Origin: an uncultured Flavonifractor sp.
Lineage (GTDB): Bacteria; Bacillota; Clostridia; Oscillospirales; Oscillospiraceae
DNA length: 59,085 bases
Reading direction: 5' to 3'
Assembly (NCBI GenBank): GCA_944383135.1
Contig: CALWOL010000003.1
Location: forward strand, 1 to 59,085
The notes under the pieces are model-generated. The model did no database searches. It was given only the letters and a program-made list of their open reading frames with translations, and had not been told where the DNA came from. Below are positions 1-59,085 of this stretch, one piece after another (position 1 is the stretch's first letter; each line of letters opens with the position of its first letter). Position numbers and translations under genes: made by a program.

Positions 1-15
1 TTTCACGATGAAGAC

Positions 16-81
16 CTCCCTGTTATCGTAGTTGTGTGGTCGGCAAACCACTTCTACCTTATCAGGGAGTTTTTTCTTTTT
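16..81 (+). terminator. Imperfect hairpin with T-tract
   Basis: The arms CTCCCTG (16-22) and CAGGGAG (63-69) pair. Inner blocks GTAG/CTAC and TGGT/ACCA extend the stem. A T-rich run follows at 70-81, as in an intrinsic terminator on the plus strand. The gene it would serve lies left of the window. Confidence 0.55.
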
Positions 82-111
82 CTACTTCCTTCCTCGCTTT
101 AAGCTACTTTT

Positions 112-210
112 TTACCCCCGGCTTAGCCGGGGGTTGCCTTTGGTACCACCAAAGCAAGGACCTATCGCAGAATTGAAACATTCTGCGATAGGTCCTTGCT
201 TTTTGGGGTG
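112..210. repeat. Tandem palindromes including a perfect 23-bp stem
   Basis: A 9-bp palindrome (ACCCCCGGC, TTA loop) lies at about 113-134 and a small TTTGGT/ACCAAA hairpin at 139-153. The main structure has perfect 23-nt arms at 151-173 and 180-202 around the loop TGAAAC. The U-run lies inside the stem on either strand, so it could terminate transcription both ways. It could also be the end of a small palindromic element. The rest of 1-486 shows no gene. Confidence 0.6.
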
Positions 211-307
211 ACGCCGAAAGCAGTACGAGGGCAGGCGTTCACCCGACTGCAAGGCTCCTTCCGGAGAAAAAGCGCGCGCAAACGGAACGTCCTGCGAAAT
301 CCTCCCC

Positions 308-336
308 TTGACGCTTTTCCTCTTCCGTGGTATTTT
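308..336 (+). promoter_or_regulatory. Sigma-A-type promoter for the sensor kinase gene
   Basis: TTGACG (308-313), a 17-nt spacer and TATTTT (331-336). It lies 172 nt upstream of the GTG start at 508 and is the best match in the gap. A weaker TAAAAT box sits at 374-379. Confidence 0.45.
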
Positions 337-507
337 CATTGTGCAAATACGGGACAAATTATGCCTAGAGATGTAAAATAAGTCATCCCCTGGGATTTAC
401 AGAACGGTTCTGCCGGAGATTGCTGTATGTGACGATGAAAAACGGCGCTGAAAGTCCGTCCCCGGCCCCGCTTTGACAGGCAGCAATTGGACGGAGGTGG
501 AGTGCTT

Positions 508-1785
508 GTGACGGACGTGACGTTTCTTCTCTTCCGCACCCTTTTTATCACAATGATGACTGTGGGAATGATGGCGAGCCTGACCGACTTCCGCTTTGGC
601 CGCAGGAAACTGCTGCTGGTTCTGGCGGTTTACAGCCTCTGGGTGTCCTGCTCCAGCCTGGTCCTGCTGCGGCTGGGCGGCGAGCTGCTGCTGCTCCGCC
701 TGTTTTATCTCACCATCTCTGTGCCGGCCATACTGCTCACCTACTGGGCGGCCAACGACACGCCCGCTCAGGCGGTATTCAACTACGCCACGCAGATTCT
801 GGTATCCGTACTGTCTGCTTCCATGATTCGCTGGCTGACGGAGCTTCTCGGCCTCTCCAGACTTGTAAATCTCCTGCTGATGTGCGCCTTCTATTTGACG
901 GTAATCTATCTGGAGCGGCGCTTCCTGCGGCAGCCCTTCCGCATGCTGATTCAGGTAATGCCCGCCCGCTGGGGCGTGCTCACCCTCATTCCCTGCGTAT
1001 TTTGCGGCTATCTTATTCTTGTATCGGCCTGGCCGGGCAGTTATCTTGAAAACGAAGCCCAGCGCGTCTATGTCTATGCCGCCATCGTTCCGCTGATCTT
1101 TGTGTACATTGCCGTGTTCAAAAGCCTTTTGGCCCAGTACCACATGCAGATGGAGCGGCAAAGCGCCGCGCTGCTGACGGTACAGATGACAGCGCTGAAG
1201 GAAAAGGTACAGCGGGTAAAGGAATTGGAGCATGATATCCGAATTCAGCGCCACGACCTGCGCCATCAGCTTCAGGCCGTCACGGAGCTGGTGGCCCGGG
1301 GAGACCGGGAGGCGGCGCTGGCATTTTTGGATACCGCGCAAAAGCGCTTGGGCGAGCAGAAGGAGGTCCGCTGGTGCTCCCCGCCGGTACTGGACGCCGT
1401 GTTTTCCTCCTACTTTGACCAGGCCCGGCGGCAGGGAATCCGGGTGGAGGCAAAGATTTCCCTGCCTGACACCCTGCCGGTGGACGAGGGCGAATTGGCC
1501 ATCGTTGTGGCCAACGCCCTGGAAAACGCCATTCATGCCAATCTGGAGCTGCCCCGGAACCAGCGGGAGCTCCGGTGCAAAATGGCAGGCGCCCCCGGCA
1601 TTCTGCTGGAGCTTTCCAACCCCTGCGCGGGAGAGGCGATCTTTGACGGCCAGGGCCTGCCGGTGACCCAAAGGGAAGGGCACGGCCTGGGCGTGCAGTC
1701 CATCTGCGCGTTCTGCCGGAAAAACGGAGCCGTGTGCCAGTTTGAGCAGACAAACGGCTGGTTCCGGCTGCGGGTGGTCTTGTGA
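508..1785 (+). CDS. GHKL-family sensor histidine kinase (AgrC-like)
   Basis: Membrane-bound kinase of the GHKL/AgrC type, normally sensing a peptide or envelope signal and phosphorylating a LytTR response regulator. The N-terminal ~215 residues are a string of hydrophobic segments. A coiled linker follows, then the phospho-acceptor motif HDLRH at about residues 249-253, the ATP-binding N-box with NALENAIHAN near residues 335-345, and a late G-box GHGLGVQSI. GTG at 508 is chosen because GGAGGTGG at 493-500 sits ten bases upstream; an in-frame TTG at 487 lacks this spacing. No response regulator or autoinducer gene adjoins it here, so its partner is encoded elsewhere or beyond the left edge. 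Confidence 0.85.
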   Translation: MTDVTFLLFRTLFITMMTVGMMASLTDFRFGRRKLLLVLAVYSLWVSCSSLVLLRLGGELLLLRLFYLTISVPAILLTYWAANDTPAQAVFNYATQILVSVLSASMIRWLTELLGLSRLVNLLLMCAFYLTVIYLERRFLRQPFRMLIQVMPARWGVLTLIPCVFCGYLILVSAWPGSYLENEAQRVYVYAAIVPLIFVYIAVFKSLLAQYHMQMERQSAALLTVQMTALKEKVQRVKELEHDIRIQRHDLRHQLQAVTELVARGDREAALAFLDTAQKRLGEQKEVRWCSPPVLDAVFSSYFDQARRQGIRVEAKISLPDTLPVDEGELAIVVANALENAIHANLELPRNQRELRCKMAGAPGILLELSNPCAGEAIFDGQGLPVTQREGHGLGVQSICAFCRKNGAVCQFEQTNGWFRLRVVL

Positions 1786-1948
1786 ACAGGCGGGGGCTTA
1801 TCTCACGCCATATTCATACGCCTTCTGTTCCCAGCCATGGGCAGGCCGGCCGGCGGCAGAAGCGAGGGCGCTCCCCGGAAGCGGAAAAGCGTTTCCCGTC
1901 AATTCAACCGGTCCCCCGGGACTTACGAACAAAGGAGGCGAGACCGCC

Positions 1949-2494
1949 ATGCCCACCGATATGAAACGGACCATCGCCGAGGCCACCCAGGCCCTGCTGC
2001 TTGAGCGCCATGTAAAAAAGCTGACCGTCAAGGATATCGTGGAGCAATGCCACATTACCCGCCAGGCCTTTTATTATCATTTTGAGGGCATTCCCGAGCT
2101 GCTCCGCTGGATGATTGACGGATACTTTGAAAAAACCATGGAGGAGGCCATGGCCCAGGAGAACGGAGAGGCGGGGCTGCGCTGCTTCTTTGTCCTGGCC
2201 ATCAACGCCGCCCCCTACGTGGAGCGGGGAATGAAAAGCAACTACGGGGAAGAGCTGAAACGGCTGCTCCGCCAGAGCTTCCAGCGGTACTTCGCCCTGG
2301 CCTCCCGGCAGAAGAATTTTTACCCCAACTGCACCCATTCCCAGCTGGAGATCATCCTGCGCTACCACAGTCACGCCATTCTGGGCCTGCTGGAGGAGTG
2401 GACGGAGGAGGATACCCAGCGTCTGGATCAGATTATCCACACCATCTATCACCTTATGACTGCGGAGCTTCCGCCCTGGGTCAGTCAGGACTGA
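1949..2494 (+). CDS. TetR/AcrR-family transcriptional regulator
   Basis: DNA-binding regulator of about 181 residues. The N-terminal ~50 residues carry a TetR-type helix-turn-helix, with the recognition helix around VKDIVEQCHITRQAFYYHF. The C-terminal ligand/dimerisation domain resembles the DhaS-like TetR subgroup. ATG 1949 follows AAAGGAGGCG at 1931-1940, whereas the longer reading frame reaching back to 1742 has no such site. It lies 163 nt after the sensor kinase, in the same direction, and is followed by a strong terminator, so it may be co-transcribed. The target genes cannot be deduced from the sequence. Confidence 0.85.
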   Translation: MPTDMKRTIAEATQALLLERHVKKLTVKDIVEQCHITRQAFYYHFEGIPELLRWMIDGYFEKTMEEAMAQENGEAGLRCFFVLAINAAPYVERGMKSNYGEELKRLLRQSFQRYFALASRQKNFYPNCTHSQLEIILRYHSHAILGLLEEWTEEDTQRLDQIIHTIYHLMTAELPPWVSQD

Positions 2495-2508
2495 ATTTCC
2501 CTTTGTCA

Positions 2509-2552
2509 AAAGAGCCGGAGTGTAAAAGATTTTTACACTCCGGCTCTTTCTG
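2509..2552 (+). terminator. Intrinsic terminator after the TetR gene
   Basis: Perfect 19-nt arms at 2509-2527 and 2531-2549 around the triplet GAT, closing on CTTTCTGTCT. It separates the TetR unit from the ftsH operon promoter. Confidence 0.8.
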
Positions 2553-2578
2553 TCTATACGCGGGAGAATTTTTGCGCA

Positions 2579-2606
2579 TTGCGGGCAAACTGTCTTTTTC
2601 TATAAT
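2579..2606 (+). promoter_or_regulatory. Promoter of the ftsH operon
   Basis: TTGCGG (2579-2584), 16-nt spacer, perfect TATAAT (2601-2606). The start codon of the first gene is 25 nt downstream, leaving a very short leader. Confidence 0.7.
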
Positions 2607-2630
2607 AGAAAGCAGAAAGGAGGCGGGGAC

Positions 2631-3062
2631 ATGGCCCATGAAATTCTCTCCGTCAAGCTCTGTGAGCTGGAGGATCAGCTCACCCGCTTGAGCAGCCGCA
2701 TCCATCTGAGCGAATCGGCCGCACGTCCGCAGCTGCGGCGGGAGATTCAGGCGCTGCGCCGGGAGTGCGCGGAAACGGAGCTGACTTTGCAGGCAAGGCT
2801 GCGGCATTCCCGGGCGGAGCTTGCGCCCATACTGGCGCGCTCCTACGGAGAGGTGGAGCAGAGCCTTCAAACCGCCCAGGCCGCGCTGCGGACACAGACG
2901 GCCCGGCACAGCAGCTCCGAGGCCGTGGCGGAGGAAAAAATCCTTTTGGCTGAGTACGGCCTGGATTTCGCCCTGCAGGCGGCCAACCGGGCACTGCTGC
3001 TGGCCATGGAGGCCATTGAGGCCCAGTATCCCAAGCGGAAAGGAGACAAGACACCGACATGA
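2631..3062 (+). CDS. Small coiled-coil protein, first gene of the ftsH operon
   Basis: Soluble 143-residue protein with no family I recognise. Residues 5-75 and 80-130 are rich in Glu, Arg, Leu and Ala with heptad-like spacing, so it is probably an extended helical coiled coil. There is no signal peptide or membrane segment. ATG 2631 follows GAAAGGAGG at 2615-2623. The stop overlaps the ftsH start (ATGA), implying translational coupling. Because it is co-expressed with a membrane AAA protease it could be an adaptor or substrate of FtsH; that is inference only. Confidence 0.75.
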   Translation: MAHEILSVKLCELEDQLTRLSSRIHLSESAARPQLRREIQALRRECAETELTLQARLRHSRAELAPILARSYGEVEQSLQTAQAALRTQTARHSSSEAVAEEKILLAEYGLDFALQAANRALLLAMEAIEAQYPKRKGDKTPT

Positions 3063-4891
3063 AGGAAGTTAAAACGCCCAAGCGGCCCCTCATCTATTAT
3101 TACTGCATTGTACTGCTGATCATTTTGCTGTTCAATCTTCTGGTCACGCCCCTGCTCTCCCGCAACCAGGTGACAGAGGTGGACTACGGCACCTTCATGG
3201 ACATGATTGAGGCACAGGACATCGGCGCGGTACAGGTGGAGGACACCCGGATTCTGTTTACCGACAAGGCGGGAACCACGGCCTATCAGACTGTCCCCAT
3301 GGAGGACCCCACCCTGACCGAGCGGCTCCATGACGCCGGAGCAACCTTCGCCCGGGTGATGGAGGAGCCGGTTTCACCGCTGTGGAGCTTTCTGCTGACC
3401 TTTGTGCTGCCCATCCTCATTTTCGTGGGCCTTGGCCAGTATATGAGCAGGAAGCTGATGGAGCAGGCCGGAGGCGGAAAAGGCTCCATGACCTTCGGCA
3501 TGGGCAAAAGCAGCGCCAAGGTCTACGTGCAGTCCACCAAGGGAATCAAGTTTTCCGACGTAGCCGGTGAGGACGAGGCCAAGGAGAGCCTGGCCGAGGT
3601 GGTGGACTACCTCCACAACCCCGGCAAATACACCCAGGCCGGCGCCTCCATGCCCAAGGGCATCCTGCTGGTGGGGCCGCCGGGCACCGGCAAGACCATG
3701 CTGGCCAAGGCGGTGGCGGGCGAGGCCAACGTCCCCTTCTTCTCCATCTCCGGCTCGGAGTTTGTGGAGATGTTCGTGGGAATGGGCGCCTCCAAGGTCC
3801 GGGACCTGTTCAAGCAGGCCAAGGAGAAGGCTCCCTGCATTGTATTCATCGACGAAATTGACGCCATCGGCCAGAAGCGCAGCTCGGGCAGCGGCTACGG
3901 GGGGAACGACGAGCGGGAGCAGACCCTGAACCAGCTGCTCACCGAGATGGACGGCTTTGAGGAAAACACCGGCGTCATCATTCTGGCCGCCACCAACCGG
4001 CCGGAATCCCTGGACCCGGCGCTGACCCGTCCCGGCCGGTTTGACCGGCGGGTACCGGTGGAGCTGCCCGACCTGGCGGGCCGGGAGGCCATTTTGAAGG
4101 TCCACGCCAAGAAGATTAAAACGGCGGAGGATGTGGATTTCCACACCATCGCCCGTATGGCCGCCGGGGCCTCCGGCGCGGAGCTGGCCAACATCATCAA
4201 CGAGGCCGCCCTCCGGGCGGTGCGCGGCGGCCGCACCATTGTCAACGAGGCCGATTTGGAGGAGAGCATCGAGGTGGTCATCGCCGGCTACCAGAAGAAA
4301 AACGCCGTCCTCTCCGATCAGGAGAAGAAGGTGGTGGCCTACCATGAGATTGGCCACGCCCTGGTTGCGGCCATGCAGACCAATTCCGCGCCGGTGCAGA
4401 AAATCACCATCATCCCCCGCACCTCCGGCGCCCTGGGCTACACCATGCAGGTGGACACCGGGGACCAGTACCTGCTCACCCGGGAGGAGATCGAAAACAA
4501 GATCGCCACCTATACCGGCGGCCGGGCGGCGGAGGAGGTGGCCTTCGGCCAGATTACCACCGGCGCCTCCAACGACATTGAGCAGGCCACCAAGCTGGCC
4601 CGGGCCATGATCACCCGTTACGGCATGAACGAGGACTTTGACATGGTGGCCCTGGAGACGGTACAAAATCAGTACCTGGGGGGCGACACCTCCCTGGCCT
4701 GCTCCCCGGACACCCAGAAGGAAATTGACCGGAAGGTGGTGGAGCTGGTGAAGGCCCAGCACCAGAAAGCCAGGAAGCTCCTGGAGGACAATCGGGACAA
4801 GCTGGACGAGCTGGCGAAGTTCCTCTACGAGAAGGAGACCATTACCGGCGAGGAATTCATGGAGATCCTGAGAGGAGGGGAGCGGCCATGA
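3059..4891 (+). CDS. ftsH: ATP-dependent zinc metalloprotease FtsH
   Basis: Membrane-anchored AAA+ protease that degrades misfolded membrane proteins and short-lived regulators. It has 610 residues, a usual length. Two membrane segments (about 12-32 and 108-128) flank a short extracytoplasmic domain. The AAA module shows Walker A GPPGTGKT (206-213), Walker B IVFIDEID (261-268) and the second region of homology RPGRFDRR (323-330). The peptidase site HEIGH is at 428-432. The start overlaps the upstream stop by 4 nt and the stop overlaps the next start by 4 nt, so this is the centre of a tightly coupled operon. Confidence 0.97.
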
Positions 4892-5430
4892 GAAGGCGCT
4901 CGGGCTTCGGCTGGCTGGAACTGGTCATTGGAATCGCGCTTATCGCGCTGGGCGTTCTGGCCTTTGCAAAGCCGGATTTGGCCCTGACCGGCCTGGTGTT
5001 TGCCTACGGCATTGCCGCGGTCATCATGGGTGTGGCGGACATCATCCTCTTTATTGAGGTGGAGCGGTACACCGGTCTTGGTCCCACCCTCTCCCTGATT
5101 TCCGGCATTCTCAGCGTGATGTCCGGCCTGATGCTGGTGGTGTATCCCGCCACGGGCGTGCTGGTGCTCACCGTCCTGTTTCCCATCTGGTTCATTGCCC
5201 ACTGCATATCCCGGCTGGCCCATCTGGGACACATCCGCTTTGTGGCGGGCGGCGGAATTTATTCCTTTACCCTGATTGTCAACATCATTGGGCTGATTTT
5301 GGGAATCCTAATGGTGTTCAATCCACTCTTTACCCTGACCACCATCCGCTGCTTTGCCAGCGTCTACCTGATTTTGCTGGGCGTGGACAGCGTGGTGATG
5401 GCGGCCAGCCGGATGGGAAAGCGGTGGTAA
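4888..5430 (+). CDS. DUF308/HdeD-family membrane protein
   Basis: A 180-residue polytopic protein, almost entirely hydrophobic, with about six predicted membrane segments. The paired-helix pattern, with LALTGLVFAYGIAAVIMGVA near residues 31-50, is that of DUF308, the family that includes acid-resistance protein HdeD. The biochemical role is unknown for most members. Translation is coupled to ftsH through an ATGA overlap at 4888-4891. Its place behind ftsH suggests a function in envelope stress or membrane quality control. Confidence 0.8.
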   Translation: MRRRSGFGWLELVIGIALIALGVLAFAKPDLALTGLVFAYGIAAVIMGVADIILFIEVERYTGLGPTLSLISGILSVMSGLMLVVYPATGVLVLTVLFPIWFIAHCISRLAHLGHIRFVAGGGIYSFTLIVNIIGLILGILMVFNPLFTLTTIRCFASVYLILLGVDSVVMAASRMGKRW

Positions 5431-5446
5431 GAAAGGAGACGCAGAT

Positions 5447-6292
5447 TTGGACCCGATATTTCTTTTGACCACCCTGGACCAGAACTATCTGCCCCAGCTC
5501 CAGGTGCTGCTCACCTCCCTGGCCGTCAACAATCCGGAAGAGGCCGTTACCCTGGCCCTCCTCCACAGCGCCATTCCGGAGGAGGGGCTCTCGGAGCTCC
5601 GGCGGCAATGTGGCGCCCACGGATACGCCTTTCTCCCCATCCGGGTGGATGGCGCTCTGTTCCACGGGGCGCCCGTCACCCGGCAGTACCCCAAGGAAAT
5701 GTATTACCGGCTCCTGGCTCCCCACCTGCTGCCCAGGGAAATCAAGCGGGTCCTCTATCTGGATCCGGACATCCTGGTTATTAACCCCATCCGCCCCCTG
5801 TGGGAGACGGATTTGGAGGGAAACCTGTTTGCCGCCGCCGCCCATACAGGCAGGACCGAGCTGGCCAGCGGCGTTAACCAACTGCGGCTGGGGACGGAGG
5901 GGGACTACTACAACTCCGGGGTCCTGCTGATGGATTTGGAGGCAGGGCGGCGGGAAATTCAGCCTCAGGTTCTTTTCGACTATGTGGCCCGTCACGGCAG
6001 GGAGTTCATTCTGCCGGACCAGGATGTGCTCAACGCCCTGTACGGCCACCGGATTCTGCCCCTGGAGGACGCCCTGTGGAACTACGACGCCCGCAATTAC
6101 AGCAGCTACCTGCTGCGCAGCGGCGGTGTCCGCGACCTGCGGTGGGTAATGGCGCACACGGCCATCCTCCACTTCTGCGGCAAGGAAAAGCCCTGGAAGC
6201 CCAAATATATCCGCCGGTTCGGCATCCTGTACCAGCACTACGCCCAGCTGGCCCGCAGAGCGCGGGAGGCAAACCGCGGCTCACCGGTATAG
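5447..6292 (+). CDS. Glycosyltransferase family 8 protein
   Basis: Retaining GT8 sugar transferase of 281 residues, related to LgtC-type galactosyl- or glucosyltransferases acting on cell-surface glycans. Near the N-terminus are the nucleotide-sugar motif LLTTLDQNYLPQL and, around residue 105, the metal-binding motif YLDPDILV. Downstream are the family signature YYNSGVLLMDL and a late HFCGKEKPW, typical of the third metal ligand region. TTG 5447 is taken as start because AAAGGAG lies eight bases upstream and no ATG fits. It is the last gene of the ftsH operon; acceptor unknown. Confidence 0.88.
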   Translation: MDPIFLLTTLDQNYLPQLQVLLTSLAVNNPEEAVTLALLHSAIPEEGLSELRRQCGAHGYAFLPIRVDGALFHGAPVTRQYPKEMYYRLLAPHLLPREIKRVLYLDPDILVINPIRPLWETDLEGNLFAAAAHTGRTELASGVNQLRLGTEGDYYNSGVLLMDLEAGRREIQPQVLFDYVARHGREFILPDQDVLNALYGHRILPLEDALWNYDARNYSSYLLRSGGVRDLRWVMAHTAILHFCGKEKPWKPKYIRRFGILYQHYAQLARRAREANRGSPV

Positions 6293-6350
6293 GGGGAGCG
6301 TCGGCAGCCGGCGGATGGACCGCGCGCCGCGCATTTCGGCGCTTCTGCGC

Positions 6351-6396
6351 AAAGAGCGGCCTGCACTGGATGGTGCAGGCCGCTCTCTTTCTTTCC
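6351..6396 (+). terminator. Terminator of the ftsH operon
   Basis: 13-bp GC-rich stem GAGCGGCCTGCAC (6354-6366) with 6373-6385, followed by CTTTCTTTCCCTTTT. It lies about 60 nt after the glycosyltransferase stop and may also act on the opposing small gene. Confidence 0.8.
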
Positions 6397-6423
6397 CTTT
6401 TATAATGACGCTCTGCGCCGCGC

Positions 6424-6618
6424 TCAGCTCTCCCAGTCGGCGAAATCCTCCGCCTCGTCGGCACAGCAGCAGCATTCCTCGCCGCCGCCCAGCATACCCT
6501 TCAGCTTGCACACCAGCTCCATAATCTTATCCCAGTAAAGAACGGCGGCGTAGACCAGCGCACCCAGAACGGCCAGCAGGGCAAACAGCTTGGCCAGAAT
6601 GCAGAACAGCTTTCTCAT
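6424..6618 (-). CDS. Micro membrane protein with Cys4 cluster and acidic tail
   Basis: A 64-residue protein of no recognised family. Residues 1-30 form one or two hydrophobic segments, followed by a short amphipathic stretch. The tail carries four consecutive cysteines (GGEECCCCADEAED) and ends acidic. The ATG at 6618 is preferred over one nine codons upstream because AAAAGGAGG lies ten bases before it. It is monocistronic and convergent with the ftsH operon. Four adjacent thiols could bind metal or be acylated; neither is shown. Confidence 0.65.
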   Translation of the reverse strand: MRKLFCILAKLFALLAVLGALVYAAVLYWDKIMELVCKLKGMLGGGEECCCCADEAEDFADWES

Positions 6619-6724
6619 GGCAAAACAGCCTCCTTTTCTTTCCACTTATTGCGGATGTCATCAGTGTACACGTTTCCGGTACAAAATACAAGTGCCTTCT
6701 CCCACTTTCCCAAAACTTTTTCCC

Positions 6725-6753
6725 TTGTATTTTTCCTGAAAATAGAATACAAT
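6725..6753 (+). promoter_or_regulatory. Promoter of the gls24-fakA operon
   Basis: TTGTAT (6725-6730), 17-nt spacer, TACAAT (6748-6753). The start codon lies about 95 nt downstream. Confidence 0.6.
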
Positions 6754-6849
6754 AGAGTGACGAAATATGAATAAGATTCCCCCATCACACGGGTATCTGC
6801 TTCGGTCCGGCCCGCCGGATCCACTCCCAGGAAAGGAAGGGATGCATCC

Positions 6850-7200
6850 ATGAAATTTCAGACGGAACAGGGCGAAATCACCATCAGCAGCGAGGTGTTT
6901 ACCAACATCACCGGCGCCGCCGCCACCAACTGCTACGGCGTGAAGGGCATGGCGGTGCGCTCCAAGCGGGACGGTCTGGTCCACCTGCTGCGGCGGGAGT
7001 CCATGGGCAAGGGCGTCAAGGTCACCTACAACGAGGATTCCTCCGTCTCCATTGAGCTGCACATCATGGTGGACAACGGGGTGAACCTGATGGCGGTGAG
7101 CCGCTCCATTATGAGCGAGGTCCGCTATATCGTACACCGCACCACCGGCGCTCAGGTGCGCAATGTGGACGTGTGTATCGACTCCATGGTCATCGGCTGA
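6850..7200 (+). CDS. Asp23/Gls24 family envelope stress protein (YloU-like)
   Basis: A 116-residue Asp23/Gls24-family protein. Members are abundant membrane-associated proteins linked to envelope stress, and YloU-type members sit beside fakA/yloV in many Firmicutes. The domain covers the whole protein; typical features are the opening GEITISSEVF, the central NCYGVKGM and the C-terminal VRNVDVCIDSMVI. No signal peptide. ATG 6850 follows GGAAAGGAAGG. Only 31 nt separate it from fakA, so the two are co-transcribed. The conserved pairing supports the assignment of both. Confidence 0.9.
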   Translation: MKFQTEQGEITISSEVFTNITGAAATNCYGVKGMAVRSKRDGLVHLLRRESMGKGVKVTYNEDSSVSIELHIMVDNGVNLMAVSRSIMSEVRYIVHRTTGAQVRNVDVCIDSMVIG

Positions 7201-7231
7201 TTCACCGCCATCGAAAGGAAGGAACACAGAC

Positions 7232-8908
7232 ATGAGAGAGCGTATTGACGGAGCGTCCCTGGCCCAGGCGTTAATCCACGCGGCCGCCTCCATCAATCTG
7301 CAGAAGCAGCAGATCAACGAGCTGAACGTATTCCCCGTCCCCGACGGGGATACGGGCACCAATATGAGCCTGACCATCTCCACCGCCGCCGCCGAGCTGA
7401 AGAAAAAGCAGCCCCGCACGGTGGGCGAGGTGGCCGCCACCAACGCCTCCGCCCTGCTGCGGGGGGCCCGGGGCAACTCCGGGGTCATTTTGTCCCTGCT
7501 CTTCCGGGGCTTCTCCAAGGCGGTGAAGGACAAGGACACCATCGACGGCCGGGATTTGGCCATTGCCCTGGACTTCGGCGTGGCCGCCGCCTACAAGGCG
7601 GTAATGAAGCCCGCCGAGGGCACCATCCTCACTGTCTCCCGGCTGGCCGCCGCCCGGGCGGCCGACGCCGCCCGCAAGAATCCCGACGACCCGGAGGCCG
7701 TGCTGGAGGCCGCCATTCAGGAGGGCCTGGTGGCCCTGGAGCACACCACCGAGATGAATCCCGTGCTGAAAAAGGCGGGGGTGGTGGACGCCGGCGGCAA
7801 GGGCTTCCTGGTCATCCTCCAGGGCATGCTGGACTCCCTGCGGGGAGTGCCCCTGCCCGACGGCGCCGAGGACACCAAGGCGGAGAGCAAAACCGACTAC
7901 GCCGCCATTGCCGCCGAGGAGATCACCTTTACCTTTGATACGGTATTTATCGTCCGCAAGACCACCAACAGGGAGCTCACCTCCTTTGAGGCCTATTTGA
8001 ACAGCATTGGCGACAGCCTGGTCATCGGCGAGGACGACGACTGCTTCAAGGTCCACGTCCACACCGACATCCCCGGCGCCGCCCTCACCGAGGCCCAGAA
8101 GTACGGCACCCTGGAGCTGGCCAAGATTGAGAACATGCGCACCCAGGCAGAGGATCTGGCCGCCGGACGCCACATCCAGAGTACCGACGATTTGGAGGAG
8201 GACGGCCACGGGGAAGAGCCCGCCGGACGGAAGATCGCCCAGCCGGAGAAGAAGTACGGCGTGGTGGCGGTGGCGGCCGGCGAGGGCCTGGCCGCCGTGT
8301 TCCGGGATCTGGGAGCCGACGGGGTGATCAGCGGCGGACAAACCATGAATCCCTCCACCGACGACATTATGAAGGTCATCGACGCCACCCCGGCGGAGAT
8401 TGTCTTTGTGCTGCCCAACAACGGCAACATCATCATGGCCGCCCAGCAGTGTGTGCCCCTGGCCGAGGGCAAAAAGGTGGTGGTCCTGCCCACCAAGACG
8501 GTGCCCCAGGGCATCTCCGCTCTGATGATGATGGACGCCGAGGCGGAGGAGGAGGCCAACGTGGCCGCCATGACCGAGGCCATCGCCAACGTCCACACCT
8601 CTGAAATCACCTACGCCGCCCGGGATTCCGACTTTGACGGCTTTGCCATCAAGCGGGGGGACTATCTGGCCCTCACCGAGCACCAGCTCTTCGGCACGGA
8701 CCGGAAGCTGGAGAAGCTGCTGCGCCGGCTGGCGGAGGATGAGAACCAGCAGAACGCGGAGTTCATCAACATCTTCTACGGGGAGGACGTGTCGGAGAAG
8801 GAGGCCCAGAAGGCCCTGAAGATCTTTACCGAATGCTGTCCCAACGCGGAGATTACCCTGCTGTCCGGGGGACAGCCGGTGTACTACTATATGATTTCCG
8901 CGGAATAA
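7232..8908 (+). CDS. fakA: Fatty acid kinase catalytic subunit FakA (DAK2 domain, YloV)
   Basis: FakA phosphorylates fatty acids presented by FakB (DegV-type) proteins, allowing exogenous fatty acids into phospholipid synthesis. This 558-residue protein has the usual architecture. An N-terminal DhaL/DAK2 kinase domain (about 10-205) contains the ATP/Mg motif VFPVPDGDTGTNM and the glycine-rich GARGNSGVI. A central FakA domain includes FKVHVHTDIPG, and a C-terminal DegV-like domain follows from about 340. ATG 7232 follows AGGAAGGAA; the longer frame back to 7163 would overlap the preceding gene without an RBS. No fakB lies in the window. Confidence 0.93.
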   Translation: MRERIDGASLAQALIHAAASINLQKQQINELNVFPVPDGDTGTNMSLTISTAAAELKKKQPRTVGEVAATNASALLRGARGNSGVILSLLFRGFSKAVKDKDTIDGRDLAIALDFGVAAAYKAVMKPAEGTILTVSRLAAARAADAARKNPDDPEAVLEAAIQEGLVALEHTTEMNPVLKKAGVVDAGGKGFLVILQGMLDSLRGVPLPDGAEDTKAESKTDYAAIAAEEITFTFDTVFIVRKTTNRELTSFEAYLNSIGDSLVIGEDDDCFKVHVHTDIPGAALTEAQKYGTLELAKIENMRTQAEDLAAGRHIQSTDDLEEDGHGEEPAGRKIAQPEKKYGVVAVAAGEGLAAVFRDLGADGVISGGQTMNPSTDDIMKVIDATPAEIVFVLPNNGNIIMAAQQCVPLAEGKKVVVLPTKTVPQGISALMMMDAEAEEEANVAAMTEAIANVHTSEITYAARDSDFDGFAIKRGDYLALTEHQLFGTDRKLEKLLRRLAEDENQQNAEFINIFYGEDVSEKEAQKALKIFTECCPNAEITLLSGGQPVYYYMISAE

Positions 8909-8920
8909 CCAAACATGCAG

Positions 8921-8955
8921 AAGCCCGCCCCATCCGGCCGGATGGGGCGGGCTTT
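8921..8955 (+). terminator. Terminator after fakA (copy 1 of a duplicated terminator)
   Basis: 17-bp GC-rich stem, 8921-8937 pairing with 8938-8954, followed by TTTT. A near-identical hairpin recurs at 9160-9195. Confidence 0.8.
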
Positions 8956-9159
8956 TCACTGTCGAAAAAGTGGCGGATGCCACTTTTTCGAGTTAGAATG
9001 CAGTCTGCCGCATGCAGGTTTTGTCCGCTGGAGGCGGACAAAACCCACACTTGCAGCCTGAGCAGTGTGTTCCGCCACACACCTGTCGCGGCGGAACACA
9101 GATTGGACCTTCTTCGCGCCTGCGGGCGCGAACTCTGCGAGGCTTTTCCATAAGCTGAA
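8956..9159. repeat. Array of four stem-loops between two related terminators
   Basis: Four consecutive perfect stems: CGAAAAAGTGGC (8963-8974/8979-8990), GTTTTGTCCGC (9018-9028/9034-9044), TGTGTTCCGCC (9066-9076/9090-9100) and TTCGCGCC (9113-9120/9125-9132). No convincing gene lies here. The block sits between convergent fakA and the amino-acid transporter and resembles an inserted palindromic repeat element. Confidence 0.7.
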
Positions 9160-9195
9160 CCCGCCCCCATCCAACCGGATGGGGCGGGCTTTTTG
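9160..9195 (-). terminator. Terminator of the amino-acid ABC operon (copy 2)
   Basis: Stem CCCGCCCC(C)ATCC at 9160-9173 pairs with GGATGGGGCGGG at about 9178-9189; T-run on the plus strand. Close relative of 8921-8955. It is placed immediately beyond the ATPase stop and may work in both directions. Confidence 0.55.
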
Positions 9196-9201
9196 TGTTC
9201 G

Positions 9202-9924
9202 TTACAGCACCTTGGAGAGAAATTCGATGGTGCGGGGCTCCCTGGGATTGGCAAAGAAGGCGTGGGGCTCGTTCTGCTCCAGAATCTTGCCGCCGTCCAT
9301 GAAGAGCACCCGGCTGCCCACCTCCCGGGCAAAGCCCATCTCGTGGGTGACCACCACCATGGTCATGCCCTCCTCGGCCAGTTGCTTCATTACCTCCAGC
9401 ACCTCCCCCACCATCTCGGGGTCCAGGGCGGAGGTGGGCTCGTCAAAGAGCATCACCTTGGGCTTCATGGCCAGGGCCCGGACGATGGCGATACGCTGCT
9501 TCTGACCGCCGGAGAGCTGGGCGGGATAGGCATCCGCCTTCTCCTCCAGGCCCACCCGCTTCAAGAGAGCGGTGGCGGTGTCGTCCGCCTCCGCCTGACT
9601 CATCAGCTTGGTACGCACCGGGGCCAGGGTGATGTTCTTCCGGATGGTCATGTTGGGGAAGAGATTGAAGTGCTGGAACACCATGCCCATCTGCTGGCGG
9701 ACCTTGTCGATATCCGTCTTGGGGTCGGTGATATCGGTGCCCTCAAAGGTGATGGTGCCCTTGGTGGGAATCTCCAGCAGGTTGAGGCAGCGCAGGAAGG
9801 TGGACTTGCCCGAGCCGGAGGGGCCGATGACCACTACCTTCTCTCCGGGATTGATATGCTCGGAGATGTCGTCCAGCACCAGGTGGTCTCCAAAGGACTT
9901 GGTCAGATTTTTAACGTCGATCAC
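9202..9924 (-). CDS. Polar amino-acid ABC transporter, ATP-binding protein (GlnQ-like)
   Basis: Cytoplasmic ATPase of a polar amino-acid importer, 240 residues. It shows Walker [10 protein letters not shown] (about 34-42), the Q-loop in [11 protein letters not shown], the ABC signature LSGGQKQR, Walker [13 protein letters not shown] and switch [10 protein letters not shown]. The sequence belongs to the GlnQ/HisP/ArtP group. Its start overlaps the end of the permease gene by 14 nt, so it is the last gene of the binding protein-permease-ATPase operon. Specificity cannot be read from the ATPase. Confidence 0.95.
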
Positions 9925-10684
9925 TTTGACGCATCCTCCTCTCCAGCTTGCCCAGCAGCCAGGTGAAAATCATCACCAGCACCAGGTAAATGCAGGCCGC
10001 GCCGATGAGCGGGAACATCTGCTCATAGTTGCGGGTACCGATGGCCTGGGCGAAGTAGAGCAGCTCCTGCCCGCTGATGACCGACAGGAGCGAGGTATCC
10101 TTGAGCAGGATGATAAACTCATTGCCCAGGGCGGGCAGGATGGCCTTGAAGGCCTGGGGAACCACAATGAAGCGCATGGTGTCCACATAGTTGAGGCCCA
10201 GGGAGCGTCCCGCCTCCATCTGGCCGCCGTCCACCGCCATCAGACCGCCCCGGATAATCTCCGACACGTAGGCTCCGGAGTTGATGCCCAGGCCGAAAAT
10301 GCCCACCATGGTATACTGCCGGCTTTTGAATACCACAAAAGCCCAGATGAGCAGCTGGAGCATCATGGGGGTACCGCGAATCACCGTGACATAGACCTTG
10401 AACACGGCGTTGACCAGCCCCAGCACCGGATTCTTCCGGCGGCCCGGACGCTGCTGGTCATGGGCGGCCCGAATCACCGCCACCAGCACGCCCAGAACGA
10501 CGCCCATCAGCAGCGCCAGGGCGGTGGCCAGCAGCGTGGTGGCCACGCCGTCCAGGTATTGCATCCAGCGGTTCTCCAGGAGAAACGCCTGATAAAATTT
10601 TACGTAGAATTCCTGCCACCAGGCCAGGGCCTCGCCGGATACCATCAGCGCTTTCCAGGTCTCGTAGGCTTGCAACGGATCCAT
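9911..10684 (-). CDS. Polar amino-acid ABC transporter permease (HisM/GlnP family)
   Basis: Inner-membrane permease of 257 residues. After an N-terminal amphipathic region it has about five membrane segments. Near residues 160-195 lies the cytoplasmic EAA loop ([20 protein letters not shown]) that docks on the ATPase, followed by the typical [21 protein letters not shown] single permease gene implies a homodimer. It lies 80 nt downstream of the binding-protein gene, separated by a hairpin, and overlaps the ATPase gene. Confidence 0.93.
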
Positions 10685-10711
10685 CTTTTTTCTCCTCTCC
10701 GCGTCTGTTCA

Positions 10712-10746
10712 TGGCAAAAAAGGACGGCCGAGGCCGCCCTTTTTTG
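10712..10746 (-). terminator. Intercistronic terminator-like hairpin in the amino-acid ABC operon
   Basis: The stem GCAAAAAAGG(A)CGGCC/GGCCG(C)CCTTTTTTGC forms between the binding-protein stop and the permease start, with the U-run in the stem arm. Partial termination or 3'-end protection here would give more binding protein than membrane components, as in many solute-importer operons. Confidence 0.6.
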
Positions 10747-10764
10747 CGGAATGGATCACCGCGC

Positions 10765-11619
10765 TTATTCCGCGGTGATGTACTTGTCGATGATGGACTG
10801 GACCGTGCCGTCAGCGGTGAGCTCCGCCAGAGCGTTGTTGATGGCATCCAGCAGAGCGGTGTTGCCCTTCTTCACACCAATGGCGTAATCCTCCACGGTG
10901 TACTCGGTCTCCAGAATGGTCAGGCCGGGATTCTCAGACACAAAGGCCTGGGCGGGACCCTGGTCGATGACCACGCAGTCCACCTGGTCGTTCATCAGGG
11001 CCTGGACGGCGGTGATACCGTTGTCAAAGGCGGCCACATGGTCGGAGCCGAAGTCGTCGGTGCAGTACTGCCAGCCGGTGGTGGCGTTCTGCACGCCGAT
11101 GAGCTGCTCGCCCAGGTTGTCCAGGGTCACGTCGGAGCCCTCCTTCACAATGACCACCTGCACGCCGGTGGCATAGCTGTCGGAGAAGTCCATCACAGCC
11201 AGACGGTCCTCGTTGACGGTAACACCGGCCATGACCATGTCGCTCATGCCGCTCTGAGCGGCCTCCAGGGCGGCGTCAAAGCCCATGTCGTCAATCTGCA
11301 GCTCCAGGCCCAGCTTCTCGGCAATGGCGGTGGCAATCTCCACGTCGATGCCCTCATAGCCGCCGTTGTCGGTGGTCATCTCATAGGGAGGGAAGGCGGC
11401 GTTGGTGCTCATAATGAGCTTGCCGGCCTCCACGGTGGTAAACTCGGCGGTGGAGCCGGTCTCGGCGGGAGCCTGGCTCTCCTCGGTCACGGGGGTGGTC
11501 TCCTTATTATTGTCGGGGGTCTCGGCATTGCCGGTGGTGCCGCTGCCGCAGCCAGCCAGCAGGCTCAGAGACAGAGCGGCGGTCAGGCCCAGCAGGGCCA
11601 GCTTCTTGAAGTTCTTCAT
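10765..11619 (-). CDS. Polar amino-acid ABC transporter substrate-binding lipoprotein
   Basis: Extracytoplasmic solute-binding protein, SBP family 3, 284 residues. A lipoprotein signal ends in the lipobox LLAGC near residue 23, followed by a Thr/Glu-rich linker to about residue 55. The SBP_bac_3 domain opens with KLIMSTNAAFPPYEM and contains GIDVEIATAIAEKLG and later DCVVIDQGPA. ATG 11619 is chosen over one seven codons upstream because AGGAGAG precedes it. It is the first gene of the operon. The family binds polar amino acids (Gln, Arg, Cys, His), but specificity is not evident. Confidence 0.94.
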   Translation of the reverse strand: MKNFKKLALLGLTAALSLSLLAGCGSGTTGNAETPDNNKETTPVTEESQAPAETGSTAEFTTVEAGKLIMSTNAAFPPYEMTTDNGGYEGIDVEIATAIAEKLGLELQIDDMGFDAALEAAQSGMSDMVMAGVTVNEDRLAVMDFSDSYATGVQVVIVKEGSDVTLDNLGEQLIGVQNATTGWQYCTDDFGSDHVAAFDNGITAVQALMNDQVDCVVIDQGPAQAFVSENPGLTILETEYTVEDYAIGVKKGNTALLDAINNALAELTADGTVQSIIDKYITAE

Positions 11620-11676
11620 ATTGTATTCTCTCCTATTCATTCTATCCGCTTTGGGTTCCTTATTAGGTTATGTCTT

Positions 11677-11704
11677 ATTATACACGGTATTCAATAAAAT
11701 GCAA
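11677..11704 (-). promoter_or_regulatory. Promoter of the amino-acid ABC operon
   Basis: Read on the minus strand: TTGCAT (11704-11699), 16-nt spacer, TATAAT (11682-11677), about 58 nt before the lipoprotein start. Confidence 0.7.
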
Positions 11705-11774
11705 TATTTATTCACCCGTCAAAGCACACAAAAAACCCATGGGTTTTCCGCTGTTCTCTGACAGGCAAGCAGGA

Positions 11775-11806
11775 AAAAGGGCGGAGCCAACCGGCTCCGC
11801 CCTTTT
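11775..11806 (-). terminator. Terminator after oppA
   Basis: Perfect 14-bp stem, AAAAGGGCGGAGCC (11775-11788) with 11793-11806, AACC loop. It lies 13 nt past the oppA stop. Confidence 0.8.
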
Positions 11807-11818
11807 GTCAGGCTGAAA

Positions 11819-13555
11819 TCAGCTCTTGGTGCAGTGGTCGAAGAAGAAGAAGCCCAGGGGGGTGTAGTACATACCGGAGACGTTGTCGGCCAGCATGTAC
11901 TTCTGGGTGTAGAAGTACAGGGGGCACAGAGCATAGTCCTGACCCATGATGATGTCCTCGGCGTCATGCATCAGCTGCATCCGCTCGGCGGGATCGGCGG
12001 AGGCCTTGGCAGCCTGAATCAGGGAGTCATACTCGGAGTTGGCATACTGGGCGTCGTTGTTGCCGCCGCCGGTCAGCCACATATCCAGGAAGGACATGGG
12101 ATCGTTGTAGTCGGCAATCCAGCCGTTGCGGGCGATGGAGTAATCGCCGTCCTTACGGGTCTGCAGGAAGGTGGCCCACTCCTGGTTGTCCAGCTGCACG
12201 GTCACGCCCAGCACGGTCTGCCACATGTTCTGCAGGGCCTCGGCAACGGCCTTGTGGCTGTCGTCGGTGTTGTACAGATAGGTGACAACGGGGAAGTCCT
12301 CGCCGTTGGGATAGCCGGCCTCAGCCAGCAGGGCACGGGCCTCCTCGCAGTTGGCCTCGTAATCGGCGTCGGTGGGCTTGTAGTAGTCGCCGCCCACGGT
12401 GCGGAAGTCGTCACCGGTGGCGCCGGCAGCGTCATACACGCCGGCGGGCACAAAGCCGCCAGCCTCGACCTGACCGGTCTGGGTAATCTCGTTGACAATG
12501 TAGGTGCGGTCAATGGCCAGAGTGAAGGCCTTGCGGACGCGGGCGTCATCGAAGGGGGCCTTCTGGGTCTGGTAGCAGACATAGTAGGTGCCGATGTAGT
12601 CCACGATCTTCAGATCGCCGGAGGCCAGCAGGCCGGCCACCTCGTCGGTGGGCATGTTCTCGATGAAGTCCAGCTCGCCGGAGTTGAAGCCGGACAGCAT
12701 GGCGTTGGCGTCGTCCATCAGCTTAAAGGTAATCTTGCTGGGGCCCAGGGTGTCCACGCCGTAGTAGTACTCGTTGGGCTCCATGACAATCTCGGAATTG
12801 GTCACACGGCTGGTCATCTTGTAGGCGCCGTTGGTAATGTAGGTATCGGGGCTGTAAGTCCACTGGTCGTTGCTCACGACATCGGAGCGCACGGGGAAGG
12901 TGGCGGGGAAGGCACAGATCTCGGTGAAGTAGGGAAGATCAGAGGTGATGGTAACCACGAAGGTCTTGTCATCGGGGGCGGAGACGCCCAGCTCGCTGGG
13001 GTCCTTCTCGCCGGCCATAATCTCGTTGGCGTTGACCACGCAGTCGATCATGTAGTTGTAGTCGGCGGCGGTCTCGGGAGTCACCAGGCGCTGCCAGGCA
13101 AACACGAAGTCGCCGGCGGTCACATCCTGGCCGTCGGACCACTTGATGCCGTCCCGCAGGTGGAAGGTGTAGGTAACGGTGCCGTCGTCGTTGGCCACCT
13201 TGTCATAGCTCTCGGCCTGGCCGTAGCTCAGCTCGGCGTTGTTGCAGGTGCCGTCGGAGCCGGGAGTCTCCGTGCCGGAGTCCACCCAGCGCATCAGGCC
13301 CTCAAACATGTGGCTGAGCATGATGGCGCCGTCCACAGCGCTGTTCAGAGCGGGGTCAATGGTCTGGGGCTCGGAAGCAATGTTGACGGTAATCTCGTTG
13401 GCAACCGCCTCGTTGCCGCCGCTGGTCTCCTGAGCCTGGCTGTTCTGGGCGTCAGGCGTCTCGCCGGAGCTCTGGGTGCCGTTGCCGCAGCCGGCCAGCA
13501 GGCCGACTACCAGGGCCGCGGACAGAAGCAGAGACAGGAGCTTCGTCTTTTTCAT
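11819..13555 (-). CDS. oppA: Oligopeptide ABC transporter substrate-binding lipoprotein (OppA)
   Basis: Extracytoplasmic peptide receptor, SBP family 5, 578 residues. Lipoprotein signal with lipobox LLAGC near residue 23, then a Ser/Gln/Glu linker. The domain starts at EITVNIASEPQTIDPALNS and contains the family signature YTFHLRDGIKWSDGQDVTAGDFVFAWQR (begins about residue 125). ATG 13555 follows GGAGGT by seven bases; a frame reaching 13609 has no RBS. It lies downstream of oppBCDF in the same direction but has its own promoter, so the abundant receptor can be made separately. Confidence 0.95.
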   Translation of the reverse strand: MKKTKLLSLLLSAALVVGLLAGCGNGTQSSGETPDAQNSQAQETSGGNEAVANEITVNIASEPQTIDPALNSAVDGAIMLSHMFEGLMRWVDSGTETPGSDGTCNNAELSYGQAESYDKVANDDGTVTYTFHLRDGIKWSDGQDVTAGDFVFAWQRLVTPETAADYNYMIDCVVNANEIMAGEKDPSELGVSAPDDKTFVVTITSDLPYFTEICAFPATFPVRSDVVSNDQWTYSPDTYITNGAYKMTSRVTNSEIVMEPNEYYYGVDTLGPSKITFKLMDDANAMLSGFNSGELDFIENMPTDEVAGLLASGDLKIVDYIGTYYVCYQTQKAPFDDARVRKAFTLAIDRTYIVNEITQTGQVEAGGFVPAGVYDAAGATGDDFRTVGGDYYKPTDADYEANCEEARALLAEAGYPNGEDFPVVTYLYNTDDSHKAVAEALQNMWQTVLGVTVQLDNQEWATFLQTRKDGDYSIARNGWIADYNDPMSFLDMWLTGGGNNDAQYANSEYDSLIQAAKASADPAERMQLMHDAEDIIMGQDYALCPLYFYTQKYMLADNVSGMYYTPLGFFFFDHCTKS

Positions 13556-13680
13556 AATTGGACCTCCATCTTTCAATTTTGTATCGTTTCGCCCGTGGGC
13601 GGGATACACCGAATCAGCAAGGTCCCTTTTGGCGTCCGCTGTGCGGACGCCAAAAGGCCATGGCCTTTTCCATGATGGCT
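13556..13680 (-). promoter_or_regulatory. Structured oppA leader with perfect 15-bp hairpin
   Basis: The transcribed leader of oppA contains a perfect 15-bp stem, 13625-13639 with 13643-13657 around a TGT triplet. Palindromes GGCCATGGCC and CATGG/CCATG overlap or adjoin it, and CGCCC/GGGCG lies nearer the start codon. It could stabilise the mRNA 5' end. No known riboswitch class is recognised. Confidence 0.5.
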
Positions 13681-13710
13681 ATTATATCATGTTTGTTTCA
13701 GGACTGTAAA
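13681..13710 (-). promoter_or_regulatory. Promoter of oppA
   Basis: Minus strand: TTTACA (13710-13705), 18-nt spacer, perfect TATAAT (13686-13681). It gives a leader of about 120 nt. Confidence 0.7.
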
Positions 13711-13740
13711 GAATTTGTTGCAGATTTGTTAAATCCGCCC

Positions 13741-13783
13741 TTACCCCAGCAGGTGGCACGCCGCCCAGTGGCCAGGCGCGTGC
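13741..13783. repeat. Duplicated oppF 3' end, detached copy
   Basis: 43 bp matching the last 43 bp of oppF (13914-13956) with one mismatch, including the stop codon. It lies 130 bp beyond the real stop, and an insert with three hairpins separates the copies. Confidence 0.85.
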
Positions 13784-13913
13784 ACTCCCACGGGGCCCTG
13801 CCCCGTGGGTACCCGGTTCTTTTATCTGCTCGGGCGAAATCAATTCACCCGGCATCAAGGTTTTGGGCGCTGCCCAAAACGCTTGGACGCCGCAAAGCGG
13901 CGATGGAGCACGC
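13784..13913. repeat. Hairpin-rich insert between oppF 3'-end copies
   Basis: 130 bp without a gene, holding three perfect stems: CCCACGGGG (13787-13795/13801-13809), GTTTTGGGC (13860-13868/13872-13880) and CGCCGC (13888-13893/13897-13902). Its direct flanks are the duplicated oppF end. The organisation parallels 8921-9195. Confidence 0.65.
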
Positions 13914-14984
13914 TTACCCCAGCAGGTGACACGCCGCCCAGTGGCCAGGCGCGTGCTCCTTGAGCTGGGGCACCGCCTCCTTGCACTTCTCAGTGGCATA
14001 GGGGCAGCGGGTGTGGAACCGGCAGCCCTTGGGGGGATTCATGGGGGAGGGGATGTCGCCCTCCAGCACAATACGCTGGCGGGAGCGGCTCACCTGAGGA
14101 TCGGGCACCGGCACGGCGGAGAGCAGGGTCTTGGTGTAGGGGTGGATGGGGTTGCGGTTGAGCTCATAGCTCTCCGCCAGTTCCACCAGGGTGCCCAGGT
14201 ACATGACCCCGATGCGGTTGGAGATGTGCCGCACCACGGACAGGTCGTGGGCGATAAACAGATAGGTCAGGCCCAAATCCTGCTGCATGTCCTCCAGCAT
14301 GTTCACCACCTGGGACTGGATGGACACGTCCAGGGCGGAGATGGGCTCGTCACACACGATGAATTCCGGCCGCACCGCCAGGGCCCGGGCAATGCCCACC
14401 CGCTGCTGCTGGCCGCCGGAGAACTCATGGGGGTAGCGGTTGGCGTGCTCGGTGTTCAGGCCCACCATGCTCAGCAGCTCCTTGATGCGCTCGGTGCGCT
14501 CGGTCTTGCTGGAGCAGAGCTTGTGGATATCCAGAGCCTCACCGATAATCTCGCCCACCGTCATCCGGGGGTCCAGGGATGCGGAGGGGTCCTGGAAGAT
14601 AATCTGCATCTTCCGGCGGTAGGGCAGCATGTCCACCGACTTGGGCCTGGGCACCGGCTTCTTCACCAGCACGGTCTCGGGATGCATGGCCCCGTCCGCC
14701 CCCTTCACCGACATGGTCTTGGCCTCAAAGGGGTACTGGTGCTCATAAATGGGCTTGCCGTCATAGACAATCTTGCCGGAGGTGGGCTCGTGGAGCCGGA
14801 GGATGGTGCGGCCCAGGGTGGTCTTGCCGCAGCCGGACTCGCCCACCAGGCCCAGGGTCTCCCCCCGCTTGATGAACAGGGACACATCCTCCACCGCCTG
14901 GACGCCGGGACCCTTCATGCCCTTGACGGGAAAATACTTGGTCAGGTGGTCCACCTGCACCAGGATGTCGTTCTTCTCACTCAT
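13914..14984 (-). CDS. oppF: Oligopeptide ABC transporter ATP-binding protein OppF
   Basis: Second ATPase of the peptide importer, 356 residues. Walker [13 protein letters not shown] signature [15 protein letters not shown], Walker [14 protein letters not shown]-loop FIAHDLSVV. The C-terminal oligopeptide-transporter extension has the [15 protein letters not shown] cysteine motif. ATG 14984 follows GGAGGTGCC and overlaps oppD by 8 nt. A ~30-residue insertion with Tyr and Lys residues follows the Walker A region (about residues 85-115), somewhat longer than in typical OppF. Its last 43 bp are repeated downstream. Confidence 0.95.
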
Positions 14985-16026
14985 GCTCAGGCACCTCCTT
15001 GGTCTCAGCGGCGCCCTGCTTTTCCCGCTGGAGCTGCTCCTGCACCCGCAGCCAGCAGGCGGAGCGGTGGCCGTCCCCCAGCTCCACATACGGCGGCATC
15101 TTCTGCAGGCAAATCTTCATGGCATATTCGCACCGGGGGGCGAAGGGGCAGCCCTCCGGGGGGTTGAGCATATCCACCGGAGTGCCCTCGATGGGAATCA
15201 GCCGCTCATAGCTCTCGGCATCCACCCGGGGCATGGAGCGCAGCAGGCCCATGGTGTAGGGGTGGCCGGGCTTGTAGAAAATGTCGTCCACCGGGCCCTG
15301 CTCCACCATCTTGCCGGCGTACATGACCGAGACCTTGTCGCAGATTTCCGCCACCACGCCCAGGTTGTGGGTGATGAAGATGATGCCCATGTGGGTCTTT
15401 TTCTGCAAATCCTTCATCAGCTCCAGAATCTGCGCCTGAATGGTCACGTCCAGAGCGGTGGTGGGCTCGTCGGCAATAAGCAGCTGGGGGTGGCAGATGA
15501 GGCCCATGGCAATCATCACCCGCTGGCGCATGCCGCCGGAGAGCTCATGGGGATACTGCTTCATCCGCTTCTGCACATTGTTGATGCCCACCAGCTCCAG
15601 CATCTCCATGGCCCGCTTGGCGGCCTCCTGCTTGCTCACCTTTTTGTCGTGGGCCTTCAGGGCCTCAATGAGCTGGTTGCCTATGGTGTACACGGGGTTG
15701 AGGCAGGTCATGGGGTTCTGGAAAATCATGGCCACCTTGGAGCCGCGGAGGGCAATCATCTCCTCCTTGCTCTTGGCCAGCACGTCCTCCCCCTCCAGGG
15801 TGATGGAGCCGCCGATGACCTTGCCGGGGGACTGGAGCAGGCCGATGATGGAGTAGGCCTCCACACTCTTGCCGGAGCCGGACTCGCCCACGATGCCCAT
15901 GACCTCGCCGTAGTTCAAATCGTAGCTGATGCCGCCCACCGCCTTGACCTCACCGGCGGGGGTAAAGAAGGAGACGTGGAGGTCCTTCACTTCCAGCAGC
16001 TTGCCGGTCTTTTCATTCTCTGCCAT
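14977..16026 (-). CDS. oppD: Oligopeptide ABC transporter ATP-binding protein OppD
   Basis: First ATPase of the peptide importer, 349 residues. Walker [11 protein letters not shown]-loop [13 protein letters not shown], signature [15 protein letters not shown], Walker [16 protein letters not shown]-loop [11 protein letters not shown]. The C-terminal oligo_HPY region shows [22 protein letters not shown] 16026 follows GAAAGGAGGAG. It lies 16 nt after oppC and overlaps oppF. Confidence 0.95.
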
Positions 16027-16042
16027 GTTGTCTCCTCCTTTC

Positions 16043-17392
16043 TTATTTCTTCAGCCGGGGATCCAGAGCGTCCCGCAGGCCGTCGCCAAACAGGTTCAGG
16101 CACAGGATCATCAGGCTCAGGATGGCGGCAGGGATAAACAGACGGTAGGGGTAGGTGTTCAGACCGCCCAGGGCGTCCGAGCACATGGAGCCCAGGCTGG
16201 TCATGGGAGCGGACACGCCCATGCCCAGGAAGGACAGGAAGGACTCGGTAAAGATGGCGGAGGGGATCTGAAGGAAGGTGGTGGTAACAATCTGACCGAT
16301 GCAGTTGGGCAGCAGGTGGCGCTTGATGATGCGCCCGCCCTCGGCGCCCAGGGCCCGGGCGGCGGTGACATACTCCTGCTGCTTGAGCTGGAGAATCTGG
16401 CCCCGAATCAGCCGGGACATGGTCACCCAGTACAAAAGGCCGAAGGTGAGGAAGATGGAAATCAGGTTGGCGCCCAGCAGAGTTACCAGGTTCTGCAGCG
16501 GTCCGTCGCCGGAGTTCTGGAATTCCTCCAGAATGGGCTTCAGGGTGGAGCCCATCAGCAGGATGACCAGCACCTCGGGGATGGTGTAGATGACCTCCAC
16601 GATGCGCTGCATCACAGCGTCCACCTTGCCGCCGCAGTAGCCGGAGATGGAGCCGTACAGAGCGCCGATAACCAGCACGATAACGGCGCAGCAGATACCT
16701 ACAATCATGGATACCCGGGCGCCAATCATGGTACGCACCATGATATCACGGCCCTGGGTATCGCAGCCGAACACGTGGGGGAACACGGACTCGCCGGCGG
16801 CCATCCGCTCCAGCTCGGCATTGGTGTAGCCGAAGGGCTTGGCCTTGATGCCCAGGGCCTTGACGGCGTCGTCCTGGGTGACGTTCTCCTCACCCTTGCC
16901 CTGGTTGGCCTTGGCGGCGGCGCGGATTTTGGCCGCGTCCACGGCGGAGAGGGTCTCCCCCCGGGCGGCGGCCTCCGCCTCCGCCTGGGCCACCGCTTCG
17001 TCAGGGCTCAGGTTGGCGGTACCGGTATGCTCCTCAATATAGGCGCTGATTTTGGCCTGGTCCTCCAGGGAGTAGTGCCAGGGGTGGATGTTGTTGGCCC
17101 CGGAAATCACCTGGTCATAGCTGTACGGCACAATAAAGGGGCCCACAAAGGCAAACAGGCCGATGAGAATGACAATGACCATGGCCACCATGGCCACCTT
17201 GTTTTTCTTCAGCCGCCGCCAGGCGTCCTTCCAGTAGGACACGCTCTCCCGGTCCTGGATAAAGCTCTCCTTCTCCTCGGTGCTGGCCGGCTCGAAGGCG
17301 TTCTCCGGCAGGTCGTTCCAGCTGAGGATGTCGTCCACGTCCGGCCGGAGGGAGCCGATGGGCCGTTTCATTTTCTTTTCCGCCACGGTCAT
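16043..17392 (-). CDS. oppC: Oligopeptide ABC transporter permease OppC, enlarged
   Basis: Membrane permease of the peptide importer. At 449 residues it is well above the ~300-330 usual for OppC. Residues 1-60 are a long acidic cytoplasmic N-terminus. The first membrane segment is about 66-90. Then comes an extra Ala/Glu/Lys-rich extracytoplasmic stretch (about 107-203) before the canonical [15 protein letters not shown] (206-220). The remaining transmembrane core with the EAA loop ([19 protein letters not shown]) is normal. The start overlaps the oppB stop (ATGA). The insert may contact the receptor or cell wall; that is inference. Confidence 0.92.
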
Positions 17393-18333
17393 TCTCCTCC
17401 CTTTGCCAGATTGATGCGGGGATCCACCAGCTTATACAGCAAATCCACAATCAGGTTCATTACAATAATAAAGGCCGCCAGGAAAATGGTGGTGCCCATA
17501 ATCAGCGGGTAGTCCCGGTTGGAAATGGACGAGACAAAGTAGCGGCCCAGGCCGGGGATGGTAAACACGGTCTCCACCACGAAGCCGCCGCACAGGGTGA
17601 AGGCAATCTGGGGCCCCAGATAGGTGATGACGGGAATCAGGGCGTTGCGCAGGGCGTGCTTGAAGATAATGGTCTTGTTCCGCAGGCCCTTGGCCCGGGC
17701 AGTCTTGATATACTCCTGGTTGATGGCATCCAGCATGGCCGTCCGGGTCTGCCGGGACAGGTAGCACATGGGATAGAAGCCCAGGGCCAGGCAGGGCAGC
17801 ACATAGCTCTTGGCCGTCCCCTGCTGGAAGATGGTGGGGAAGAACTTCAGCCCCTCAATGCCTCCCGTAAACGCATGCAGCAGCATGGTGGCAATAACAA
17901 AGCCGGGCATGGAGATACCAATGGTGCAGATCACCCGCAGCAGGCTGTCCACCCAGGTGCCCCGGCGGTAGGCCGCCAGACAGCCCAAGGGAACGCCCAC
18001 CAGAATGGCCCACAGAATGGCAATGGCACCAATGCTGGCCGAAATGGGGAACATGGTGAGGATGATTTCCAGCACCGGCCGGTCCTTCTGCATCTTGATG
18101 GAATTGCCGAAGTCCAGGTGGGCCAGGTTCTCCAGATACTTGCCCAGCTGCACAATCAGGGGCTTGTCCAGGCCGTACTTCTCATTCAGGGCGGCAATGG
18201 TCGCCTCAGAGGGTGTCTTTTCTGACAGCCACGGAGTGCCCGGAACCGCGTTCATCAGGAAAAAAGTGAGACAGATTACCACGAACAGCGTGATGACCGC
18301 CATCAGCACTCTTTTCAGCACATACTTTGTCAT
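17389..18333 (-). CDS. oppB: Oligopeptide ABC transporter permease OppB
   Basis: Membrane permease of 314 residues and first gene of the opp operon. It opens with YVLKRVLMAVITLFVVICLTFF, the typical N-terminal membrane segment, followed by the conserved NAVPGTPW (AxPGDP-type) motif. Around residues 225-250 is the EAA loop KTARAKGLRNKTIIFKHALR, and near the C-terminus GLGRYFVSSISNRDYPLI. ATG 18333 has a modest RBS (AGGAAG eight bases upstream); longer readings to 18423 lack one. Translation is coupled to oppC. Confidence 0.93.
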   Translation of the reverse strand: MTKYVLKRVLMAVITLFVVICLTFFLMNAVPGTPWLSEKTPSEATIAALNEKYGLDKPLIVQLGKYLENLAHLDFGNSIKMQKDRPVLEIILTMFPISASIGAIAILWAILVGVPLGCLAAYRRGTWVDSLLRVICTIGISMPGFVIATMLLHAFTGGIEGLKFFPTIFQQGTAKSYVLPCLALGFYPMCYLSRQTRTAMLDAINQEYIKTARAKGLRNKTIIFKHALRNALIPVITYLGPQIAFTLCGGFVVETVFTIPGLGRYFVSSISNRDYPLIMGTTIFLAAFIIVMNLIVDLLYKLVDPRINLAKGGE

Positions 18334-18390
18334 TTCTTCACTTCCTATACCTTTCTCAATGCCTTCCGCTGCGCACTTCTGATACACACA

Positions 18391-18414
18391 GGCGCCGGGA
18401 GGGCGGCTCCCGGC
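18391..18414. other. Hairpin in the opp operon leader
   Basis: CGCCGGGAG/CTCCCGGCG, a 9-bp stem, lies in the ~190-nt leader between the opp promoter and oppB. No U-run follows, so it is not a simple terminator. No riboswitch fold is recognised in 18334-18528. Confidence 0.35.
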
Positions 18415-18528
18415 GTACTGCATCCTGACGGCCCGCTTCCTGCGTTTTCAGCGGCCCGGCCGTCCATTTTTATCCAAAATGCCGTCCTGCCGCTCCTTCC
18501 AGAAAGGCCGTCCTATTAGAGTTTATCT

Positions 18529-18557
18529 ATTTTATCTCAATTAGACCCTTGCGTCAA
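18529..18557 (-). promoter_or_regulatory. Promoter of the oppBCDF operon
   Basis: Minus strand: TTGACG (18557-18552), 17-nt spacer, TAAAAT (18534-18529). Nothing else recognisable lies in 18558-18815 apart from inverted GTCCGT/ACGGAC and GGACAAA/TTTGTCC blocks near 18606-18643, possible regulator sites. The stretch is AT-rich. Confidence 0.7.
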
Positions 18558-18815
18558 GAGCTCTGCCCCCCAAATTTGATGCCTTCTCCGCCATTTCTTG
18601 CATATGTCCGTATGCCACGGACAAACATCTCCCTATTTGTCCGCGAGTTTTTAAAACCATTTCCTACCTTCTCCGTGAAAATTCCCTGTTTTTTTCACTT
18701 CCGCACAGTATCGAGCTAAAATATTCTGCATCTATACTCAAATTACAGCTATAATTATCCGTTTTTCCAGGCAGCCTGAAACTTTCTTTCTGCATGATGC
18801 CTGTCATTTCCATTC

Positions 18816-18848
18816 AAAAACGGGCGGCACAGAGTTCTGTGCCGCCCG
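18816..18848 (-). terminator. Terminator of the GNAT/DUF2156 unit
   Basis: 13-nt arms CGGGCGGCACAGA (18821-18833) and 18836-18848; on the minus strand the stem is followed by TTTTTG. It lies 6 nt past the GNAT stop. Confidence 0.85.
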
Positions 18849-18853
18849 CCGCC

Positions 18854-19732
18854 TCAGTCAAAGCCCAGACCCATATAGCCCATGGTGTCCTCCCGCCATA
18901 GAGCCCCCTTGTCCCTGTGATACCATTTGAGCATACCGAAGGGCTGGACGTAGCTGCCGGGCAGCCCCTCCCAGCAGGCAGGGGTACGCACATAACAGCG
19001 GCGGCCGGGGTGCAGCCGGGCAAACACCGCCAGGGCGCGGGGTATCTGGGCGGCGGGCAGCACCAGTTCCTTAAACAGCACGCTCTCCTCATCCACATAC
19101 TCCACCGCCGCGCAGCCCTCCGCCTCTCCCGCCGTCACCCGGTACAGCCCGCCGCCGGACAGGCGGCTGATGCCCTGCTGATAGCGGATGAGCTCCGGTC
19201 CGTAGACCACGGAAGGAACCTCCGCCAGCAGGCGGTCCCGGATGGCATTGTAGTCCTCCGGGGACACCGGCTCCACCCGGTCCTCCGGGCGGGGGGGCCT
19301 GGTCTCGTCCCGGAGCAACTCCACTCTGCGGTTGTAGAACCCGGTGGAAAAGCCCGCCGCGGCAAAGAATTTGAAGAGACTGGGCTCGGCGGGCACCACG
19401 GTGGCGCAGTCGGCCCCCCGGGCGGTGAGATGAAAATCCGCGTAGTGCAGCAGCTGCCGGCCGTAGCCCTTGCTCCGCACCGCCGGGTCCGTGGCCAGGG
19501 CGTACACATACCAGGCGTTGGCCCACGCCCCGCCGGGGAGGGTAAGCTGGTGGGGCAGCAGGGCCACCATGGAGGCCAGCCGGTCATCCTCCAGCAGCAG
19601 AAGCATGTGCTCCGGCTGCCAGCAGCTCTCAAAAAACCAGTCGATATACCGCTGGTCGTCCCCAAAGGCCAGCTTCCACAGCCGCTTTTGGGCCTCGGCC
19701 TCCTCCGGCCGGGAGGGTCGGATGTCTACCAT
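18854..19732 (-). CDS. GNAT-family N-acetyltransferase
   Basis: A 292-residue protein with an N-terminal GNAT domain (about 1-145), including the acetyl-CoA loop VYALATDPAVRSKGYGRQLL, and a second poorly defined half, reminiscent of two-domain Eis-like acetyltransferases. The substrate is unknown. ATG 19732 is preferred because AAAGGAG lies seven bases upstream; the ATG at 19750 overlaps the previous stop (TGATG) but has no RBS of its own. It is downstream of the DUF2156 gene, so the two acyl/aminoacyl-transferase-fold proteins are probably made together. Confidence 0.82.
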   Translation of the reverse strand: MVDIRPSRPEEAEAQKRLWKLAFGDDQRYIDWFFESCWQPEHMLLLLEDDRLASMVALLPHQLTLPGGAWANAWYVYALATDPAVRSKGYGRQLLHYADFHLTARGADCATVVPAEPSLFKFFAAAGFSTGFYNRRVELLRDETRPPRPEDRVEPVSPEDYNAIRDRLLAEVPSVVYGPELIRYQQGISRLSGGGLYRVTAGEAEGCAAVEYVDEESVLFKELVLPAAQIPRALAVFARLHPGRRCYVRTPACWEGLPGSYVQPFGMLKWYHRDKGALWREDTMGYMGLGFD

Positions 19733-19749
19733 GGGGACGCTCCTTTCCA

Positions 19750-20664
19750 TCAGCCGCGCATGACCGCGGCGTACTTCTCCACCATCAAGTCGGGATAATA
19801 GGACTCCTTGGCCTTCCGCAGGCCTTCCACGCCCATGTCATCCTCCCGGTTGAGATACCGGATTTCCGGGTGCTTCTCCCGCACCCAGCGGGCAAACTCC
19901 CGGTTAATCATGGCGTAGGCCCCCTGGAGCTCGCTGTACGCCTTCTCGAAGTGTACGTCAAAGGTGTCCCGGGTGAGCCGGTCCCCCATGGTGAAGGCCA
20001 CCACCTCCCCATACACCCGGATGAGTCCCCCCTCCAGGCCCAGCTGGTGGTAGTGCTCCATGGCGGTGCGCAGGGCAATGCCCTCATCTCCCAGGTCCCG
20101 CTCCTCCGCCTCCCCCTCCCGCTGGAGGGAGCGGAGATACCACTGCTTGTCCATCTCCAGACACTCGGGCAGGCTCTCGGGGGTAATCTCCTCATACACC
20201 CAGGTGGGGTTGTTCTCCATAAAGCGGTTGATGTGGTTGCGCTTGGCGTGGAGCTTTTTCCCACCCAGGTCGGCCAGGCGGTCAATCTCATAGAGGTAGT
20301 CGTAGCCGTCCCGGTCGGAAATATAGTCAAACTGGCCGGGGAAAAATTCCTCCAGCTCCGCCATCTGCCGCCGGGTCAGACACACCAGGCGCAGAGGCTG
20401 GCCCCGGCGGGCGGCGTCGGCCTCCAGGGCCCGGACGGCCCCGGCAATGTCCCCCGAGCCGGCGGGGTACATATAGCTGCACCCCATCCGCCCGCACAGG
20501 TGGACCACCGCAAAGTCCTCCACCCGGCCCAGCTCCAGGCCGTAGGCCTTCTGCCACACAAACATATTGGTAAAGTTGTAGTCACAGCCCCGGTGGCTGC
20601 TCCGGGCCAGCAGCTCGTCTACCCAGGGCTTGTCCGCCGGCACCGGCGAATGAAACTCCAGCAT
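19750..20664 (-). CDS. DUF2156 (LPG-synthase C-terminal-like) protein
   Basis: A 304-residue soluble protein matching DUF2156, the GNAT-fold domain that in MprF transfers Lys or Ala to phosphatidylglycerol. Recognisable parts are the opening FTNMFVWQKAYG, the middle KKLHAKRNHINRF and the late INREFARWVREKHPEIRYLNREDDMG (begins about residue 250). Stand-alone versions without the flippase domain are common in Clostridia and of unproven function. ATG 20664 follows AAGGAG at a slightly long 12-nt distance; an ATG nine codons upstream has no RBS. Confidence 0.82.
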   Translation of the reverse strand: MLEFHSPVPADKPWVDELLARSSHRGCDYNFTNMFVWQKAYGLELGRVEDFAVVHLCGRMGCSYMYPAGSGDIAGAVRALEADAARRGQPLRLVCLTRRQMAELEEFFPGQFDYISDRDGYDYLYEIDRLADLGGKKLHAKRNHINRFMENNPTWVYEEITPESLPECLEMDKQWYLRSLQREGEAEERDLGDEGIALRTAMEHYHQLGLEGGLIRVYGEVVAFTMGDRLTRDTFDVHFEKAYSELQGAYAMINREFARWVREKHPEIRYLNREDDMGVEGLRKAKESYYPDLMVEKYAAVMRG

Positions 20665-20743
20665 ACGGTGTCTCTTCTCCTTATTTCGCATCTAGTATAC
20701 CGGTATGATATCATGCTTATACCGGCCATGGCAAGAAAAACAC

Positions 20744-20768
20744 GCGGGCCGGACAGGGTCCGGCCCGC
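20744..20768 (-). terminator. Terminator of the DEAD-box helicase gene
   Basis: 11-bp stem GCGGGCCGGAC/GTCCGGCCCGC with an AGG loop; TGTTTTTCTTG follows on the minus strand. It lies 5 nt past the helicase stop. A CCGGTAT/ATACCGG palindrome at about 20700-20726, just beyond, may be an operator of the DUF2156 unit. Confidence 0.8.
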
Positions 20769-20773
20769 ACAGC

Positions 20774-21952
20774 TCAGGACTCCACCAGCATCAGGCAGCC
20801 GTCCTTGTCATATTTCAGGCGCTGGACCTCCGCCCTGGTGTTGCGGACAATGTCGTCCATGCGGATGCCCTCGGTGACGGTGGCAATGAAGGTATAGGCC
20901 ACGCCGTGGCGGCGGGCTCTTCCCGTGCGGCCGATGCGGTGGGTATAGTTCTCCAGCTCGTCGGGCACGTCGTAATTGAACACCGCGTCCACATCGTCGA
21001 TGTCCAGGCCCCGGGCCGCCACGTCGGTGGCCACCAGCACCTTGATTTCGCCCTTTTTGAACTTCTCCAGGGTCTTTTCCCGGATGCGCTGCTGGATGTC
21101 CCCATGGATGGCCTCACAGGAGATGCCCCGCATTTTCAGCAGCCCCGCCAGCCGGTCGGTCATGTTCTTGGTGTTGCAGAAGGCAATGGCCCGCTCGTAT
21201 TCCCCATGGGTGATGAGGGCCACAATGGTATCCAGCTTCTGCTCCCGGCCATCCAGGTCAATGCGGTACTGGGTGATGTCCGGCTTGGACTCCTCCACGG
21301 GCCGGACGGTAATCTCCACCGGGTCCCGCTGGTACACCCAGGAGATATCCATTACCTCCCGGCTGATGGTGGCGGAAAACATGCCCAGGTTTTTCCGGTG
21401 CTTAATCTGGTCCAAAATCCGGGTCACGTCCCGCACAAAGCCCATGTCCAGCATCCGGTCGGCCTCGTCCAGCACCACCGTCTCCACCTTGTCCAGCCGG
21501 ACGGTGCGCCGCTTCATGTGGTCCATCAGCCGGCCGGGTGTGGCCACCACAATCTGGGGCCGCTTTTTCAGGGTGGTAATCTGCTTGTCAATGGGCGCCC
21601 CGCCGTACAGGCAGACGGTGCGCACCCCCTCCTTGAACTCGCACAGGTCCCGCAGCTCCTCCTGAATCTGCACCGCCAGCTCCCGGGTGGGCGCCAGCAC
21701 CAGGGCCTGCACCTCGTCGCTGGAGGGGTCAATATGCTCCACCATGGGGATGCCGAAGGCAAAGGTCTTGCCGGTACCGGTGGGGGCCTTGGCAATGACA
21801 TCCTTCCACTCCATAAAGTAGGGGATGGCGCCCACCTGTACCGGTGTGGCCTGCACATACCCCTTCTTTTCAATGGCCTTCATCACTTCGGGGGACAGGC
21901 CCAGGTCGGCGTAGTTCATTACCTCGTTGACCTGCTCGCCGTTGATTTCCAT
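20774..21952 (-). CDS. DEAD-box ATP-dependent RNA helicase
   Basis: RNA helicase of about 392 residues with both RecA-like domains and no long C-terminal extension, close to CshA/RhlE-type cores. Seen in order: Q motif YADLGLSPEVMKAIEKKGY with ATPVQ, motif I APTGTGKT, Ia PTRELA, Ib TPGRL, II DEAD (VLDEADRM), III SAT, V DVAARGLDI, VI HRIGRTGRA. ATG 21952 follows GAAAGGAAG. A second in-frame ATG at 22006 also follows an RBS (AAAGGGAG), so an 18-residue longer form is possible. Likely roles are ribosome assembly or mRNA decay. Confidence 0.93.
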   Translation of the reverse strand: MEINGEQVNEVMNYADLGLSPEVMKAIEKKGYVQATPVQVGAIPYFMEWKDVIAKAPTGTGKTFAFGIPMVEHIDPSSDEVQALVLAPTRELAVQIQEELRDLCEFKEGVRTVCLYGGAPIDKQITTLKKRPQIVVATPGRLMDHMKRRTVRLDKVETVVLDEADRMLDMGFVRDVTRILDQIKHRKNLGMFSATISREVMDISWVYQRDPVEITVRPVEESKPDITQYRIDLDGREQKLDTIVALITHGEYERAIAFCNTKNMTDRLAGLLKMRGISCEAIHGDIQQRIREKTLEKFKKGEIKVLVATDVAARGLDIDDVDAVFNYDVPDELENYTHRIGRTGRARRHGVAYTFIATVTEGIRMDDIVRNTRAEVQRLKYDKDGCLMLVES

Positions 21953-22100
21953 GGGTACAAACTTCCTTTCGTTCCAGATTGCCTGATTCAAGGTCCCCAC
22001 AGGCATCGAAACTCCCTTTCGTACCCAAAACGCCCGCTCTCCCCGGGGCGCGACCTCAAATCCAGCCGCCGGACCCATTTCCGGCGGATTTTGCCCAATT

Positions 22101-22129
22101 ACTATACCATAGCCCGGACCAATGCGCAA
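22101..22129 (-). promoter_or_regulatory. Promoter of the helicase gene with structured leader
   Basis: Minus strand: TTGCGC (22129-22124), 17-nt spacer, TATAGT (22106-22101). The ~140-nt leader to 21952 contains a long stem near 22058-22092 (AATCCGCCGGA with TCCGGC and GGATT). Confidence 0.65.
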
Positions 22130-22160
22130 GGGGGACGCGGCTGTGAAATCCGGCGGAACA

Positions 22161-22994
22161 CTAGGTCCGGCGAAACACGTGAATCCGGAAATCCGTCGTG
22201 ATATCTAGACCGTCCAGCTCCGCCAACCGGGCCGCGCCCGCCCTGGGGGTTTTCCAGTAATAGGGAGTCATCTGGAACAGGTCTCTCAGGGCCTCCCCCC
22301 GCACCGCCATGGCGTACCGCACCGGCACCACCGCCTCATAGGCAAAGCCCCCGTAAGGGATCTCCTCCTCCGGGTTCCGGTAGGGGGTATCGTAGAGCAC
22401 CTGCTTGAGCTCCCATAGGTGGTCCGCTCCGGGCACCACATAGAGGAAGGTCCCGCCGGGGCGGAGCACCCGCCGGAATTCCTCCAGGGCCAGGGGAGAA
22501 AAGCAGTTGAGGAGCAGATCCACCCGCGCCCCGCCCACCGGCAGGTGGTAGGCCGAGGCCACGGCAAACTCCCCCTGGGGCAGCCGCCGGGCTGCCAGAC
22601 GCACGGAGGGCTTGGACAGGTCAATCCCCGCCAGGCGGACCGTCCTCCCCCCGCCGGCCAGCGCCTGAAAAACCCGCTGGGTGTAGTACCCCTCCCCACA
22701 GCCGGAGTCCAGCACCGCGCCGTCCCCCGCCAGCCGCTCCAGCGCCAGGCCGCACAGGGCCTCCCCCAGCGGGGCGTAATGTCCCCCGGAGAGAAAGCGG
22801 TTCCGGGCCGCCGTCATACCCTTGTCGTCCCCCGGTTCCCTGGCGTGCTTCCGGTTGGCTGGCAGCAGGTGGACATAGCCCTCCTTCGCCCGGTCATAGC
22901 TGTGGCCCCGGGGGCAGAAATACCGCCCCGGCTCCCGCTCCAGCTCCGCCCCGCAGATGGGGCAGCACAGCAGGCTGCTCCCCAAGCCGCTCAT
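22161..22994 (-). CDS. rlmA: 23S rRNA (guanine-N1-)-methyltransferase, RlmA family
   Basis: SAM-dependent methyltransferase of 277 residues acting on a guanine of 23S rRNA helix 35 in RlmA-I/II proteins. An N-terminal zinc site uses C11, C14, C27 and H31 (CPICG…CPRGHSYDRAKEGYV). The Rossmann-fold SAM site is VLDSGCGEGYY at about residues 93-103, with acidic loop GIDLSK. The C-terminal HVFRRT is family-like. ATG 22994 follows GGGAGGAAG. Whether it modifies G745 (RlmA-I) or G748 (RlmA-II, tylosin resistance) cannot be told. Confidence 0.88.
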   Translation of the reverse strand: MSGLGSSLLCCPICGAELEREPGRYFCPRGHSYDRAKEGYVHLLPANRKHAREPGDDKGMTAARNRFLSGGHYAPLGEALCGLALERLAGDGAVLDSGCGEGYYTQRVFQALAGGGRTVRLAGIDLSKPSVRLAARRLPQGEFAVASAYHLPVGGARVDLLLNCFSPLALEEFRRVLRPGGTFLYVVPGADHLWELKQVLYDTPYRNPEEEIPYGGFAYEAVVPVRYAMAVRGEALRDLFQMTPYYWKTPRAGAARLAELDGLDITTDFRIHVFRRT

Positions 22995-23032
22995 GGCACT
23001 TCCTCCCTTCCAGCTCCCGGCCTGTTTTCTCG

Positions 23033-23061
23033 ATTATACGTGGCTTTCCGCCCCTTGTAAA
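23033..23061 (-). promoter_or_regulatory. Promoter of rlmA
   Basis: Minus strand: TTTACA (23061-23056), 17-nt spacer, TATAAT (23038-23033). Confidence 0.7.
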
Positions 23062-23099
23062 GCGCAGCCCTCTTTTTTCGTCAGAATACCTCCCATTTC

Positions 23100-23128
23100 T
23101 TGCTTTTCTTGCCGCTTTGTACTACAAT
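23100..23128 (+). promoter_or_regulatory. Promoter of the SLH-M15 peptidase gene
   Basis: TTGCTT (23100-23105), 17-nt spacer, TACAAT (23123-23128), 38 nt before the start. Back-to-back with the rlmA promoter. Confidence 0.65.
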
Positions 23129-23166
23129 CAACCCATGAAATTTGAGAAGGAGTGTGAGGATTTCCC

Positions 23167-24657
23167 ATGTCTGCAAAGCATCTCGTGCAAAGCCTGGTTC
23201 TGACCGGGGCCCTGGCCCTGGGCCTGACGGTTCCCGCCCTGGCCGCCGGGTACAGCGATCTGCCCCAAAGCCACTGGGCCTACAACGACCTGATGGAGGC
23301 CTCCGACCTGGGCATCATCCAGGGCGTGGGCAACGGCCAGATGGCCCCCTCCGCCACCATGAGCTGGGGGCAGTTCCTGACCATGCTCACCCGCACCTTT
23401 GCCTCCGAGGCCTACCAGAGCGCCTCCGCCAGCGGTCTGGCCTGGGACCAGGCGGGCTATGCCGCCGCCGGGGAGGCCGGTCTGCTGCGGGAGGAGGACG
23501 GCCTGCCCGTCTCTCCGGAAACCCTGGGGGAGAATATCTCCCGGCAGGACGCCGCCGTCCTGCTGTACAACGCCCTGCCCGAGGACGCGGCGGACTCCTA
23601 CTATGTATGGGGAGAGACCGCGGACCCCACCCTGCTCTCCGACTGGAACAGCATGGACCCCCTCCACCAGCAGGCGGTGGCCGGGCTGGCGGAGCTGGGT
23701 ATTATCAACGGCAAGAGCGACGGCTCCTTCGGTTATGCCGACTCCATTCAGCGCTGTGACGGCACGGTGCTGGTGATGCGGGTGCTGGATGTGACCGATT
23801 CCTGTCTGCGATATGAGCCAACGGAAATTACGCTTCGTATACTGGATACCCAGACCGGGCAGTCCATTCTCCCCGACCAGCAGCTCTCCGTCCAGGTGGG
23901 CTCCTACCTGTCCAGCCTGTCCTATCAGCTGGAGCAGGGCGAACTGAAGTACTACAATTACGACTGGTCCGCCAGCCGAATCAGTCAGGTCTCCTCCGCC
24001 TGCTCCACCTACACCCTGTACTATGAACCCATGACCCAGGCCCAGCGGGAGGAAACCGATTTCTGGGAAAAGGTGGACCAGGGATTGGCCAGCTACGAGG
24101 ATTACTGGCAGCAGGATTTCTGGCTGAAGTTCCAGGGAGAAAATGAGCGCAAGTATCAGCTGCTCTTCGGGGACCCCACCAAGCGGCGCTTTGCCAGCCA
24201 GGAGGAGGCCAAGGCCGCCATGACCACCGTCACGGTTCCGGTATGGAAGCTGTCCATGGGCACCAAGGTGAGCTCCACCCTCACCTTCACCGTCCACGCC
24301 GCCCTGGCCGAGGATGTAAAGGCCATTTTCACCGAAATTTACAACGACCCGGAGCAGTTCCCCATCAAGGATTTGGGCGGCTACTCCTGGCGGGGCGACT
24401 CCGCCACCGGGGAGCACAACTGCGGCACCGCCATTGACATCAACGCCAATGAGAACTATCAGATTCGGGACGGGCAGATCTTGGCAGGCAGCCTGTGGGA
24501 GCCGGGAAGCAACTCCTATTCCATCGGACCGGACAGCTCGGTGGTGCGCATCTTTGCCGAGCACGGCTGGAGCTGGGGCGGAGACGCCTGGGCCTACGAC
24601 AGCGATGATTCCCAGGGTTATCACGACTATATGCATTTTTCCTATATGGGAGGTTAA
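23167..24657 (+). CDS. Secreted SLH-domain protein with C-terminal M15 peptidase domain
   Basis: A 496-residue exported wall enzyme. Signal peptide 1-27 (cleavage near PALAAG). Two or three SLH-like repeats follow (about 28-75, 85-135, 150-190; YSDLPQSHWAYNDLMEASDLG is the best) and should anchor it to wall polymer. A central unassigned region spans about 215-330. The C-terminal M15 domain resembles VanY/D-Ala-D-Ala carboxypeptidases: EHNCGTAIDIN supplies the HxxxxxxD zinc residues (about H417 and D424) and DYMHF the third ligand (about H490). It trims peptidoglycan peptides at the surface, by family. Monocistronic. Confidence 0.85.
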   Translation: MSAKHLVQSLVLTGALALGLTVPALAAGYSDLPQSHWAYNDLMEASDLGIIQGVGNGQMAPSATMSWGQFLTMLTRTFASEAYQSASASGLAWDQAGYAAAGEAGLLREEDGLPVSPETLGENISRQDAAVLLYNALPEDAADSYYVWGETADPTLLSDWNSMDPLHQQAVAGLAELGIINGKSDGSFGYADSIQRCDGTVLVMRVLDVTDSCLRYEPTEITLRILDTQTGQSILPDQQLSVQVGSYLSSLSYQLEQGELKYYNYDWSASRISQVSSACSTYTLYYEPMTQAQREETDFWEKVDQGLASYEDYWQQDFWLKFQGENERKYQLLFGDPTKRRFASQEEAKAAMTTVTVPVWKLSMGTKVSSTLTFTVHAALAEDVKAIFTEIYNDPEQFPIKDLGGYSWRGDSATGEHNCGTAIDINANENYQIRDGQILAGSLWEPGSNSYSIGPDSSVVRIFAEHGWSWGGDAWAYDSDDSQGYHDYMHFSYMGG

Positions 24658-24798
24658 GGCTTTCGTCACAAACCTTTTATATTCTGTTCACAGTCCGTTC
24701 ACCAATGAGAGAGGACCGTCGTGTATGATGAGGATGTCAGGAAGAAATGACAAACCAACCTCCTCTCTACTCTCTCTTTTACCTCTCTATTCACACAC

Positions 24799-24845
24799 AA
24801 CCGAACGGGCCCGCTCCCAAGGGAGCGGGCCCGTTCGGTTTTTCT
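24799..24845 (+). terminator. Strong terminator after the SLH-M15 gene
   Basis: Perfect 20-bp stem, 24799-24818 with 24821-24840, two-base loop, then TTTCTTTTTG. The 24658-24798 stretch before it holds no gene. Confidence 0.9.
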
Positions 24846-24913
24846 TTTTGTTGCACATAAGCGTGCAAAAGACAGCCGGGTTTTCCGCTTTAAAGAAAGG
24901 AGGAGACACAGAA

Positions 24914-25186
24914 ATGCTTACCATTCTTGAACTTGCGGCCCGGCCGGACGGCGGCCACGGGGTGCAGCGGCAGAGTCACCGGACGGAATGCTGGTTGGAG
25001 GGCTGGGTGGCGGTCCCGCCCCAGCTGGAGGAGGCGGTATGGAGCTGCCGGGGGTATTGTCAGCTGGAGCTCCAGGACGGGGTACTCACCGGTATCATTC
25101 CCCTGGACCCCCCCGTCCTCCCGGAAGCGGAGCCCGGGGCGGAAACGCTGCTGGATATTGTATTGGGGGTGGATGAAGATGAGTGA
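24914..25186 (+). CDS. Small phage-type protein, first gene of the lysis cassette
   Basis: A 90-residue acidic soluble protein of no named family. It opens MLTILELAARPDGGHGVQ and ends with an Asp/Glu-rich tail. Similar short proteins occur before tail-associated carbohydrate-binding and endolysin genes in clostridial prophages; that is family recollection, not tested here. ATG 24914 follows AAAGGAGGAG. Its stop lies inside the beginning of the next gene, so the two are translationally coupled. Confidence 0.65.
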   Translation: MLTILELAARPDGGHGVQRQSHRTECWLEGWVAVPPQLEEAVWSCRGYCQLELQDGVLTGIIPLDPPVLPEAEPGAETLLDIVLGVDEDE

Positions 25187-25619
25187 CCGCAGACTGCGGG
25201 CGGAGCAGCTCCGCCGGGCCTTGCAGCTCTTCGCCGCCGCCCTGCCGGAGGAGCAGGCCCTGGAGATACCCACCCTGTTTCCCGCCTACCAAGCGGGGCG
25301 GACTTACGCCGCCGGGGAATATCTGACCTGGGGAACCAACGCAGTGGGTGACCCGCAGCTCTATCGGGTGGCCCAAAGCCACACCAGCGCCCCCCAGTGG
25401 TCCCCGGACTCCAACCCCGCCCTGTATACCGCCCTGGGGCTGGACAGCCAGGGCTATCCCATCTGGTCTCAGCCCGCCGGCACCCACGATGCCTACCGCC
25501 AGGGAGACATCGTCCGCTACAACGACACCCTGTACCGCTCCCTGCTGGACGGGAACGTCTGGTCCCCAGAGGCATATCCTGAAGGGTGGGAGGTGTATCG
25601 CCATGCTGAACAGCCGTAA
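25179..25619 (+). CDS. Phage-tail-type carbohydrate-binding (CBM5/12-like) protein
   Basis: A 146-residue protein. Residues 1-30 are helical. The rest contains two short repeats of the CBM5/12 type seen in phage tail proteins and chitinases: PAYQAGRTYAAGEYLTWG with PQLYRVAQSHTS, then HDAYRQGDIVRYNDTLYRS with an aromatic ending (YPEGWEVY). These aromatic motifs bind polysaccharide. ATG 25179 follows GGGGGTGG by six bases; ATG 25173, two codons earlier, is equally in frame. It overlaps both neighbours, as expected of a compact phage cassette. Confidence 0.75.
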   Translation: MSDRRLRAEQLRRALQLFAAALPEEQALEIPTLFPAYQAGRTYAAGEYLTWGTNAVGDPQLYRVAQSHTSAPQWSPDSNPALYTALGLDSQGYPIWSQPAGTHDAYRQGDIVRYNDTLYRSLLDGNVWSPEAYPEGWEVYRHAEQP

Positions 25620-26241
25620 CATTGACGACCTCCGTCCCGATGTGGCCGCCAACTGCCGGATCTGGACGGAACTATGCCGGCAGGCGGGGCTGGCGGTGCT
25701 GGTCACCGGCACCGTCCGGGATGAGGAATACCAGCTCTACTGCTATCACAACGGCACCAGCAAATCCAAAGTGCCCAGCTTCCACAGCGTGAAGGCGGGG
25801 CTGGCCTTTGACTTCTGCAAGAACGTGAAGGGCCATGAGTACGACGACCTGGCCTTTTTTCAAAAGGCCGCCGCCGTGGCCAAGGAAATGGGGTTTGAGT
25901 GGGGGGGCGACTGGAAGTCCTTCCCCGACCGGCCTCACCTGCAATGGAGTAACGGAGGGAAGTACACCAGCGCCATGGTGCGCGCGGGACAGTATCCCCC
26001 CGCCATGCCCCTGTACCGCAAGCCGGAGGCTCCCCATCAGGAGGAGGACAAGGAGGAGAACGACATGATTTTATACCACCAGCTCAAGGAGATGCCCGAC
26101 TGGGCCCGGCCCAGTGTGGAAAAAGCGGTGGCCCTGGGGGTCATCAACCAGACCGCCGACGGCCAGGTGAGCATTTATGAGCCCAATTTGCAGACCATCG
26201 TGCTGTTGGACCGGCTGGGCCTGTTTGACAAGGAGGGATGA
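25603..26241 (+). CDS. Phage-type endolysin, peptidase M15C domain
   Basis: Peptidoglycan L,D-endopeptidase of the M15C/CwlK type, 212 residues. Zinc-site motifs are FHSVKAGLAFDF (His and Asp ligands, about residues 61-72) and the late DRPHLQW (His). A linker rich in Glu/Asp (about 140-155) leads to a C-terminal 55-residue module, MPDWARPSVEKAVALGVIN, resembling wall-binding tails of clostridial phage lysins. There is no signal peptide, consistent with holin-dependent release. ATG 25603 follows GGGAGGTG and overlaps the preceding gene by 17 nt. Confidence 0.85.
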   Translation: MLNSRNIDDLRPDVAANCRIWTELCRQAGLAVLVTGTVRDEEYQLYCYHNGTSKSKVPSFHSVKAGLAFDFCKNVKGHEYDDLAFFQKAAAVAKEMGFEWGGDWKSFPDRPHLQWSNGGKYTSAMVRAGQYPPAMPLYRKPEAPHQEEDKEENDMILYHQLKEMPDWARPSVEKAVALGVINQTADGQVSIYEPNLQTIVLLDRLGLFDKEG

Positions 26242-26244
26242 GCC

Positions 26245-26433
26245 GTGTTGGAGCGGCTGAAAAAGCTGATTGATGTAAAAAGCATCGTCACCATCTCCCT
26301 CACCGCCGTGTTCGCCTATCTGGCGGCCACGGGCAAGGTGCAGGTGGAGCAGTTCCTGACGGTGTTTACCGTCATCATCGCCTTCTATTTCGGCACCCAG
26401 GCCCAGAAGGCGGCAGGGAGCAAGGGGGAGTAG
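26245..26433 (+). CDS. Holin-like small membrane protein
   Basis: A 62-residue protein with two hydrophobic segments (about 12-28 and 36-50) and charged ends. Its size, topology and position directly after an endolysin are those of a phage holin. GTG 26245 follows AGGAGG by eight bases. The endolysin-holin gap is only 3 nt. Sequence similarity alone would not identify it. Confidence 0.7.
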   Translation: MLERLKKLIDVKSIVTISLTAVFAYLAATGKVQVEQFLTVFTVIIAFYFGTQAQKAAGSKGE

Positions 26434-26436
26434 GCC

Positions 26437-26754
26437 ATGGGAGCGCAGGAATGTTCCACGCCCGGCGGAATTTGCTCCACAGCGGCGCGGATGGAGGCGC
26501 TGGAGCGGCAGATGCAGACGGAAAAGGCGGAACGCTCCCGCGCTCACGAGAAAATCTATGACCGGCTGGGCGAGCTGGAGCGGGGGATGACGGCGGTCAC
26601 CACCCAATACAGCCAGATCATCGCCCAGCTGGCCACCATGTCCGCCGATTTGAACACGCTGAAGGACAGGCCCTCCCGCCGGTGGGAAACGGTGGTGGCC
26701 GCCTTGATTACCGGGGTGGTGGGATATCTGCTGGCCCGGCTGGGCCTGAACTGA
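26437..26754 (+). CDS. XhlA-like phage membrane-anchored coiled-coil protein
   Basis: A 105-residue protein: residues 15-75 are a heptad-type coiled coil (MEALERQMQTEKAERSRAHEK and onward) and residues 84-104 a single membrane anchor (VVAALITGVVGYLLARLGL). This is the layout of the haemolysin XhlA family, which assists holin and endolysin in PBSX-type phages. It starts 3 nt after the holin-like gene and closes the cassette before a strong terminator. Confidence 0.72.
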   Translation: MGAQECSTPGGICSTAARMEALERQMQTEKAERSRAHEKIYDRLGELERGMTAVTTQYSQIIAQLATMSADLNTLKDRPSRRWETVVAALITGVVGYLLARLGLN

Positions 26755-26768
26755 ATCCAAATCAGGCT

Positions 26769-26801
26769 GGGGCCTGCCGCTTGTGCGGCAGGCCCCTTTT
26801 T
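26769..26801. terminator. Bidirectional terminator between lysis cassette and integrase
   Basis: Perfect 12-bp stem GGGGCCTGCCGC/GCGGCAGGCCCC with TTGT loop and TTTTT (26797-26801). The convergent integrase ends at 26800, inside the T-run. Confidence 0.85.
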
Positions 26802-27948
26802 ATGCCTTCCGATCCGCAATATAGGCGGCCACGGTGCTGAGCACCTCCTGATGGGTCTGGTCAAAAATATGGGTGTACACCCGTCCGGTAATGGCACAGT
26901 CTTTGTGCCCTAAAGCCTTGCCGATGTCCAGCAGAGGGACATGGGCGCTGTTGGCCACGCTGGCAAAGGTATGGCGCAGGCCGTGGATGGTGATGGGAGG
27001 CAGGCCCCGCTCCTGAATAAAGCGGTGGAAGGCGGCAGTCACCCGATTGGGGTCGCTGGGACCGCCGTCCGGCCGCACCACCACGTAGCCGCTGTCCAGC
27101 CAGCGGGGGTCTCCCCGCTTGCATCCAGCCTGCCGCCGGGCCTCCCGGCGGAGCAGGTCCTCCAGGTCCTCCAGTCCGGCAATCCCCAGCCTGCGGATGG
27201 AATGGCTGGTTTTGGGCTGCTTCTGGACTACCGCGCCGCCGGCGGTGGTGCGGACGGAGCGGATGTAGATGAGGTGCCGCTCCAAATCCACGTTCTCCCA
27301 CCGCAGGCCGCAGATTTCGCTGCGGCGCAGGCCCAGATAACCCGCCAGCTTGACCACAAGCTCCAGGGGGTGGCGCTCCACCTGGCGGAACAGAGTATTC
27401 AGCTGTTCCGGGGTGTAGAAATATTGTTGGGGACAGGACAGGCGGGGCGGCTCCACCCGGTCCACCGGATTTTCCGGCAGGACGCCCTGGCGATAGGCAA
27501 CCTTTAACGCGGTGTGGAGGAGAATATGGTGCTTGTGGACGGTATTGGTGCTCAGTCCCTTCTCCCGCTGCACGTCCCCGTAATAGCGCTGGATGCGGCG
27601 GGCGTCCAGCTCCCGGAGAGGGAGCCGGCCCAGAACAGGAATGATGTGGTTTCTGGCAATGTTCCGGTAGCAATAGTAGGTGGTGCTCTCCCGGTTGGGG
27701 CGGATAACCTCCTCCAGCCAGTAGTCCAGCCACTCCCCCACCGTAATCCGGGTGGGGGCGTGCAGGCGGTGCTGGAGCCGCTGCAGTTCAAATTCGCACA
27801 GAGCCTCTCTGGCATCGTCCAGACTGAGAAAGGTCTTGGCGCCCCGAATACGGCGGCCGGCGCCGTCCTTGCCATAGTCAAAATAGACGTAGTAACGGGT
27901 CTTCTCCTCGTCAAAGGCCAGATTTTTTTCAATTCGTTTCCTTGCCAT
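26800..27948 (-). CDS. Phage-type tyrosine recombinase/integrase
   Basis: Site-specific recombinase of 382 residues. N-terminal arm-binding region (1-60), SAM-like core-binding domain (about 68-155), catalytic domain (about 175-375). Catalytic residues visible: R208 in LGLRRSEICGLRW, K246 candidate in QPKTSHS, H322 and R325 in HGLRHTF, H348 in LGHKD, nucleophile Y358 in RVYTHIF. All are intact. ATG 27948 follows AGAGGA. No promoter is obvious. It lies 136 bp from the inverted repeat at the SLH-A 5' end, so it is a candidate but unproven mediator of inversion there, or the integrase of the remnant prophage. Confidence 0.93.
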   Translation of the reverse strand: MARKRIEKNLAFDEEKTRYYVYFDYGKDGAGRRIRGAKTFLSLDDAREALCEFELQRLQHRLHAPTRITVGEWLDYWLEEVIRPNRESTTYYCYRNIARNHIIPVLGRLPLRELDARRIQRYYGDVQREKGLSTNTVHKHHILLHTALKVAYRQGVLPENPVDRVEPPRLSCPQQYFYTPEQLNTLFRQVERHPLELVVKLAGYLGLRRSEICGLRWENVDLERHLIYIRSVRTTAGGAVVQKQPKTSHSIRRLGIAGLEDLEDLLRREARRQAGCKRGDPRWLDSGYVVVRPDGGPSDPNRVTAAFHRFIQERGLPPITIHGLRHTFASVANSAHVPLLDIGKALGHKDCAITGRVYTHIFDQTHQEVLSTVAAYIADRKA

Positions 27949-28038
27949 ACGATCCTCTCTTTTCTCTCTGTAATGGATAGGGACCCCCTTCTCCCGCCGC
28001 TTCCCCGGACGGCAGACAACCGGAATGGCTACCTCCAT

Positions 28039-28070
28039 CCCCCGCAGCCCTTGGGCCGCGGGGGATTTTT
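28039..28070 (+). terminator. Terminator immediately upstream of SLH-A
   Basis: CCCCCGC (28039-28045) pairs with GCGGGGG (28058-28064), inner CCC/GGG, then ATTTTT. It is oriented to stop plus-strand transcription 15 bp before the inverted repeat, so no read-through should reach SLH-A. Confidence 0.7.
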
Positions 28071-28084
28071 CCGCTTTGACACAA

Positions 28085-28233
28085 GAGGTCTCCTCTCCTA
28101 GTGGACGAAAATTTTAGAAGGAGGAATTTCCGATGAGAAACCTCAAGCGGGCGCTGAGCCTGGCTCTGGCTGCCATGATGCTGATCGGCATGATGGTTGT
28201 CTCCGCCGGCGCGGCTTCCAAGGATTTCACCGA
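28085..28233 (+). repeat. Inverted repeat IR-A over leader, RBS and signal peptide of SLH-A
   Basis: 149 bp matched in inverse orientation at 34364-34512, with only a few mismatches and no gaps. It includes a 64-nt identical run (28106-28169) covering the RBS AGAAGGAGG and codons 1-12. Confidence 0.9.
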
Positions 28234-30724
28234 CAAGGGTGAGATCACCCATTCCGAGGCTGTCAACACTCTGGTTGCTCTGAATGTCATCAGCGGCAAG
28301 GGCGACGGCAGCTACTTCGACCCCACCGGCACCCTGACCCGTGCCGAGATGGCCAAGCTGATCACCTACGTGCTGAACGGCGGTGTGGAGCCTGTGCTGG
28401 GCACCAAGGTCACTCCTACTTACAGTGACATTGACGGCCACTGGGCCGAGGCCTACATTGAGTACTGCACCAGCATGAACATCATTGTGGGCGACGGCAC
28501 CGGCAAGTTCAACCCCGAGGGCACCCTGACCGCTTCTCAGTGCGCCAAGATGCTGCTCACCGCCATGAACTACAAGGACGACGTGTTCGGCTTCCTGGGC
28601 AGCTCCTGGGAGATCAACGTCAACCGTGAGGCCAATGCCGCCGGCCTGTACAAGGAGCTGGGCAGCATCGCCGCCTCTTCCTCCATCAGCCGCGACGACG
28701 CCGCTCAGATGGTGTACAACGCCATCCAGGCGGACACCATGAAGCTGTCCTGGGACCAGAATATGACCACCGGTCAGATTACCCAGCAGTACAACCCCGA
28801 TGGCCCCTCCCTGTTTGAGGACAAGTTCGAGGGTCTGGTTTGGATCGGCACCTTCGTGGGCGACAGCAACACCGACTCCACCATCACCGACGGCGAGATC
28901 CGTGTGAATGGCAAGCTGGACAGCAGCAACGGCGATGACTCTAATGCGGACTTCCCCTATGATCTGGACCTGTCCAACATCGGCGAGCAGGTGAAGGTCC
29001 TCTTCAAGGACGGCACCGGCGGCCAGAAGGATGCGCCCGACAAGAAGGACACCATCTACGGCGTGTACAACACCGGCTCCACCCAGGTTGTCAACGCGAC
29101 TCTGGGCAGCATGAAGGACCAGAAGTCTGCTGACGCCAAGATTAACGTGGGCGGCACCAAGTACAACACCGCGGACACTGTGGACGTGGTTTATAACTAC
29201 GACGTTGCCAAGACTGTTGCTGGCGTGTCCGCCAAGGGCGCCACTGACACCAACAGCGATCTGACTGATCGGCTGAAGAAGGCCAACGGCGACACCGTGA
29301 AGTTTGTCTTCAACTCCGACGGCAAGATTACCACCGCTTATGTGACGAACAGCGTCCTGACCTATGTCACCGCTGTGAACAACGAGAAGGTCAGCATCAG
29401 CGGCATCGGCTCTCTCACCGTTGCCGACCACGACATCTACTCCGGCATTGCCAAGAATGATATTGTCGTGGTGACCACCCTGTATACTCCCGGCGACGCT
29501 GACGGCGATGACGCTTACAACATCGTGAAGAAGGCCGAGGTCGTTTCCGGCACCGTGACCGGCTACAAGAACCAGGAGAGCGTCACTCTGGACGGCACCG
29601 TCTATAAGATTTACAACGGCGCTGACATGAAGACCAGCATGGCTGGCGAGACCGGCATCAAGGCCTTCAACGAGGCTGGTCAGGACTACATTGGCGAGAC
29701 CTTCGACCTGTACCTGGTGAACGGCTATGTGGCCTTCGCGGTGCAGACCTCCGAGTCCGCCAGCAACTACTCCCTGGTCACTGCCAGCAACAAGAAGGAT
29801 CTCGGCGACAAGTGGGATCCCCTGAAGATTGAGGTTCTGGCTGCTGACGGCACCAAGACCACTCTGACCCCGGACGAGGACAGCGACGAGGTGGACGTGG
29901 GCGACATTATCACCTACACCGGCTCTGCTTCCGAGGCTCTGGTGAAGGTGGCCACCTATGCTTCCACTACCACCAGCACCGCCGCTTTCTACAACAAGAC
30001 CTCCAAGACTGTTGAGGGCACTGTGACCACTTCTGACGCCGTCCTGTTTGTTGACACCGACGGCAGTGGCGAGTACAAGGCTTACAGCATCCGCGGCCTG
30101 GGCAACATCGACGAGACCGGCAGGGCCTGCAAGATCGTCGAGAAGGACGACAAGGTTGTGGCCGCCTACATCGCTCTGGGCGATACGCCCGCCGGCGCCA
30201 CCTCCACCGCCATCTACGGCATGGTGACTGCCGACAATGGTACCATCAAGATCGGTGACGACAACTACTACACCTACACCATGTGGACCACCGAGGGCGA
30301 GAAGACCGTCAACGTGAAGGTGAGCGATGCTGCTGTTAAGCTGAACGCCGGCACCATCTACAAGTACGAGCCCACCGCCGACAACTGCTACACCAACACT
30401 GCCAGCAAGGTGGCCTTCGCGACCGGCTTCGGCACGACGATCGCCGTTAAGAACTACGACGAGGCTGAGGGCCTGCTGACCTACTACACCACGAAGGACA
30501 CCACTCCCCCTCCCGACGCTAAGTGGTCCGGCGAGACCACCAAGGCTGTGGACGAGGATCTGGTTGTGCTGTACGTCGATGTGGACGCCAAGACTGCCGG
30601 TGCTGAGATTGGCATCAACAGCTATGACGACATTACCGACCTGTACAACGCTATCATTGTCCTGGATGATGACGTGATTACTCACATCATCGTGGAGACC
30701 TCCAACAAGAAGGACATTGCCTAA
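28133..30724 (+). CDS. S-layer protein with SLH domains (SLH-A)
   Basis: An 863-residue exported surface protein. Signal peptide 1-28 (cleavage near SAGAA). N-terminal SLH repeats at about 30-85, 95-150 and, weaker, 160-205 (second repeat YSDIDGHWAEAYIEYCTSMN) should bind secondary wall polymer. The remaining ~650 residues are acidic, Thr/Asp/Gly/Val-rich and beta-type, as in crystalline S-layer proteins. It uses more GCT, GTT and ACT codons than neighbouring genes, as highly expressed genes do. The RBS is AGAAGGAGG, yet no promoter is seen and a terminator precedes it. Paralogue of 31906-34464, diverged after residue ~34. Confidence 0.9.
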   Translation: MRNLKRALSLALAAMMLIGMMVVSAGAASKDFTDKGEITHSEAVNTLVALNVISGKGDGSYFDPTGTLTRAEMAKLITYVLNGGVEPVLGTKVTPTYSDIDGHWAEAYIEYCTSMNIIVGDGTGKFNPEGTLTASQCAKMLLTAMNYKDDVFGFLGSSWEINVNREANAAGLYKELGSIAASSSISRDDAAQMVYNAIQADTMKLSWDQNMTTGQITQQYNPDGPSLFEDKFEGLVWIGTFVGDSNTDSTITDGEIRVNGKLDSSNGDDSNADFPYDLDLSNIGEQVKVLFKDGTGGQKDAPDKKDTIYGVYNTGSTQVVNATLGSMKDQKSADAKINVGGTKYNTADTVDVVYNYDVAKTVAGVSAKGATDTNSDLTDRLKKANGDTVKFVFNSDGKITTAYVTNSVLTYVTAVNNEKVSISGIGSLTVADHDIYSGIAKNDIVVVTTLYTPGDADGDDAYNIVKKAEVVSGTVTGYKNQESVTLDGTVYKIYNGADMKTSMAGETGIKAFNEAGQDYIGETFDLYLVNGYVAFAVQTSESASNYSLVTASNKKDLGDKWDPLKIEVLAADGTKTTLTPDEDSDEVDVGDIITYTGSASEALVKVATYASTTTSTAAFYNKTSKTVEGTVTTSDAVLFVDTDGSGEYKAYSIRGLGNIDETGRACKIVEKDDKVVAAYIALGDTPAGATSTAIYGMVTADNGTIKIGDDNYYTYTMWTTEGEKTVNVKVSDAAVKLNAGTIYKYEPTADNCYTNTASKVAFATGFGTTIAVKNYDEAEGLLTYYTTKDTTPPPDAKWSGETTKAVDEDLVVLYVDVDAKTAGAEIGINSYDDITDLYNAIIVLDDDVITHIIVETSNKKDIA

Positions 30725-30751
30725 TTAGGGCTGTCTCAGCTTGCTTGAGCA

Positions 30752-30785
30752 AAAGCAGGCTCCCGGATTTCCGGGAGCCTGCTTT
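30752..30785. terminator. Terminator between SLH-A and tail-fibre-like gene A
   Basis: Perfect 15-bp stem AAAGCAGGCTCCCGG (30752-30766) with 30771-30785, loop ATTT; convergent genes on both sides. Confidence 0.8.
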
Positions 30786-30791
30786 CTGCGT

Positions 30792-31205
30792 CTACCGGAC
30801 AGCCAGGTAACCGTAAACCCTGTCGGCAGTGTTGGTGCGGATATAGCCAAAATCCGCATGGTTGTAGACGGTAAACCCCGTATCTGTCAGCATAAGTGCT
30901 GTTTTGTCCCTGCCGGTGGATACCGGCATTTCCCGCAGGGCCAATCCCCCGTAAATGATGGGCCACTCTCCGCCGGTGTTCCCCATGAGCCCGGAGCTCT
31001 CCACAACCAGGACTGCCTTGGGAGAAAAGCCAAGGCTGATTTCCTGGCTGTCGTTCCCGTTCCCGCTGTATGTGCCAAATACAATCCCGCTCTTTTCCCC
31101 CAGCTCCGTGTCTATTTTTTGAAAGTCCGTGTTGAAATCCGTGCGCAGAAAGTGGTCCTCCGGCTCCCACTGGTGGAGCTGGCAGTGTTGTGTGTAATTT
31201 GCCAT
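30792..31205 (-). CDS. Phage tail-fibre-like protein A
   Basis: A 137-residue soluble protein. The N-terminal motif YTQHCQLHQWEPEDHFLRTD with FNTDFQKID resembles the attachment segment of tail-associated proteins in clostridial prophages. The C-terminal ~85 residues follow a beta-rich pattern (GFSPKAVLVV, GGLALREMPV, ITDTGF-like, YGYLAVR) typical of small receptor-binding or lectin-like tail domains. No signal peptide. ATG 31205 follows GGGAGG by seven bases. It is divergent from its paralogue at 31402 and convergent with SLH-A. Confidence 0.7.
   Translation of the reverse strand: MANYTQHCQLHQWEPEDHFLRTDFNTDFQKIDTELGEKSGIVFGTYSGNGNDSQEISLGFSPKAVLVVESSGLMGNTGGEWPIIYGGLALREMPVSTGRDKTALMLTDTGFTVYNHADFGYIRTNTADRVYGYLAVR
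31120..31181 (-). repeat. Inner inverted repeat, copy A (62 bp)
   Basis: 62 bp identical, in inverse orientation, to 31426-31487. It encodes the shared segment QLHQWEPEDHFLRTDFNTDF of both tail-like proteins. Confidence 0.92.
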
Positions 31206-31222
31206 AAGTATACCTCCCTTTA

Positions 31223-31268
31223 CCTCTGCGGACCAGGCCCCCTGGGGTGCACGTCAAACCCGCAGAGG
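31223..31268. promoter_or_regulatory. Nested stem-loop in the divergent intergenic region
   Basis: Outer stem CCTCTGCGG (31223-31231) with CCGCAGAGG (31260-31268), inner CCAGG/CCTGG. It lies in the 196-bp gap between the divergent tail-like genes. It would fold at the 5' end of the minus-strand transcript. No convincing -35/-10 pair is visible in 31206-31401. Confidence 0.5.
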
Positions 31269-31401
31269 GAGTTTTGATACCCTTTTGCAGAGAAAAGCGC
31301 CATCAATGGTACTTTTGAAAGCAAAATGGCAAGCGGCGGCAGCACCCGAAATTTGTATACACCATTTTCCGGGTGCCCGCCGGCATAAAGGGGGAATGTT
31401 T

Positions 31402-31824
31402 ATGGCAAGCTATACTCAGCACTATCAGCTCCACCAGTGGGAGCCGGAGGACCACTTTCTGCGCACGGATTTCAACACGGACTTTCAGAAGATTGACGCG
31501 GCGCTGGGGGGGACCTGCACCCTGGTTACCGGCTCCTATGTGGGAGACGGAGTGGAGGAGCGGGAGGTCTCCCTGGGCTTTGCGCCCACGGCGGTGCTCC
31601 TGTACAACGAGTGGGGTCAGACCTACAAAAGCCCCAGCTATTACGGCGGCCTGGCTCTGCCCGGCCAGCCGGTCAAGGCCACTTCCTACGACACGGGGGA
31701 TGTGGAGCTGGTGGCCATCACGGAGGACGGCTTCCAGGTCCGGCACCACGATTCCACCGGCGGCGGCGGATACGTCAACGCCAACGTCTCCGGTATGGGC
31801 TACTGCTACCTGGTTTTCCGGTAA
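31402..31824 (+). CDS. Phage tail-fibre-like protein B
   Basis: A 140-residue paralogue of protein A. The N-terminal ~38 residues are almost the same (YTQHYQLHQWEPEDHFLRTD). The C-terminal domain follows the same pattern (GFAPTAVLLYNEWGQ, YYGGLALPGQPV, ITEDGFQV, YCYLVFR) but differs in detail, including a Gly-rich loop HHDSTGGGGY. ATG 31402 follows AAAGGGGG by seven bases and aligns with the start of protein A; an ATG two codons earlier is less well spaced. It is convergent with SLH-B. Probably derived from a prophage tail module. Confidence 0.7.
   Translation: MASYTQHYQLHQWEPEDHFLRTDFNTDFQKIDAALGGTCTLVTGSYVGDGVEEREVSLGFAPTAVLLYNEWGQTYKSPSYYGGLALPGQPVKATSYDTGDVELVAITEDGFQVRHHDSTGGGGYVNANVSGMGYCYLVFR
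31426..31487 (+). repeat. Inner inverted repeat, copy B (62 bp)
   Basis: Perfect inverse match of 31120-31181. The pair is separated by 244 bp containing both start codons and the divergent regulatory region. Confidence 0.92.
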
Positions 31825-31840
31825 CGCGGGGAAAATGGGA

Positions 31841-31880
31841 AAAGAGACCCCGCGCCGGTTGGCGCGGGGTCTCTTTTGCT
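31841..31880. terminator. Bidirectional terminator between tail-like gene B and SLH-B
   Basis: Perfect 16-bp stem AAAGAGACCCCGCGCC (31841-31856) with 31861-31876, GGTT loop. Confidence 0.85.
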
Positions 31881-31905
31881 TTAAGGCTTCTGACGGAGCA
31901 AGGAC

Positions 31906-34464
31906 TTACTGGACGTCCAGCACGTCGTTGTTCACGTCGATGACCAGCAGGACAACCTCGCCCTCGCCGTTGGTCACGACCATGGCGTTGGCGTAGTCGC
32001 TGGTGACGCCGTTCACCACGTTGCTGGAGGACAGCTGGATGGAGCCACCCTCGATAACAGCGTTGTCGCTGCTGTCAACGTAGATGTACACGGTGTCGTC
32101 GGTCAGGGTGGCGTCGTAGGTCACGGAGGTACCGGTCACAGCACCGTTACCATCGGTGAAGTACGCGCTGCTGAAGCGGATGTTGGTGTCGGAGTAGCCC
32201 ACGATAGCAGCGGTGAAGTTGGCAGCGCCGCTGGTGGCAGCCAGAGTGCCCATAGCATAGACACTGATGGAGTCAACCTTGCCGTCGCCGTTCACGGTGT
32301 ACTTGATGACATCGCCCTTGGCCAGAGCATAAGCGGTATCCACCACGGTGCTGCCGCCGGCAGTCTTGCTGACGGTGGTCAGAACCTCGCCCTCGCCCAC
32401 GGGGATCTCAACATAGTACTTGTCGTCGTCGTTGGCATCCTGATACTTCACAACATCGCCGGTGACATAGGCGTAGCTGTCGCTGGTGGTGCCCAGAGAG
32501 CCGGACTCCACATAGGCCAGCTTCACGTAGTCGTAGCCGCTGGCACTGTCAGCGTCCACAGCGAAGTAGGTCACGGTCACAGCGGTCTTGGTGGCCTTCA
32601 GCTTGGCGCCGTTGGTCACGGAGTAGTCGGTGCCGTCCTTCACGAACACCACGGCATCGTCAGCAATGTAGTAGGTGGTGCCGCTGGCGGTGATGCTGCC
32701 CTTGGTGCTGCCGCTGGCAACATTGTAGGTGCCGCCGTTAAAGGCGTCGTCATAGTCGGTGGTGGCGCTCACGTCGCCGGCGGGGGCGGCAGTCAGGTCA
32801 TAGTAGCCATCATCGTCCACCTCGAAGGTGTAGATGGTGCCCACGGTGCCCTTGTTGTTGGCCTCCACGGTGGTGGTGGTGCCGTCGGACTTCAGCAGCT
32901 TGGTGGTGTAGGTGTTGTCCAGACCGGCAGCGTTGTTGGCAACAGCGGTCACAACCACGAAGTCAGCAGCGCCCAGGGTGGTGTTGGTGGCGTCAATGTA
33001 GAACAGGTAGCCGTTCACAGCCACGTACTCGCAGGAAGCACCGGCGGTAACAGCGGTCACCAGGGACATGTCGTACCACTCGCCGTTAAACTGGACATCG
33101 CTGCCCTTCACGGCCTGAGCCTTGGCCTCAACCAGAGCCACCTTCTCGATGACAGCGGTATCGTCCACGGTGTTGGCAGCGGCGGTGATCTTCACCCAGT
33201 CGTTCTTGGCCAGGCCGGTGTAGGCGTTCACGTCGTCAAACTCATAGGAGGTGCCGGCGGTGAAGGTCTTGGTGCCCACATAGGTCACCTTGGCCACGGT
33301 GAAGGGGTAAACGATCAGGGCGTCGCCCTTGTCGTCGCCGTCGTTGTCGATCAGATCGAAGGTGTAGGCAACCTTCTTGTTGGCGGCGGTGGCGTACACG
33401 CCAATGTCGTTGAGGGTGTCAACAGTGCCGGTCAGGAACTCATACACCTCAATGTTCTGAGCCTCGTCGGACAGCTTGTACTCGGTGCCGTCGATCTTCA
33501 CCTTCTCAGCGGTGGCAGCGGGAGCGGTGATGTCGCCCACAATGCCGGAGGTCAGCACGGAGCTGTCCTTGCTGAAGATGCCGTACACGGTGGTCTTGCC
33601 GTTCTCCACCTTGTAGAGCACCTTCACCTGCATCTGATACAGGTAGCCGCAGTCGGTGTCGGTGGTGTAGTTGCGGTCGACCTCACCGTCGGTCACGGTG
33701 TAGGTGTACTCGTCCTTATCGGAGTTGTAGCTGACGCCGGTCAGAATGCCGGTGGCCTCGGAGGTGTTGTACTTCTTGGCCAGCAGGGTCTGAGCACCCA
33801 GAGAGTAGTTGTAGGAAATGGTGCCGTCGGACAGAACCTTGTCGTAGGTCTTCTCCATGACCTTGGCGTTCAGGCCGTTGAACACGAGCTGAGCGGCGTT
33901 GTCACGGGTCAGAGGAGTGGAAGAGCTGATGTCCTCCAGGTTCTTGTACAGCTGGATGTCGTTGGCCAGCATGTCGGTGTTGGACTGCCAGCTGTCGCCG
34001 GTGAGCATAAACACAGCGGCGTCATAGCCCAGGGCGGTCAGAATCATCTTGGCAGCCTCGGCGGCGGTCACGGTGGCGTTGGGATCAAAGGTGCCGTTGC
34101 CGCGGCCGGAGATGATCTTCATGCTGGTGCAGTACTCGATGTAGGTCTCAGCCCAGTGACCGTCAATGTCACTGAAGGTGGGCTTGTCCTTGACGCCCAG
34201 CACGGGCTCCTTGCCGCCGTTCATGGCGATGGTAATCATCTTGGCCATCTCGGCACGGGTCACGATCCCAGTGGGATCGAAGTAGCTGCCGTCCTCTTTG
34301 CCGCTGATGATGTCCAGGGCAACCAGAGTATTGACAGCCTCAGTGTGGTCGATTTCATCCGCATCGGTGAAATCCTTGGAAGCTGCGCCGGCGGAGACAG
34401 CCATCATGCCGATCAGCATCATGGCGGCCAGAGCCAGGCTCAGCGCCCGCTTGAGGTTTCTCAT
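31906..34464 (-). CDS. S-layer protein with SLH domains (SLH-B)
   Basis: An 852-residue exported surface protein. Signal peptide 1-28 differs from SLH-A at one position (A22 for V22). SLH repeats lie at about 30-85 and 95-150 (SDIDGHWAETYIEYCTSM), with a weaker third at 160-205. The large C-terminal region is acidic, beta-type and Thr/Asp/Val-rich, largely different from SLH-A. The conserved RBS AGAAGGAGG and leader lie in the inverted repeat, and a strong promoter stands just upstream. By organisation this is the copy now in the expressed position. Confidence 0.9.
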   Translation of the reverse strand: MRNLKRALSLALAAMMLIGMMAVSAGAASKDFTDADEIDHTEAVNTLVALDIISGKEDGSYFDPTGIVTRAEMAKMITIAMNGGKEPVLGVKDKPTFSDIDGHWAETYIEYCTSMKIISGRGNGTFDPNATVTAAEAAKMILTALGYDAAVFMLTGDSWQSNTDMLANDIQLYKNLEDISSSTPLTRDNAAQLVFNGLNAKVMEKTYDKVLSDGTISYNYSLGAQTLLAKKYNTSEATGILTGVSYNSDKDEYTYTVTDGEVDRNYTTDTDCGYLYQMQVKVLYKVENGKTTVYGIFSKDSSVLTSGIVGDITAPAATAEKVKIDGTEYKLSDEAQNIEVYEFLTGTVDTLNDIGVYATAANKKVAYTFDLIDNDGDDKGDALIVYPFTVAKVTYVGTKTFTAGTSYEFDDVNAYTGLAKNDWVKITAAANTVDDTAVIEKVALVEAKAQAVKGSDVQFNGEWYDMSLVTAVTAGASCEYVAVNGYLFYIDATNTTLGAADFVVVTAVANNAAGLDNTYTTKLLKSDGTTTTVEANNKGTVGTIYTFEVDDDGYYDLTAAPAGDVSATTDYDDAFNGGTYNVASGSTKGSITASGTTYYIADDAVVFVKDGTDYSVTNGAKLKATKTAVTVTYFAVDADSASGYDYVKLAYVESGSLGTTSDSYAYVTGDVVKYQDANDDDKYYVEIPVGEGEVLTTVSKTAGGSTVVDTAYALAKGDVIKYTVNGDGKVDSISVYAMGTLAATSGAANFTAAIVGYSDTNIRFSSAYFTDGNGAVTGTSVTYDATLTDDTVYIYVDSSDNAVIEGGSIQLSSSNVVNGVTSDYANAMVVTNGEGEVVLLVIDVNNDVLDVQ

Positions 34465-34512
34465 CGGAAATTCCTCCTTCTAAAATTTTCGCCCATCAGG
34501 AGAGGAGACCTC
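34364..34512 (-). repeat. Inverted repeat IR-B over leader, RBS and signal peptide of SLH-B
   Basis: Inverse partner of 28085-28233, with the 64-nt identical run at 34428-34491. The outer edge lies 22 bp from the -10 box of the SLH-B promoter, so the promoter itself is outside the repeat. Confidence 0.9.
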
Positions 34513-34534
34513 CCCTTCATGAACTTACATGCAT

Positions 34535-34563
34535 ACTATACACGACCGCCCCCAGGCCGTCAA
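34535..34563 (-). promoter_or_regulatory. Promoter of SLH-B
   Basis: Minus strand: TTGACG (34563-34558), 17-nt spacer, TATAGT (34540-34535). The leader is about 64 nt. No equivalent stands before SLH-A. The 34564-34784 stretch beyond it holds no gene. Confidence 0.75.
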
Positions 34564-34784
34564 GCGTTTGGCGGGCTTTGTAACGAAAGCGTAATATAAG
34601 CTCCGCTCTCTTTCCGAGCTTTTTCTTGCGCTTCCATATCGTGCTGTTTTCTCCATGCATGTCACTGTTTCAGACGTCATTGGCGGGATTTTGTTCCCTG
34701 CTTTTTTGAAAAATTTTTGCTTCCGTTGCACGGGGCCGTACATCCAGTCGCCAGGCAGGTTGCCCCGTTCCCCGCCGGGAAAAA

Positions 34785-34815
34785 CAAAAAGGACATCCGA
34801 AAGGATGTCCTTTTT
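34785..34815 (-). terminator. Terminator of the tRNA cluster
   Basis: 14-bp stem CAAAAAGGACATCC (34785-34798) with 34802-34815, directly after the tRNA-Val CCA end; U-rich on the minus strand. Confidence 0.8.
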
Positions 34816-34816
34816 G

Positions 34817-34893
34817 TTGGTGGAGACGACAGAACTCGAATCTGTGACCCCTTGCGTGTGAAGCAAGTGCTCTACCGGCTGAGCTACGCCTCC
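34817..34893 (-). tRNA. tRNA-Val (anticodon CAC)
   Basis: Cloverleaf read on the minus strand: acceptor GGAGGCG with CGTCTCC, anticodon stem CTTGC/GCAAG with loop TTCACAC, T-loop TTCGAGT, discriminator A and encoded CCA (34819-34817). Decodes GUG, a frequent codon here. Confidence 0.92.
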
Positions 34894-34897
34894 ATAT

Positions 34898-34972
34898 TGG
34901 TGACCCGTACGAGACTCGAACTCGTGTTACCGCCGTGACAGGGCGGTGTCTTAACCACTTGACCAACGGGCC
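34898..34972 (-). tRNA. tRNA-Asp (anticodon GTC)
   Basis: Acceptor GGCCCGT with ACGGGTC, anticodon loop CTGTCAC, T-loop TTCGAGT, encoded CCA. Four bases separate it from tRNA-Val, so both come from one transcript. Confidence 0.93.
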
Positions 34973-35011
34973 ATGTTGCCCAAGCGGGCGGGAACCGCTT
35001 CCCATAAATGG

Positions 35012-35043
35012 AGTCCCAAAAGACGGCTTGTGCCGTCTTTTGG
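35012..35043 (-). other. Hairpin between tRNA-Met and tRNA-Asp
   Basis: 13-bp stem CCCAAAAGACGGC/GCCGTCTTTTGGG with TTGT loop, in the 75-bp spacer. It is terminator-like but its U-run lies inside the stem; it may be a processing signal or partial terminator. Confidence 0.5.
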
Positions 35044-35047
35044 GTCT

Positions 35048-35124
35048 TGGTAGCGGCACCTGGATTTGAACCGGGGACACTGCGGGTATGAACCGCATGC
35101 TCTAGCCAACTGAGCTATGCCGCC
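35048..35124 (-). tRNA. tRNA-Met (anticodon CAT, elongator type)
   Basis: Acceptor GGCGGCA with TGCCGCT, anticodon stem TGCGG/CCGCA with loop TTCATAC, T-loop TTCAAAT, discriminator A, encoded CCA. The paired first acceptor base argues against initiator tRNA. A CAT-anticodon tRNA-Ile modified with lysidine is the alternative, but the body looks like elongator Met. Confidence 0.82.
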
Positions 35125-35155
35125 GTTTCTTGCCCGGACGAACAGGGCAAGAGAT

Positions 35156-35184
35156 AGTATACCCGATTCCTCCCCGGTTGTCAA
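35156..35184 (-). promoter_or_regulatory. Promoter of the tRNA cluster
   Basis: Minus strand: perfect TTGACA (35184-35179), 17-nt spacer, TATACT (35161-35156). CTTGCCC/GGGCAAG inverted repeats (35129-35152) lie at the transcript start. Confidence 0.85.
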
Positions 35185-35246
35185 CAAGTTTTTCAAATTT
35201 TTTCAGACGCCTTTTCTCGCCCCCGGAACGCGCCTCTCCGGCGGGC

Positions 35247-35942
35247 TCAGTCAATCTTGTAGCCCACGCCCCACACCGTCTTGATGAACCGGGGATTGCG
35301 GGAGGGCTCCCCCATCTTCTCCCGCAGGCGGCGGATGTGGACCATCACGGTGTTGTTCCGGTCCAGGTACTTCTCCTTCCACACCGACTCAAACAGCCGC
35401 TCGGCGGAAATGACCTGCCCCCGGTTCTCACACAGCATCCACAGGATATCAAATTCAATGGGGGTGAGCCCCAGCTCCCGGTCGTACAGCCAGCACTCGT
35501 GAGTGGAGCGGTTGATGACCAGGCCGTTGAAGTCAATGATGTCCCGGCTGTCGGCGGCCTTCTCCGCCTCGTTGTACCGGGTGTACCGCCGCAGCTGGGC
35601 CTTGACCCGGGCCATCAGCTCCAGGGGATTGAAGGGCTTGGTAATGTAGTCGTCCGCCCCAATGGTCAGGCCGGTGATCTTGTCGATATCCGCCCCCTTG
35701 GCGGTGAGCATGAGCACGGGAAAATGGTGGTCCTTGCGGATTTCCCCGCAGAGGGCGAAGCCGCTGATGTCGGGCAGCATCACATCCAGAATGGCCAAAT
35801 CCAGCCGCTGGCTGTTCACCACCGCCAGGGCCTGGGTGCCAGTGCCGCATTTGAACACGGTGCAGCCCTCGCTCTTCAGATAGACCTCCACCAGGTCGGC
35901 AATCTCCGGCTCGTCATCCACCACCAGAATGTTGGCCTCCAT
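35247..35942 (-). CDS. OmpR-family response regulator (VanR-like)
   Basis: Two-component regulator of 231 residues. Receiver domain (1-118) with acidic pocket D9/D10, phospho-acceptor D53 (AILDVMLPD) and the late KPFNP switch lysine. C-terminal winged-helix domain (about 132-230), with the recognition stretch NTVMVHIRRLREKMG and ending VWGVGYKID. It is close to the VanR/PhoP subgroup. ATG 35942 is eight bases after AAGGAGGG. The likely partner is the VanS-like kinase at 37690-38868, not adjacent and on the other strand. No vancomycin-resistance ligase genes are present. Confidence 0.92.
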   Translation of the reverse strand: MEANILVVDDEPEIADLVEVYLKSEGCTVFKCGTGTQALAVVNSQRLDLAILDVMLPDISGFALCGEIRKDHHFPVLMLTAKGADIDKITGLTIGADDYITKPFNPLELMARVKAQLRRYTRYNEAEKAADSRDIIDFNGLVINRSTHECWLYDRELGLTPIEFDILWMLCENRGQVISAERLFESVWKEKYLDRNNTVMVHIRRLREKMGEPSRNPRFIKTVWGVGYKID

Positions 35943-35971
35943 GGGCACTCCCTCCTTCGCAGTTTCACCTT

Positions 35972-36001
35972 ATTATAAAGGAGGGGCACAGGGAGCGTCA
36001 A
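35972..36001 (-). promoter_or_regulatory. Promoter of the VanR-like regulator
   Basis: Minus strand: TTGACG (36001-35996), 18-nt spacer, TATAAT (35977-35972), 30 nt before the start. Confidence 0.7.
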
Positions 36002-36112
36002 GCCGCCGGCGCCATCGTAAGAAAATCATCACAACTTCCGCCGCCGGCGCAAGTAGTGACTTTTGCGGGGAAAGATGATACAATGCCTGGTATGCGAGAC
36101 AGGAGGCGCACC

Positions 36113-36598
36113 ATGGAACGATTTGACGCATTGCTGGCCCGGGTACTGGACCAGGCCCGGTCCCTGGACATTCCGGTGTCCGGGCGCATCCGTCCCCACG
36201 TGCGGGTCAACCGCCGGGCGGCCACCCGCTTCGGCTGCTGCATCCGGCAGGAGGACGGCAGCTTTACCATTGAGCTGACCCACCGGCTGCTGGAGGGAAG
36301 CGATCAGGCCTGCCTCCAGACCCTGGCCCACGAGGTGCTGCACACCTGCCCCGGCTGCCGCAATCACGGGGCCCGGTGGCGGCAGTGGGCGGAGCGGATG
36401 AACGGGGCCTTCGGCTACCGCATCGCCCGCACCGGCACCTGCCAGGCCCTGGGCCTGCCGGACCAGCGGTCGGCGCGCCACCTGGTGGTGTGCACCAGCT
36501 GCGGCCAGACCTTTCCCCGGCTGAAGGCCTCCCCCCTGGTGCTCCATCCGGAGCGCTACCGCTGCAAATGCGGCGGGGAGCTGGTGCGCAAATTCTGA
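36113..36598 (+). CDS. SprT-like zinc metalloprotease-fold protein
   Basis: A 161-residue SprT-like domain protein. The zinc-binding motif HEVLH lies at 73-77 (LAHEVLHTCPG), with a further His in the GCRNHG region. A C-terminal zinc ribbon shows CTSCG and CKCGG. Bacterial SprT/YhaM-type proteins are poorly characterised; eukaryotic relatives (Spartan) cleave DNA-protein crosslinks. ATG 36113 follows CAGGAGG. A TACAAT box at 36079-36084 may be its promoter. It is divergent from the response regulator and first of a plus-strand run. Confidence 0.85.
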   Translation: MERFDALLARVLDQARSLDIPVSGRIRPHVRVNRRAATRFGCCIRQEDGSFTIELTHRLLEGSDQACLQTLAHEVLHTCPGCRNHGARWRQWAERMNGAFGYRIARTGTCQALGLPDQRSARHLVVCTSCGQTFPRLKASPLVLHPERYRCKCGGELVRKF

Positions 36599-36689
36599 GC
36601 TCTGAGACAAGGATTACCGGGATATTAAGGAGGGACTCTCCACGGAAAGGCGAAGCAAGGCGGCCCTGTTCAACCGCGTTTTCTCCATT

Positions 36690-37697
36690 GTGGGACTGAG
36701 CATCGGGGGCGGCATTCTGGCCGCCCTGGTGCTCTATGTGGGCCGCACCATGAATTTACGGGAGCTGCTGGCGGGGATGCGGCCCCTGTGGCTGGCGGCG
36801 GCGGTGCTGTGCATTCCCTTCAGCGAGTGCGTGGACGCCCTCATCTTTTACGGCATGGGCCGCTCCCTGGGCTGCCCGGTGCGGCTGTCCGGCTGCTTTG
36901 ACGCCACCTGCATCGGGGAGTTTTACTACAAGCTGGGCCCCGCCGGGGCGCCGGTGCAGCTCAAGCTGATGTACGACGCGGGGATGCCCGCCACCGACAC
37001 CGCCTCCATCTACACCTGGAAGGCGGTGGCCAACACCATGGTGTACACCTGCTACGCCGTGGCCGCCCTGGCCTATGAGCTGCTGGGGCGGCGGGAGAGT
37101 CTGGGGGCGGCGGTGGCCGGGGCGGCGGCGCTGATTGCCCTGTATCTTTTCCTGTGCGGCCTGGCCCTGTTCACCGCCGTGCGGCCGGAGCCCATCCAGC
37201 GGCTCATCCGGCGCATCCTCACCTTCCTCTCCCGCCACTGGCGGGTGATGGCCAAACCGGGGATGGTGGACAAGGGCATGGCCAAGGTGGAGGAGTTCTG
37301 CGGCCAGCTGCGGGCCCTGAAGGACAACCGCCGGATGTTCCTGGGGCTGTACGCCGGGATGTTTGCCGAGCTTACCGCCCTGTTCTCGGTGCCCTATTTC
37401 CTCTACCGGGGACTGGGCCTCACCGGCTGCTCCTTCTGGGAGCTGGTGCTGCTCCAGTGCCTGGTGATGGTGCTCTCCCGCATCATCCTGCTGCCGGGCA
37501 ACGCCGGGGGCGCGGAGGGCAGCTTTTACCTGTTCATGGCCCCCGTCTTTGGCCAGCACCTGGCGGTGGGCATGGTGCTGTGGCGGTTTGCCACCTTCCT
37601 GGAGGTCATCCTGCTGGGCGGGCTGTGGTCGGTGGTCCGGTTCGCCAAGCGCTCCGCCGTCCGGCACCATCTCCAAGGAGGCGAGGCCTGTGAATGA
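36690..37697 (+). CDS. UPF0104 / LPG-synthase transmembrane-type protein
   Basis: Integral membrane protein of at least 335 residues with about eight hydrophobic segments, of the UPF0104 (flippase-like, MprF N-terminal) family. GEFYYKLGPAGAPVQ (about 73-87) and the late RIILLPGNAGGAEGSFYLF are characteristic. The GTG at 36690 starts within the first membrane segment and has no RBS. An AAGGAGG at 36627-36633 precedes an in-frame open stretch (…AALFNRVFSIVG…) without ATG, GTG or TTG, so the true start may be non-standard, near 36642. The stop overlaps the kinase start by 8 nt. Confidence 0.82.
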   Translation: MGLSIGGGILAALVLYVGRTMNLRELLAGMRPLWLAAAVLCIPFSECVDALIFYGMGRSLGCPVRLSGCFDATCIGEFYYKLGPAGAPVQLKLMYDAGMPATDTASIYTWKAVANTMVYTCYAVAALAYELLGRRESLGAAVAGAAALIALYLFLCGLALFTAVRPEPIQRLIRRILTFLSRHWRVMAKPGMVDKGMAKVEEFCGQLRALKDNRRMFLGLYAGMFAELTALFSVPYFLYRGLGLTGCSFWELVLLQCLVMVLSRIILLPGNAGGAEGSFYLFMAPVFGQHLAVGMVLWRFATFLEVILLGGLWSVVRFAKRSAVRHHLQGGEACE

Positions 37698-38868
37698 AAA
37701 ATACACCCGTCTGAAGCTGAAAATGCTGCTGTGGGTCGTCGCCGGCACCTGCGTCGCCGGGGCGGTGGGGGTGTTCCTGCTGGAGGTGGTCATCGACGGC
37801 GTGCTCCAGGACCCCCTTTACCGGCTCTTCGTCTGGGGAGCCCAGACGCTCTTCGGCCAGTCCGCCGAGACCGCCGACCAGCTCTACCAGCAGTATCTCC
37901 GAAACAACAAGCAGGAGATTCTCACCCTGGGCACCATGGTGCTGATGCTCATCGCCTTTTACCTGGCCATGGGCCGGTTCACCCGCTGGCTGGATGAAAT
38001 CCGCACCGCCACCCGGCGGCTGCTCCACCCCGGAGCCGACCCGGTGGAGCTGCCCCGGGAGCTGGCTCCCATTCAGGAGGATTTGAACGCCATCCGGCGG
38101 CAGCTCTCCGCCCGGGAGGCCGCCGCCCGGGAGACGGAGCAGCGGAAGGGCGATCTGGTGGCCTTCCTGGCCCATGATTTGAAAACCCCCCTCACCTCGG
38201 TGGTGGGCTACCTCACCCTGCTCCACGACGATCCCGGCCTGACGGCGGAGCAGCGGAGCAAATTCACCGGCATCGCCCTGGACAAGGCCAGGCGGCTGGA
38301 GGAGCTGCTATCGGAGTTCTTCGACATCTCCAAAATGGATCTGGACAGCGAGGCGGGAGAAAAGGCTCCCATTCAGCTGTCCATGCTGCTGGAGCAGCTG
38401 GCGGACGAATTCTATCCCCTGTTCGCCGAGAAGGAGCTGACCTGCGCCCCCCACATCCAGCCCCACCTGGTGGTGCTGGGGGACCCGGACAAGCTGGCCC
38501 GGGTGTTCGACAACGTGCTGCGCAACGCGGTGAGCCACTCCACCCCCGGCGGCCAGGTGGACATTCAGGCCGCCGCTCAGGGGGGCTGCGCCGAGATTAC
38601 CATCCGCAACCAGGGCCTGGAGATTCCCGAGGGGGAGCTGTCCAACATCTTTGAAAAATTCTACCGGCTGGACGCCGCCCGCTCCTCCCGCACCGGCGGG
38701 GCGGGCCTGGGGCTGGCCATCGCCAAGGAGATTGTGGAGCTCCACGGGGGCACCATCCGCTGCGAGAGCAACGGGGCCCTCACCAGCTTCGTCATCTCCC
38801 TGCCGCTGCATAAGGAGGCGCGCCATGGTCTGCGGAGAAACCGCGCTGGAGTTTCTGAATCGAAATAA
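37690..38868 (+). CDS. Membrane sensor histidine kinase (VanS-like)
   Basis: Two-component kinase of 392 residues. Membrane segments at about 11-33 and 78-95 enclose a short (~45-residue) extracytoplasmic loop. A HAMP-like linker and coiled region lead to the H-box AHDLKTPLTS with H162. The N-box NVLRNAVSHS and G-boxes (IFEKFYRLD, GGAGLGLAIAKEIVE) are intact. GTG 37690 follows AAGGAGG by seven bases. Sequence and topology fit the VanS subgroup that pairs with VanR-like regulators such as the one at 35247. It overlaps the following acetyltransferase gene by 44 nt. Confidence 0.92.
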   Translation: MNEKYTRLKLKMLLWVVAGTCVAGAVGVFLLEVVIDGVLQDPLYRLFVWGAQTLFGQSAETADQLYQQYLRNNKQEILTLGTMVLMLIAFYLAMGRFTRWLDEIRTATRRLLHPGADPVELPRELAPIQEDLNAIRRQLSAREAAARETEQRKGDLVAFLAHDLKTPLTSVVGYLTLLHDDPGLTAEQRSKFTGIALDKARRLEELLSEFFDISKMDLDSEAGEKAPIQLSMLLEQLADEFYPLFAEKELTCAPHIQPHLVVLGDPDKLARVFDNVLRNAVSHSTPGGQVDIQAAAQGGCAEITIRNQGLEIPEGELSNIFEKFYRLDAARSSRTGGAGLGLAIAKEIVELHGGTIRCESNGALTSFVISLPLHKEARHGLRRNRAGVSESK

Positions 38869-39529
38869 GCTGCTCTATCTGGACATGCTGGAGCCCATCC
38901 GCCGGGGAACGGCGGAGCTGCTCTACGCCGCCGGGGACGGGGTGCTGCTGTACGACCGGCTGGCGGAGGTGTACATGCTGGGGGCGGACAGCCGGGCTGC
39001 CCTGGAGGAGATGCTCCCCCTGATGGGGGACTGCACCATCCTCACCGGCCATCAGATGTGGTACAAGGAGGAGCTGGCCGCCCGCTTCGGCCTGAAAACG
39101 GAGCAAATCTGCCATCAGGCCGCCTGGCTGGAGCCGGCGCCCCCCGCCCCCAGCCCCTTTTCCGGGGAGCTGCGGCTGCTGGACAGGTCCTGGGCGGAGT
39201 GGGTGTACGCCCATTACAGCCACGCCTTCGGCGGGGTGGCCTATGTGGAGGACGCTATCGCTCGGGGAATGCTGGGGGCCTTTGTGGACGGGCAGCCCGC
39301 CGGCTTTGCCGGCACCCATATCGAGGGGGCCATCGGCATGCTGGAGGTGCTGCCCCCCTACCGCCGCCGGGGCATCGGCGAGGCCCTGCTCCGGGGCATC
39401 GTCTCTCTGGTTCTGGAGCGGGGCGGATACGCCTACGGTCAGGTGTTTGCCGACAACGCCCCCTCCCTGGCCCTCCAGCGCAGGACGGGCATGGCGGTGT
39501 CGGAGGAGCTGCTGTTCTGGCTGTTCTAG
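38825..39529 (+). CDS. GNAT-family N-acetyltransferase
   Basis: A 234-residue protein. Residues 1-105 form a weakly conserved N-terminal half. The GNAT domain is C-terminal, with the acetyl-CoA loop VLPPYRRRGIGEALLRG and the late QVFADNAPSLALQRRTGM. The substrate is unknown. ATG 38825 lies inside the kinase reading frame, six bases after AAGGAGG (38812-38818), so translation is coupled. The architecture differs from the GNAT at 18854. Confidence 0.82.
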   Translation: MVCGETALEFLNRNKLLYLDMLEPIRRGTAELLYAAGDGVLLYDRLAEVYMLGADSRAALEEMLPLMGDCTILTGHQMWYKEELAARFGLKTEQICHQAAWLEPAPPAPSPFSGELRLLDRSWAEWVYAHYSHAFGGVAYVEDAIARGMLGAFVDGQPAGFAGTHIEGAIGMLEVLPPYRRRGIGEALLRGIVSLVLERGGYAYGQVFADNAPSLALQRRTGMAVSEELLFWLF

Positions 39530-39539
39530 GGCTCCGGCC

Positions 39540-39567
39540 TTGACTTTTCCCGCTTGTCCGATATAAT
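39540..39567 (+). promoter_or_regulatory. Promoter of the radical SAM gene
   Basis: TTGACT (39540-39545), 16-nt spacer, perfect TATAAT (39562-39567). Confidence 0.75.
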
Positions 39568-39627
39568 AATCCTGTTATCGTCCGTTTTTTCGTCTTTCTG
39601 GGAGATCTGTCAGGAGGTTCTTTCCTT

Positions 39628-41157
39628 ATGCCGGAAATTTCTTCCGCCGCCAAACCCACCGTGGTGCTGGTGGCCTTTTATAACAAGAAGGCCCTGGGGG
39701 TGCGCTACCTCCAGGCCGCCCTGGAGCGGGCGGGCTACGCCGTGCGCACCGTCTTTTACAAGGACTTCAACTCGGTCCGCCCCTCCCCCACCACCCTGAA
39801 GGAGCTGGAGCTCTTCCGCCAGGTGGTGGCGGAGGCCAAGCCGGTGCTGGTGGGTCTGTCGGTGATGAGCTCCATGTACCTGGACACGGTGCACCAGGTA
39901 CTGGACGCCGCCCTGGCCGCCAGCCCCGCCCCGGTGGTGTGCGGCGGCGCCTTTGCCACCATGTTCCCCCAGCGCATGCTGGAGCGGGGGGCCAGCTTCG
40001 TCCTCCGGGCCGACGGGGAGGACAACCTGTGCCGTCTGGCCAACGCCCTGCGCAACGGCACCGATTACACGGATATCCCCTCCCTGTGCTGGAAGGAGAA
40101 CGGCCAGGTCCGGTGCAACGACATCGGCGGCCTGGTGAATGAGGTGGACGCCTGCGGCCTGCCGGTGGTGGACAGCAAGGGCGCCTGCTACATTGAACAC
40201 GACACCCTGGCGGAGGGGGACCCCCAGCTGTCCACCCGCAGCTATGAGGTCATCGCCTCCCGGGGCTGCCCCTTCACCTGCTCCTACTGCTGCTGCGTCA
40301 ACCTGCGGCGGCTGCTGCCCAAGGGCATCCACGGGGTGCGCACCCGCTCGGTGAAGAGCGTCATTGACGAGCTGGTGGAGGCCAAGCAGAAGTGCAAAAA
40401 GCTGGCCTTCATCCACTTCTACGATGAGATTTTCCCCAACCTCCCCGGCTGGGTGGACGAGTTTGTCAAGGAGTACGGCAGACGCATCCACATGCCCTTC
40501 ACCATCTGGTCCCACCCCAAGATGGTGGATTTGGAGACCCTGAAAAAGCTGAAAAGCGTGGGCCTCACCGAGGTCATCATGGGTATTCAGTCCGGCTCGG
40601 AGCGGGTGCGCCGGGATATCTTCCACCGGTATGAGACCCAGGAGGAAATTCTGAACGCCATCCGGGCCATCCGCCAGGCGGGGGTGTTCTGGGGGAGCTT
40701 TGATTTGATGCTCCAGCACCCCTTTGAGACCATCGCGGATCTGAAGGAGTCCTACTACCTGGTCAAGCAGTTCCCCTCCCCCTATGAGCTGCAGCTTCAC
40801 GGGCTGAACTTCCTGCCCGGCACCGACATTGTGGACATGGCCATTGATCAGGGCCTGTGCACGCCGGAGGAGATGGACGGGGTGATGTTCGCCCCCATGG
40901 AGGAGCAGTTCGGGGCCTACTGGAAGCAGGACGCCTCTCCGGAGAGCCAGGCCTGGTACCGGATGATCTACTGCTGGCAGTTTGAAAAGTTCCGCAAGCG
41001 GCTGGAGAACTGGGAGGCCGATCCGGTGGCCCACAGCAAGGAGCTGGACGCCTGTTATGCCCAGGCTCAGAACATGGCCCGCACCCGCTACCTCTATAAG
41101 AAAGGGTACGTGGTGTGGCGCCGGATGGTCATGGGGCTGTATCCCACCAAAAAATAA
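39628..41157 (+). CDS. B12-binding-domain-type radical SAM protein
   Basis: A 509-residue protein of the large cobalamin-binding-fold radical SAM group. An N-terminal Rossmann-like domain (about 10-130) lacks the DxHxxG cobalamin signature, so B12 binding is doubtful. The [4Fe-4S] cluster motif CPFTCSYC uses C214, C218 and C221, followed immediately by two further cysteines (CCC). The radical SAM barrel includes the SAM-binding region FIHFYDEIFPNLP and MGIQSGSERVRRDI. A C-terminal helical DUF4080-like region follows. The reaction is unknown. ATG 39628 follows AGGAGG at 11 nt. Monocistronic. Confidence 0.87.
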   Translation: MPEISSAAKPTVVLVAFYNKKALGVRYLQAALERAGYAVRTVFYKDFNSVRPSPTTLKELELFRQVVAEAKPVLVGLSVMSSMYLDTVHQVLDAALAASPAPVVCGGAFATMFPQRMLERGASFVLRADGEDNLCRLANALRNGTDYTDIPSLCWKENGQVRCNDIGGLVNEVDACGLPVVDSKGACYIEHDTLAEGDPQLSTRSYEVIASRGCPFTCSYCCCVNLRRLLPKGIHGVRTRSVKSVIDELVEAKQKCKKLAFIHFYDEIFPNLPGWVDEFVKEYGRRIHMPFTIWSHPKMVDLETLKKLKSVGLTEVIMGIQSGSERVRRDIFHRYETQEEILNAIRAIRQAGVFWGSFDLMLQHPFETIADLKESYYLVKQFPSPYELQLHGLNFLPGTDIVDMAIDQGLCTPEEMDGVMFAPMEEQFGAYWKQDASPESQAWYRMIYCWQFEKFRKRLENWEADPVAHSKELDACYAQAQNMARTRYLYKKGYVVWRRMVMGLYPTKK

Positions 41158-41159
41158 GC

Positions 41160-41191
41160 AAAAAAGGACACGCCGCGGCGTGTCCTTTTTT
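41160..41191. terminator. Bidirectional terminator between radical SAM and citrate synthase genes
   Basis: Perfect 32-nt palindrome with A6 at one side and T6 at the other; arms of 16 nt meet at CG. It lies between convergent stops. Confidence 0.9.
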
Positions 41192-41196
41192 GTCCT

Positions 41197-42564
41197 TTAC
41201 CGCTGGTCCAGCGGCACGAAGGTGCGCATGGGAGCCACCGCCTTGTAGGCGGGGCGGATAATCCGGTTCCCGGGCTGGTAGACCTCCTCCAGCCGGTGGG
41301 CGCACCAGCCCACAATGCGGGCCACGGCAAACAGAGGGGTGTACAGCTCCTGGGGAATGCCCATCATCTTGTACACCATGCCGGAGAACAGATCCACGTT
41401 GGCGCATACCACCTTATTCTCCCCCCGCACCGTGTGCATCAGCTCCGGGGTGAGCCGCTCCACCGTCTCATAGAGCTGGAACTCGTCCTCCATGCCCTTG
41501 CTCTCGGCCAGCTTCCGGGCAAACCGCTTGAGGATGACCGCCCGGGGGTCCGAGAGGGTGTAGATGGCGTGGCCCATGCCGTAGATGAGGCCGGATTTGT
41601 CCCCCGCCTCCTTCCGCAGCAGCCTGCTCAGGAAGTCCTTCACCTCGTCCTCGTCCTTCCAGTCCCTGACCCCCTCCTCAATGTAGCCGAACATCTCCAT
41701 GACCTTCTTGTTGGCGCCGCCGTGCCGGGGACCCTTCAGGGCGCCCACCGCCGCAGCGATGGAGGAGTAGATGTCGGTGCCGGAGGAGGAGAGCACCCGG
41801 CAGGCAAAGGCGGAGTTGTTGCCGCCGCCGTGCTCGGCGTGGAGCACCAGGCACAGGTCCAGCAGCCTGGCCTCCTGCTGCGTAAACTGGTTGTCATGGC
41901 GGACGGAGTAGAGGAAGTTCTCCGCCACGCTCAGCCCCGCCTGGGGCCGGTGGAGGTAGAGAGACTCGTCATCGTAGTAGTGGCGCTTCACCGCAAAGGC
42001 GTGGGCCACGATAACGGGCACCCGGGCGATGAGCTGGATGGCCTGCCGCAGCTGATTGGGCAGGGACATGTCGTCGGGGTTGTCGTCATAGGAGTAGAGG
42101 GCCAGCACCGACCGGGCCAGCTTGTTCATCACGTCGGGGCTGGGCGCCTTGAGAATCATATCCTCGGTGAACATGTGGGGCAGGGTGTGGTTGTCGCTGA
42201 GCAGCTGCTGAAAAGTGGCCAGCTGCTCCCGGGTGGGCAGCACGCCGAAGAGCAGCAGATAGGCCGTCTCCTCAAAGCCGAAGCGGCCCTCGCTCACAAA
42301 GCCGTTGACCAGCTCCTCCACGTCGATGCCCCGATATACCAGCTTGCCGGGGGCGGGAATCCGCTCACCGTCCTGGACGTAGTAGCCCATGACGTTGCCG
42401 ATCTGGGTCACGCCGGCCATGACGCCGGTGCCGTCGGCGTTGCGCAGACCCCGCTTGACGTTATACCGCTCATAGTAGGAGGCGTCAATCTGGTTATGCT
42501 TCTGGTACTCCGCGCATAGATTGTTAAGGAAACCCGTCAGGGTCTCCCGCTCCGCATTCTGCAT
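41197..42564 (-). CDS. gltA: Citrate synthase
   Basis: Condenses oxaloacetate with acetyl-CoA to citrate, 455 residues. Recognisable are the substrate-binding LVYRGIDVEELV near the N-terminus, the catalytic histidine region LVLHAEHGGGNNSAFACR (about 236-253), LKGPRHGGANKKVMEM and the second catalytic His in GMGHAIYTLSDPRA (about 327). It belongs to the longer clostridial type-I-like citrate synthases. ATG 42564 follows GAAGGAGC. No aconitase or isocitrate dehydrogenase gene adjoins; a role in 2-oxoglutarate/glutamate synthesis is likely. Confidence 0.93.
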   Translation of the reverse strand: MQNAERETLTGFLNNLCAEYQKHNQIDASYYERYNVKRGLRNADGTGVMAGVTQIGNVMGYYVQDGERIPAPGKLVYRGIDVEELVNGFVSEGRFGFEETAYLLLFGVLPTREQLATFQQLLSDNHTLPHMFTEDMILKAPSPDVMNKLARSVLALYSYDDNPDDMSLPNQLRQAIQLIARVPVIVAHAFAVKRHYYDDESLYLHRPQAGLSVAENFLYSVRHDNQFTQQEARLLDLCLVLHAEHGGGNNSAFACRVLSSSGTDIYSSIAAAVGALKGPRHGGANKKVMEMFGYIEEGVRDWKDEDEVKDFLSRLLRKEAGDKSGLIYGMGHAIYTLSDPRAVILKRFARKLAESKGMEDEFQLYETVERLTPELMHTVRGENKVVCANVDLFSGMVYKMMGIPQELYTPLFAVARIVGWCAHRLEEVYQPGNRIIRPAYKAVAPMRTFVPLDQR

Positions 42565-42601
42565 CAAAACCCGCTCCTTCTCCCAAATCTGAATTGCAAT
42601 C

Positions 42602-42630
42602 ATTGTAGACCCTTTTTCTCCCGCCGTCAA
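42602..42630 (-). promoter_or_regulatory. Promoter of the citrate synthase gene
   Basis: Minus strand: TTGACG (42630-42625), 17-nt spacer, TACAAT (42607-42602). Confidence 0.75.
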
Positions 42631-42708
42631 TCCAGAACAGACTGTTTCCCGGATTTTTCGGCAAAACAGCCGGAAGGGAGCAGCGGCAATACAGCCGGAA
42701 AGTGAATT

Positions 42709-43764
42709 ATGATGAAGAACAACTTGCAAAAAAGAGGGCAGCGGTGGGGTGTCCGCCAGGTGGCCGTCACCGCCCTGATTCTGCTGCTGGCTCTCTTCCT
42801 GCTCCCCCTGCTGCTCTTCGGTACGGCGGGAACGGACCCGCCGGAGGAGGCCGCCCCCACCGGGGAGCTGCCCCTGGACCGGACGGTGGTCACTCCCCAG
42901 CCCTCGGCGGACAGTCAGGTGTCCGTCCGGGTGGCCCTGTCCGACGGCAGCGTACTCACCCTGGGCCTGGACCAATATCTGTGGCGGGTGGTGGCGGCGG
43001 AGATGCCCGCCTCCTTTGAGCCGGAGGCCCTAAAGGCCCAGACCGCCGCCGCCCGGACCTACACCCTGTCCAAGCTGGGCCGCACCTCGGAGCGCCATCC
43101 CGACGCCGACGTATGCACCGATATCACCTGCTGTCAGGCCTATCTGGAGCCCGCCCAGGCCGCCGCCAACTGGGGGGACAGGGCGGCGGAATACACCGCC
43201 AAAATCACCGCCGCGGTGGCGGACACCGACGGCATGGTCATTCTCTATGACGGCCAGCCCATCCAGGCGGTGTTTTTCTCCTCCGCCGCCGGGCGGACGG
43301 TGGACGCGGTGGAGGTATGGGGCAACTCGGTGCCCTATCTCACCGGAGTGGACAGCCCCGAGGGGGAGGAGGTGCCCAACTACCACTCCACCGCCTCCTT
43401 CACCCTGGAGGAATTTAAAGGCATACTGTTGGCCCAGTATCCCCAGGCGGATTTGTCCGGAGAGCCCGGGAGCTGGTTCCAGAACCTGGTGCCCAATTCC
43501 GCCGGCGGGGTGGAGTCCATCGACATCGGGGGCGTCACCCTCTCCGGCGGAACGGTGCGCACCCTCTTCGGCCTGCGCTCGGCCAGCTTCACGGTGGAGG
43601 CCACGGGGGACGGGGTGACCTTCTCCGTCACCGGTTACGGCCACGGGGTGGGCATGAGCCAGTACGGGGCCAACGCTCTGGCCAAGGAGGGCAAGACCTA
43701 CGACGAGATTCTGAAATGGTACTACACCGGGGTGGAGGTGGCCCCCTACACCCCGGCTGCCTGA
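42709..43764 (+). CDS. spoIID: SpoIID/LytB-domain protein
   Basis: A 351-residue membrane-anchored protein of the stage II sporulation protein D family, a lytic transglycosylase that acts with SpoIIM/SpoIIP during forespore engulfment. One N-terminal membrane anchor (about 18-38), a Pro/Glu linker, then the SpoIID domain with the catalytic region YLWRVVAAEMPASFEPEALKAQ (Glu in AAEMP). Later motifs are VFFSSAAGRT, VPYL and the C-terminal GYGHGVGMSQYGA. The RBS is weak. A sporulation sigma-E promoter is plausible but not clearly seen; the citrate synthase promoter lies back-to-back. Confidence 0.9.
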   Translation: MMKNNLQKRGQRWGVRQVAVTALILLLALFLLPLLLFGTAGTDPPEEAAPTGELPLDRTVVTPQPSADSQVSVRVALSDGSVLTLGLDQYLWRVVAAEMPASFEPEALKAQTAAARTYTLSKLGRTSERHPDADVCTDITCCQAYLEPAQAAANWGDRAAEYTAKITAAVADTDGMVILYDGQPIQAVFFSSAAGRTVDAVEVWGNSVPYLTGVDSPEGEEVPNYHSTASFTLEEFKGILLAQYPQADLSGEPGSWFQNLVPNSAGGVESIDIGGVTLSGGTVRTLFGLRSASFTVEATGDGVTFSVTGYGHGVGMSQYGANALAKEGKTYDEILKWYYTGVEVAPYTPAA

Positions 43765-43794
43765 AAATTTGTTAGCCTCAATAACAATTTGCCA

Positions 43795-43823
43795 TTGTCA
43801 AAAGGCCGGCTCTTTGGTATAAT
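43795..43823 (+). promoter_or_regulatory. Promoter of the COG2509 flavoprotein gene
   Basis: TTGTCA (43795-43800), 17-nt spacer, perfect TATAAT (43818-43823). Confidence 0.8.
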
Positions 43824-43883
43824 ATCAGATTGGATAGGCATGTGCTGTGCCGTCCTAATCTGACGTAAAGTGAGAGATCGCGC

Positions 43884-45278
43884 ATGAACACACGGTATGA
43901 CGTTGCCATTCTGGGCTGCGGAGAGGCCGGCATTTTCGCCGGGTATGAGCTGATGCACCGCAGCCCCGGCCTTTTTGTGGTGGCTGTGGCGGCGGCCGCC
44001 GAGATCTACACCCGCAGCTGTCCCATTGTGGCTGGGAAGGTGAAGGAGTGCATCCACTGCAAGGTGTGCGGCACCATGTGCGGCTTCGGCGGCGCCGGCG
44101 CCTTCTCTGACGGAAAATACAATTTCACCACCGCCTTCGGCGGCTGGCTCACCGACTTCATGCCCAAGGAAGAGGTCATGCGCCTCATCGACTATGTGGA
44201 CTCCATCAACATGAAGCACGGGGCCACCGACAAGGTGTTCTCCACCGACACACCGGAGGCCCGGGCGCTGGAAAAGAAGGCGCTGGAGCACGATCTCCAT
44301 CTCCTCCAGGCCCGGTGCAAGCACCTGGGCACCGAGAACAACCTGAAAATCCTCCAGAGCATTTATGAGGAGTGCCGCAAGGGAGTGGAGTTCCGCTTCC
44401 ATACCCCGGTGGTGAAAATCGAGGATCTGCACGGGGAGGGCTACCGCCTCATCACCCAGCAGGGGGATGAGGTGGACTGCACCTGGCTCATCGCCGGCCC
44501 CGGCCGCTCCGGCGCGGAGTGGTTCTCCAACCAGTGCAAGGATTTGGGCATCCAGCTCATCAACAACCAGGTGGACATCGGCGTGCGGGTGGAGCTGCCC
44601 GCCAAGGTCTTTGAGCATATCACCGACGTGGTGTACGAGTCCAAGCTGGTCTACCGCACCAAACAGTACGGCGACCAGGTGCGCACCTTCTGCATGAATC
44701 CCTACGGCCACGTGGTGGCCGAGAGTGTGGAGGGCATCAACACCGTCAACGGCCACTCCTACTCCGACCCCGCCCTCCAGAGCGAGAATACCAACTTCGC
44801 CCTGCTGGTGTCCAACCGGTTTACCCAGCCCTTCAACGAGCCCTACCGCTACGGCAAGCACATTGCCTCTCTGTCCAACATGCTGGCCGGGGGCGTGCTG
44901 GTGCAGCGGTTCGGGGATCTGGTCAGCGGCATCCGCACCAACGAGCACCGGATGAGCAAGTCCTTCGTCCGGCCCACCCTCACCGCCGCCGTCCCCGGGG
45001 ATTTGTCCCTGGCCCTGCCCAAGCGGCAGCTGGATGACATCATTGAGATGATTTACCAGCTGGACAAGATTGCCCCCGGCACCGCCAACTACGACACCCT
45101 GCTCTACGGCGCGGAGGTGAAGTTCTATTCCGCCCGGCTGGCCCTGTCCGGCGAACTGGAGACCACCCTGCCCGGCTTCTTCGCCGTGGGCGATGGTGCC
45201 GGTATTACCAGAGGCCTGGCTCAGGCCGGCGCCTCCGGCGTCAAGGCCGCCCAGGTCATCCTCAGCCGGCTGGGCTGA
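43884..45278 (+). CDS. FAD-dependent dehydrogenase, COG2509 family
   Basis: A 464-residue flavoprotein. The N-terminal dinucleotide-binding motif is VAILGCGEAGIFAGYEL (GxGxxG). Near residues 55-75 is a cysteine cluster, CIHCKVCGTMCGFGGAG, followed by FSDGKYN, typical of the COG2509 group of uncharacterised oxidoreductases. A second FAD-contact motif is the C-terminal GFFAVGDGAGITRGLAQAGA. The reaction is unknown. ATG 43884 follows AAGTGAGAG. It is monocistronic with its own promoter and terminator. Confidence 0.88.
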   Translation: MNTRYDVAILGCGEAGIFAGYELMHRSPGLFVVAVAAAAEIYTRSCPIVAGKVKECIHCKVCGTMCGFGGAGAFSDGKYNFTTAFGGWLTDFMPKEEVMRLIDYVDSINMKHGATDKVFSTDTPEARALEKKALEHDLHLLQARCKHLGTENNLKILQSIYEECRKGVEFRFHTPVVKIEDLHGEGYRLITQQGDEVDCTWLIAGPGRSGAEWFSNQCKDLGIQLINNQVDIGVRVELPAKVFEHITDVVYESKLVYRTKQYGDQVRTFCMNPYGHVVAESVEGINTVNGHSYSDPALQSENTNFALLVSNRFTQPFNEPYRYGKHIASLSNMLAGGVLVQRFGDLVSGIRTNEHRMSKSFVRPTLTAAVPGDLSLALPKRQLDDIIEMIYQLDKIAPGTANYDTLLYGAEVKFYSARLALSGELETTLPGFFAVGDGAGITRGLAQAGASGVKAAQVILSRLG

Positions 45279-45289
45279 GCCCGCAACAG

Positions 45290-45327
45290 AAAAAACCGCC
45301 GCGAGCGCTGGCTCGCGGCGGTTTTTT
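45290..45327. terminator. Bidirectional terminator, COG2509 gene / YczE-like gene
   Basis: Perfect 17-bp stem AAAAAACCGCCGCGAGC (45290-45306) with 45311-45327, GCTG loop, A- and T-flanks. It serves both convergent genes. Confidence 0.9.
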
Positions 45328-45989
45328 TACGCGTGGGCCGGCCTGCCCGGCCGGTGGTCACATAGATTCCGGATCCGCCGGCTGAAGAACCGGGAGATGC
45401 TGCCCACCGTCAGGGCACACACCACCGTCCCCTCCCGCAGGCCGTGGATGGTACCCAGGCAGAGGAGGGACACCAGGGCGGCGGAGGCCACCATGGTCAG
45501 ATCATACCCCGTCTTGGTCCGGCCGAACTCCCAGCCAAATACCTGGCTGCAGGTGCGCACAAAGCCCTCACAGGGCAGGATGAGCACGTTGGGCACCACC
45601 TCCAGGGTCACGCCCAGCCCCAGGAAGGTGCACCCCAGCAGCAGCACCACCCACCGGCCTGCATAGGCCGCCGGCACCAGAGGGGAAAGCAGATCCATCC
45701 ACAAATCAATGCAGCAGGAAAACACAAAGGTGAAGGGAATCTGGAGCAGTTGCAGCAGGGGGAACTTCCGCCGCAGCAGCAGAATTTGTCCCCCCAGCAT
45801 GGCGCAGTTCACCACAAAGGTGAAGCACCCCAGGGAGACGCCGGGAAATACAAAGGTCAGCACATAGGCCAGGCTGGATACCGCCGAAGTCCCCATCCCC
45901 GCCAAGGTGATGAGGGCGATGCCCAGAGCGGAACACACCACACCGACAAAGAACATCAGGTACCGCCCCGGCAGCCCGGACTGCTCCAT
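45327..45989 (-). CDS. YczE/YitT-type membrane protein
   Basis: A 220-residue polytopic membrane protein with about five or six hydrophobic segments, of the YczE-like (DUF6198) group. The opening RYLMFFVGVVCSALGIALIT and the following GMGTSAVSSLAYVLT, and the late GWEFGRTKTGYDLTMV, are typical. The family is uncharacterised; some members affect lipopeptide secretion. The C-terminal ~25 residues are basic. ATG 45989 follows GGAGG. The promoter carries two palindromic boxes and is probably repressor-controlled. Confidence 0.8.
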   Translation of the reverse strand: MEQSGLPGRYLMFFVGVVCSALGIALITLAGMGTSAVSSLAYVLTFVFPGVSLGCFTFVVNCAMLGGQILLLRRKFPLLQLLQIPFTFVFSCCIDLWMDLLSPLVPAAYAGRWVVLLLGCTFLGLGVTLEVVPNVLILPCEGFVRTCSQVFGWEFGRTKTGYDLTMVASAALVSLLCLGTIHGLREGTVVCALTVGSISRFFSRRIRNLCDHRPGRPAHA

Positions 45990-46014
45990 GTTACCGCCTC
46001 CAAAAAATTATTTT

Positions 46015-46057
46015 TTAGCACTAATAATAGTTTAGCACTAAAAACCGCCCGGTTCAA
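46015..46057 (-). promoter_or_regulatory. YczE-like gene promoter with twin palindromic operators
   Basis: Minus strand: TTGAAC (46057-46052), 17-nt spacer, TAAACT (46034-46029). Two exact copies of TTAGCACTAA lie at 46015-46024 and 46032-46041, 17 bp apart. One overlaps the -10 and the other lies at the transcript start, as for a repressor site. Confidence 0.7.
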
Positions 46058-46210
46058 GGGACACATTGCCTAAATTTGGTGGATGTTTTTTGCCACTTTC
46101 ACCGAGGCGGCCGGGCGGACACCATAAATTTCTTTTGACGGTTCTTATACATGGAAATATGCAAGGGAAACCTTTGGCTTGGATTTGGAAAAAGCCTGCT
46201 CCGCAAATGG

Positions 46211-46262
46211 TTTTCCACATTGTCCACATGGTTTTCCACCGTTTTGCACCAGCGGTGGATAT
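46211..46262 (+). promoter_or_regulatory. Cluster of DnaA-box-like sites upstream of mnmE
   Basis: TTTTCCACA (46211-46219) and TTGTCCACA (46220-46228) each differ by one base from TTATCCACA. TTTTCCACC (46232-46240) and, inverted, ATATCCACC (46262-46254) differ by two. All lie in the intergenic region before mnmE, a gene often near the replication origin in Firmicutes. Confidence 0.45.
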
Positions 46263-46348
46263 GCAGAAATCGTTGACATAAAACTCGTCAAGCAAAAAAA
46301 CAACGTCGCTTTCGCCAAAGTTTTTTCCTCCCCAAGTGGGACGAAATC

Positions 46349-46357
46349 TGGTATAAT
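46349..46357 (+). promoter_or_regulatory. Extended -10 promoter of mnmE
   Basis: TGGTATAAT (46349-46357) with no good -35; the leader is about 28 nt. Confidence 0.6.
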
Positions 46358-46391
46358 GCATGCAACGAAATGCTGCTGCCGAGGTGATTGT

Positions 46392-47762
46392 ATGTCCGAT
46401 ACCATTGCCGCCATTGCCACCGGCCCTGCCGCCGGCGCCATCGGGATTGTGCGGCTCTCCGGGCCGGAGGCCATTGCCGCCGCCGCCGCTCTGTTCCGCC
46501 CCGCCGGCGGGGGCGATCTGCGCAGCCGCGGGGACCGGCAGCTGGTGTACGGCACCCTGCTGGACGGGACGGGCGCGGCCATTGACCAGGCCCTGGCCAC
46601 CATCTCCCACGCCCCCCACAGCTATACCGGGGAGGACACGGCGGAGCTGCAGTGCCACGGCTCCCCCATGGTGCTCACCCTGACCCTGGAGGCGCTGTTT
46701 GCCCGGGGGGTGCGCCAGGCGGAGCCGGGGGAATTCACCCGCCGGGCCCTGCTCCACGGCAGGCTGGATCTGACCCAGGCGGAGGCGGTGGCCGACCTCA
46801 TCGACGCGGAGACCCCCGCCGCCGTTCATCAGGCCGCCGGACAGCTCTCCGGAGCGCTGAGCCGCCGGGTGAAGGGCATCTATGACGCTCTGGTGGATTT
46901 GCTGGCCCACTTCCACGCCGTGCTGGACTATCCGGATGAGGACATCGACCCCTTCCGGGCGGACACCATCCGGAAGGCGCTGGCCCGGGCCAGGGGGGAG
47001 CTGGCCGCCCTGCTGGCCACCTACGACCGGGGGCGTTATCTGGCGGGGGGGATTCCCTGCGCCCTCATCGGCCGGCCCAACGCGGGCAAGTCCTCCCTGC
47101 TCAACGCCCTGGCGGGGTATGAGCGGGCCATCGTCACCGCCGTGCCCGGCACCACCCGGGACACGGTGGAGGCCCGCTGCCGGCTGGGGGGGGTGACCCT
47201 GCGGGTCATCGACACCGCCGGCATCCGGGAGACGGCGGACGAGGTGGAGCGCATCGGGGTGGAGCGCAGCCGGGCCGCCCTGGAGGAGGCCGCCCTGGTG
47301 CTGCTGCTGTGCGACAGCTCGGTGCCCTTTACGGAGGAGGACGCCCATCTGCTGGCGGAGGCCCTTTCCCACGCCCCCACCATTCTGGTGTGGACCAAGG
47401 GGGACCTGCCCTCCGCCCCCGTCCCCTTCCTCGCCCTGAACCCCATGCCTCCGGCGGTGGTGGTGAGCGCGAAAACCGGCCAGGGGCTGGAGGCGCTGGC
47501 GGCAGAGGTGGAAAAGCTCTTCCCCGCCGGCGGCCAGGGCGCGGCCGGGGAGCTGCTCACCAATCTGAGGCAGGCGGACGCCGCCCGGCGGGCGCTGGAG
47601 GACGTGGCCCGGGCGGAGGACAGCCTGGCGGCGGGAATCACCCCCGACGCCCTGCTCACCGACGTGGAGCAGGCCCTCTCCGCCCTGGGGGAGATCACCG
47701 GCGCCAACCTGCGGGAGGACGTCACCGCCCGCATCTTTGAACGCTTCTGCGTGGGAAAATAA
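46392..47762 (+). CDS. mnmE: tRNA modification GTPase MnmE
   Basis: With MnmG, installs the 5-carboxymethylaminomethyl group on wobble uridine of certain tRNAs; 456 residues. The N-terminal tetrahydrofolate-binding domain (about 1-118) opens DTIAAIATGPAAGAIGIVRL. In the helical domain the G domain has G1 GRPNAGKSS (about 227-235), the G3 region DTAG and G4 WTKGD. The C-terminus is the invariant catalytic-cysteine motif CVGK. ATG 46392 follows GAGGTG. The usual neighbours jag, mnmG and rsmG are absent, so the gene has been separated from the standard origin-proximal cluster. Confidence 0.96.
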   Translation: MSDTIAAIATGPAAGAIGIVRLSGPEAIAAAAALFRPAGGGDLRSRGDRQLVYGTLLDGTGAAIDQALATISHAPHSYTGEDTAELQCHGSPMVLTLTLEALFARGVRQAEPGEFTRRALLHGRLDLTQAEAVADLIDAETPAAVHQAAGQLSGALSRRVKGIYDALVDLLAHFHAVLDYPDEDIDPFRADTIRKALARARGELAALLATYDRGRYLAGGIPCALIGRPNAGKSSLLNALAGYERAIVTAVPGTTRDTVEARCRLGGVTLRVIDTAGIRETADEVERIGVERSRAALEEAALVLLLCDSSVPFTEEDAHLLAEALSHAPTILVWTKGDLPSAPVPFLALNPMPPAVVVSAKTGQGLEALAAEVEKLFPAGGQGAAGELLTNLRQADAARRALEDVARAEDSLAAGITPDALLTDVEQALSALGEITGANLREDVTARIFERFCVGK

Positions 47763-47790
47763 AAAACTGCCGCACGCTGTGCGGCAGTTT
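47762..47790. terminator. Bidirectional terminator after mnmE
   Basis: Perfect 13-bp stem AAAACTGCCGCAC (47762-47774) with 47778-47790, loop GCT. Confidence 0.85.
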
Positions 47791-47802
47791 TCGTTTGGCG
47801 GC

Positions 47803-48066
47803 TTACTCCGCCACTCCGGCCAAAGCGCTTTCCGCCAGCTCCACATCGTCCTTGTGGACATAGAAGGTATATTCATAGGCGGGGAGGGGCGCGTCGGCAT
47901 GCAGGCCCAGCGCGCCGTGGGCACCCACAGGCGGGGTCATATCGGACTGGCCGATGTGGAAGGGAATGCCCGCCTCAGTGAGGGCGGCGCGTACCTTTCC
48001 CATCTCCTGGGCGGAGGTGGTGCTGAACAGCTTTCTCCGGGCAAGAACAGGGACCTTTTCTTCCAT
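47803..48066 (-). CDS. DUF2007-like small protein
   Basis: An 87-residue soluble protein. The central AQEMGKVRAALTEAGIPFHI and the C-terminal YVHKDDVELAESAL match the pattern of DUF2007 (GlnB-like fold) proteins, which have no agreed function. A middle loop rich in His, Gly and Ala is specific to this member. ATG 48066 follows AAAGGAG. It lies 14 nt after the CsoR-type regulator in the same direction, so it may be part of a metal-responsive unit. Confidence 0.65.
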   Translation of the reverse strand: MEEKVPVLARRKLFSTTSAQEMGKVRAALTEAGIPFHIGQSDMTPPVGAHGALGLHADAPLPAYEYTFYVHKDDVELAESALAGVAE

Positions 48067-48080
48067 GGTGCACACTCCTT

Positions 48081-48356
48081 TCAGCTCATCCGTGAAAAAT
48101 GCTCGATGGCCTTGGCAAACTCCGCAATGGTCCTGTCCGCGTCCCCGTGCTCAATGCCGTCCCGGACGCAGTGGTTGAGGTGCCCCTCCAGCACCACCTG
48201 CCCCGCCTTGTGGAGGGCGCTTTTGGCGGCGTTAATCTGCATGAGCATCTCCTCGCAGGGCACGTCCTCGTCCACCATCCGGTCAATGGCGTTGAGCTGG
48301 CCGATAATCTTCCGCAGCCGGCGGTGGAGGTTGTCGGCATCCATACACTGTCTCAT
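48081..48356 (-). CDS. csoR: CsoR-family metal-sensing transcriptional repressor
   Basis: A 91-residue all-helical DNA-binding repressor. Metal ligands fit CsoR copper sensors: C34, H59 and C63 have the spacing of the C-H-C site in Mycobacterium tuberculosis CsoR (36, 61, 65). The opening RRLRKIIGQLNAIDRMV is the family signature. RcnR-type nickel sensors would have an N-terminal His, and CstR sulfide sensors lack the His. No copper ATPase or chaperone gene is adjacent, so its targets lie elsewhere. It sits between a zinc-ribbon membrane protein and a DUF2007-like gene. Confidence 0.88.
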   Translation of the reverse strand: MRQCMDADNLHRRLRKIIGQLNAIDRMVDEDVPCEEMLMQINAAKSALHKAGQVVLEGHLNHCVRDGIEHGDADRTIAEFAKAIEHFSRMS

Positions 48357-48427
48357 TGTTCTTCACACTCCCTGACCGCAGAAAAGGCCGGCGCGCCTGG
48401 GGCGCGCCGGTCCGGGCAGTTCTGCCT

Positions 48428-48823
48428 TCAGCTTTTTTCCTCAAAGCTGGCGCCGCAGTTGCGGCAGCTCACCGTAATCTTTCCCTTGCCCCGGGGCACC
48501 CGCAGGTACTGCCCGCAGTTGGGGCACCGGAAATAGCGGTGCTCCTTGTCCCGGTGGATGGTGCGGCGCATCTTTACCCAGCGGATGGCCGGGCCCGCCA
48601 TGGCCAGAAACCGGGCGTTTTCCGCCCGGCGGCGGTCAAACCGGCGGGAGAACATACGGTACAAATCCCACAGCAGCACCGCCAAAGCCACCCAGGAGAG
48701 GATTCCCAGGTGGGGCAGGCCGGACAGCAGAATCAGAATTACATAGAGGATCAGCAGAAAAAAGGAGAGCTGGTCGCTGCCATACCGCCCGTACATCAGT
48801 TTTCTGAAAAAATTCATCAGCAT
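48428..48823 (-). CDS. Zinc-ribbon membrane protein
   Basis: A 131-residue protein. Residues 18-55 are hydrophobic (two membrane segments), then a strongly basic stretch (RRFDRRRAENARF), and the C-terminus is a zinc ribbon with CPNCG and CRNCG. Function unknown; such proteins are widespread and conserved in Oscillospiraceae. ATG 48823 lies 13 nt after AAGGAG; the ATG two codons later is possible. First gene of a minus-strand run with csoR, 71 nt apart. Confidence 0.75.
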   Translation of the reverse strand: MLMNFFRKLMYGRYGSDQLSFFLLILYVILILLSGLPHLGILSWVALAVLLWDLYRMFSRRFDRRRAENARFLAMAGPAIRWVKMRRTIHRDKEHRYFRCPNCGQYLRVPRGKGKITVSCRNCGASFEEKS

Positions 48824-48873
48824 GAGCTATGGTCGTCTCCTTCAATCGGAAAGCTTACATTTTTCTGAATATT

Positions 48874-48902
48874 ATGATACCGCCTGGGGCTTTTTTCGTC
48901 AA
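48874..48902 (-). promoter_or_regulatory. Promoter of the zinc-ribbon/csoR unit
   Basis: Minus strand: TTGACG (48902-48897), 17-nt spacer, TATCAT (48879-48874). Confidence 0.65.
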
Positions 48903-48946
48903 GGAAGCAAACGTAAACAATATGTGAATTCAGCACGGAAACCCCC

Positions 48947-48975
48947 TTGCGCCCATGGAAAAAAGCCGGTATACT
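48947..48975 (+). promoter_or_regulatory. Promoter of the dCMP deaminase gene
   Basis: TTGCGC (48947-48952), 17-nt spacer, TATACT (48970-48975), 27 nt before the start codon. Confidence 0.7.
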
Positions 48976-49002
48976 GGAAAAAAAGCCATGGGAGGACCGG
49001 TT

Positions 49003-49488
49003 ATGGGACGCATTGACAAGGAAAACTACTATCTGGACATCGCCCAGACGGTGGCGGAGCGGGCCACCTGCCTGCGGCGGCATTACGGCGCCATCATTGT
49101 AAAAAGCGACGAGATTATTGCCACCGGCTACAACGGCGCCCCCCGGGGCCGGAAAAACTGCGTGGATTTGAATTACTGCACCCGGGAGGCTCTGAATATC
49201 CCCTCCGGAGAGCGGTATGAGCTGTGCCGCTCCGTCCATGCCGAGGCTAACGCCATCATCTCCGCCGCCCGGAGCGAGACCATCGGCGCCACACTGTACA
49301 TGGCCTGTGTGGACCCGGACACCGGCGCCCTCATCCCCGGCTCCACCTCCTGCTCCATGTGCCGCCGGCTCATCATCAACGCCGGCATCCAGCGGGTGGT
49401 CATCCGCAACACGGCCACCGAGTACGCCGTGGTCCATGTGGAGGACTGGATTCGGGAGGACGACTCCCTGCCCGACCAGAGGGGCTGA
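49003..49488 (+). CDS. dCMP deaminase (ComEB-type cytidine deaminase family)
   Basis: Zinc-dependent deoxycytidylate deaminase, converting dCMP to dUMP for dTTP synthesis, 161 residues. Zinc/catalytic motif HAEANAI (H79, E81) and CSMC (C117, C120) are intact. An extra cysteine/histidine pattern after GYNGAPRG (NCVDLNYC) is usual for this family. ATG 49003 follows GGGAGGA; upstream ATGs lack an RBS and fall in the promoter. Monocistronic with terminator. Confidence 0.92.
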   Translation: MGRIDKENYYLDIAQTVAERATCLRRHYGAIIVKSDEIIATGYNGAPRGRKNCVDLNYCTREALNIPSGERYELCRSVHAEANAIISAARSETIGATLYMACVDPDTGALIPGSTSCSMCRRLIINAGIQRVVIRNTATEYAVVHVEDWIREDDSLPDQRG

Positions 49489-49497
49489 GTCTCTTTT

Positions 49498-49528
49498 CCC
49501 CGGACCCCAACGGGTCCGGGGATTTTTG
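49498..49528 (+). terminator. Terminator of the dCMP deaminase gene
   Basis: Perfect 10-bp stem CCCCGGACCC (49498-49507) with 49512-49521, loop CAAC, then ATTTTTG. Confidence 0.85.
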
Positions 49529-49545
49529 TGCGCATACGAATTTCC

Positions 49546-49575
49546 TTGACAGATGCAGGCATCTGGACTTAAAAT
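49546..49575 (+). promoter_or_regulatory. Promoter of rny
   Basis: Perfect TTGACA (49546-49551), 18-nt spacer, TAAAAT (49570-49575). The leader to the start codon is about 130 nt. Confidence 0.75.
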
Positions 49576-49594
49576 AGTCTAGGTGTAGTATTTT

Positions 49595-49650
49595 GAAGAA
49601 CGAGGGGTACGTTCTTCGGTTTTTGTGCGGTTTGGACAAACCTGTCCGGC
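49595..49650 (+). promoter_or_regulatory. Structured rny leader with terminator-like hairpin
   Basis: GAAGAACG (49595-49602) pairs with CGTTCTTC (49610-49617), followed by GGTTTTTG, an attenuator-like arrangement. A second stem at about 49625-49655 (TGCGG/CCGCA, inner GGACA/TGTCC) follows. No known leader class is recognised. Confidence 0.5.
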
Positions 49651-49714
49651 CGCATCTCATCAATCTGCCAAATTCGAACTTTGAAAATTTCAGAAAGGGA
49701 GGTGTATTTCAACC

Positions 49715-51262
49715 TTGATGCAGACAATCATCGCCTGTGTAATCACCGCCGTGGTTGCACTTGCCATAGGCTTCCCCCTGGGCATCCAGTGGCGCAAGAA
49801 GGTCGCCGAGAAGGAGATCTCCAGCGCGGAGGAGGAGGCCAAGCGCATCATCAACGAGTCCATCAAGTCCGCCGAGAGCAAAAAGCGGGAGGCGCTGGTG
49901 GAGGCCAAGGAGGAAATTCTCCAGGCCCGCAACGAGTATGAGCGCGAGGTGAAGGAGCGCCGGGCCGACCTGCAGAAGCAGGAGCGCCGGCTCCAGCAGA
50001 AGGAAGAAAACCTGGACCGCAAGACGGAAAACATCGAAAAGAAGGAGGACGCTTTGCAGCGCAAGCTGACCGAGCTGGACAAAGCCCGGGAGGAAGTGGC
50101 CACCGTCAAAAAAACTCAGATGGAGGTGCTGGAGCGCATCTCCGGCTTCACCGCCGAGGAGGCCAAGGCCTACCTCATCAATCAGCTGGCCGAGGAAGTC
50201 ACCCACGAGTCGGCCATGAAGGTTCGGGAAATCGAGGCTCAGTTCAAGGAGGAGGCCGACCAGAAGGCCAAGGAGATTCTGTCCCTGGCCATCCAGCGCT
50301 GCGCCGCCGACCACGTGGCGGAAGCCACCGTCAGTGTGGTACCCCTGCCCAATGACGAAATGAAGGGCCGCATCATCGGCCGGGAAGGCCGGAACATCCG
50401 CACCCTGGAAACCATGACCGGGGTGGATCTGATTATTGACGACACGCCGGAGGCCATCACCGTCTCCTGCTTCGACCCGGTCCGCCGGGAGATCGCCCGC
50501 ATCGCCCTGGAGAAGCTCATCCAGGACGGCCGCATCCACCCCACCCGGATTGAGGAGATGGTGGAGAAGGCCAAGCGGGAGGTGGACGCCACCATCAAGG
50601 CCGAGGGCGAGCGGGCCGTGTTTGAGACCAACGTCCACGGCCTGCATCCCGAGCTTATCAAGCTGCTGGGCCGCATGCGCTACCGCACCAGCTACGGCCA
50701 GAATGTACTCAACCACTCCATTGAGGTGGCCCATCTGTCCGGGCTCATCGCCGCCGAAATCGGCGCCGACGTCACCCAGGCCAAGCGGGCCGGCCTGCTC
50801 CACGATTTGGGCAAGTCCATTGACCATGAGGTGGAGGGCTCCCACGTCCAGATCGGCGTGGAGCTGGCCCGGAAATACCGGGAAAACGAGGACGTGGTTC
50901 ACGCCATCGAGGCCCACCACAACGACGTGGAACCCCGCACCATCGTGGCCTGCATCGTCCAGGCCGCCGACGCCATCTCCGCCGCCCGGCCCGGCGCCCG
51001 GCGGGAGAACCTGGAGAACTATATCAAGCGCCTGGAGAAACTGGAGGAGGTCACCTCCTCCTTCCCCGGCGTGGAGAAGTCCTTTGCCATTCAGGCGGGC
51101 CGGGAGGTCCGCATTATGGTGGCTCCCGATAAGGTCAGCGAGGACCAGATGGTGCTGCTGGCCCGGGAGATTGCCAAGAAGATTGAAGAAGAGCTAGAGT
51201 ATCCCGGACAGATTAAGGTCAATATGATTCGGGAGACCAAAGTGGTGGATTACGCCAAGTAA
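49715..51262 (+). CDS. rny: Ribonuclease Y
   Basis: Membrane-bound endoribonuclease that initiates mRNA decay in Firmicutes, 515 residues (usual ~520). N-terminal membrane anchor (about 4-22), long charged coiled coil (about 25-150), KH domain with [17 protein letters not shown] (from about 219), HD domain with catalytic HD in [10 protein letters not shown] (about 363) and a C-terminal RNase Y domain. The start is TTG 49715 (12 nt after GGGAGG) or the adjacent ATG 49718; the protein is the same but for one residue. All catalytic residues are present. Confidence 0.95.
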
Positions 51263-51267
51263 GCAGA

Positions 51268-51305
51268 AAACAGCCGCCGCAGGACATACCCTGCGGCGGC
51301 TGTTT
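51268..51305. terminator. Bidirectional terminator, rny / cpsB-like gene
   Basis: Perfect 16-bp stem AAACAGCCGCCGCAGG (51268-51283) with 51290-51305, six-base loop, between convergent genes. Confidence 0.85.
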
Positions 51306-51319
51306 GGTTTTTGTCCGTA

Positions 51320-52054
51320 TTACTGCGCTGCGGCTTCGTCCGCCGGCGCGCACACCTCTTCCGCCCAGCGGCACAGCCGGTCAGCCTGGCTCTGGCCCAG
51401 CTTCCGGGCCACCACCTCCATGGCGGAGCCCAGATTGGGGGGACGATGGTGCAGGCTGTGGCAGTCCGAGGCCAGCAGGTGCACCTGACCCCGCTGCATC
51501 ATGCGCAGGGCCTTCCCCCGGGAAAGGGTCCTGAGCAGGACGTCGGCGCTTACCTGAATGGGGAAACCCAGCCGCAGCAAATCCGAAATCTTCTCCGGCC
51601 GCTGGGCGCTCCAGTACCGGTCCAGGTGGGCGATCACCGGGGTGACCCGGCCCTGCCCCATCAGGTCATAGAGCTGGTGGATGAGCTGGTCCCCCCAGGG
51701 GGCCATGGGCAGCTCCAGCAGGAAATACCGGCTCTTTCCCAGGCAGAGCTCGTTCAGCTCCTCCCGATCCACCAGATTGGGCATCCAGGCAACTTCCGCA
51801 CCCACTTCCCACTGGGGCAGGGCGGCCCGCTCCTCCTGGGACAGCCGCTCCACCGCCGCTTCCAGCCGGGCAATCGCCTCCCGCCTCCGGGCCAGAAAGC
51901 TGGCTGCGTCCTCCCGTTCCCGATAGAAATGGGGGGTAAAAATGACCCGGTCCACGCCCTGGGCCTTCTCCATCCGAAGCAGCTCCAGACTGGTGGCGCT
52001 GTCCCGGGCCCCGTCATCCATGCCAGGGAGAATATGGGTGTGCAAATCAATCAT
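51320..52054 (-). CDS. cpsB: CpsB/YwqE-type tyrosine-protein phosphatase (PHP domain)
   Basis: Manganese-dependent PHP-fold phosphatase of 244 residues that removes phosphate from the tyrosine kinase of capsule/exopolysaccharide systems. Metal-site motifs: MIDLHTHILPGMDDGA (H5, H7), IFTPHFY, the EVGAEVAW region, APVIAHLDRY-like PVIAHLDRY and ASDCHSLHHRPP. ATG 52054 overlaps no gene; it starts 2 nt after the kinase stop, so it is translated from the same mRNA. Last gene of the wzz-kinase-phosphatase operon. Confidence 0.92.
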   Translation of the reverse strand: MIDLHTHILPGMDDGARDSATSLELLRMEKAQGVDRVIFTPHFYREREDAASFLARRREAIARLEAAVERLSQEERAALPQWEVGAEVAWMPNLVDREELNELCLGKSRYFLLELPMAPWGDQLIHQLYDLMGQGRVTPVIAHLDRYWSAQRPEKISDLLRLGFPIQVSADVLLRTLSRGKALRMMQRGQVHLLASDCHSLHHRPPNLGSAMEVVARKLGQSQADRLCRWAEEVCAPADEAAAQ

Positions 52055-52056
52055 GC

Positions 52057-52890
52057 TTAATCCTCTTTCTTCTCCTCCGCAGAAGCGCTGGGGGTACTGC
52101 CATAGCCATAGCCATAGCCATAGCCATAGCTCTTGTATTTTTTGTACTTACCGTACCCATAGGTGCCCCGCTCGCCGCTCACACCGTTAAGCACATAGCC
52201 CAGGATCTTTACCTTGGCGTACTGAAGCTGCTCAGTGGCGTCCTGCACGTTGCCCCGCTCGGAGTGGCCGGCCCGCACCACAAACAGCACGCCGTCACTG
52301 CGGGAAGCCAGAATCACCGCGTCGGTCACCATGTTGATGGGCGGCGTGTCCAAAATAATATAGTCATATACCTTCCGCATGCCCTCCAGCAGGCTGGTCA
52401 TGCGGTTGGAGCCCAGCAGCTCCGACGGATTGGGGGGGATTTCTCCCGCTCCCATCACATCCAGCTTGGGCACCTTGGTGTGAATGATGGCCTCCTCCAG
52501 CAGCTTGGGCTCCACCAGCACGTTGCTCAGGCCCACCTTTGTACCCAGAGAGAGCAGCGCCGCCAGCTTGGGACGCCGCATATCGCAGTCAATGAGCAGT
52601 ACCTTCCGGTCCGTCTGCGCGAAGGAGATGGCCAGATTCACCGAGGTGGTGCTCTTTCCCTCGCTCATCATGGAGGAGGTGACCTGAATAACCTTGCAGC
52701 CCTCGCCTCCCGTCAGGGAGAAGATCACATTGCTCCGCAGGGTCTTATATGCCTCCTGGGTAAAAAAGTCGTCCCGGTTGGTCAAAAGATGGCTGCGCTC
52801 TTCCTGAATGGAAAGACTGTCCGCATCCGGCTTTTGGGAACGCTTGGATGCGCTGGCGCCTCCTCTGTTCTTTTTGATCGAAATAATCAT
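52057..52890 (-). CDS. cpsD: CpsD/YwqD-type bacterial tyrosine kinase (BY-kinase)
   Basis: Cytoplasmic BY-kinase of 277 residues, activated by the membrane protein encoded upstream. Walker A-type TSSMMSEGKST (about 71-81), Walker A' VLLIDCDMRRP (97-107) and Walker B YIILDTPP are present. The C-terminal autophosphorylation tail (about 244-264) is an unusually regular Tyr-Gly run, YGYGKYKKYKSYGYGYGYGY, encoded in part by five perfect copies of a hexamer. Tail phosphorylation controls polymer length in this family. The RBS is weak, so translation may depend on the upstream gene, whose stop lies 56 nt before. Confidence 0.93.
   Translation of the reverse strand: MIISIKKNRGGASASKRSQKPDADSLSIQEERSHLLTNRDDFFTQEAYKTLRSNVIFSLTGGEGCKVIQVTSSMMSEGKSTTSVNLAISFAQTDRKVLLIDCDMRRPKLAALLSLGTKVGLSNVLVEPKLLEEAIIHTKVPKLDVMGAGEIPPNPSELLGSNRMTSLLEGMRKVYDYIILDTPPINMVTDAVILASRSDGVLFVVRAGHSERGNVQDATEQLQYAKVKILGYVLNGVSGERGTYGYGKYKKYKSYGYGYGYGYGSTPSASAEEKKED
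52101..52130 (-). repeat. Hexanucleotide repeat in the kinase tyrosine tail
   Basis: Five perfect tandem copies of CATAGC (plus strand), coding Tyr-Gly pairs. Loss or gain of copies keeps the frame and changes the number of phosphorylatable tyrosines. Confidence 0.9.
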
Positions 52891-52946
52891 GCAACCTGTC
52901 CCGCTTTCCTGCCGTACTCACCGGCAATTTGTTTTCCGCTGCGCGT

Positions 52947-53660
52947 TCAGCGTTTCTGCTCCCTGCTGGAAGAAAACGCCGGAATCCGGCCCAGCACAGG
53001 CAAATCCGAAATCTCCGCCAGGTCCTCTTCGCTCTTAATCCGCACGTCCAGCAGGTCCCGCACGGTGAGAATCACCACGATCAGCAGGATGCCCGCAATG
53101 GCGCCCAGCGCCAGGTTCTTTTTGTAGCTGGGGGTATAGGGCTCCTCCGGCACTTTTGCGTAATCCACGATTTTGGTGGAGCTGCCCTCCACAAACTCCT
53201 CGATTTCGCCAGGCGCCACCTCCGCCATTTTATTGGCAATAAAGGCGGCCATTTCCGGGTCCGGATCGGAAATATAGATGTCAAACAGCTCGGTGCCGTC
53301 CACCTGAGAGGCCGACATAATCTCGCGGATCTCTTCGGCGGTAAGGTCCAGTCCGGTGCTGTCCACCACCTTCTCCAGCACCGTGTCGCTGCGGAGAATA
53401 TTCACATAGGTGTTGACCAGCTGCTGGGAGGCCGACAGATTGCTGCCGGAAACCGACTCAATCTGCTGCCCGCTCACCGCGTTGTTGACATAGATCGTCA
53501 CTTTGGCCTGATACAATGGGGTAATGAAGTTTTTCGTGTACAGAAACATGATGCCCGCGCCGACAACGGCGCACAGCAGGATGAGCCACCATTTGCTCAG
53601 ATAAAGAAGCAGCAGCTTCATCACGTCTATTTCTACGTCCCGTTTTTTTTGCTCCACCAT
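52947..53660 (-). CDS. Wzz/CpsC-type chain-length and kinase-activator membrane protein
   Basis: A 237-residue polysaccharide co-polymerase. Two membrane segments (about 23-43 and 186-206) enclose an extracytoplasmic Wzz domain (about 50-180) with the helical SASQQLVNTYVNILRSDTVLEK. The juxtamembrane Pro-rich motif PEEPYTPSYKKN is typical of CpsC/CapA kinase activators. The cytoplasmic tail ends RIPAFSSSREQKR. ATG 53660 follows GAGGAGA at 11 nt. First gene of the operon with the BY-kinase and phosphatase. Confidence 0.9.
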   Translation of the reverse strand: MVEQKKRDVEIDVMKLLLLYLSKWWLILLCAVVGAGIMFLYTKNFITPLYQAKVTIYVNNAVSGQQIESVSGSNLSASQQLVNTYVNILRSDTVLEKVVDSTGLDLTAEEIREIMSASQVDGTELFDIYISDPDPEMAAFIANKMAEVAPGEIEEFVEGSSTKIVDYAKVPEEPYTPSYKKNLALGAIAGILLIVVILTVRDLLDVRIKSEEDLAEISDLPVLGRIPAFSSSREQKR

Positions 53661-53762
53661 ATTTGCATCGTTCTCCTCGTTTCTACTCGATACCCGCAGC
53701 CCGGGCTTTCGCAATATACTTTCCTTGCCCTTTCTATATTGCTTCTATGCAGATTCTTTTTT

Positions 53763-53791
53763 ATCTTAACATACATTTTTCACGCATTCAA
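53763..53791 (-). promoter_or_regulatory. Promoter of the wzz-cpsD-cpsB operon
   Basis: Minus strand: TTGAAT (53791-53786), 17-nt spacer, TAAGAT (53768-53763), in an AT-rich 300-bp gap with no gene. The leader is about 95 nt. Confidence 0.6.
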
Positions 53792-53959
53792 GAGTTCTTC
53801 TGAAATATCCTATTGTTATCTCCATTATCTATTTCTGGAATAAATATGCTTCGCGCCGTCAGAATGATGTGGGAAAGTGCGTTTTTCCTCTCTTGACCAG
53901 AGCGGGGCTTCGATTGTAACATAACAAGGAAGCACCCCGTTTTCTGAAAGGAGTCCATT

Positions 53960-54457
53960 ATGGGACCACGCAATCAAAACTTTCGGTATATCTGCCTGCT
54001 GATTTTATCCGGTGTAATTGTCTGTACCCTTTTTATCTGGTACAATTCCAATATGTCGGCCGTTGCGTCCTCCGGGCTGAGCCGCCGGGTACTGGCCCAT
54101 CTTAAGCCTGTATTGGACTATTTCCAGATTCCAGTCTCCATCCAGCACAGACTGATCCGGAAGGCGGGACACGTGGCGGAATATGTTCTGCTGGGCGCGT
54201 TGTGGACAGCGTTTCTCCTGAACATCCGCCCCCGGCGCGTGTTCTCCCGCCTGCTTGCCGTTGGCGGGCTCTGCCTGCTGACCGCGCTGGTGGATGAGAC
54301 CATCCAGCTGTTTTCTCCCGGTCGGGGCGGCATGATTCTGGACGTGTGGCTGGATTTGGCGGGCGCGTGTCTGGGGATTTTGGCCGCCGCGGCGATCCGC
54401 GGTCTGTACCGTGCCGTCAGGAGGGCCTGGTCTTCCTCCGCCCACGGCAGAGGGTAG
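53960..54457 (+). CDS. VanZ-like membrane protein
   Basis: A 165-residue VanZ-family protein with four membrane segments (about 8-27, 72-88, 95-112, 125-147). Conserved features are RKAGHVAEYVLLGALW and VDETIQLFSPGRGGMILDVWLD. VanZ confers low-level teicoplanin resistance in enterococci, but most homologues are of unknown function and often accompany surface-polysaccharide genes, as here. ATG 53960 follows GAAAGGAG. Upstream of the CapD-like gene, which has its own promoter. Confidence 0.88.
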   Translation: MGPRNQNFRYICLLILSGVIVCTLFIWYNSNMSAVASSGLSRRVLAHLKPVLDYFQIPVSIQHRLIRKAGHVAEYVLLGALWTAFLLNIRPRRVFSRLLAVGGLCLLTALVDETIQLFSPGRGGMILDVWLDLAGACLGILAAAAIRGLYRAVRRAWSSSAHGRG

Positions 54458-54512
54458 CTGGGAGGTAGGACCGCGTAATTTCTGGCAAAGGGCACATATT
54501 CGTTTTTTTCCC

Positions 54513-54541
54513 TTGAAATAAAGAGAAAATTCGCATATAAT
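54513..54541 (+). promoter_or_regulatory. Promoter of the CapD-like gene
   Basis: TTGAAA (54513-54518), 17-nt spacer, perfect TATAAT (54536-54541). The leader is about 100 nt. Confidence 0.75.
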
Positions 54542-54649
54542 GGTGTGCCAACACAAACTATGCCGCTCGCTCCTTCCTCTGACAGGACGGATAGAACGGC
54601 GGAGAGATGGAAACCGCCCCCCGGGGCAAGAGGGAAAGAGAAAAGGAAC

Positions 54650-56623
54650 ATGAAAAAGCATATCATATGGTCATGGCATACTTTGATTATTTTTTTGTCA
54701 GACACCTGTCTGATTGGGATTGCAGGCATTCTTGCGCTTTTGGTGCGGTTTGATTTTACGCTGAGCCGGATTCCCCGCGCCTATCTGGATACCTATTTCT
54801 GGTGTTTTATTCTTCAGGTGCTCGCCACCACCGTGGTATTCCTGATTCGGAAAATGTACTCTTACATCTGGCGCAACGTCAACGCCCGGGATGTGGCCAA
54901 CATGATATTTTCTGTCCTGCTGGCCTTTATCGTCTCCTTTCTGTGCTGTACATTTTTTGGGCTGGTTTTGCCCAGAAGCGTCTGGTTTTTGATTTTTGTA
55001 TTTCAGCTCTGTGTTTTGGTGGGTTCTCGCTGTTCCCTCCGCTTTTGGGCCGTATTTCGCGCCTATTTTCTCTCCCACCGCGCCAGCGCCGAGCGGATTA
55101 TGCTCATTGGCGCGGGTGCCGCCGGCCAGGTTCTGGTTCGGGAGCTCTCCTCCAGTCAGAAGCTGGAGGGCCGGCTCTGCTGCATCATTGACGACAATCC
55201 CCAGAAGACGGGCAAGTACATGGACGGTGTCCGCATTGTGGGCGGCCGGGACCGCATTGTGGAGGCGGCGAAAAAGTACGGAATTACTCAGATTATTTTT
55301 GCCATTCCCACCGCCACGGAGGAAGAGAAGGCCGCGATTCTGAACATCTGCAAGCTGACCGCCTGCCGTCTGCGGGTACTCCCCGGCCTCTATCAGCTGC
55401 TCAACGGCGAGGTCAGTCTGTCCGCCGTCAAGGATGTTCAGGTGGAGGATTTGCTGGGACGCAAGCCGGTGCGGCTGGACACCGCATCCATTTCCAGCTT
55501 CCTGGCGGGCAAGGTGATTCTGGTCACCGGCGGGGGCGGCTCCATCGGCAGCGAGCTCTGCCGCCAGATCGCCCGCTATTCCCCCCAAACCCTGATTATT
55601 CTGGACATTTACGAAAACAACGCCTATGACATCCAGCAGGAGCTGCGGCGCAACTATGGGGATGAGCTGGACCTGCGGGTGGAGATTGCCTCCATTCGGG
55701 ACAAGTCCCGGATTTACCGGCTGTTCGAGCAGTATTGTCCCGACGTAGTGTTCCACGCCGCCGCCCACAAGCATGTCCCGCTGATGGAGGCCTGTCCGGC
55801 TGAGGCCATCAAGAACAACGTGTTCGGAACCTACCACGTGGTGCGGGCGGCGGAAAAATACGGGGCTCAGAAATTTGTGATGATTTCCACCGACAAGGCC
55901 GTGAACCCCACCAACTTTATGGGCGCCACCAAGCGGTTCTGCGAGATGATTATTCAGAGCCGCCGGAACAGCGCCACGGAATTCTGCGCCGTGCGCTTTG
56001 GCAACGTATTGGGCTCCAACGGCTCCGTGGTTCCCCTGTTCAAGGCTCAGATTCAGAGCGGCGGCCCGGTAACCATCACCGACCGGCGGATTATCCGGTA
56101 TTTTATGACCATTCCCGAGGCCGCCATGCTGGTGCTGGAGGCCGGTGCCATGGCCCAGCAGAGCCAGATCTTTGTGCTGGACATGGGGGAGCCGGTCAAA
56201 ATCCTGACTTTGGCGGAAAACCTGATCCGCCTGTCCGGTTTGGAGCCCTATAAGGATATTGAAATCAAGGAAATTGGGCTTCGCCCCGGTGAAAAGCTCT
56301 ATGAAGAGCTGCTGATGAAGAGCGAGCACCTCTCCAAAACCAGCAACGAAAAAATCTTTGTGGAGGAGCAGCGGCCCATTACTCCGGATGAGATTATGGG
56401 CGCTCTGGTCACACTGGATAAGATGATAACCGCCAACTGCTCCGACCGGCAGCTCATTGCCCTGATGAAGGGCCTGGTGCCCACCTACAAGGACCCCAAG
56501 GAGGTAAACGCCAGAGCGGAGCTGAATGCGGAAGAGGAACAGCAGCTGGACAACGTAGGCGTTTACGAGGAGGGGCTGGGAAAGCAGGCTCCCGCCGCCC
56601 AGCAGGCCTGCGTCGGGCTGTAA
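54650..56623 (+). CDS. CapD/FlaA1-type membrane nucleoside-diphosphate-sugar dehydratase/epimerase
   Basis: A 657-residue enzyme making an amino-sugar precursor for surface polysaccharide (typically UDP-GlcNAc 4,6-dehydratase). Four N-terminal membrane segments (about 8-115), a CoA-binding-like Rossmann domain (RIMLIGAGAAGQVLVREL, about 148-165), then the catalytic SDR domain with ILVTGGGGSIGSELCRQ (about 293-309) and SMI-type active site MISTDKAVNPTNFMGATK. ATG 54650 follows AAAAGGA; an upstream frame to 54545 is rejected because it spans the leader. The C-terminal ~60 residues are acidic and low-complexity. Confidence 0.93.
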   Translation: MKKHIIWSWHTLIIFLSDTCLIGIAGILALLVRFDFTLSRIPRAYLDTYFWCFILQVLATTVVFLIRKMYSYIWRNVNARDVANMIFSVLLAFIVSFLCCTFFGLVLPRSVWFLIFVFQLCVLVGSRCSLRFWAVFRAYFLSHRASAERIMLIGAGAAGQVLVRELSSSQKLEGRLCCIIDDNPQKTGKYMDGVRIVGGRDRIVEAAKKYGITQIIFAIPTATEEEKAAILNICKLTACRLRVLPGLYQLLNGEVSLSAVKDVQVEDLLGRKPVRLDTASISSFLAGKVILVTGGGGSIGSELCRQIARYSPQTLIILDIYENNAYDIQQELRRNYGDELDLRVEIASIRDKSRIYRLFEQYCPDVVFHAAAHKHVPLMEACPAEAIKNNVFGTYHVVRAAEKYGAQKFVMISTDKAVNPTNFMGATKRFCEMIIQSRRNSATEFCAVRFGNVLGSNGSVVPLFKAQIQSGGPVTITDRRIIRYFMTIPEAAMLVLEAGAMAQQSQIFVLDMGEPVKILTLAENLIRLSGLEPYKDIEIKEIGLRPGEKLYEELLMKSEHLSKTSNEKIFVEEQRPITPDEIMGALVTLDKMITANCSDRQLIALMKGLVPTYKDPKEVNARAELNAEEEQQLDNVGVYEEGLGKQAPAAQQACVGL

Positions 56624-56641
56624 TGCCTGGATACGAGAACA

Positions 56642-56682
56642 ACGGGAGACCAACCGGCAGGGTTGGTCTCCCGTCTTGTTTT
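56642..56682. terminator. Terminator, CapD-like gene / nagZ
   Basis: 14-bp stem ACGGGAGACCAACC (56642-56655) with 56661-56674, then CTTGTTTT. It lies between convergent stops. Confidence 0.8.
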
Positions 56683-56685
56683 CCC

Positions 56686-57984
56686 TTATTCCCACTGGGT
56701 CAGCACATCCTCCACCAGCCGGTTCAGGGCGTCCACATCGGGGACTTCCACCCCGTCATTGGTAAGCCCCCGCGCCAGCTTCAGGGACAGGATGCGGGAC
56801 ACGCTCTCCTCCAGCCGCGCCATGGAAATCCGCCCGCTGTCCACCGCCGCCAGCAGGGCCTTCCGGGCGGCGGTGAGGTTGTCCGCCTCATGGCAGACCA
56901 GCAGCAGGTCGCAGCCCGCCTCCACCGCCCGCACGGCGGCCTCCCCCATGCCGTAGGAATCGGACACGGCGGCCATGGTGAGGTCATCGGTACACACCAC
57001 CCCGTCAAAGCCCAGCTCCTGCCGCAGCAGGCCGGTGACCACCGGGTAGGACAGGGAGGCCGGATTGTCTGCATCCAGGGCCGTCACCAGAATGTGGCCC
57101 ACCATAATGACCGGGATGGCCGAGTCGTCCTCCGCCGCACCATAGACGCAGGTGGAAGCAATGGCTTGGCGGAAGGGTGCCAGCTCAAAGTCCAGCAGCT
57201 GCTCCACCGTCCTGTCCACCACGGGCAGGCCGTAGTGGGAATCCACCGCCGTGTCCCCGTGGCCGGGAAAGTGCTTGGCCGCGGCAATCACCCCGCCGCT
57301 GAGGATCCCCCAGGCGGTCTCGTTGGCGGCGCTGGTCACCGTCTGCAAATCAGAGCCGAAGGCCCGGTCCCCAATCACCGTGTTGTCCGGATTGGACCAG
57401 ATATCCATGACGGGGGCAAAGTCCAGGTTGAAGCCGAAGGCGGCGCACTGGGCCGCCAGGGCCTGACCCAGCGCAAAGCAGGCGTCCATCCGCTGGTCCG
57501 GGTCGGCAATCTGGCCGAACTGGCCGGCCGCCGGCAAATCCGCCACCTCCGGGGGCATCCGGTCCACCCGCCCTCCCTCCTGGTCCACACACAGAAACAG
57601 AGGGATGTAATCCCCGTTCCGCTCCTTCAGGCCGTTGGTCAGGGCCGTCAGCTGCCCGGCGCTCTCCACATTGCGGCCAAACAGGATGACGCCCCCCACC
57701 TGGTAGCCGGCCACCGCCAGCTCCCCGTCATCGCCGGGCTCCAGGCCGTCGATGCCCGCCACCAGCAGCTGGCCCACCTTCTGCTCCACCGTCATACCCG
57801 CCAGCAGCTCCGCCGCCGGGTCCGGGGTGGGGGTGGGCGCAGGCACCGGCTCCAGGGTAGGGCTTGGCGCGGCGGTGGGACTGGGGGCGGCGGTGGGTGT
57901 GGGTATGGCGGCCTGCCGGTTGCCGCAGGCCGTCAGCATAAATACAATCAGGAATACGGCGCTTATCAAATAACCCTTTGTCAT
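56686..57984 (-). CDS. nagZ: Beta-N-acetylhexosaminidase lipoprotein (GH3, NagZ-type)
   Basis: Surface-attached GH3 beta-N-acetylglucosaminidase, 432 residues, releasing GlcNAc from muropeptides. Lipoprotein signal with lipobox MLTAC near residue 20, then a Pro/Thr-rich spacer (about 25-55) containing near-repeats of PTPTAAPSPTAA. GH3 motifs: DQEGGRV, NLDFAPVMDI, AKHFPGHGD with the catalytic His, and the nucleophile Asp in GVVCTDDLTM. ATG 57984 overlaps the rnr stop (ATGA). The RBS is poor, so coupling to rnr is likely. Lipid-anchored NagZ is typical of Gram-positives. Confidence 0.92.
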   Translation of the reverse strand: MTKGYLISAVFLIVFMLTACGNRQAAIPTPTAAPSPTAAPSPTLEPVPAPTPTPDPAAELLAGMTVEQKVGQLLVAGIDGLEPGDDGELAVAGYQVGGVILFGRNVESAGQLTALTNGLKERNGDYIPLFLCVDQEGGRVDRMPPEVADLPAAGQFGQIADPDQRMDACFALGQALAAQCAAFGFNLDFAPVMDIWSNPDNTVIGDRAFGSDLQTVTSAANETAWGILSGGVIAAAKHFPGHGDTAVDSHYGLPVVDRTVEQLLDFELAPFRQAIASTCVYGAAEDDSAIPVIMVGHILVTALDADNPASLSYPVVTGLLRQELGFDGVVCTDDLTMAAVSDSYGMGEAAVRAVEAGCDLLLVCHEADNLTAARKALLAAVDSGRISMARLEESVSRILSLKLARGLTNDGVEVPDVDALNRLVEDVLTQWE

Positions 57985-59085
57985 CGCTTTTTGTTCCCTT
58001 TCCGGTGTCTGGGCACGTGCATGGCCCGTCCCCGGCCCTTCCCCTCCTTCCGGCGGGGCGGCTTGGGCGTTTCCTCCCGCCTGGCCTTCCGGGACGGCAC
58101 GGGCACACCGCCGGGGAGGATGAAGTCCACCTGACCGGATACCGGGTCGGCGGCGGAGCACTCCACCTCCAGCTCCATACCCAGAGCATAGCGGCCGCCG
58201 GGGCCCTGGAGGGTGAGCCGGGCCTCGTCATATTCCCAGGGTCCGCTGGGGAGGGCCTCCGCCGGCAGCAGGCCCTCCACGCCCCCCGCCACCATAACGA
58301 AGAGGCCGAACCGGGTGACGCCGGTGACGGTACCGGTAAAGGTCTCTCCAATTTGATGGGCCATATATTCCGCCAGATAGCGCTTTTCAATCTCCCGCTC
58401 GGCCTCCTGGGCGGCCAGCTCCCGCTGGGAGGACTGGAGGGCGGCCCGGGGCACGGCGGCGGTGAGCTTCCGGCCCTCCTTGTCCCATCCGCCGTCCAGA
58501 ATGGCGGTAAGGATGCGGTGGACCATCAAATCCGGGTAGCGGCGGATGGGGGAGGTGAAGTGGCAGTAGTAGGGCGCGGCCAGGCCGAAGTGACCCAGGT
58601 TCTCCCCGTCGTACCGGGCCCTCATCAGGGATCGGAGGACCATCAGGGACACCGCCCCCTCCTCCGGCCTGCCGTGGGCCCAGTCCAGCAGCTTCTGCAG
58701 GCCGGGGCCGTCGGCGGTTTTCAGGTCATAGCCCAGGGGGGCCACCAGGGTGCGCAGGGCATCGGTCTTTTCCGTGGAGGGCTTTTCGTGGACCCGGTAG
58801 ACGCAGGGCTTTCCCGCCTCCGCCAGATGCCGGGCCACACACTCGTTGGCGGCCAGCATAAAGGCCTCGATGAGCTTTTCGCTCTCCCCCTGGCGGCGGA
58901 GCACCACCGCCACCGGCTCGCCGTGGGCGTCGCACACCACCTGGCTCTCCTGGGTCTCCAGATCCAGACCCCCCCGCTGCCGGCGGCGGGCCTCCAGCAC
59001 CCTGGCCAGGGCGGCCATGTCCTTCAGCATGGGCAGGATGTGGGCGTATCGGGCCGCCAGGGCCGGGTCCTCCCCCGTCAGCAGC
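57981..59085 (-). CDS. rnr: Ribonuclease R (3'-5' exoribonuclease), C-terminal part
   Basis: Incomplete gene: the reading frame is open to the window's right end, leaving about 367 C-terminal residues. Seen here are the end of the RNB catalytic domain, with LIEAFMLAANECVA, the conserved YCHFTSPIRRYPDLMVHR and the family helix QSSQRELAAQEAEREIEKRY. An S1 RNA-binding domain follows (GTVTGVTRFGLFVMVAGGVEG), then a basic Arg/Lys-rich tail. The catalytic aspartates lie upstream, outside the window. RNase R degrades structured RNA and assists rRNA and tmRNA-linked quality control. Confidence 0.93.
   Translation of the reverse strand, partial: LLTGEDPALAARYAHILPMLKDMAALARVLEARRRQRGGLDLETQESQVVCDAHGEPVAVVLRRQGESEKLIEAFMLAANECVARHLAEAGKPCVYRVHEKPSTEKTDALRTLVAPLGYDLKTADGPGLQKLLDWAHGRPEEGAVSLMVLRSLMRARYDGENLGHFGLAAPYYCHFTSPIRRYPDLMVHRILTAILDGGWDKEGRKLTAAVPRAALQSSQRELAAQEAEREIEKRYLAEYMAHQIGETFTGTVTGVTRFGLFVMVAGGVEGLLPAEALPSGPWEYDEARLTLQGPGGRYALGMELEVECSAADPVSGQVDFILPGGVPVPSRKARREETPKPPRRKEGKGRGRAMHVPRHRKGNKKR

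Follow-up and report, generated by a model that had tools for sequence, protein, structure and literature searches.

The window, by which we mean the whole stretch of 59,085 nt on contig CALWOL010000003.1, contains two genes for SLH-domain proteins, SLH-A and SLH-B, which point at each other and begin in inverted copies of one repeat (Table 1). The copies are 96% identical over 149 bp (E 5e-65), and the repeat has only two matches within its own genome as assembled (180 contigs, 82.6% complete). Beyond the repeat, a weaker similarity between SLH-A and SLH-B extends over 708 nt at 76%. Two small divergent genes lie between the SLH genes, as does a 124-nt inverted repeat (31097-31220/31387-31510), and each cassette thus consists of an SLH gene and a convergent small gene. 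The first-pass annotation had placed the two opposed SLH genes, both of which match Pfam SLH, and their inverted 5' ends where we find them. Its numbers for the locus hold; what escaped it are the GGCTACC repeats, the short core described below and the pair of small inverted genes between the SLH genes.

Table 1. Features of the SLH locus in the window (G numbers denote genomes)
Feature	Position	Strand	Remarks
Tyrosine recombinase INT	26803..27948	-	Pfam Phage_integrase 2e-21; R208, K243, H322, R325, H348, Y358
Arm-type repeats GACAACC (28015), GGCTACC (28027)	28015..28033	+	-73 and -61 from core; fixed spacing in silent sites of relatives
Hairpin with T-run	28037..28070	+	folds with z -3.3
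Inverted repeat A (leader, RBS, signal peptide)	28085..28233	+	
Core AGGTCTCCT, silent site	28086..28094	+	identical in active site; 9-nt core largely shared within genomes
SLH-A	28133..30724	+	863 aa; Pfam SLH 8e-19; promoterless here, i.e. silent; ortholog on promoter side in G013
Small gene paired with SLH-A	30792..31205	-	inverted together with SLH-A in G013
Small gene paired with SLH-B	31402..31824	+	divergent from the 30792..31205 gene
SLH-B	31906..34464	-	852 aa; Pfam SLH 2e-23; at the promoter, i.e. active in the assembly
Inverted repeat B	34364..34512	-	
Core AGGTCTCCT, active site	34503..34511	-	inside dyad (leader hairpin)
Sigma-70-type promoter TTGACG-17-TATAGT	34563..34535	-	similar element at the single active site of 20 genomes

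The best promoter score was 10/12 upstream of SLH-B and 6/12 upstream of SLH-A, in agreement with the earlier claim that a single clear promoter stands outside repeat B only. The sense-strand terminator claimed outside repeat A was also recovered, as the hairpin with a T-run, which would insulate the silent gene from read-through; stems of different sequence occupy the same place in G013, G004 and G009. A terminator at every silent site was considered and rejected: the hairpin with T-run is plain only in G000, G004, G009 and G013, two silent sites of G005 fold with z below -3 and have no T-run, and most other silent sites fold weakly.

The tyrosine recombinase that had been seen outside repeat A was confirmed, and its start, aligned with those of its relatives, is at 27948, 137 bp from the repeat. 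The six residues listed for INT in Table 1 are invariant across 33 aligned rows and are presumably the catalytic residues of the tyrosine recombinase superfamily. Relatives of INT found by sequence in the PDB include 6emy to 6en2, which are Int proteins, and 1z1b, the integrase of lambda. Pfam and PDB sequence searches with the N-terminal part of INT gave no match; in the structural model this part has three strands and a helix, in blocks mostly of 71-82 pLDDT (mean of the whole model, 64), and may be an arm-binding domain.

Judging from their SLH domains, the products of SLH-A and SLH-B probably form an S-layer. Codon bias is strong in both genes, the silent one included (effective codon numbers 28.0 and 30.8, the second and ninth lowest among 45 ORFs of the window chosen by length and GC3, median 33.4), and this fits high expression of each gene at times. 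Ribosomal protein L2 was not found in the incomplete assembly of this genome, and codon bias was therefore compared within the window only. For the small partner genes, Pfam and PHROGs searches gave no family above chance. A small partner protein of about 140 aa accompanies many cassettes; its N-terminus is conserved and its C-terminus variable, and by eye it resembles a tail fibre.

Three tRNA genes (Val, Asp and Met; 34818-35124) lie directly upstream of the promoter side. Phage-lysis-like genes (an M15 endolysin and an XhlA-like hemolysin; 25348-26754) lie between an SLH-M15 gene and INT; the match with G013 is colinear up to 26408, and the XhlA-like ORF sits in an unaligned gap. The switch proposed below may descend from a prophage.

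Distribution of the locus and its recombinase

The 149-bp end had a match in all 20 genomes of the genus searched, the leader-plus-start pattern matched 23 of 30 genomes (0 with the reversed control), and INT matched at 1e-60 in 19 of the 20 genus genomes, 17 of them at an identity of at least 58% (G017 partial); most of the compared genomes are fragmented assemblies, and these counts are not phylogenetically independent. The best INT match in G006 and G014 reached only 51%. Among 300 genomes of the family, 39 had an INT match at 1e-90, and outside the genus only G068, G096 and G222 reached 61-62%. Six of 394 genomes of the order passed 1e-120, every one from the genus; G068, G096 and G222 would pass this threshold and are thus evidently absent from the order sample. 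G096 and G222 are single-contig genomes of two other genera and have the same layout, so that broken assemblies cannot account for it.

A tree of 38 rows, from which the truncated INT of G017 was excluded, groups the recombinases of these loci in one clade of 19 rows (support 100/99); for G003 and G012, whose contigs end near the gene, the SLH linkage is presumed. Relatives of INT at 47-52% were also seen near SLH genes in G089 (L174), G271 (L166), G174 (L172) and G087 (L155), where the recombinase lies between or downstream of SLH genes that lack this leader pattern. These four recombinases fall outside the clade, and their loci are possibly a second type of switch. A search of phage records with the region gave no match. 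Among viral contigs, one of 6.3 kb has the leader pattern, and 14 loci have distant INT relatives at 25-30%; no phage carrying the switch was thus found there.

For a census of promoters, 67 gene starts with the leader were listed in 23 genomes. Seventeen SLH paralogs of G002, G006 and G014, whose upstream regions lack the core by eye, were excluded (among them G002 212048, which does have a good promoter), as were three G005 copies with too little upstream sequence. A further SLH gene of G008, whose start is of a different kind, stands outside the 67. The remaining 47 starts comprise 20 with a promoter scoring 10/12 and 27 without. Exactly one core-bearing copy has the promoter in 20 of the 23 genomes; no active copy was found in the other three (G005, G006 and G012), and the assemblies of G005 and G012 are fragmented at these sites.

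Some of these loci differ in content. In G015, G096 and G222, 11-19 kb separate the sites, and the ORFs in between look glycosyltransferase- or sugar transferase-like by eye; perhaps these segments switch S-layer glycosylation along with the coat gene. The fragmented genome G005 has eight cassette starts, several of them at contig ends (C39, C40, C48, C62, C238, C259 and C289), which can be read as a multi-cassette repertoire. In G004, G005 and G009, contigs end at the sites; we considered whether this points to mixed orientations and rejected the argument, because repeats alone can explain such ends.

Candidate recombination core, arm-type repeats and leader hairpin

The core lies about 39 to 58 nt before the ATG across genomes (45 in the window). 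We compared active and silent sites of the same genome in 21 pairs, leaving the active-leader alignment out of the pair counts. Agreement was 181/189 over the 9-nt core, 147/399 over the 19 bases upstream and 319/399 over the 19 bases downstream. A 7-base core is identical in 18 of the 21 same-genome pairs versus 94 of 539 between-genome pairs; the exceptions, each differing by one base, are the G002 pair and the two pairs of G017. Five further pairs disagree at the first base of the 9-mer.

Arm-type repeats, putative binding sites of the kind expected for an arm-binding tyrosine recombinase, accompany the core on the silent side. Of 27 silent sites, 23 have GGCTACC 60-92 nt ahead of the core, versus none of 20 active sites (Fisher 1.3e-9, a value which, the genomes being related, is not a probability for independent cases). 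Where a silent site has two or three of these repeats, they are mostly spaced by 11 or 12 bases. The silent sites without arms are those of G002, two of G017 and the second site of G068. In G017 the N-terminal 64 residues of INT and the arms have both been lost, a joint loss which, as a single case, fits binding of the arms by the N-terminal residues.

A strong dyad contains the core at most active sites (the dyad is weak in G015 and modest in G019), and silent sites mostly fold weakly. When inversion was modelled by joining the promoter half to the half of the silent gene, the junctions folded at a mean of -18.1 kcal/mol versus -6.1 at the silent site, and the modelled junction was lower in all 21 pairs, barely so at the second G017 site (-20.4 vs -20.0). 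Shuffled right halves gave -7.7 and right halves from other genomes -12.6. The 14 of 21 pairs whose active and silent right halves differ over the stretch compared still reached -13.5 to -26.5. The silent leader thus fits a partner with which only inversion would bring it together. The leader hairpin may serve to stabilise the mRNA.

Orientation of the cassettes and interpretation of the locus

The first-pass annotation had suggested that orientation be compared among related genomes, and the outcome supports its reading. The window is colinear with G013 on both flanks (19714-26408, 26797-28833 and 33853-40016), and SLH-A with its small gene (28085-29088, 29285-31234) is inverted relative to G013 (14558-11406), the inverted match ending at the repeat; for the shared 5' ends and for the palindromic centre, matches occur in both directions, as one would expect. 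Between G013 and G017 there is an inverted match of 3.5 kb at 81.5%, plus a colinear match of 2.1 kb at 71%, the latter because the active gene of G017 is related too.

We also compared SLH alleles after removal of the first 220 residues. The silent SLH-A of the window shares 58% identity with the active gene of G013, 63% with that of G018 (over 110 residues), and 55% and 45% with a silent gene and the active gene of G017, respectively. Since both G017 alleles resemble SLH-A and the active genes of G013 and G017 match colinearly, the G017 comparison is not clean. The SLH-A allele is accordingly silent in G000 and G017, and it lies on the promoter side in G013 and also, as judged over 110 aa, in G018. 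SLH-B had no close match among the compared alleles (33% at best). In none of the genome pairs compared do the two alleles both occur in exchanged places; the partner of SLH-A is a different allele from genome to genome, and cassette replacement has therefore also occurred. As read from the alignments, the difference in orientation is evidence for inversion between species.

The locus is real and conserved, with two alternative SLH genes, one promoter and inverted conserved 5' ends, as in an S-layer inversion switch, which is most likely what it is. We consider it highly probable that the locus serves as an S-layer antigen switch, driven by an integrase-type tyrosine recombinase of its own. 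The switch reading of the first-pass annotation is thereby strengthened: the anatomy is conserved, one core-bearing copy per genome has the promoter in 20 of 23 genomes, orientation differs, and a recombinase clade goes with the loci. In the proposed mechanism, two head-to-head cassettes would lie between two recombination sites, one of which would keep the promoter and the left half of the leader hairpin, and the other the arm-type repeats, the terminator and the recombinase gene. INT would bind the GGCTACC arms and the two cores, and strand exchange at the core of about 9 nt, some 45 nt before each ATG, would invert about 6.4 kb. The silent gene would thereby join the promoter and complete the half hairpin, and the other gene would be parked behind the terminator. 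We infer that INT performs the inversion, that the inversion is reversible and ongoing, and that the active gene forms the S-layer.

In eleven genomes, one contig carries both an active and a silent site; the pair is inverted in ten of them and direct in one (G002). Nine pairs are convergent (6.2 to 19.5 kb), and that of G019 is divergent with the sites 61 kb apart. It is conceivable, and in our view unlikely, that the sites primarily integrate and excise mobile SLH cassettes, with inversion as a by-product of two facing copies. The att-like asymmetry of the sites, the direct G002 pair with INT between its members and the replacement of alleles between species would suit such a role, yet the prevailing inverted orientation and the position of INT outside the pair in the window and in most mapped pairs speak against it. 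INT starts directly upstream of the silent site and points away from it in 15 genomes; it is downstream of the silent cassette in G007 and G019, and G011 has it downstream of an SLH gene with a truncated start. In the G002 pair (L136; G002:C10:299236 and 306918), an XRE-type-regulator-like ORF also lies between the sites, and recombination there would excise a circle. A related idea, which we put forward tentatively and with some doubt, is that an integrase of the mobile-element type has been domesticated: silent cassettes would sit at half-attP arm sites and the promoter at an attB-like dyad, the chemistry behind the local inversion might also capture foreign or distant SLH cassettes into the expression site to give an expandable repertoire, and the mRNA hairpin would check the junction.

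Exchange by RecA-type homologous recombination between the conserved 5' ends, with the adjacent INT a bystander from a prophage remnant, appears quite improbable. A repeat of 149 bp at 96% would fit such a reading, and phage-type lysis genes do adjoin INT, but in five pairs, G002, G004, G013, G015 and G068 (14817), the core is shared at 8 or 9 of 9 bases while both neighbours diverge (right flank at most 9/19). This divergence on both sides points to site-specific exchange, and the INT clade and the arm repeats track the sites across genera. In Campylobacter fetus sapA, recombination occurs within long conserved 5' regions, whereas the locus in the window has a short core and a linked integrase. 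The sapA-like logic proposed in the first-pass annotation is retained for the exchange at a promoter, but the exchange would most likely take place at the leader core of about 9 nt and not anywhere in the 149-bp repeat. It is very hard to regard the genes as two fixed SLH paralogs without switching, whose leaders and signal peptides are alike through family-wide conservation or gene conversion, as the 17 paralogs of G002, G006 and G014 that share RBS and signal peptide but, by eye, not the core might suggest, since orientation differs between genomes, the silent half of the leader pairs better with the promoter half than with its own flank, and core and arms accompany only paired copies.

S-layers are a surface with which phages, the host and antibodies make contact, and the named members of this lineage are, we assume, gut bacteria. 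A conserved and predictable inversion switch at this surface could be the reason why cells of a single strain differ. The switch is easy to test, since active and silent genes can be told apart in a genome by core, arms and promoter. The locus may also exemplify antigenic variation carried out by an integrase that has arm sites.

Comparison with known systems

The first-pass annotation knew of no such switch in this group, and in the open-access main texts searched we likewise found no described S-layer switch in this lineage. The words S-layer and SLH do not occur in the main text of two inversion surveys (PMC5903667, PMC11892184); in the accessible part of the latter, a small inverton is named in Intestinimonas and is not tied there to an S-layer. 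Part of one survey links the arm-binding domain to element mobility (PMC8138268).

In Clostridioides difficile, the cell-wall protein CwpV is subject to inversion by the site-specific recombinase RecV, with a terminator in the proposed mechanism (PMC2784873, in part). Both cases would concern a surface protein under inversion by a site-specific recombinase, with a terminator, in a clostridial gut bacterium. They differ in that cwpV, as described there, has a 195-bp non-coding on/off switch and an unlinked recombinase, whereas the locus in the window has two alternative coding cassettes. For Campylobacter fetus, the title of Dworkin and Blaser 1996 (given in PMC4902306) names an invertible promoter segment exchanging S-layer genes, and the system is also treated in PMC5634654, as far as its accessible text goes.

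On our analysis, two systems are closer precedents than Campylobacter fetus, namely the vpma/Xer1 system of Mycoplasma and the slp segment of Lactobacillus acidophilus. In Mycoplasma agalactiae, vpma has a unique promoter, silent surface genes and sites that lie at -1 to -72 within the 5' untranslated region, and the linked tyrosine recombinase Xer1 is needed for switching (PMC2268961, in part). The locus in the window shares the unique promoter, the silent surface genes, a short 5' untranslated site (with the mismatches in the 7-base core of G002 and G017) and a linked tyrosine recombinase, which is intact except for the truncation in G017. The vpma products are lipoproteins and not S-layer proteins, and arm repeats go unmentioned in the accessible part of that paper.

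The slp segment, of about 6 kb, has two S-layer genes, one at an expression site with promoters and the other silent and promoterless (PMC6015585, in part). Its inversion is named in the title of Boot 1996, cited there, and segment and inversion are also described in the accessible text of PMC5893755. Two alternative S-layer genes, one of them at the promoter, and a similar segment size are common to slp and the locus in the window. The latter further has SLH-type proteins, a linked INT clade, arms on the silent side only, small partner genes and a split hairpin. Our reading is that the locus would work like slpA/slpB of Lactobacillus and vpma of Mycoplasma, but with asymmetric, att-like sites.
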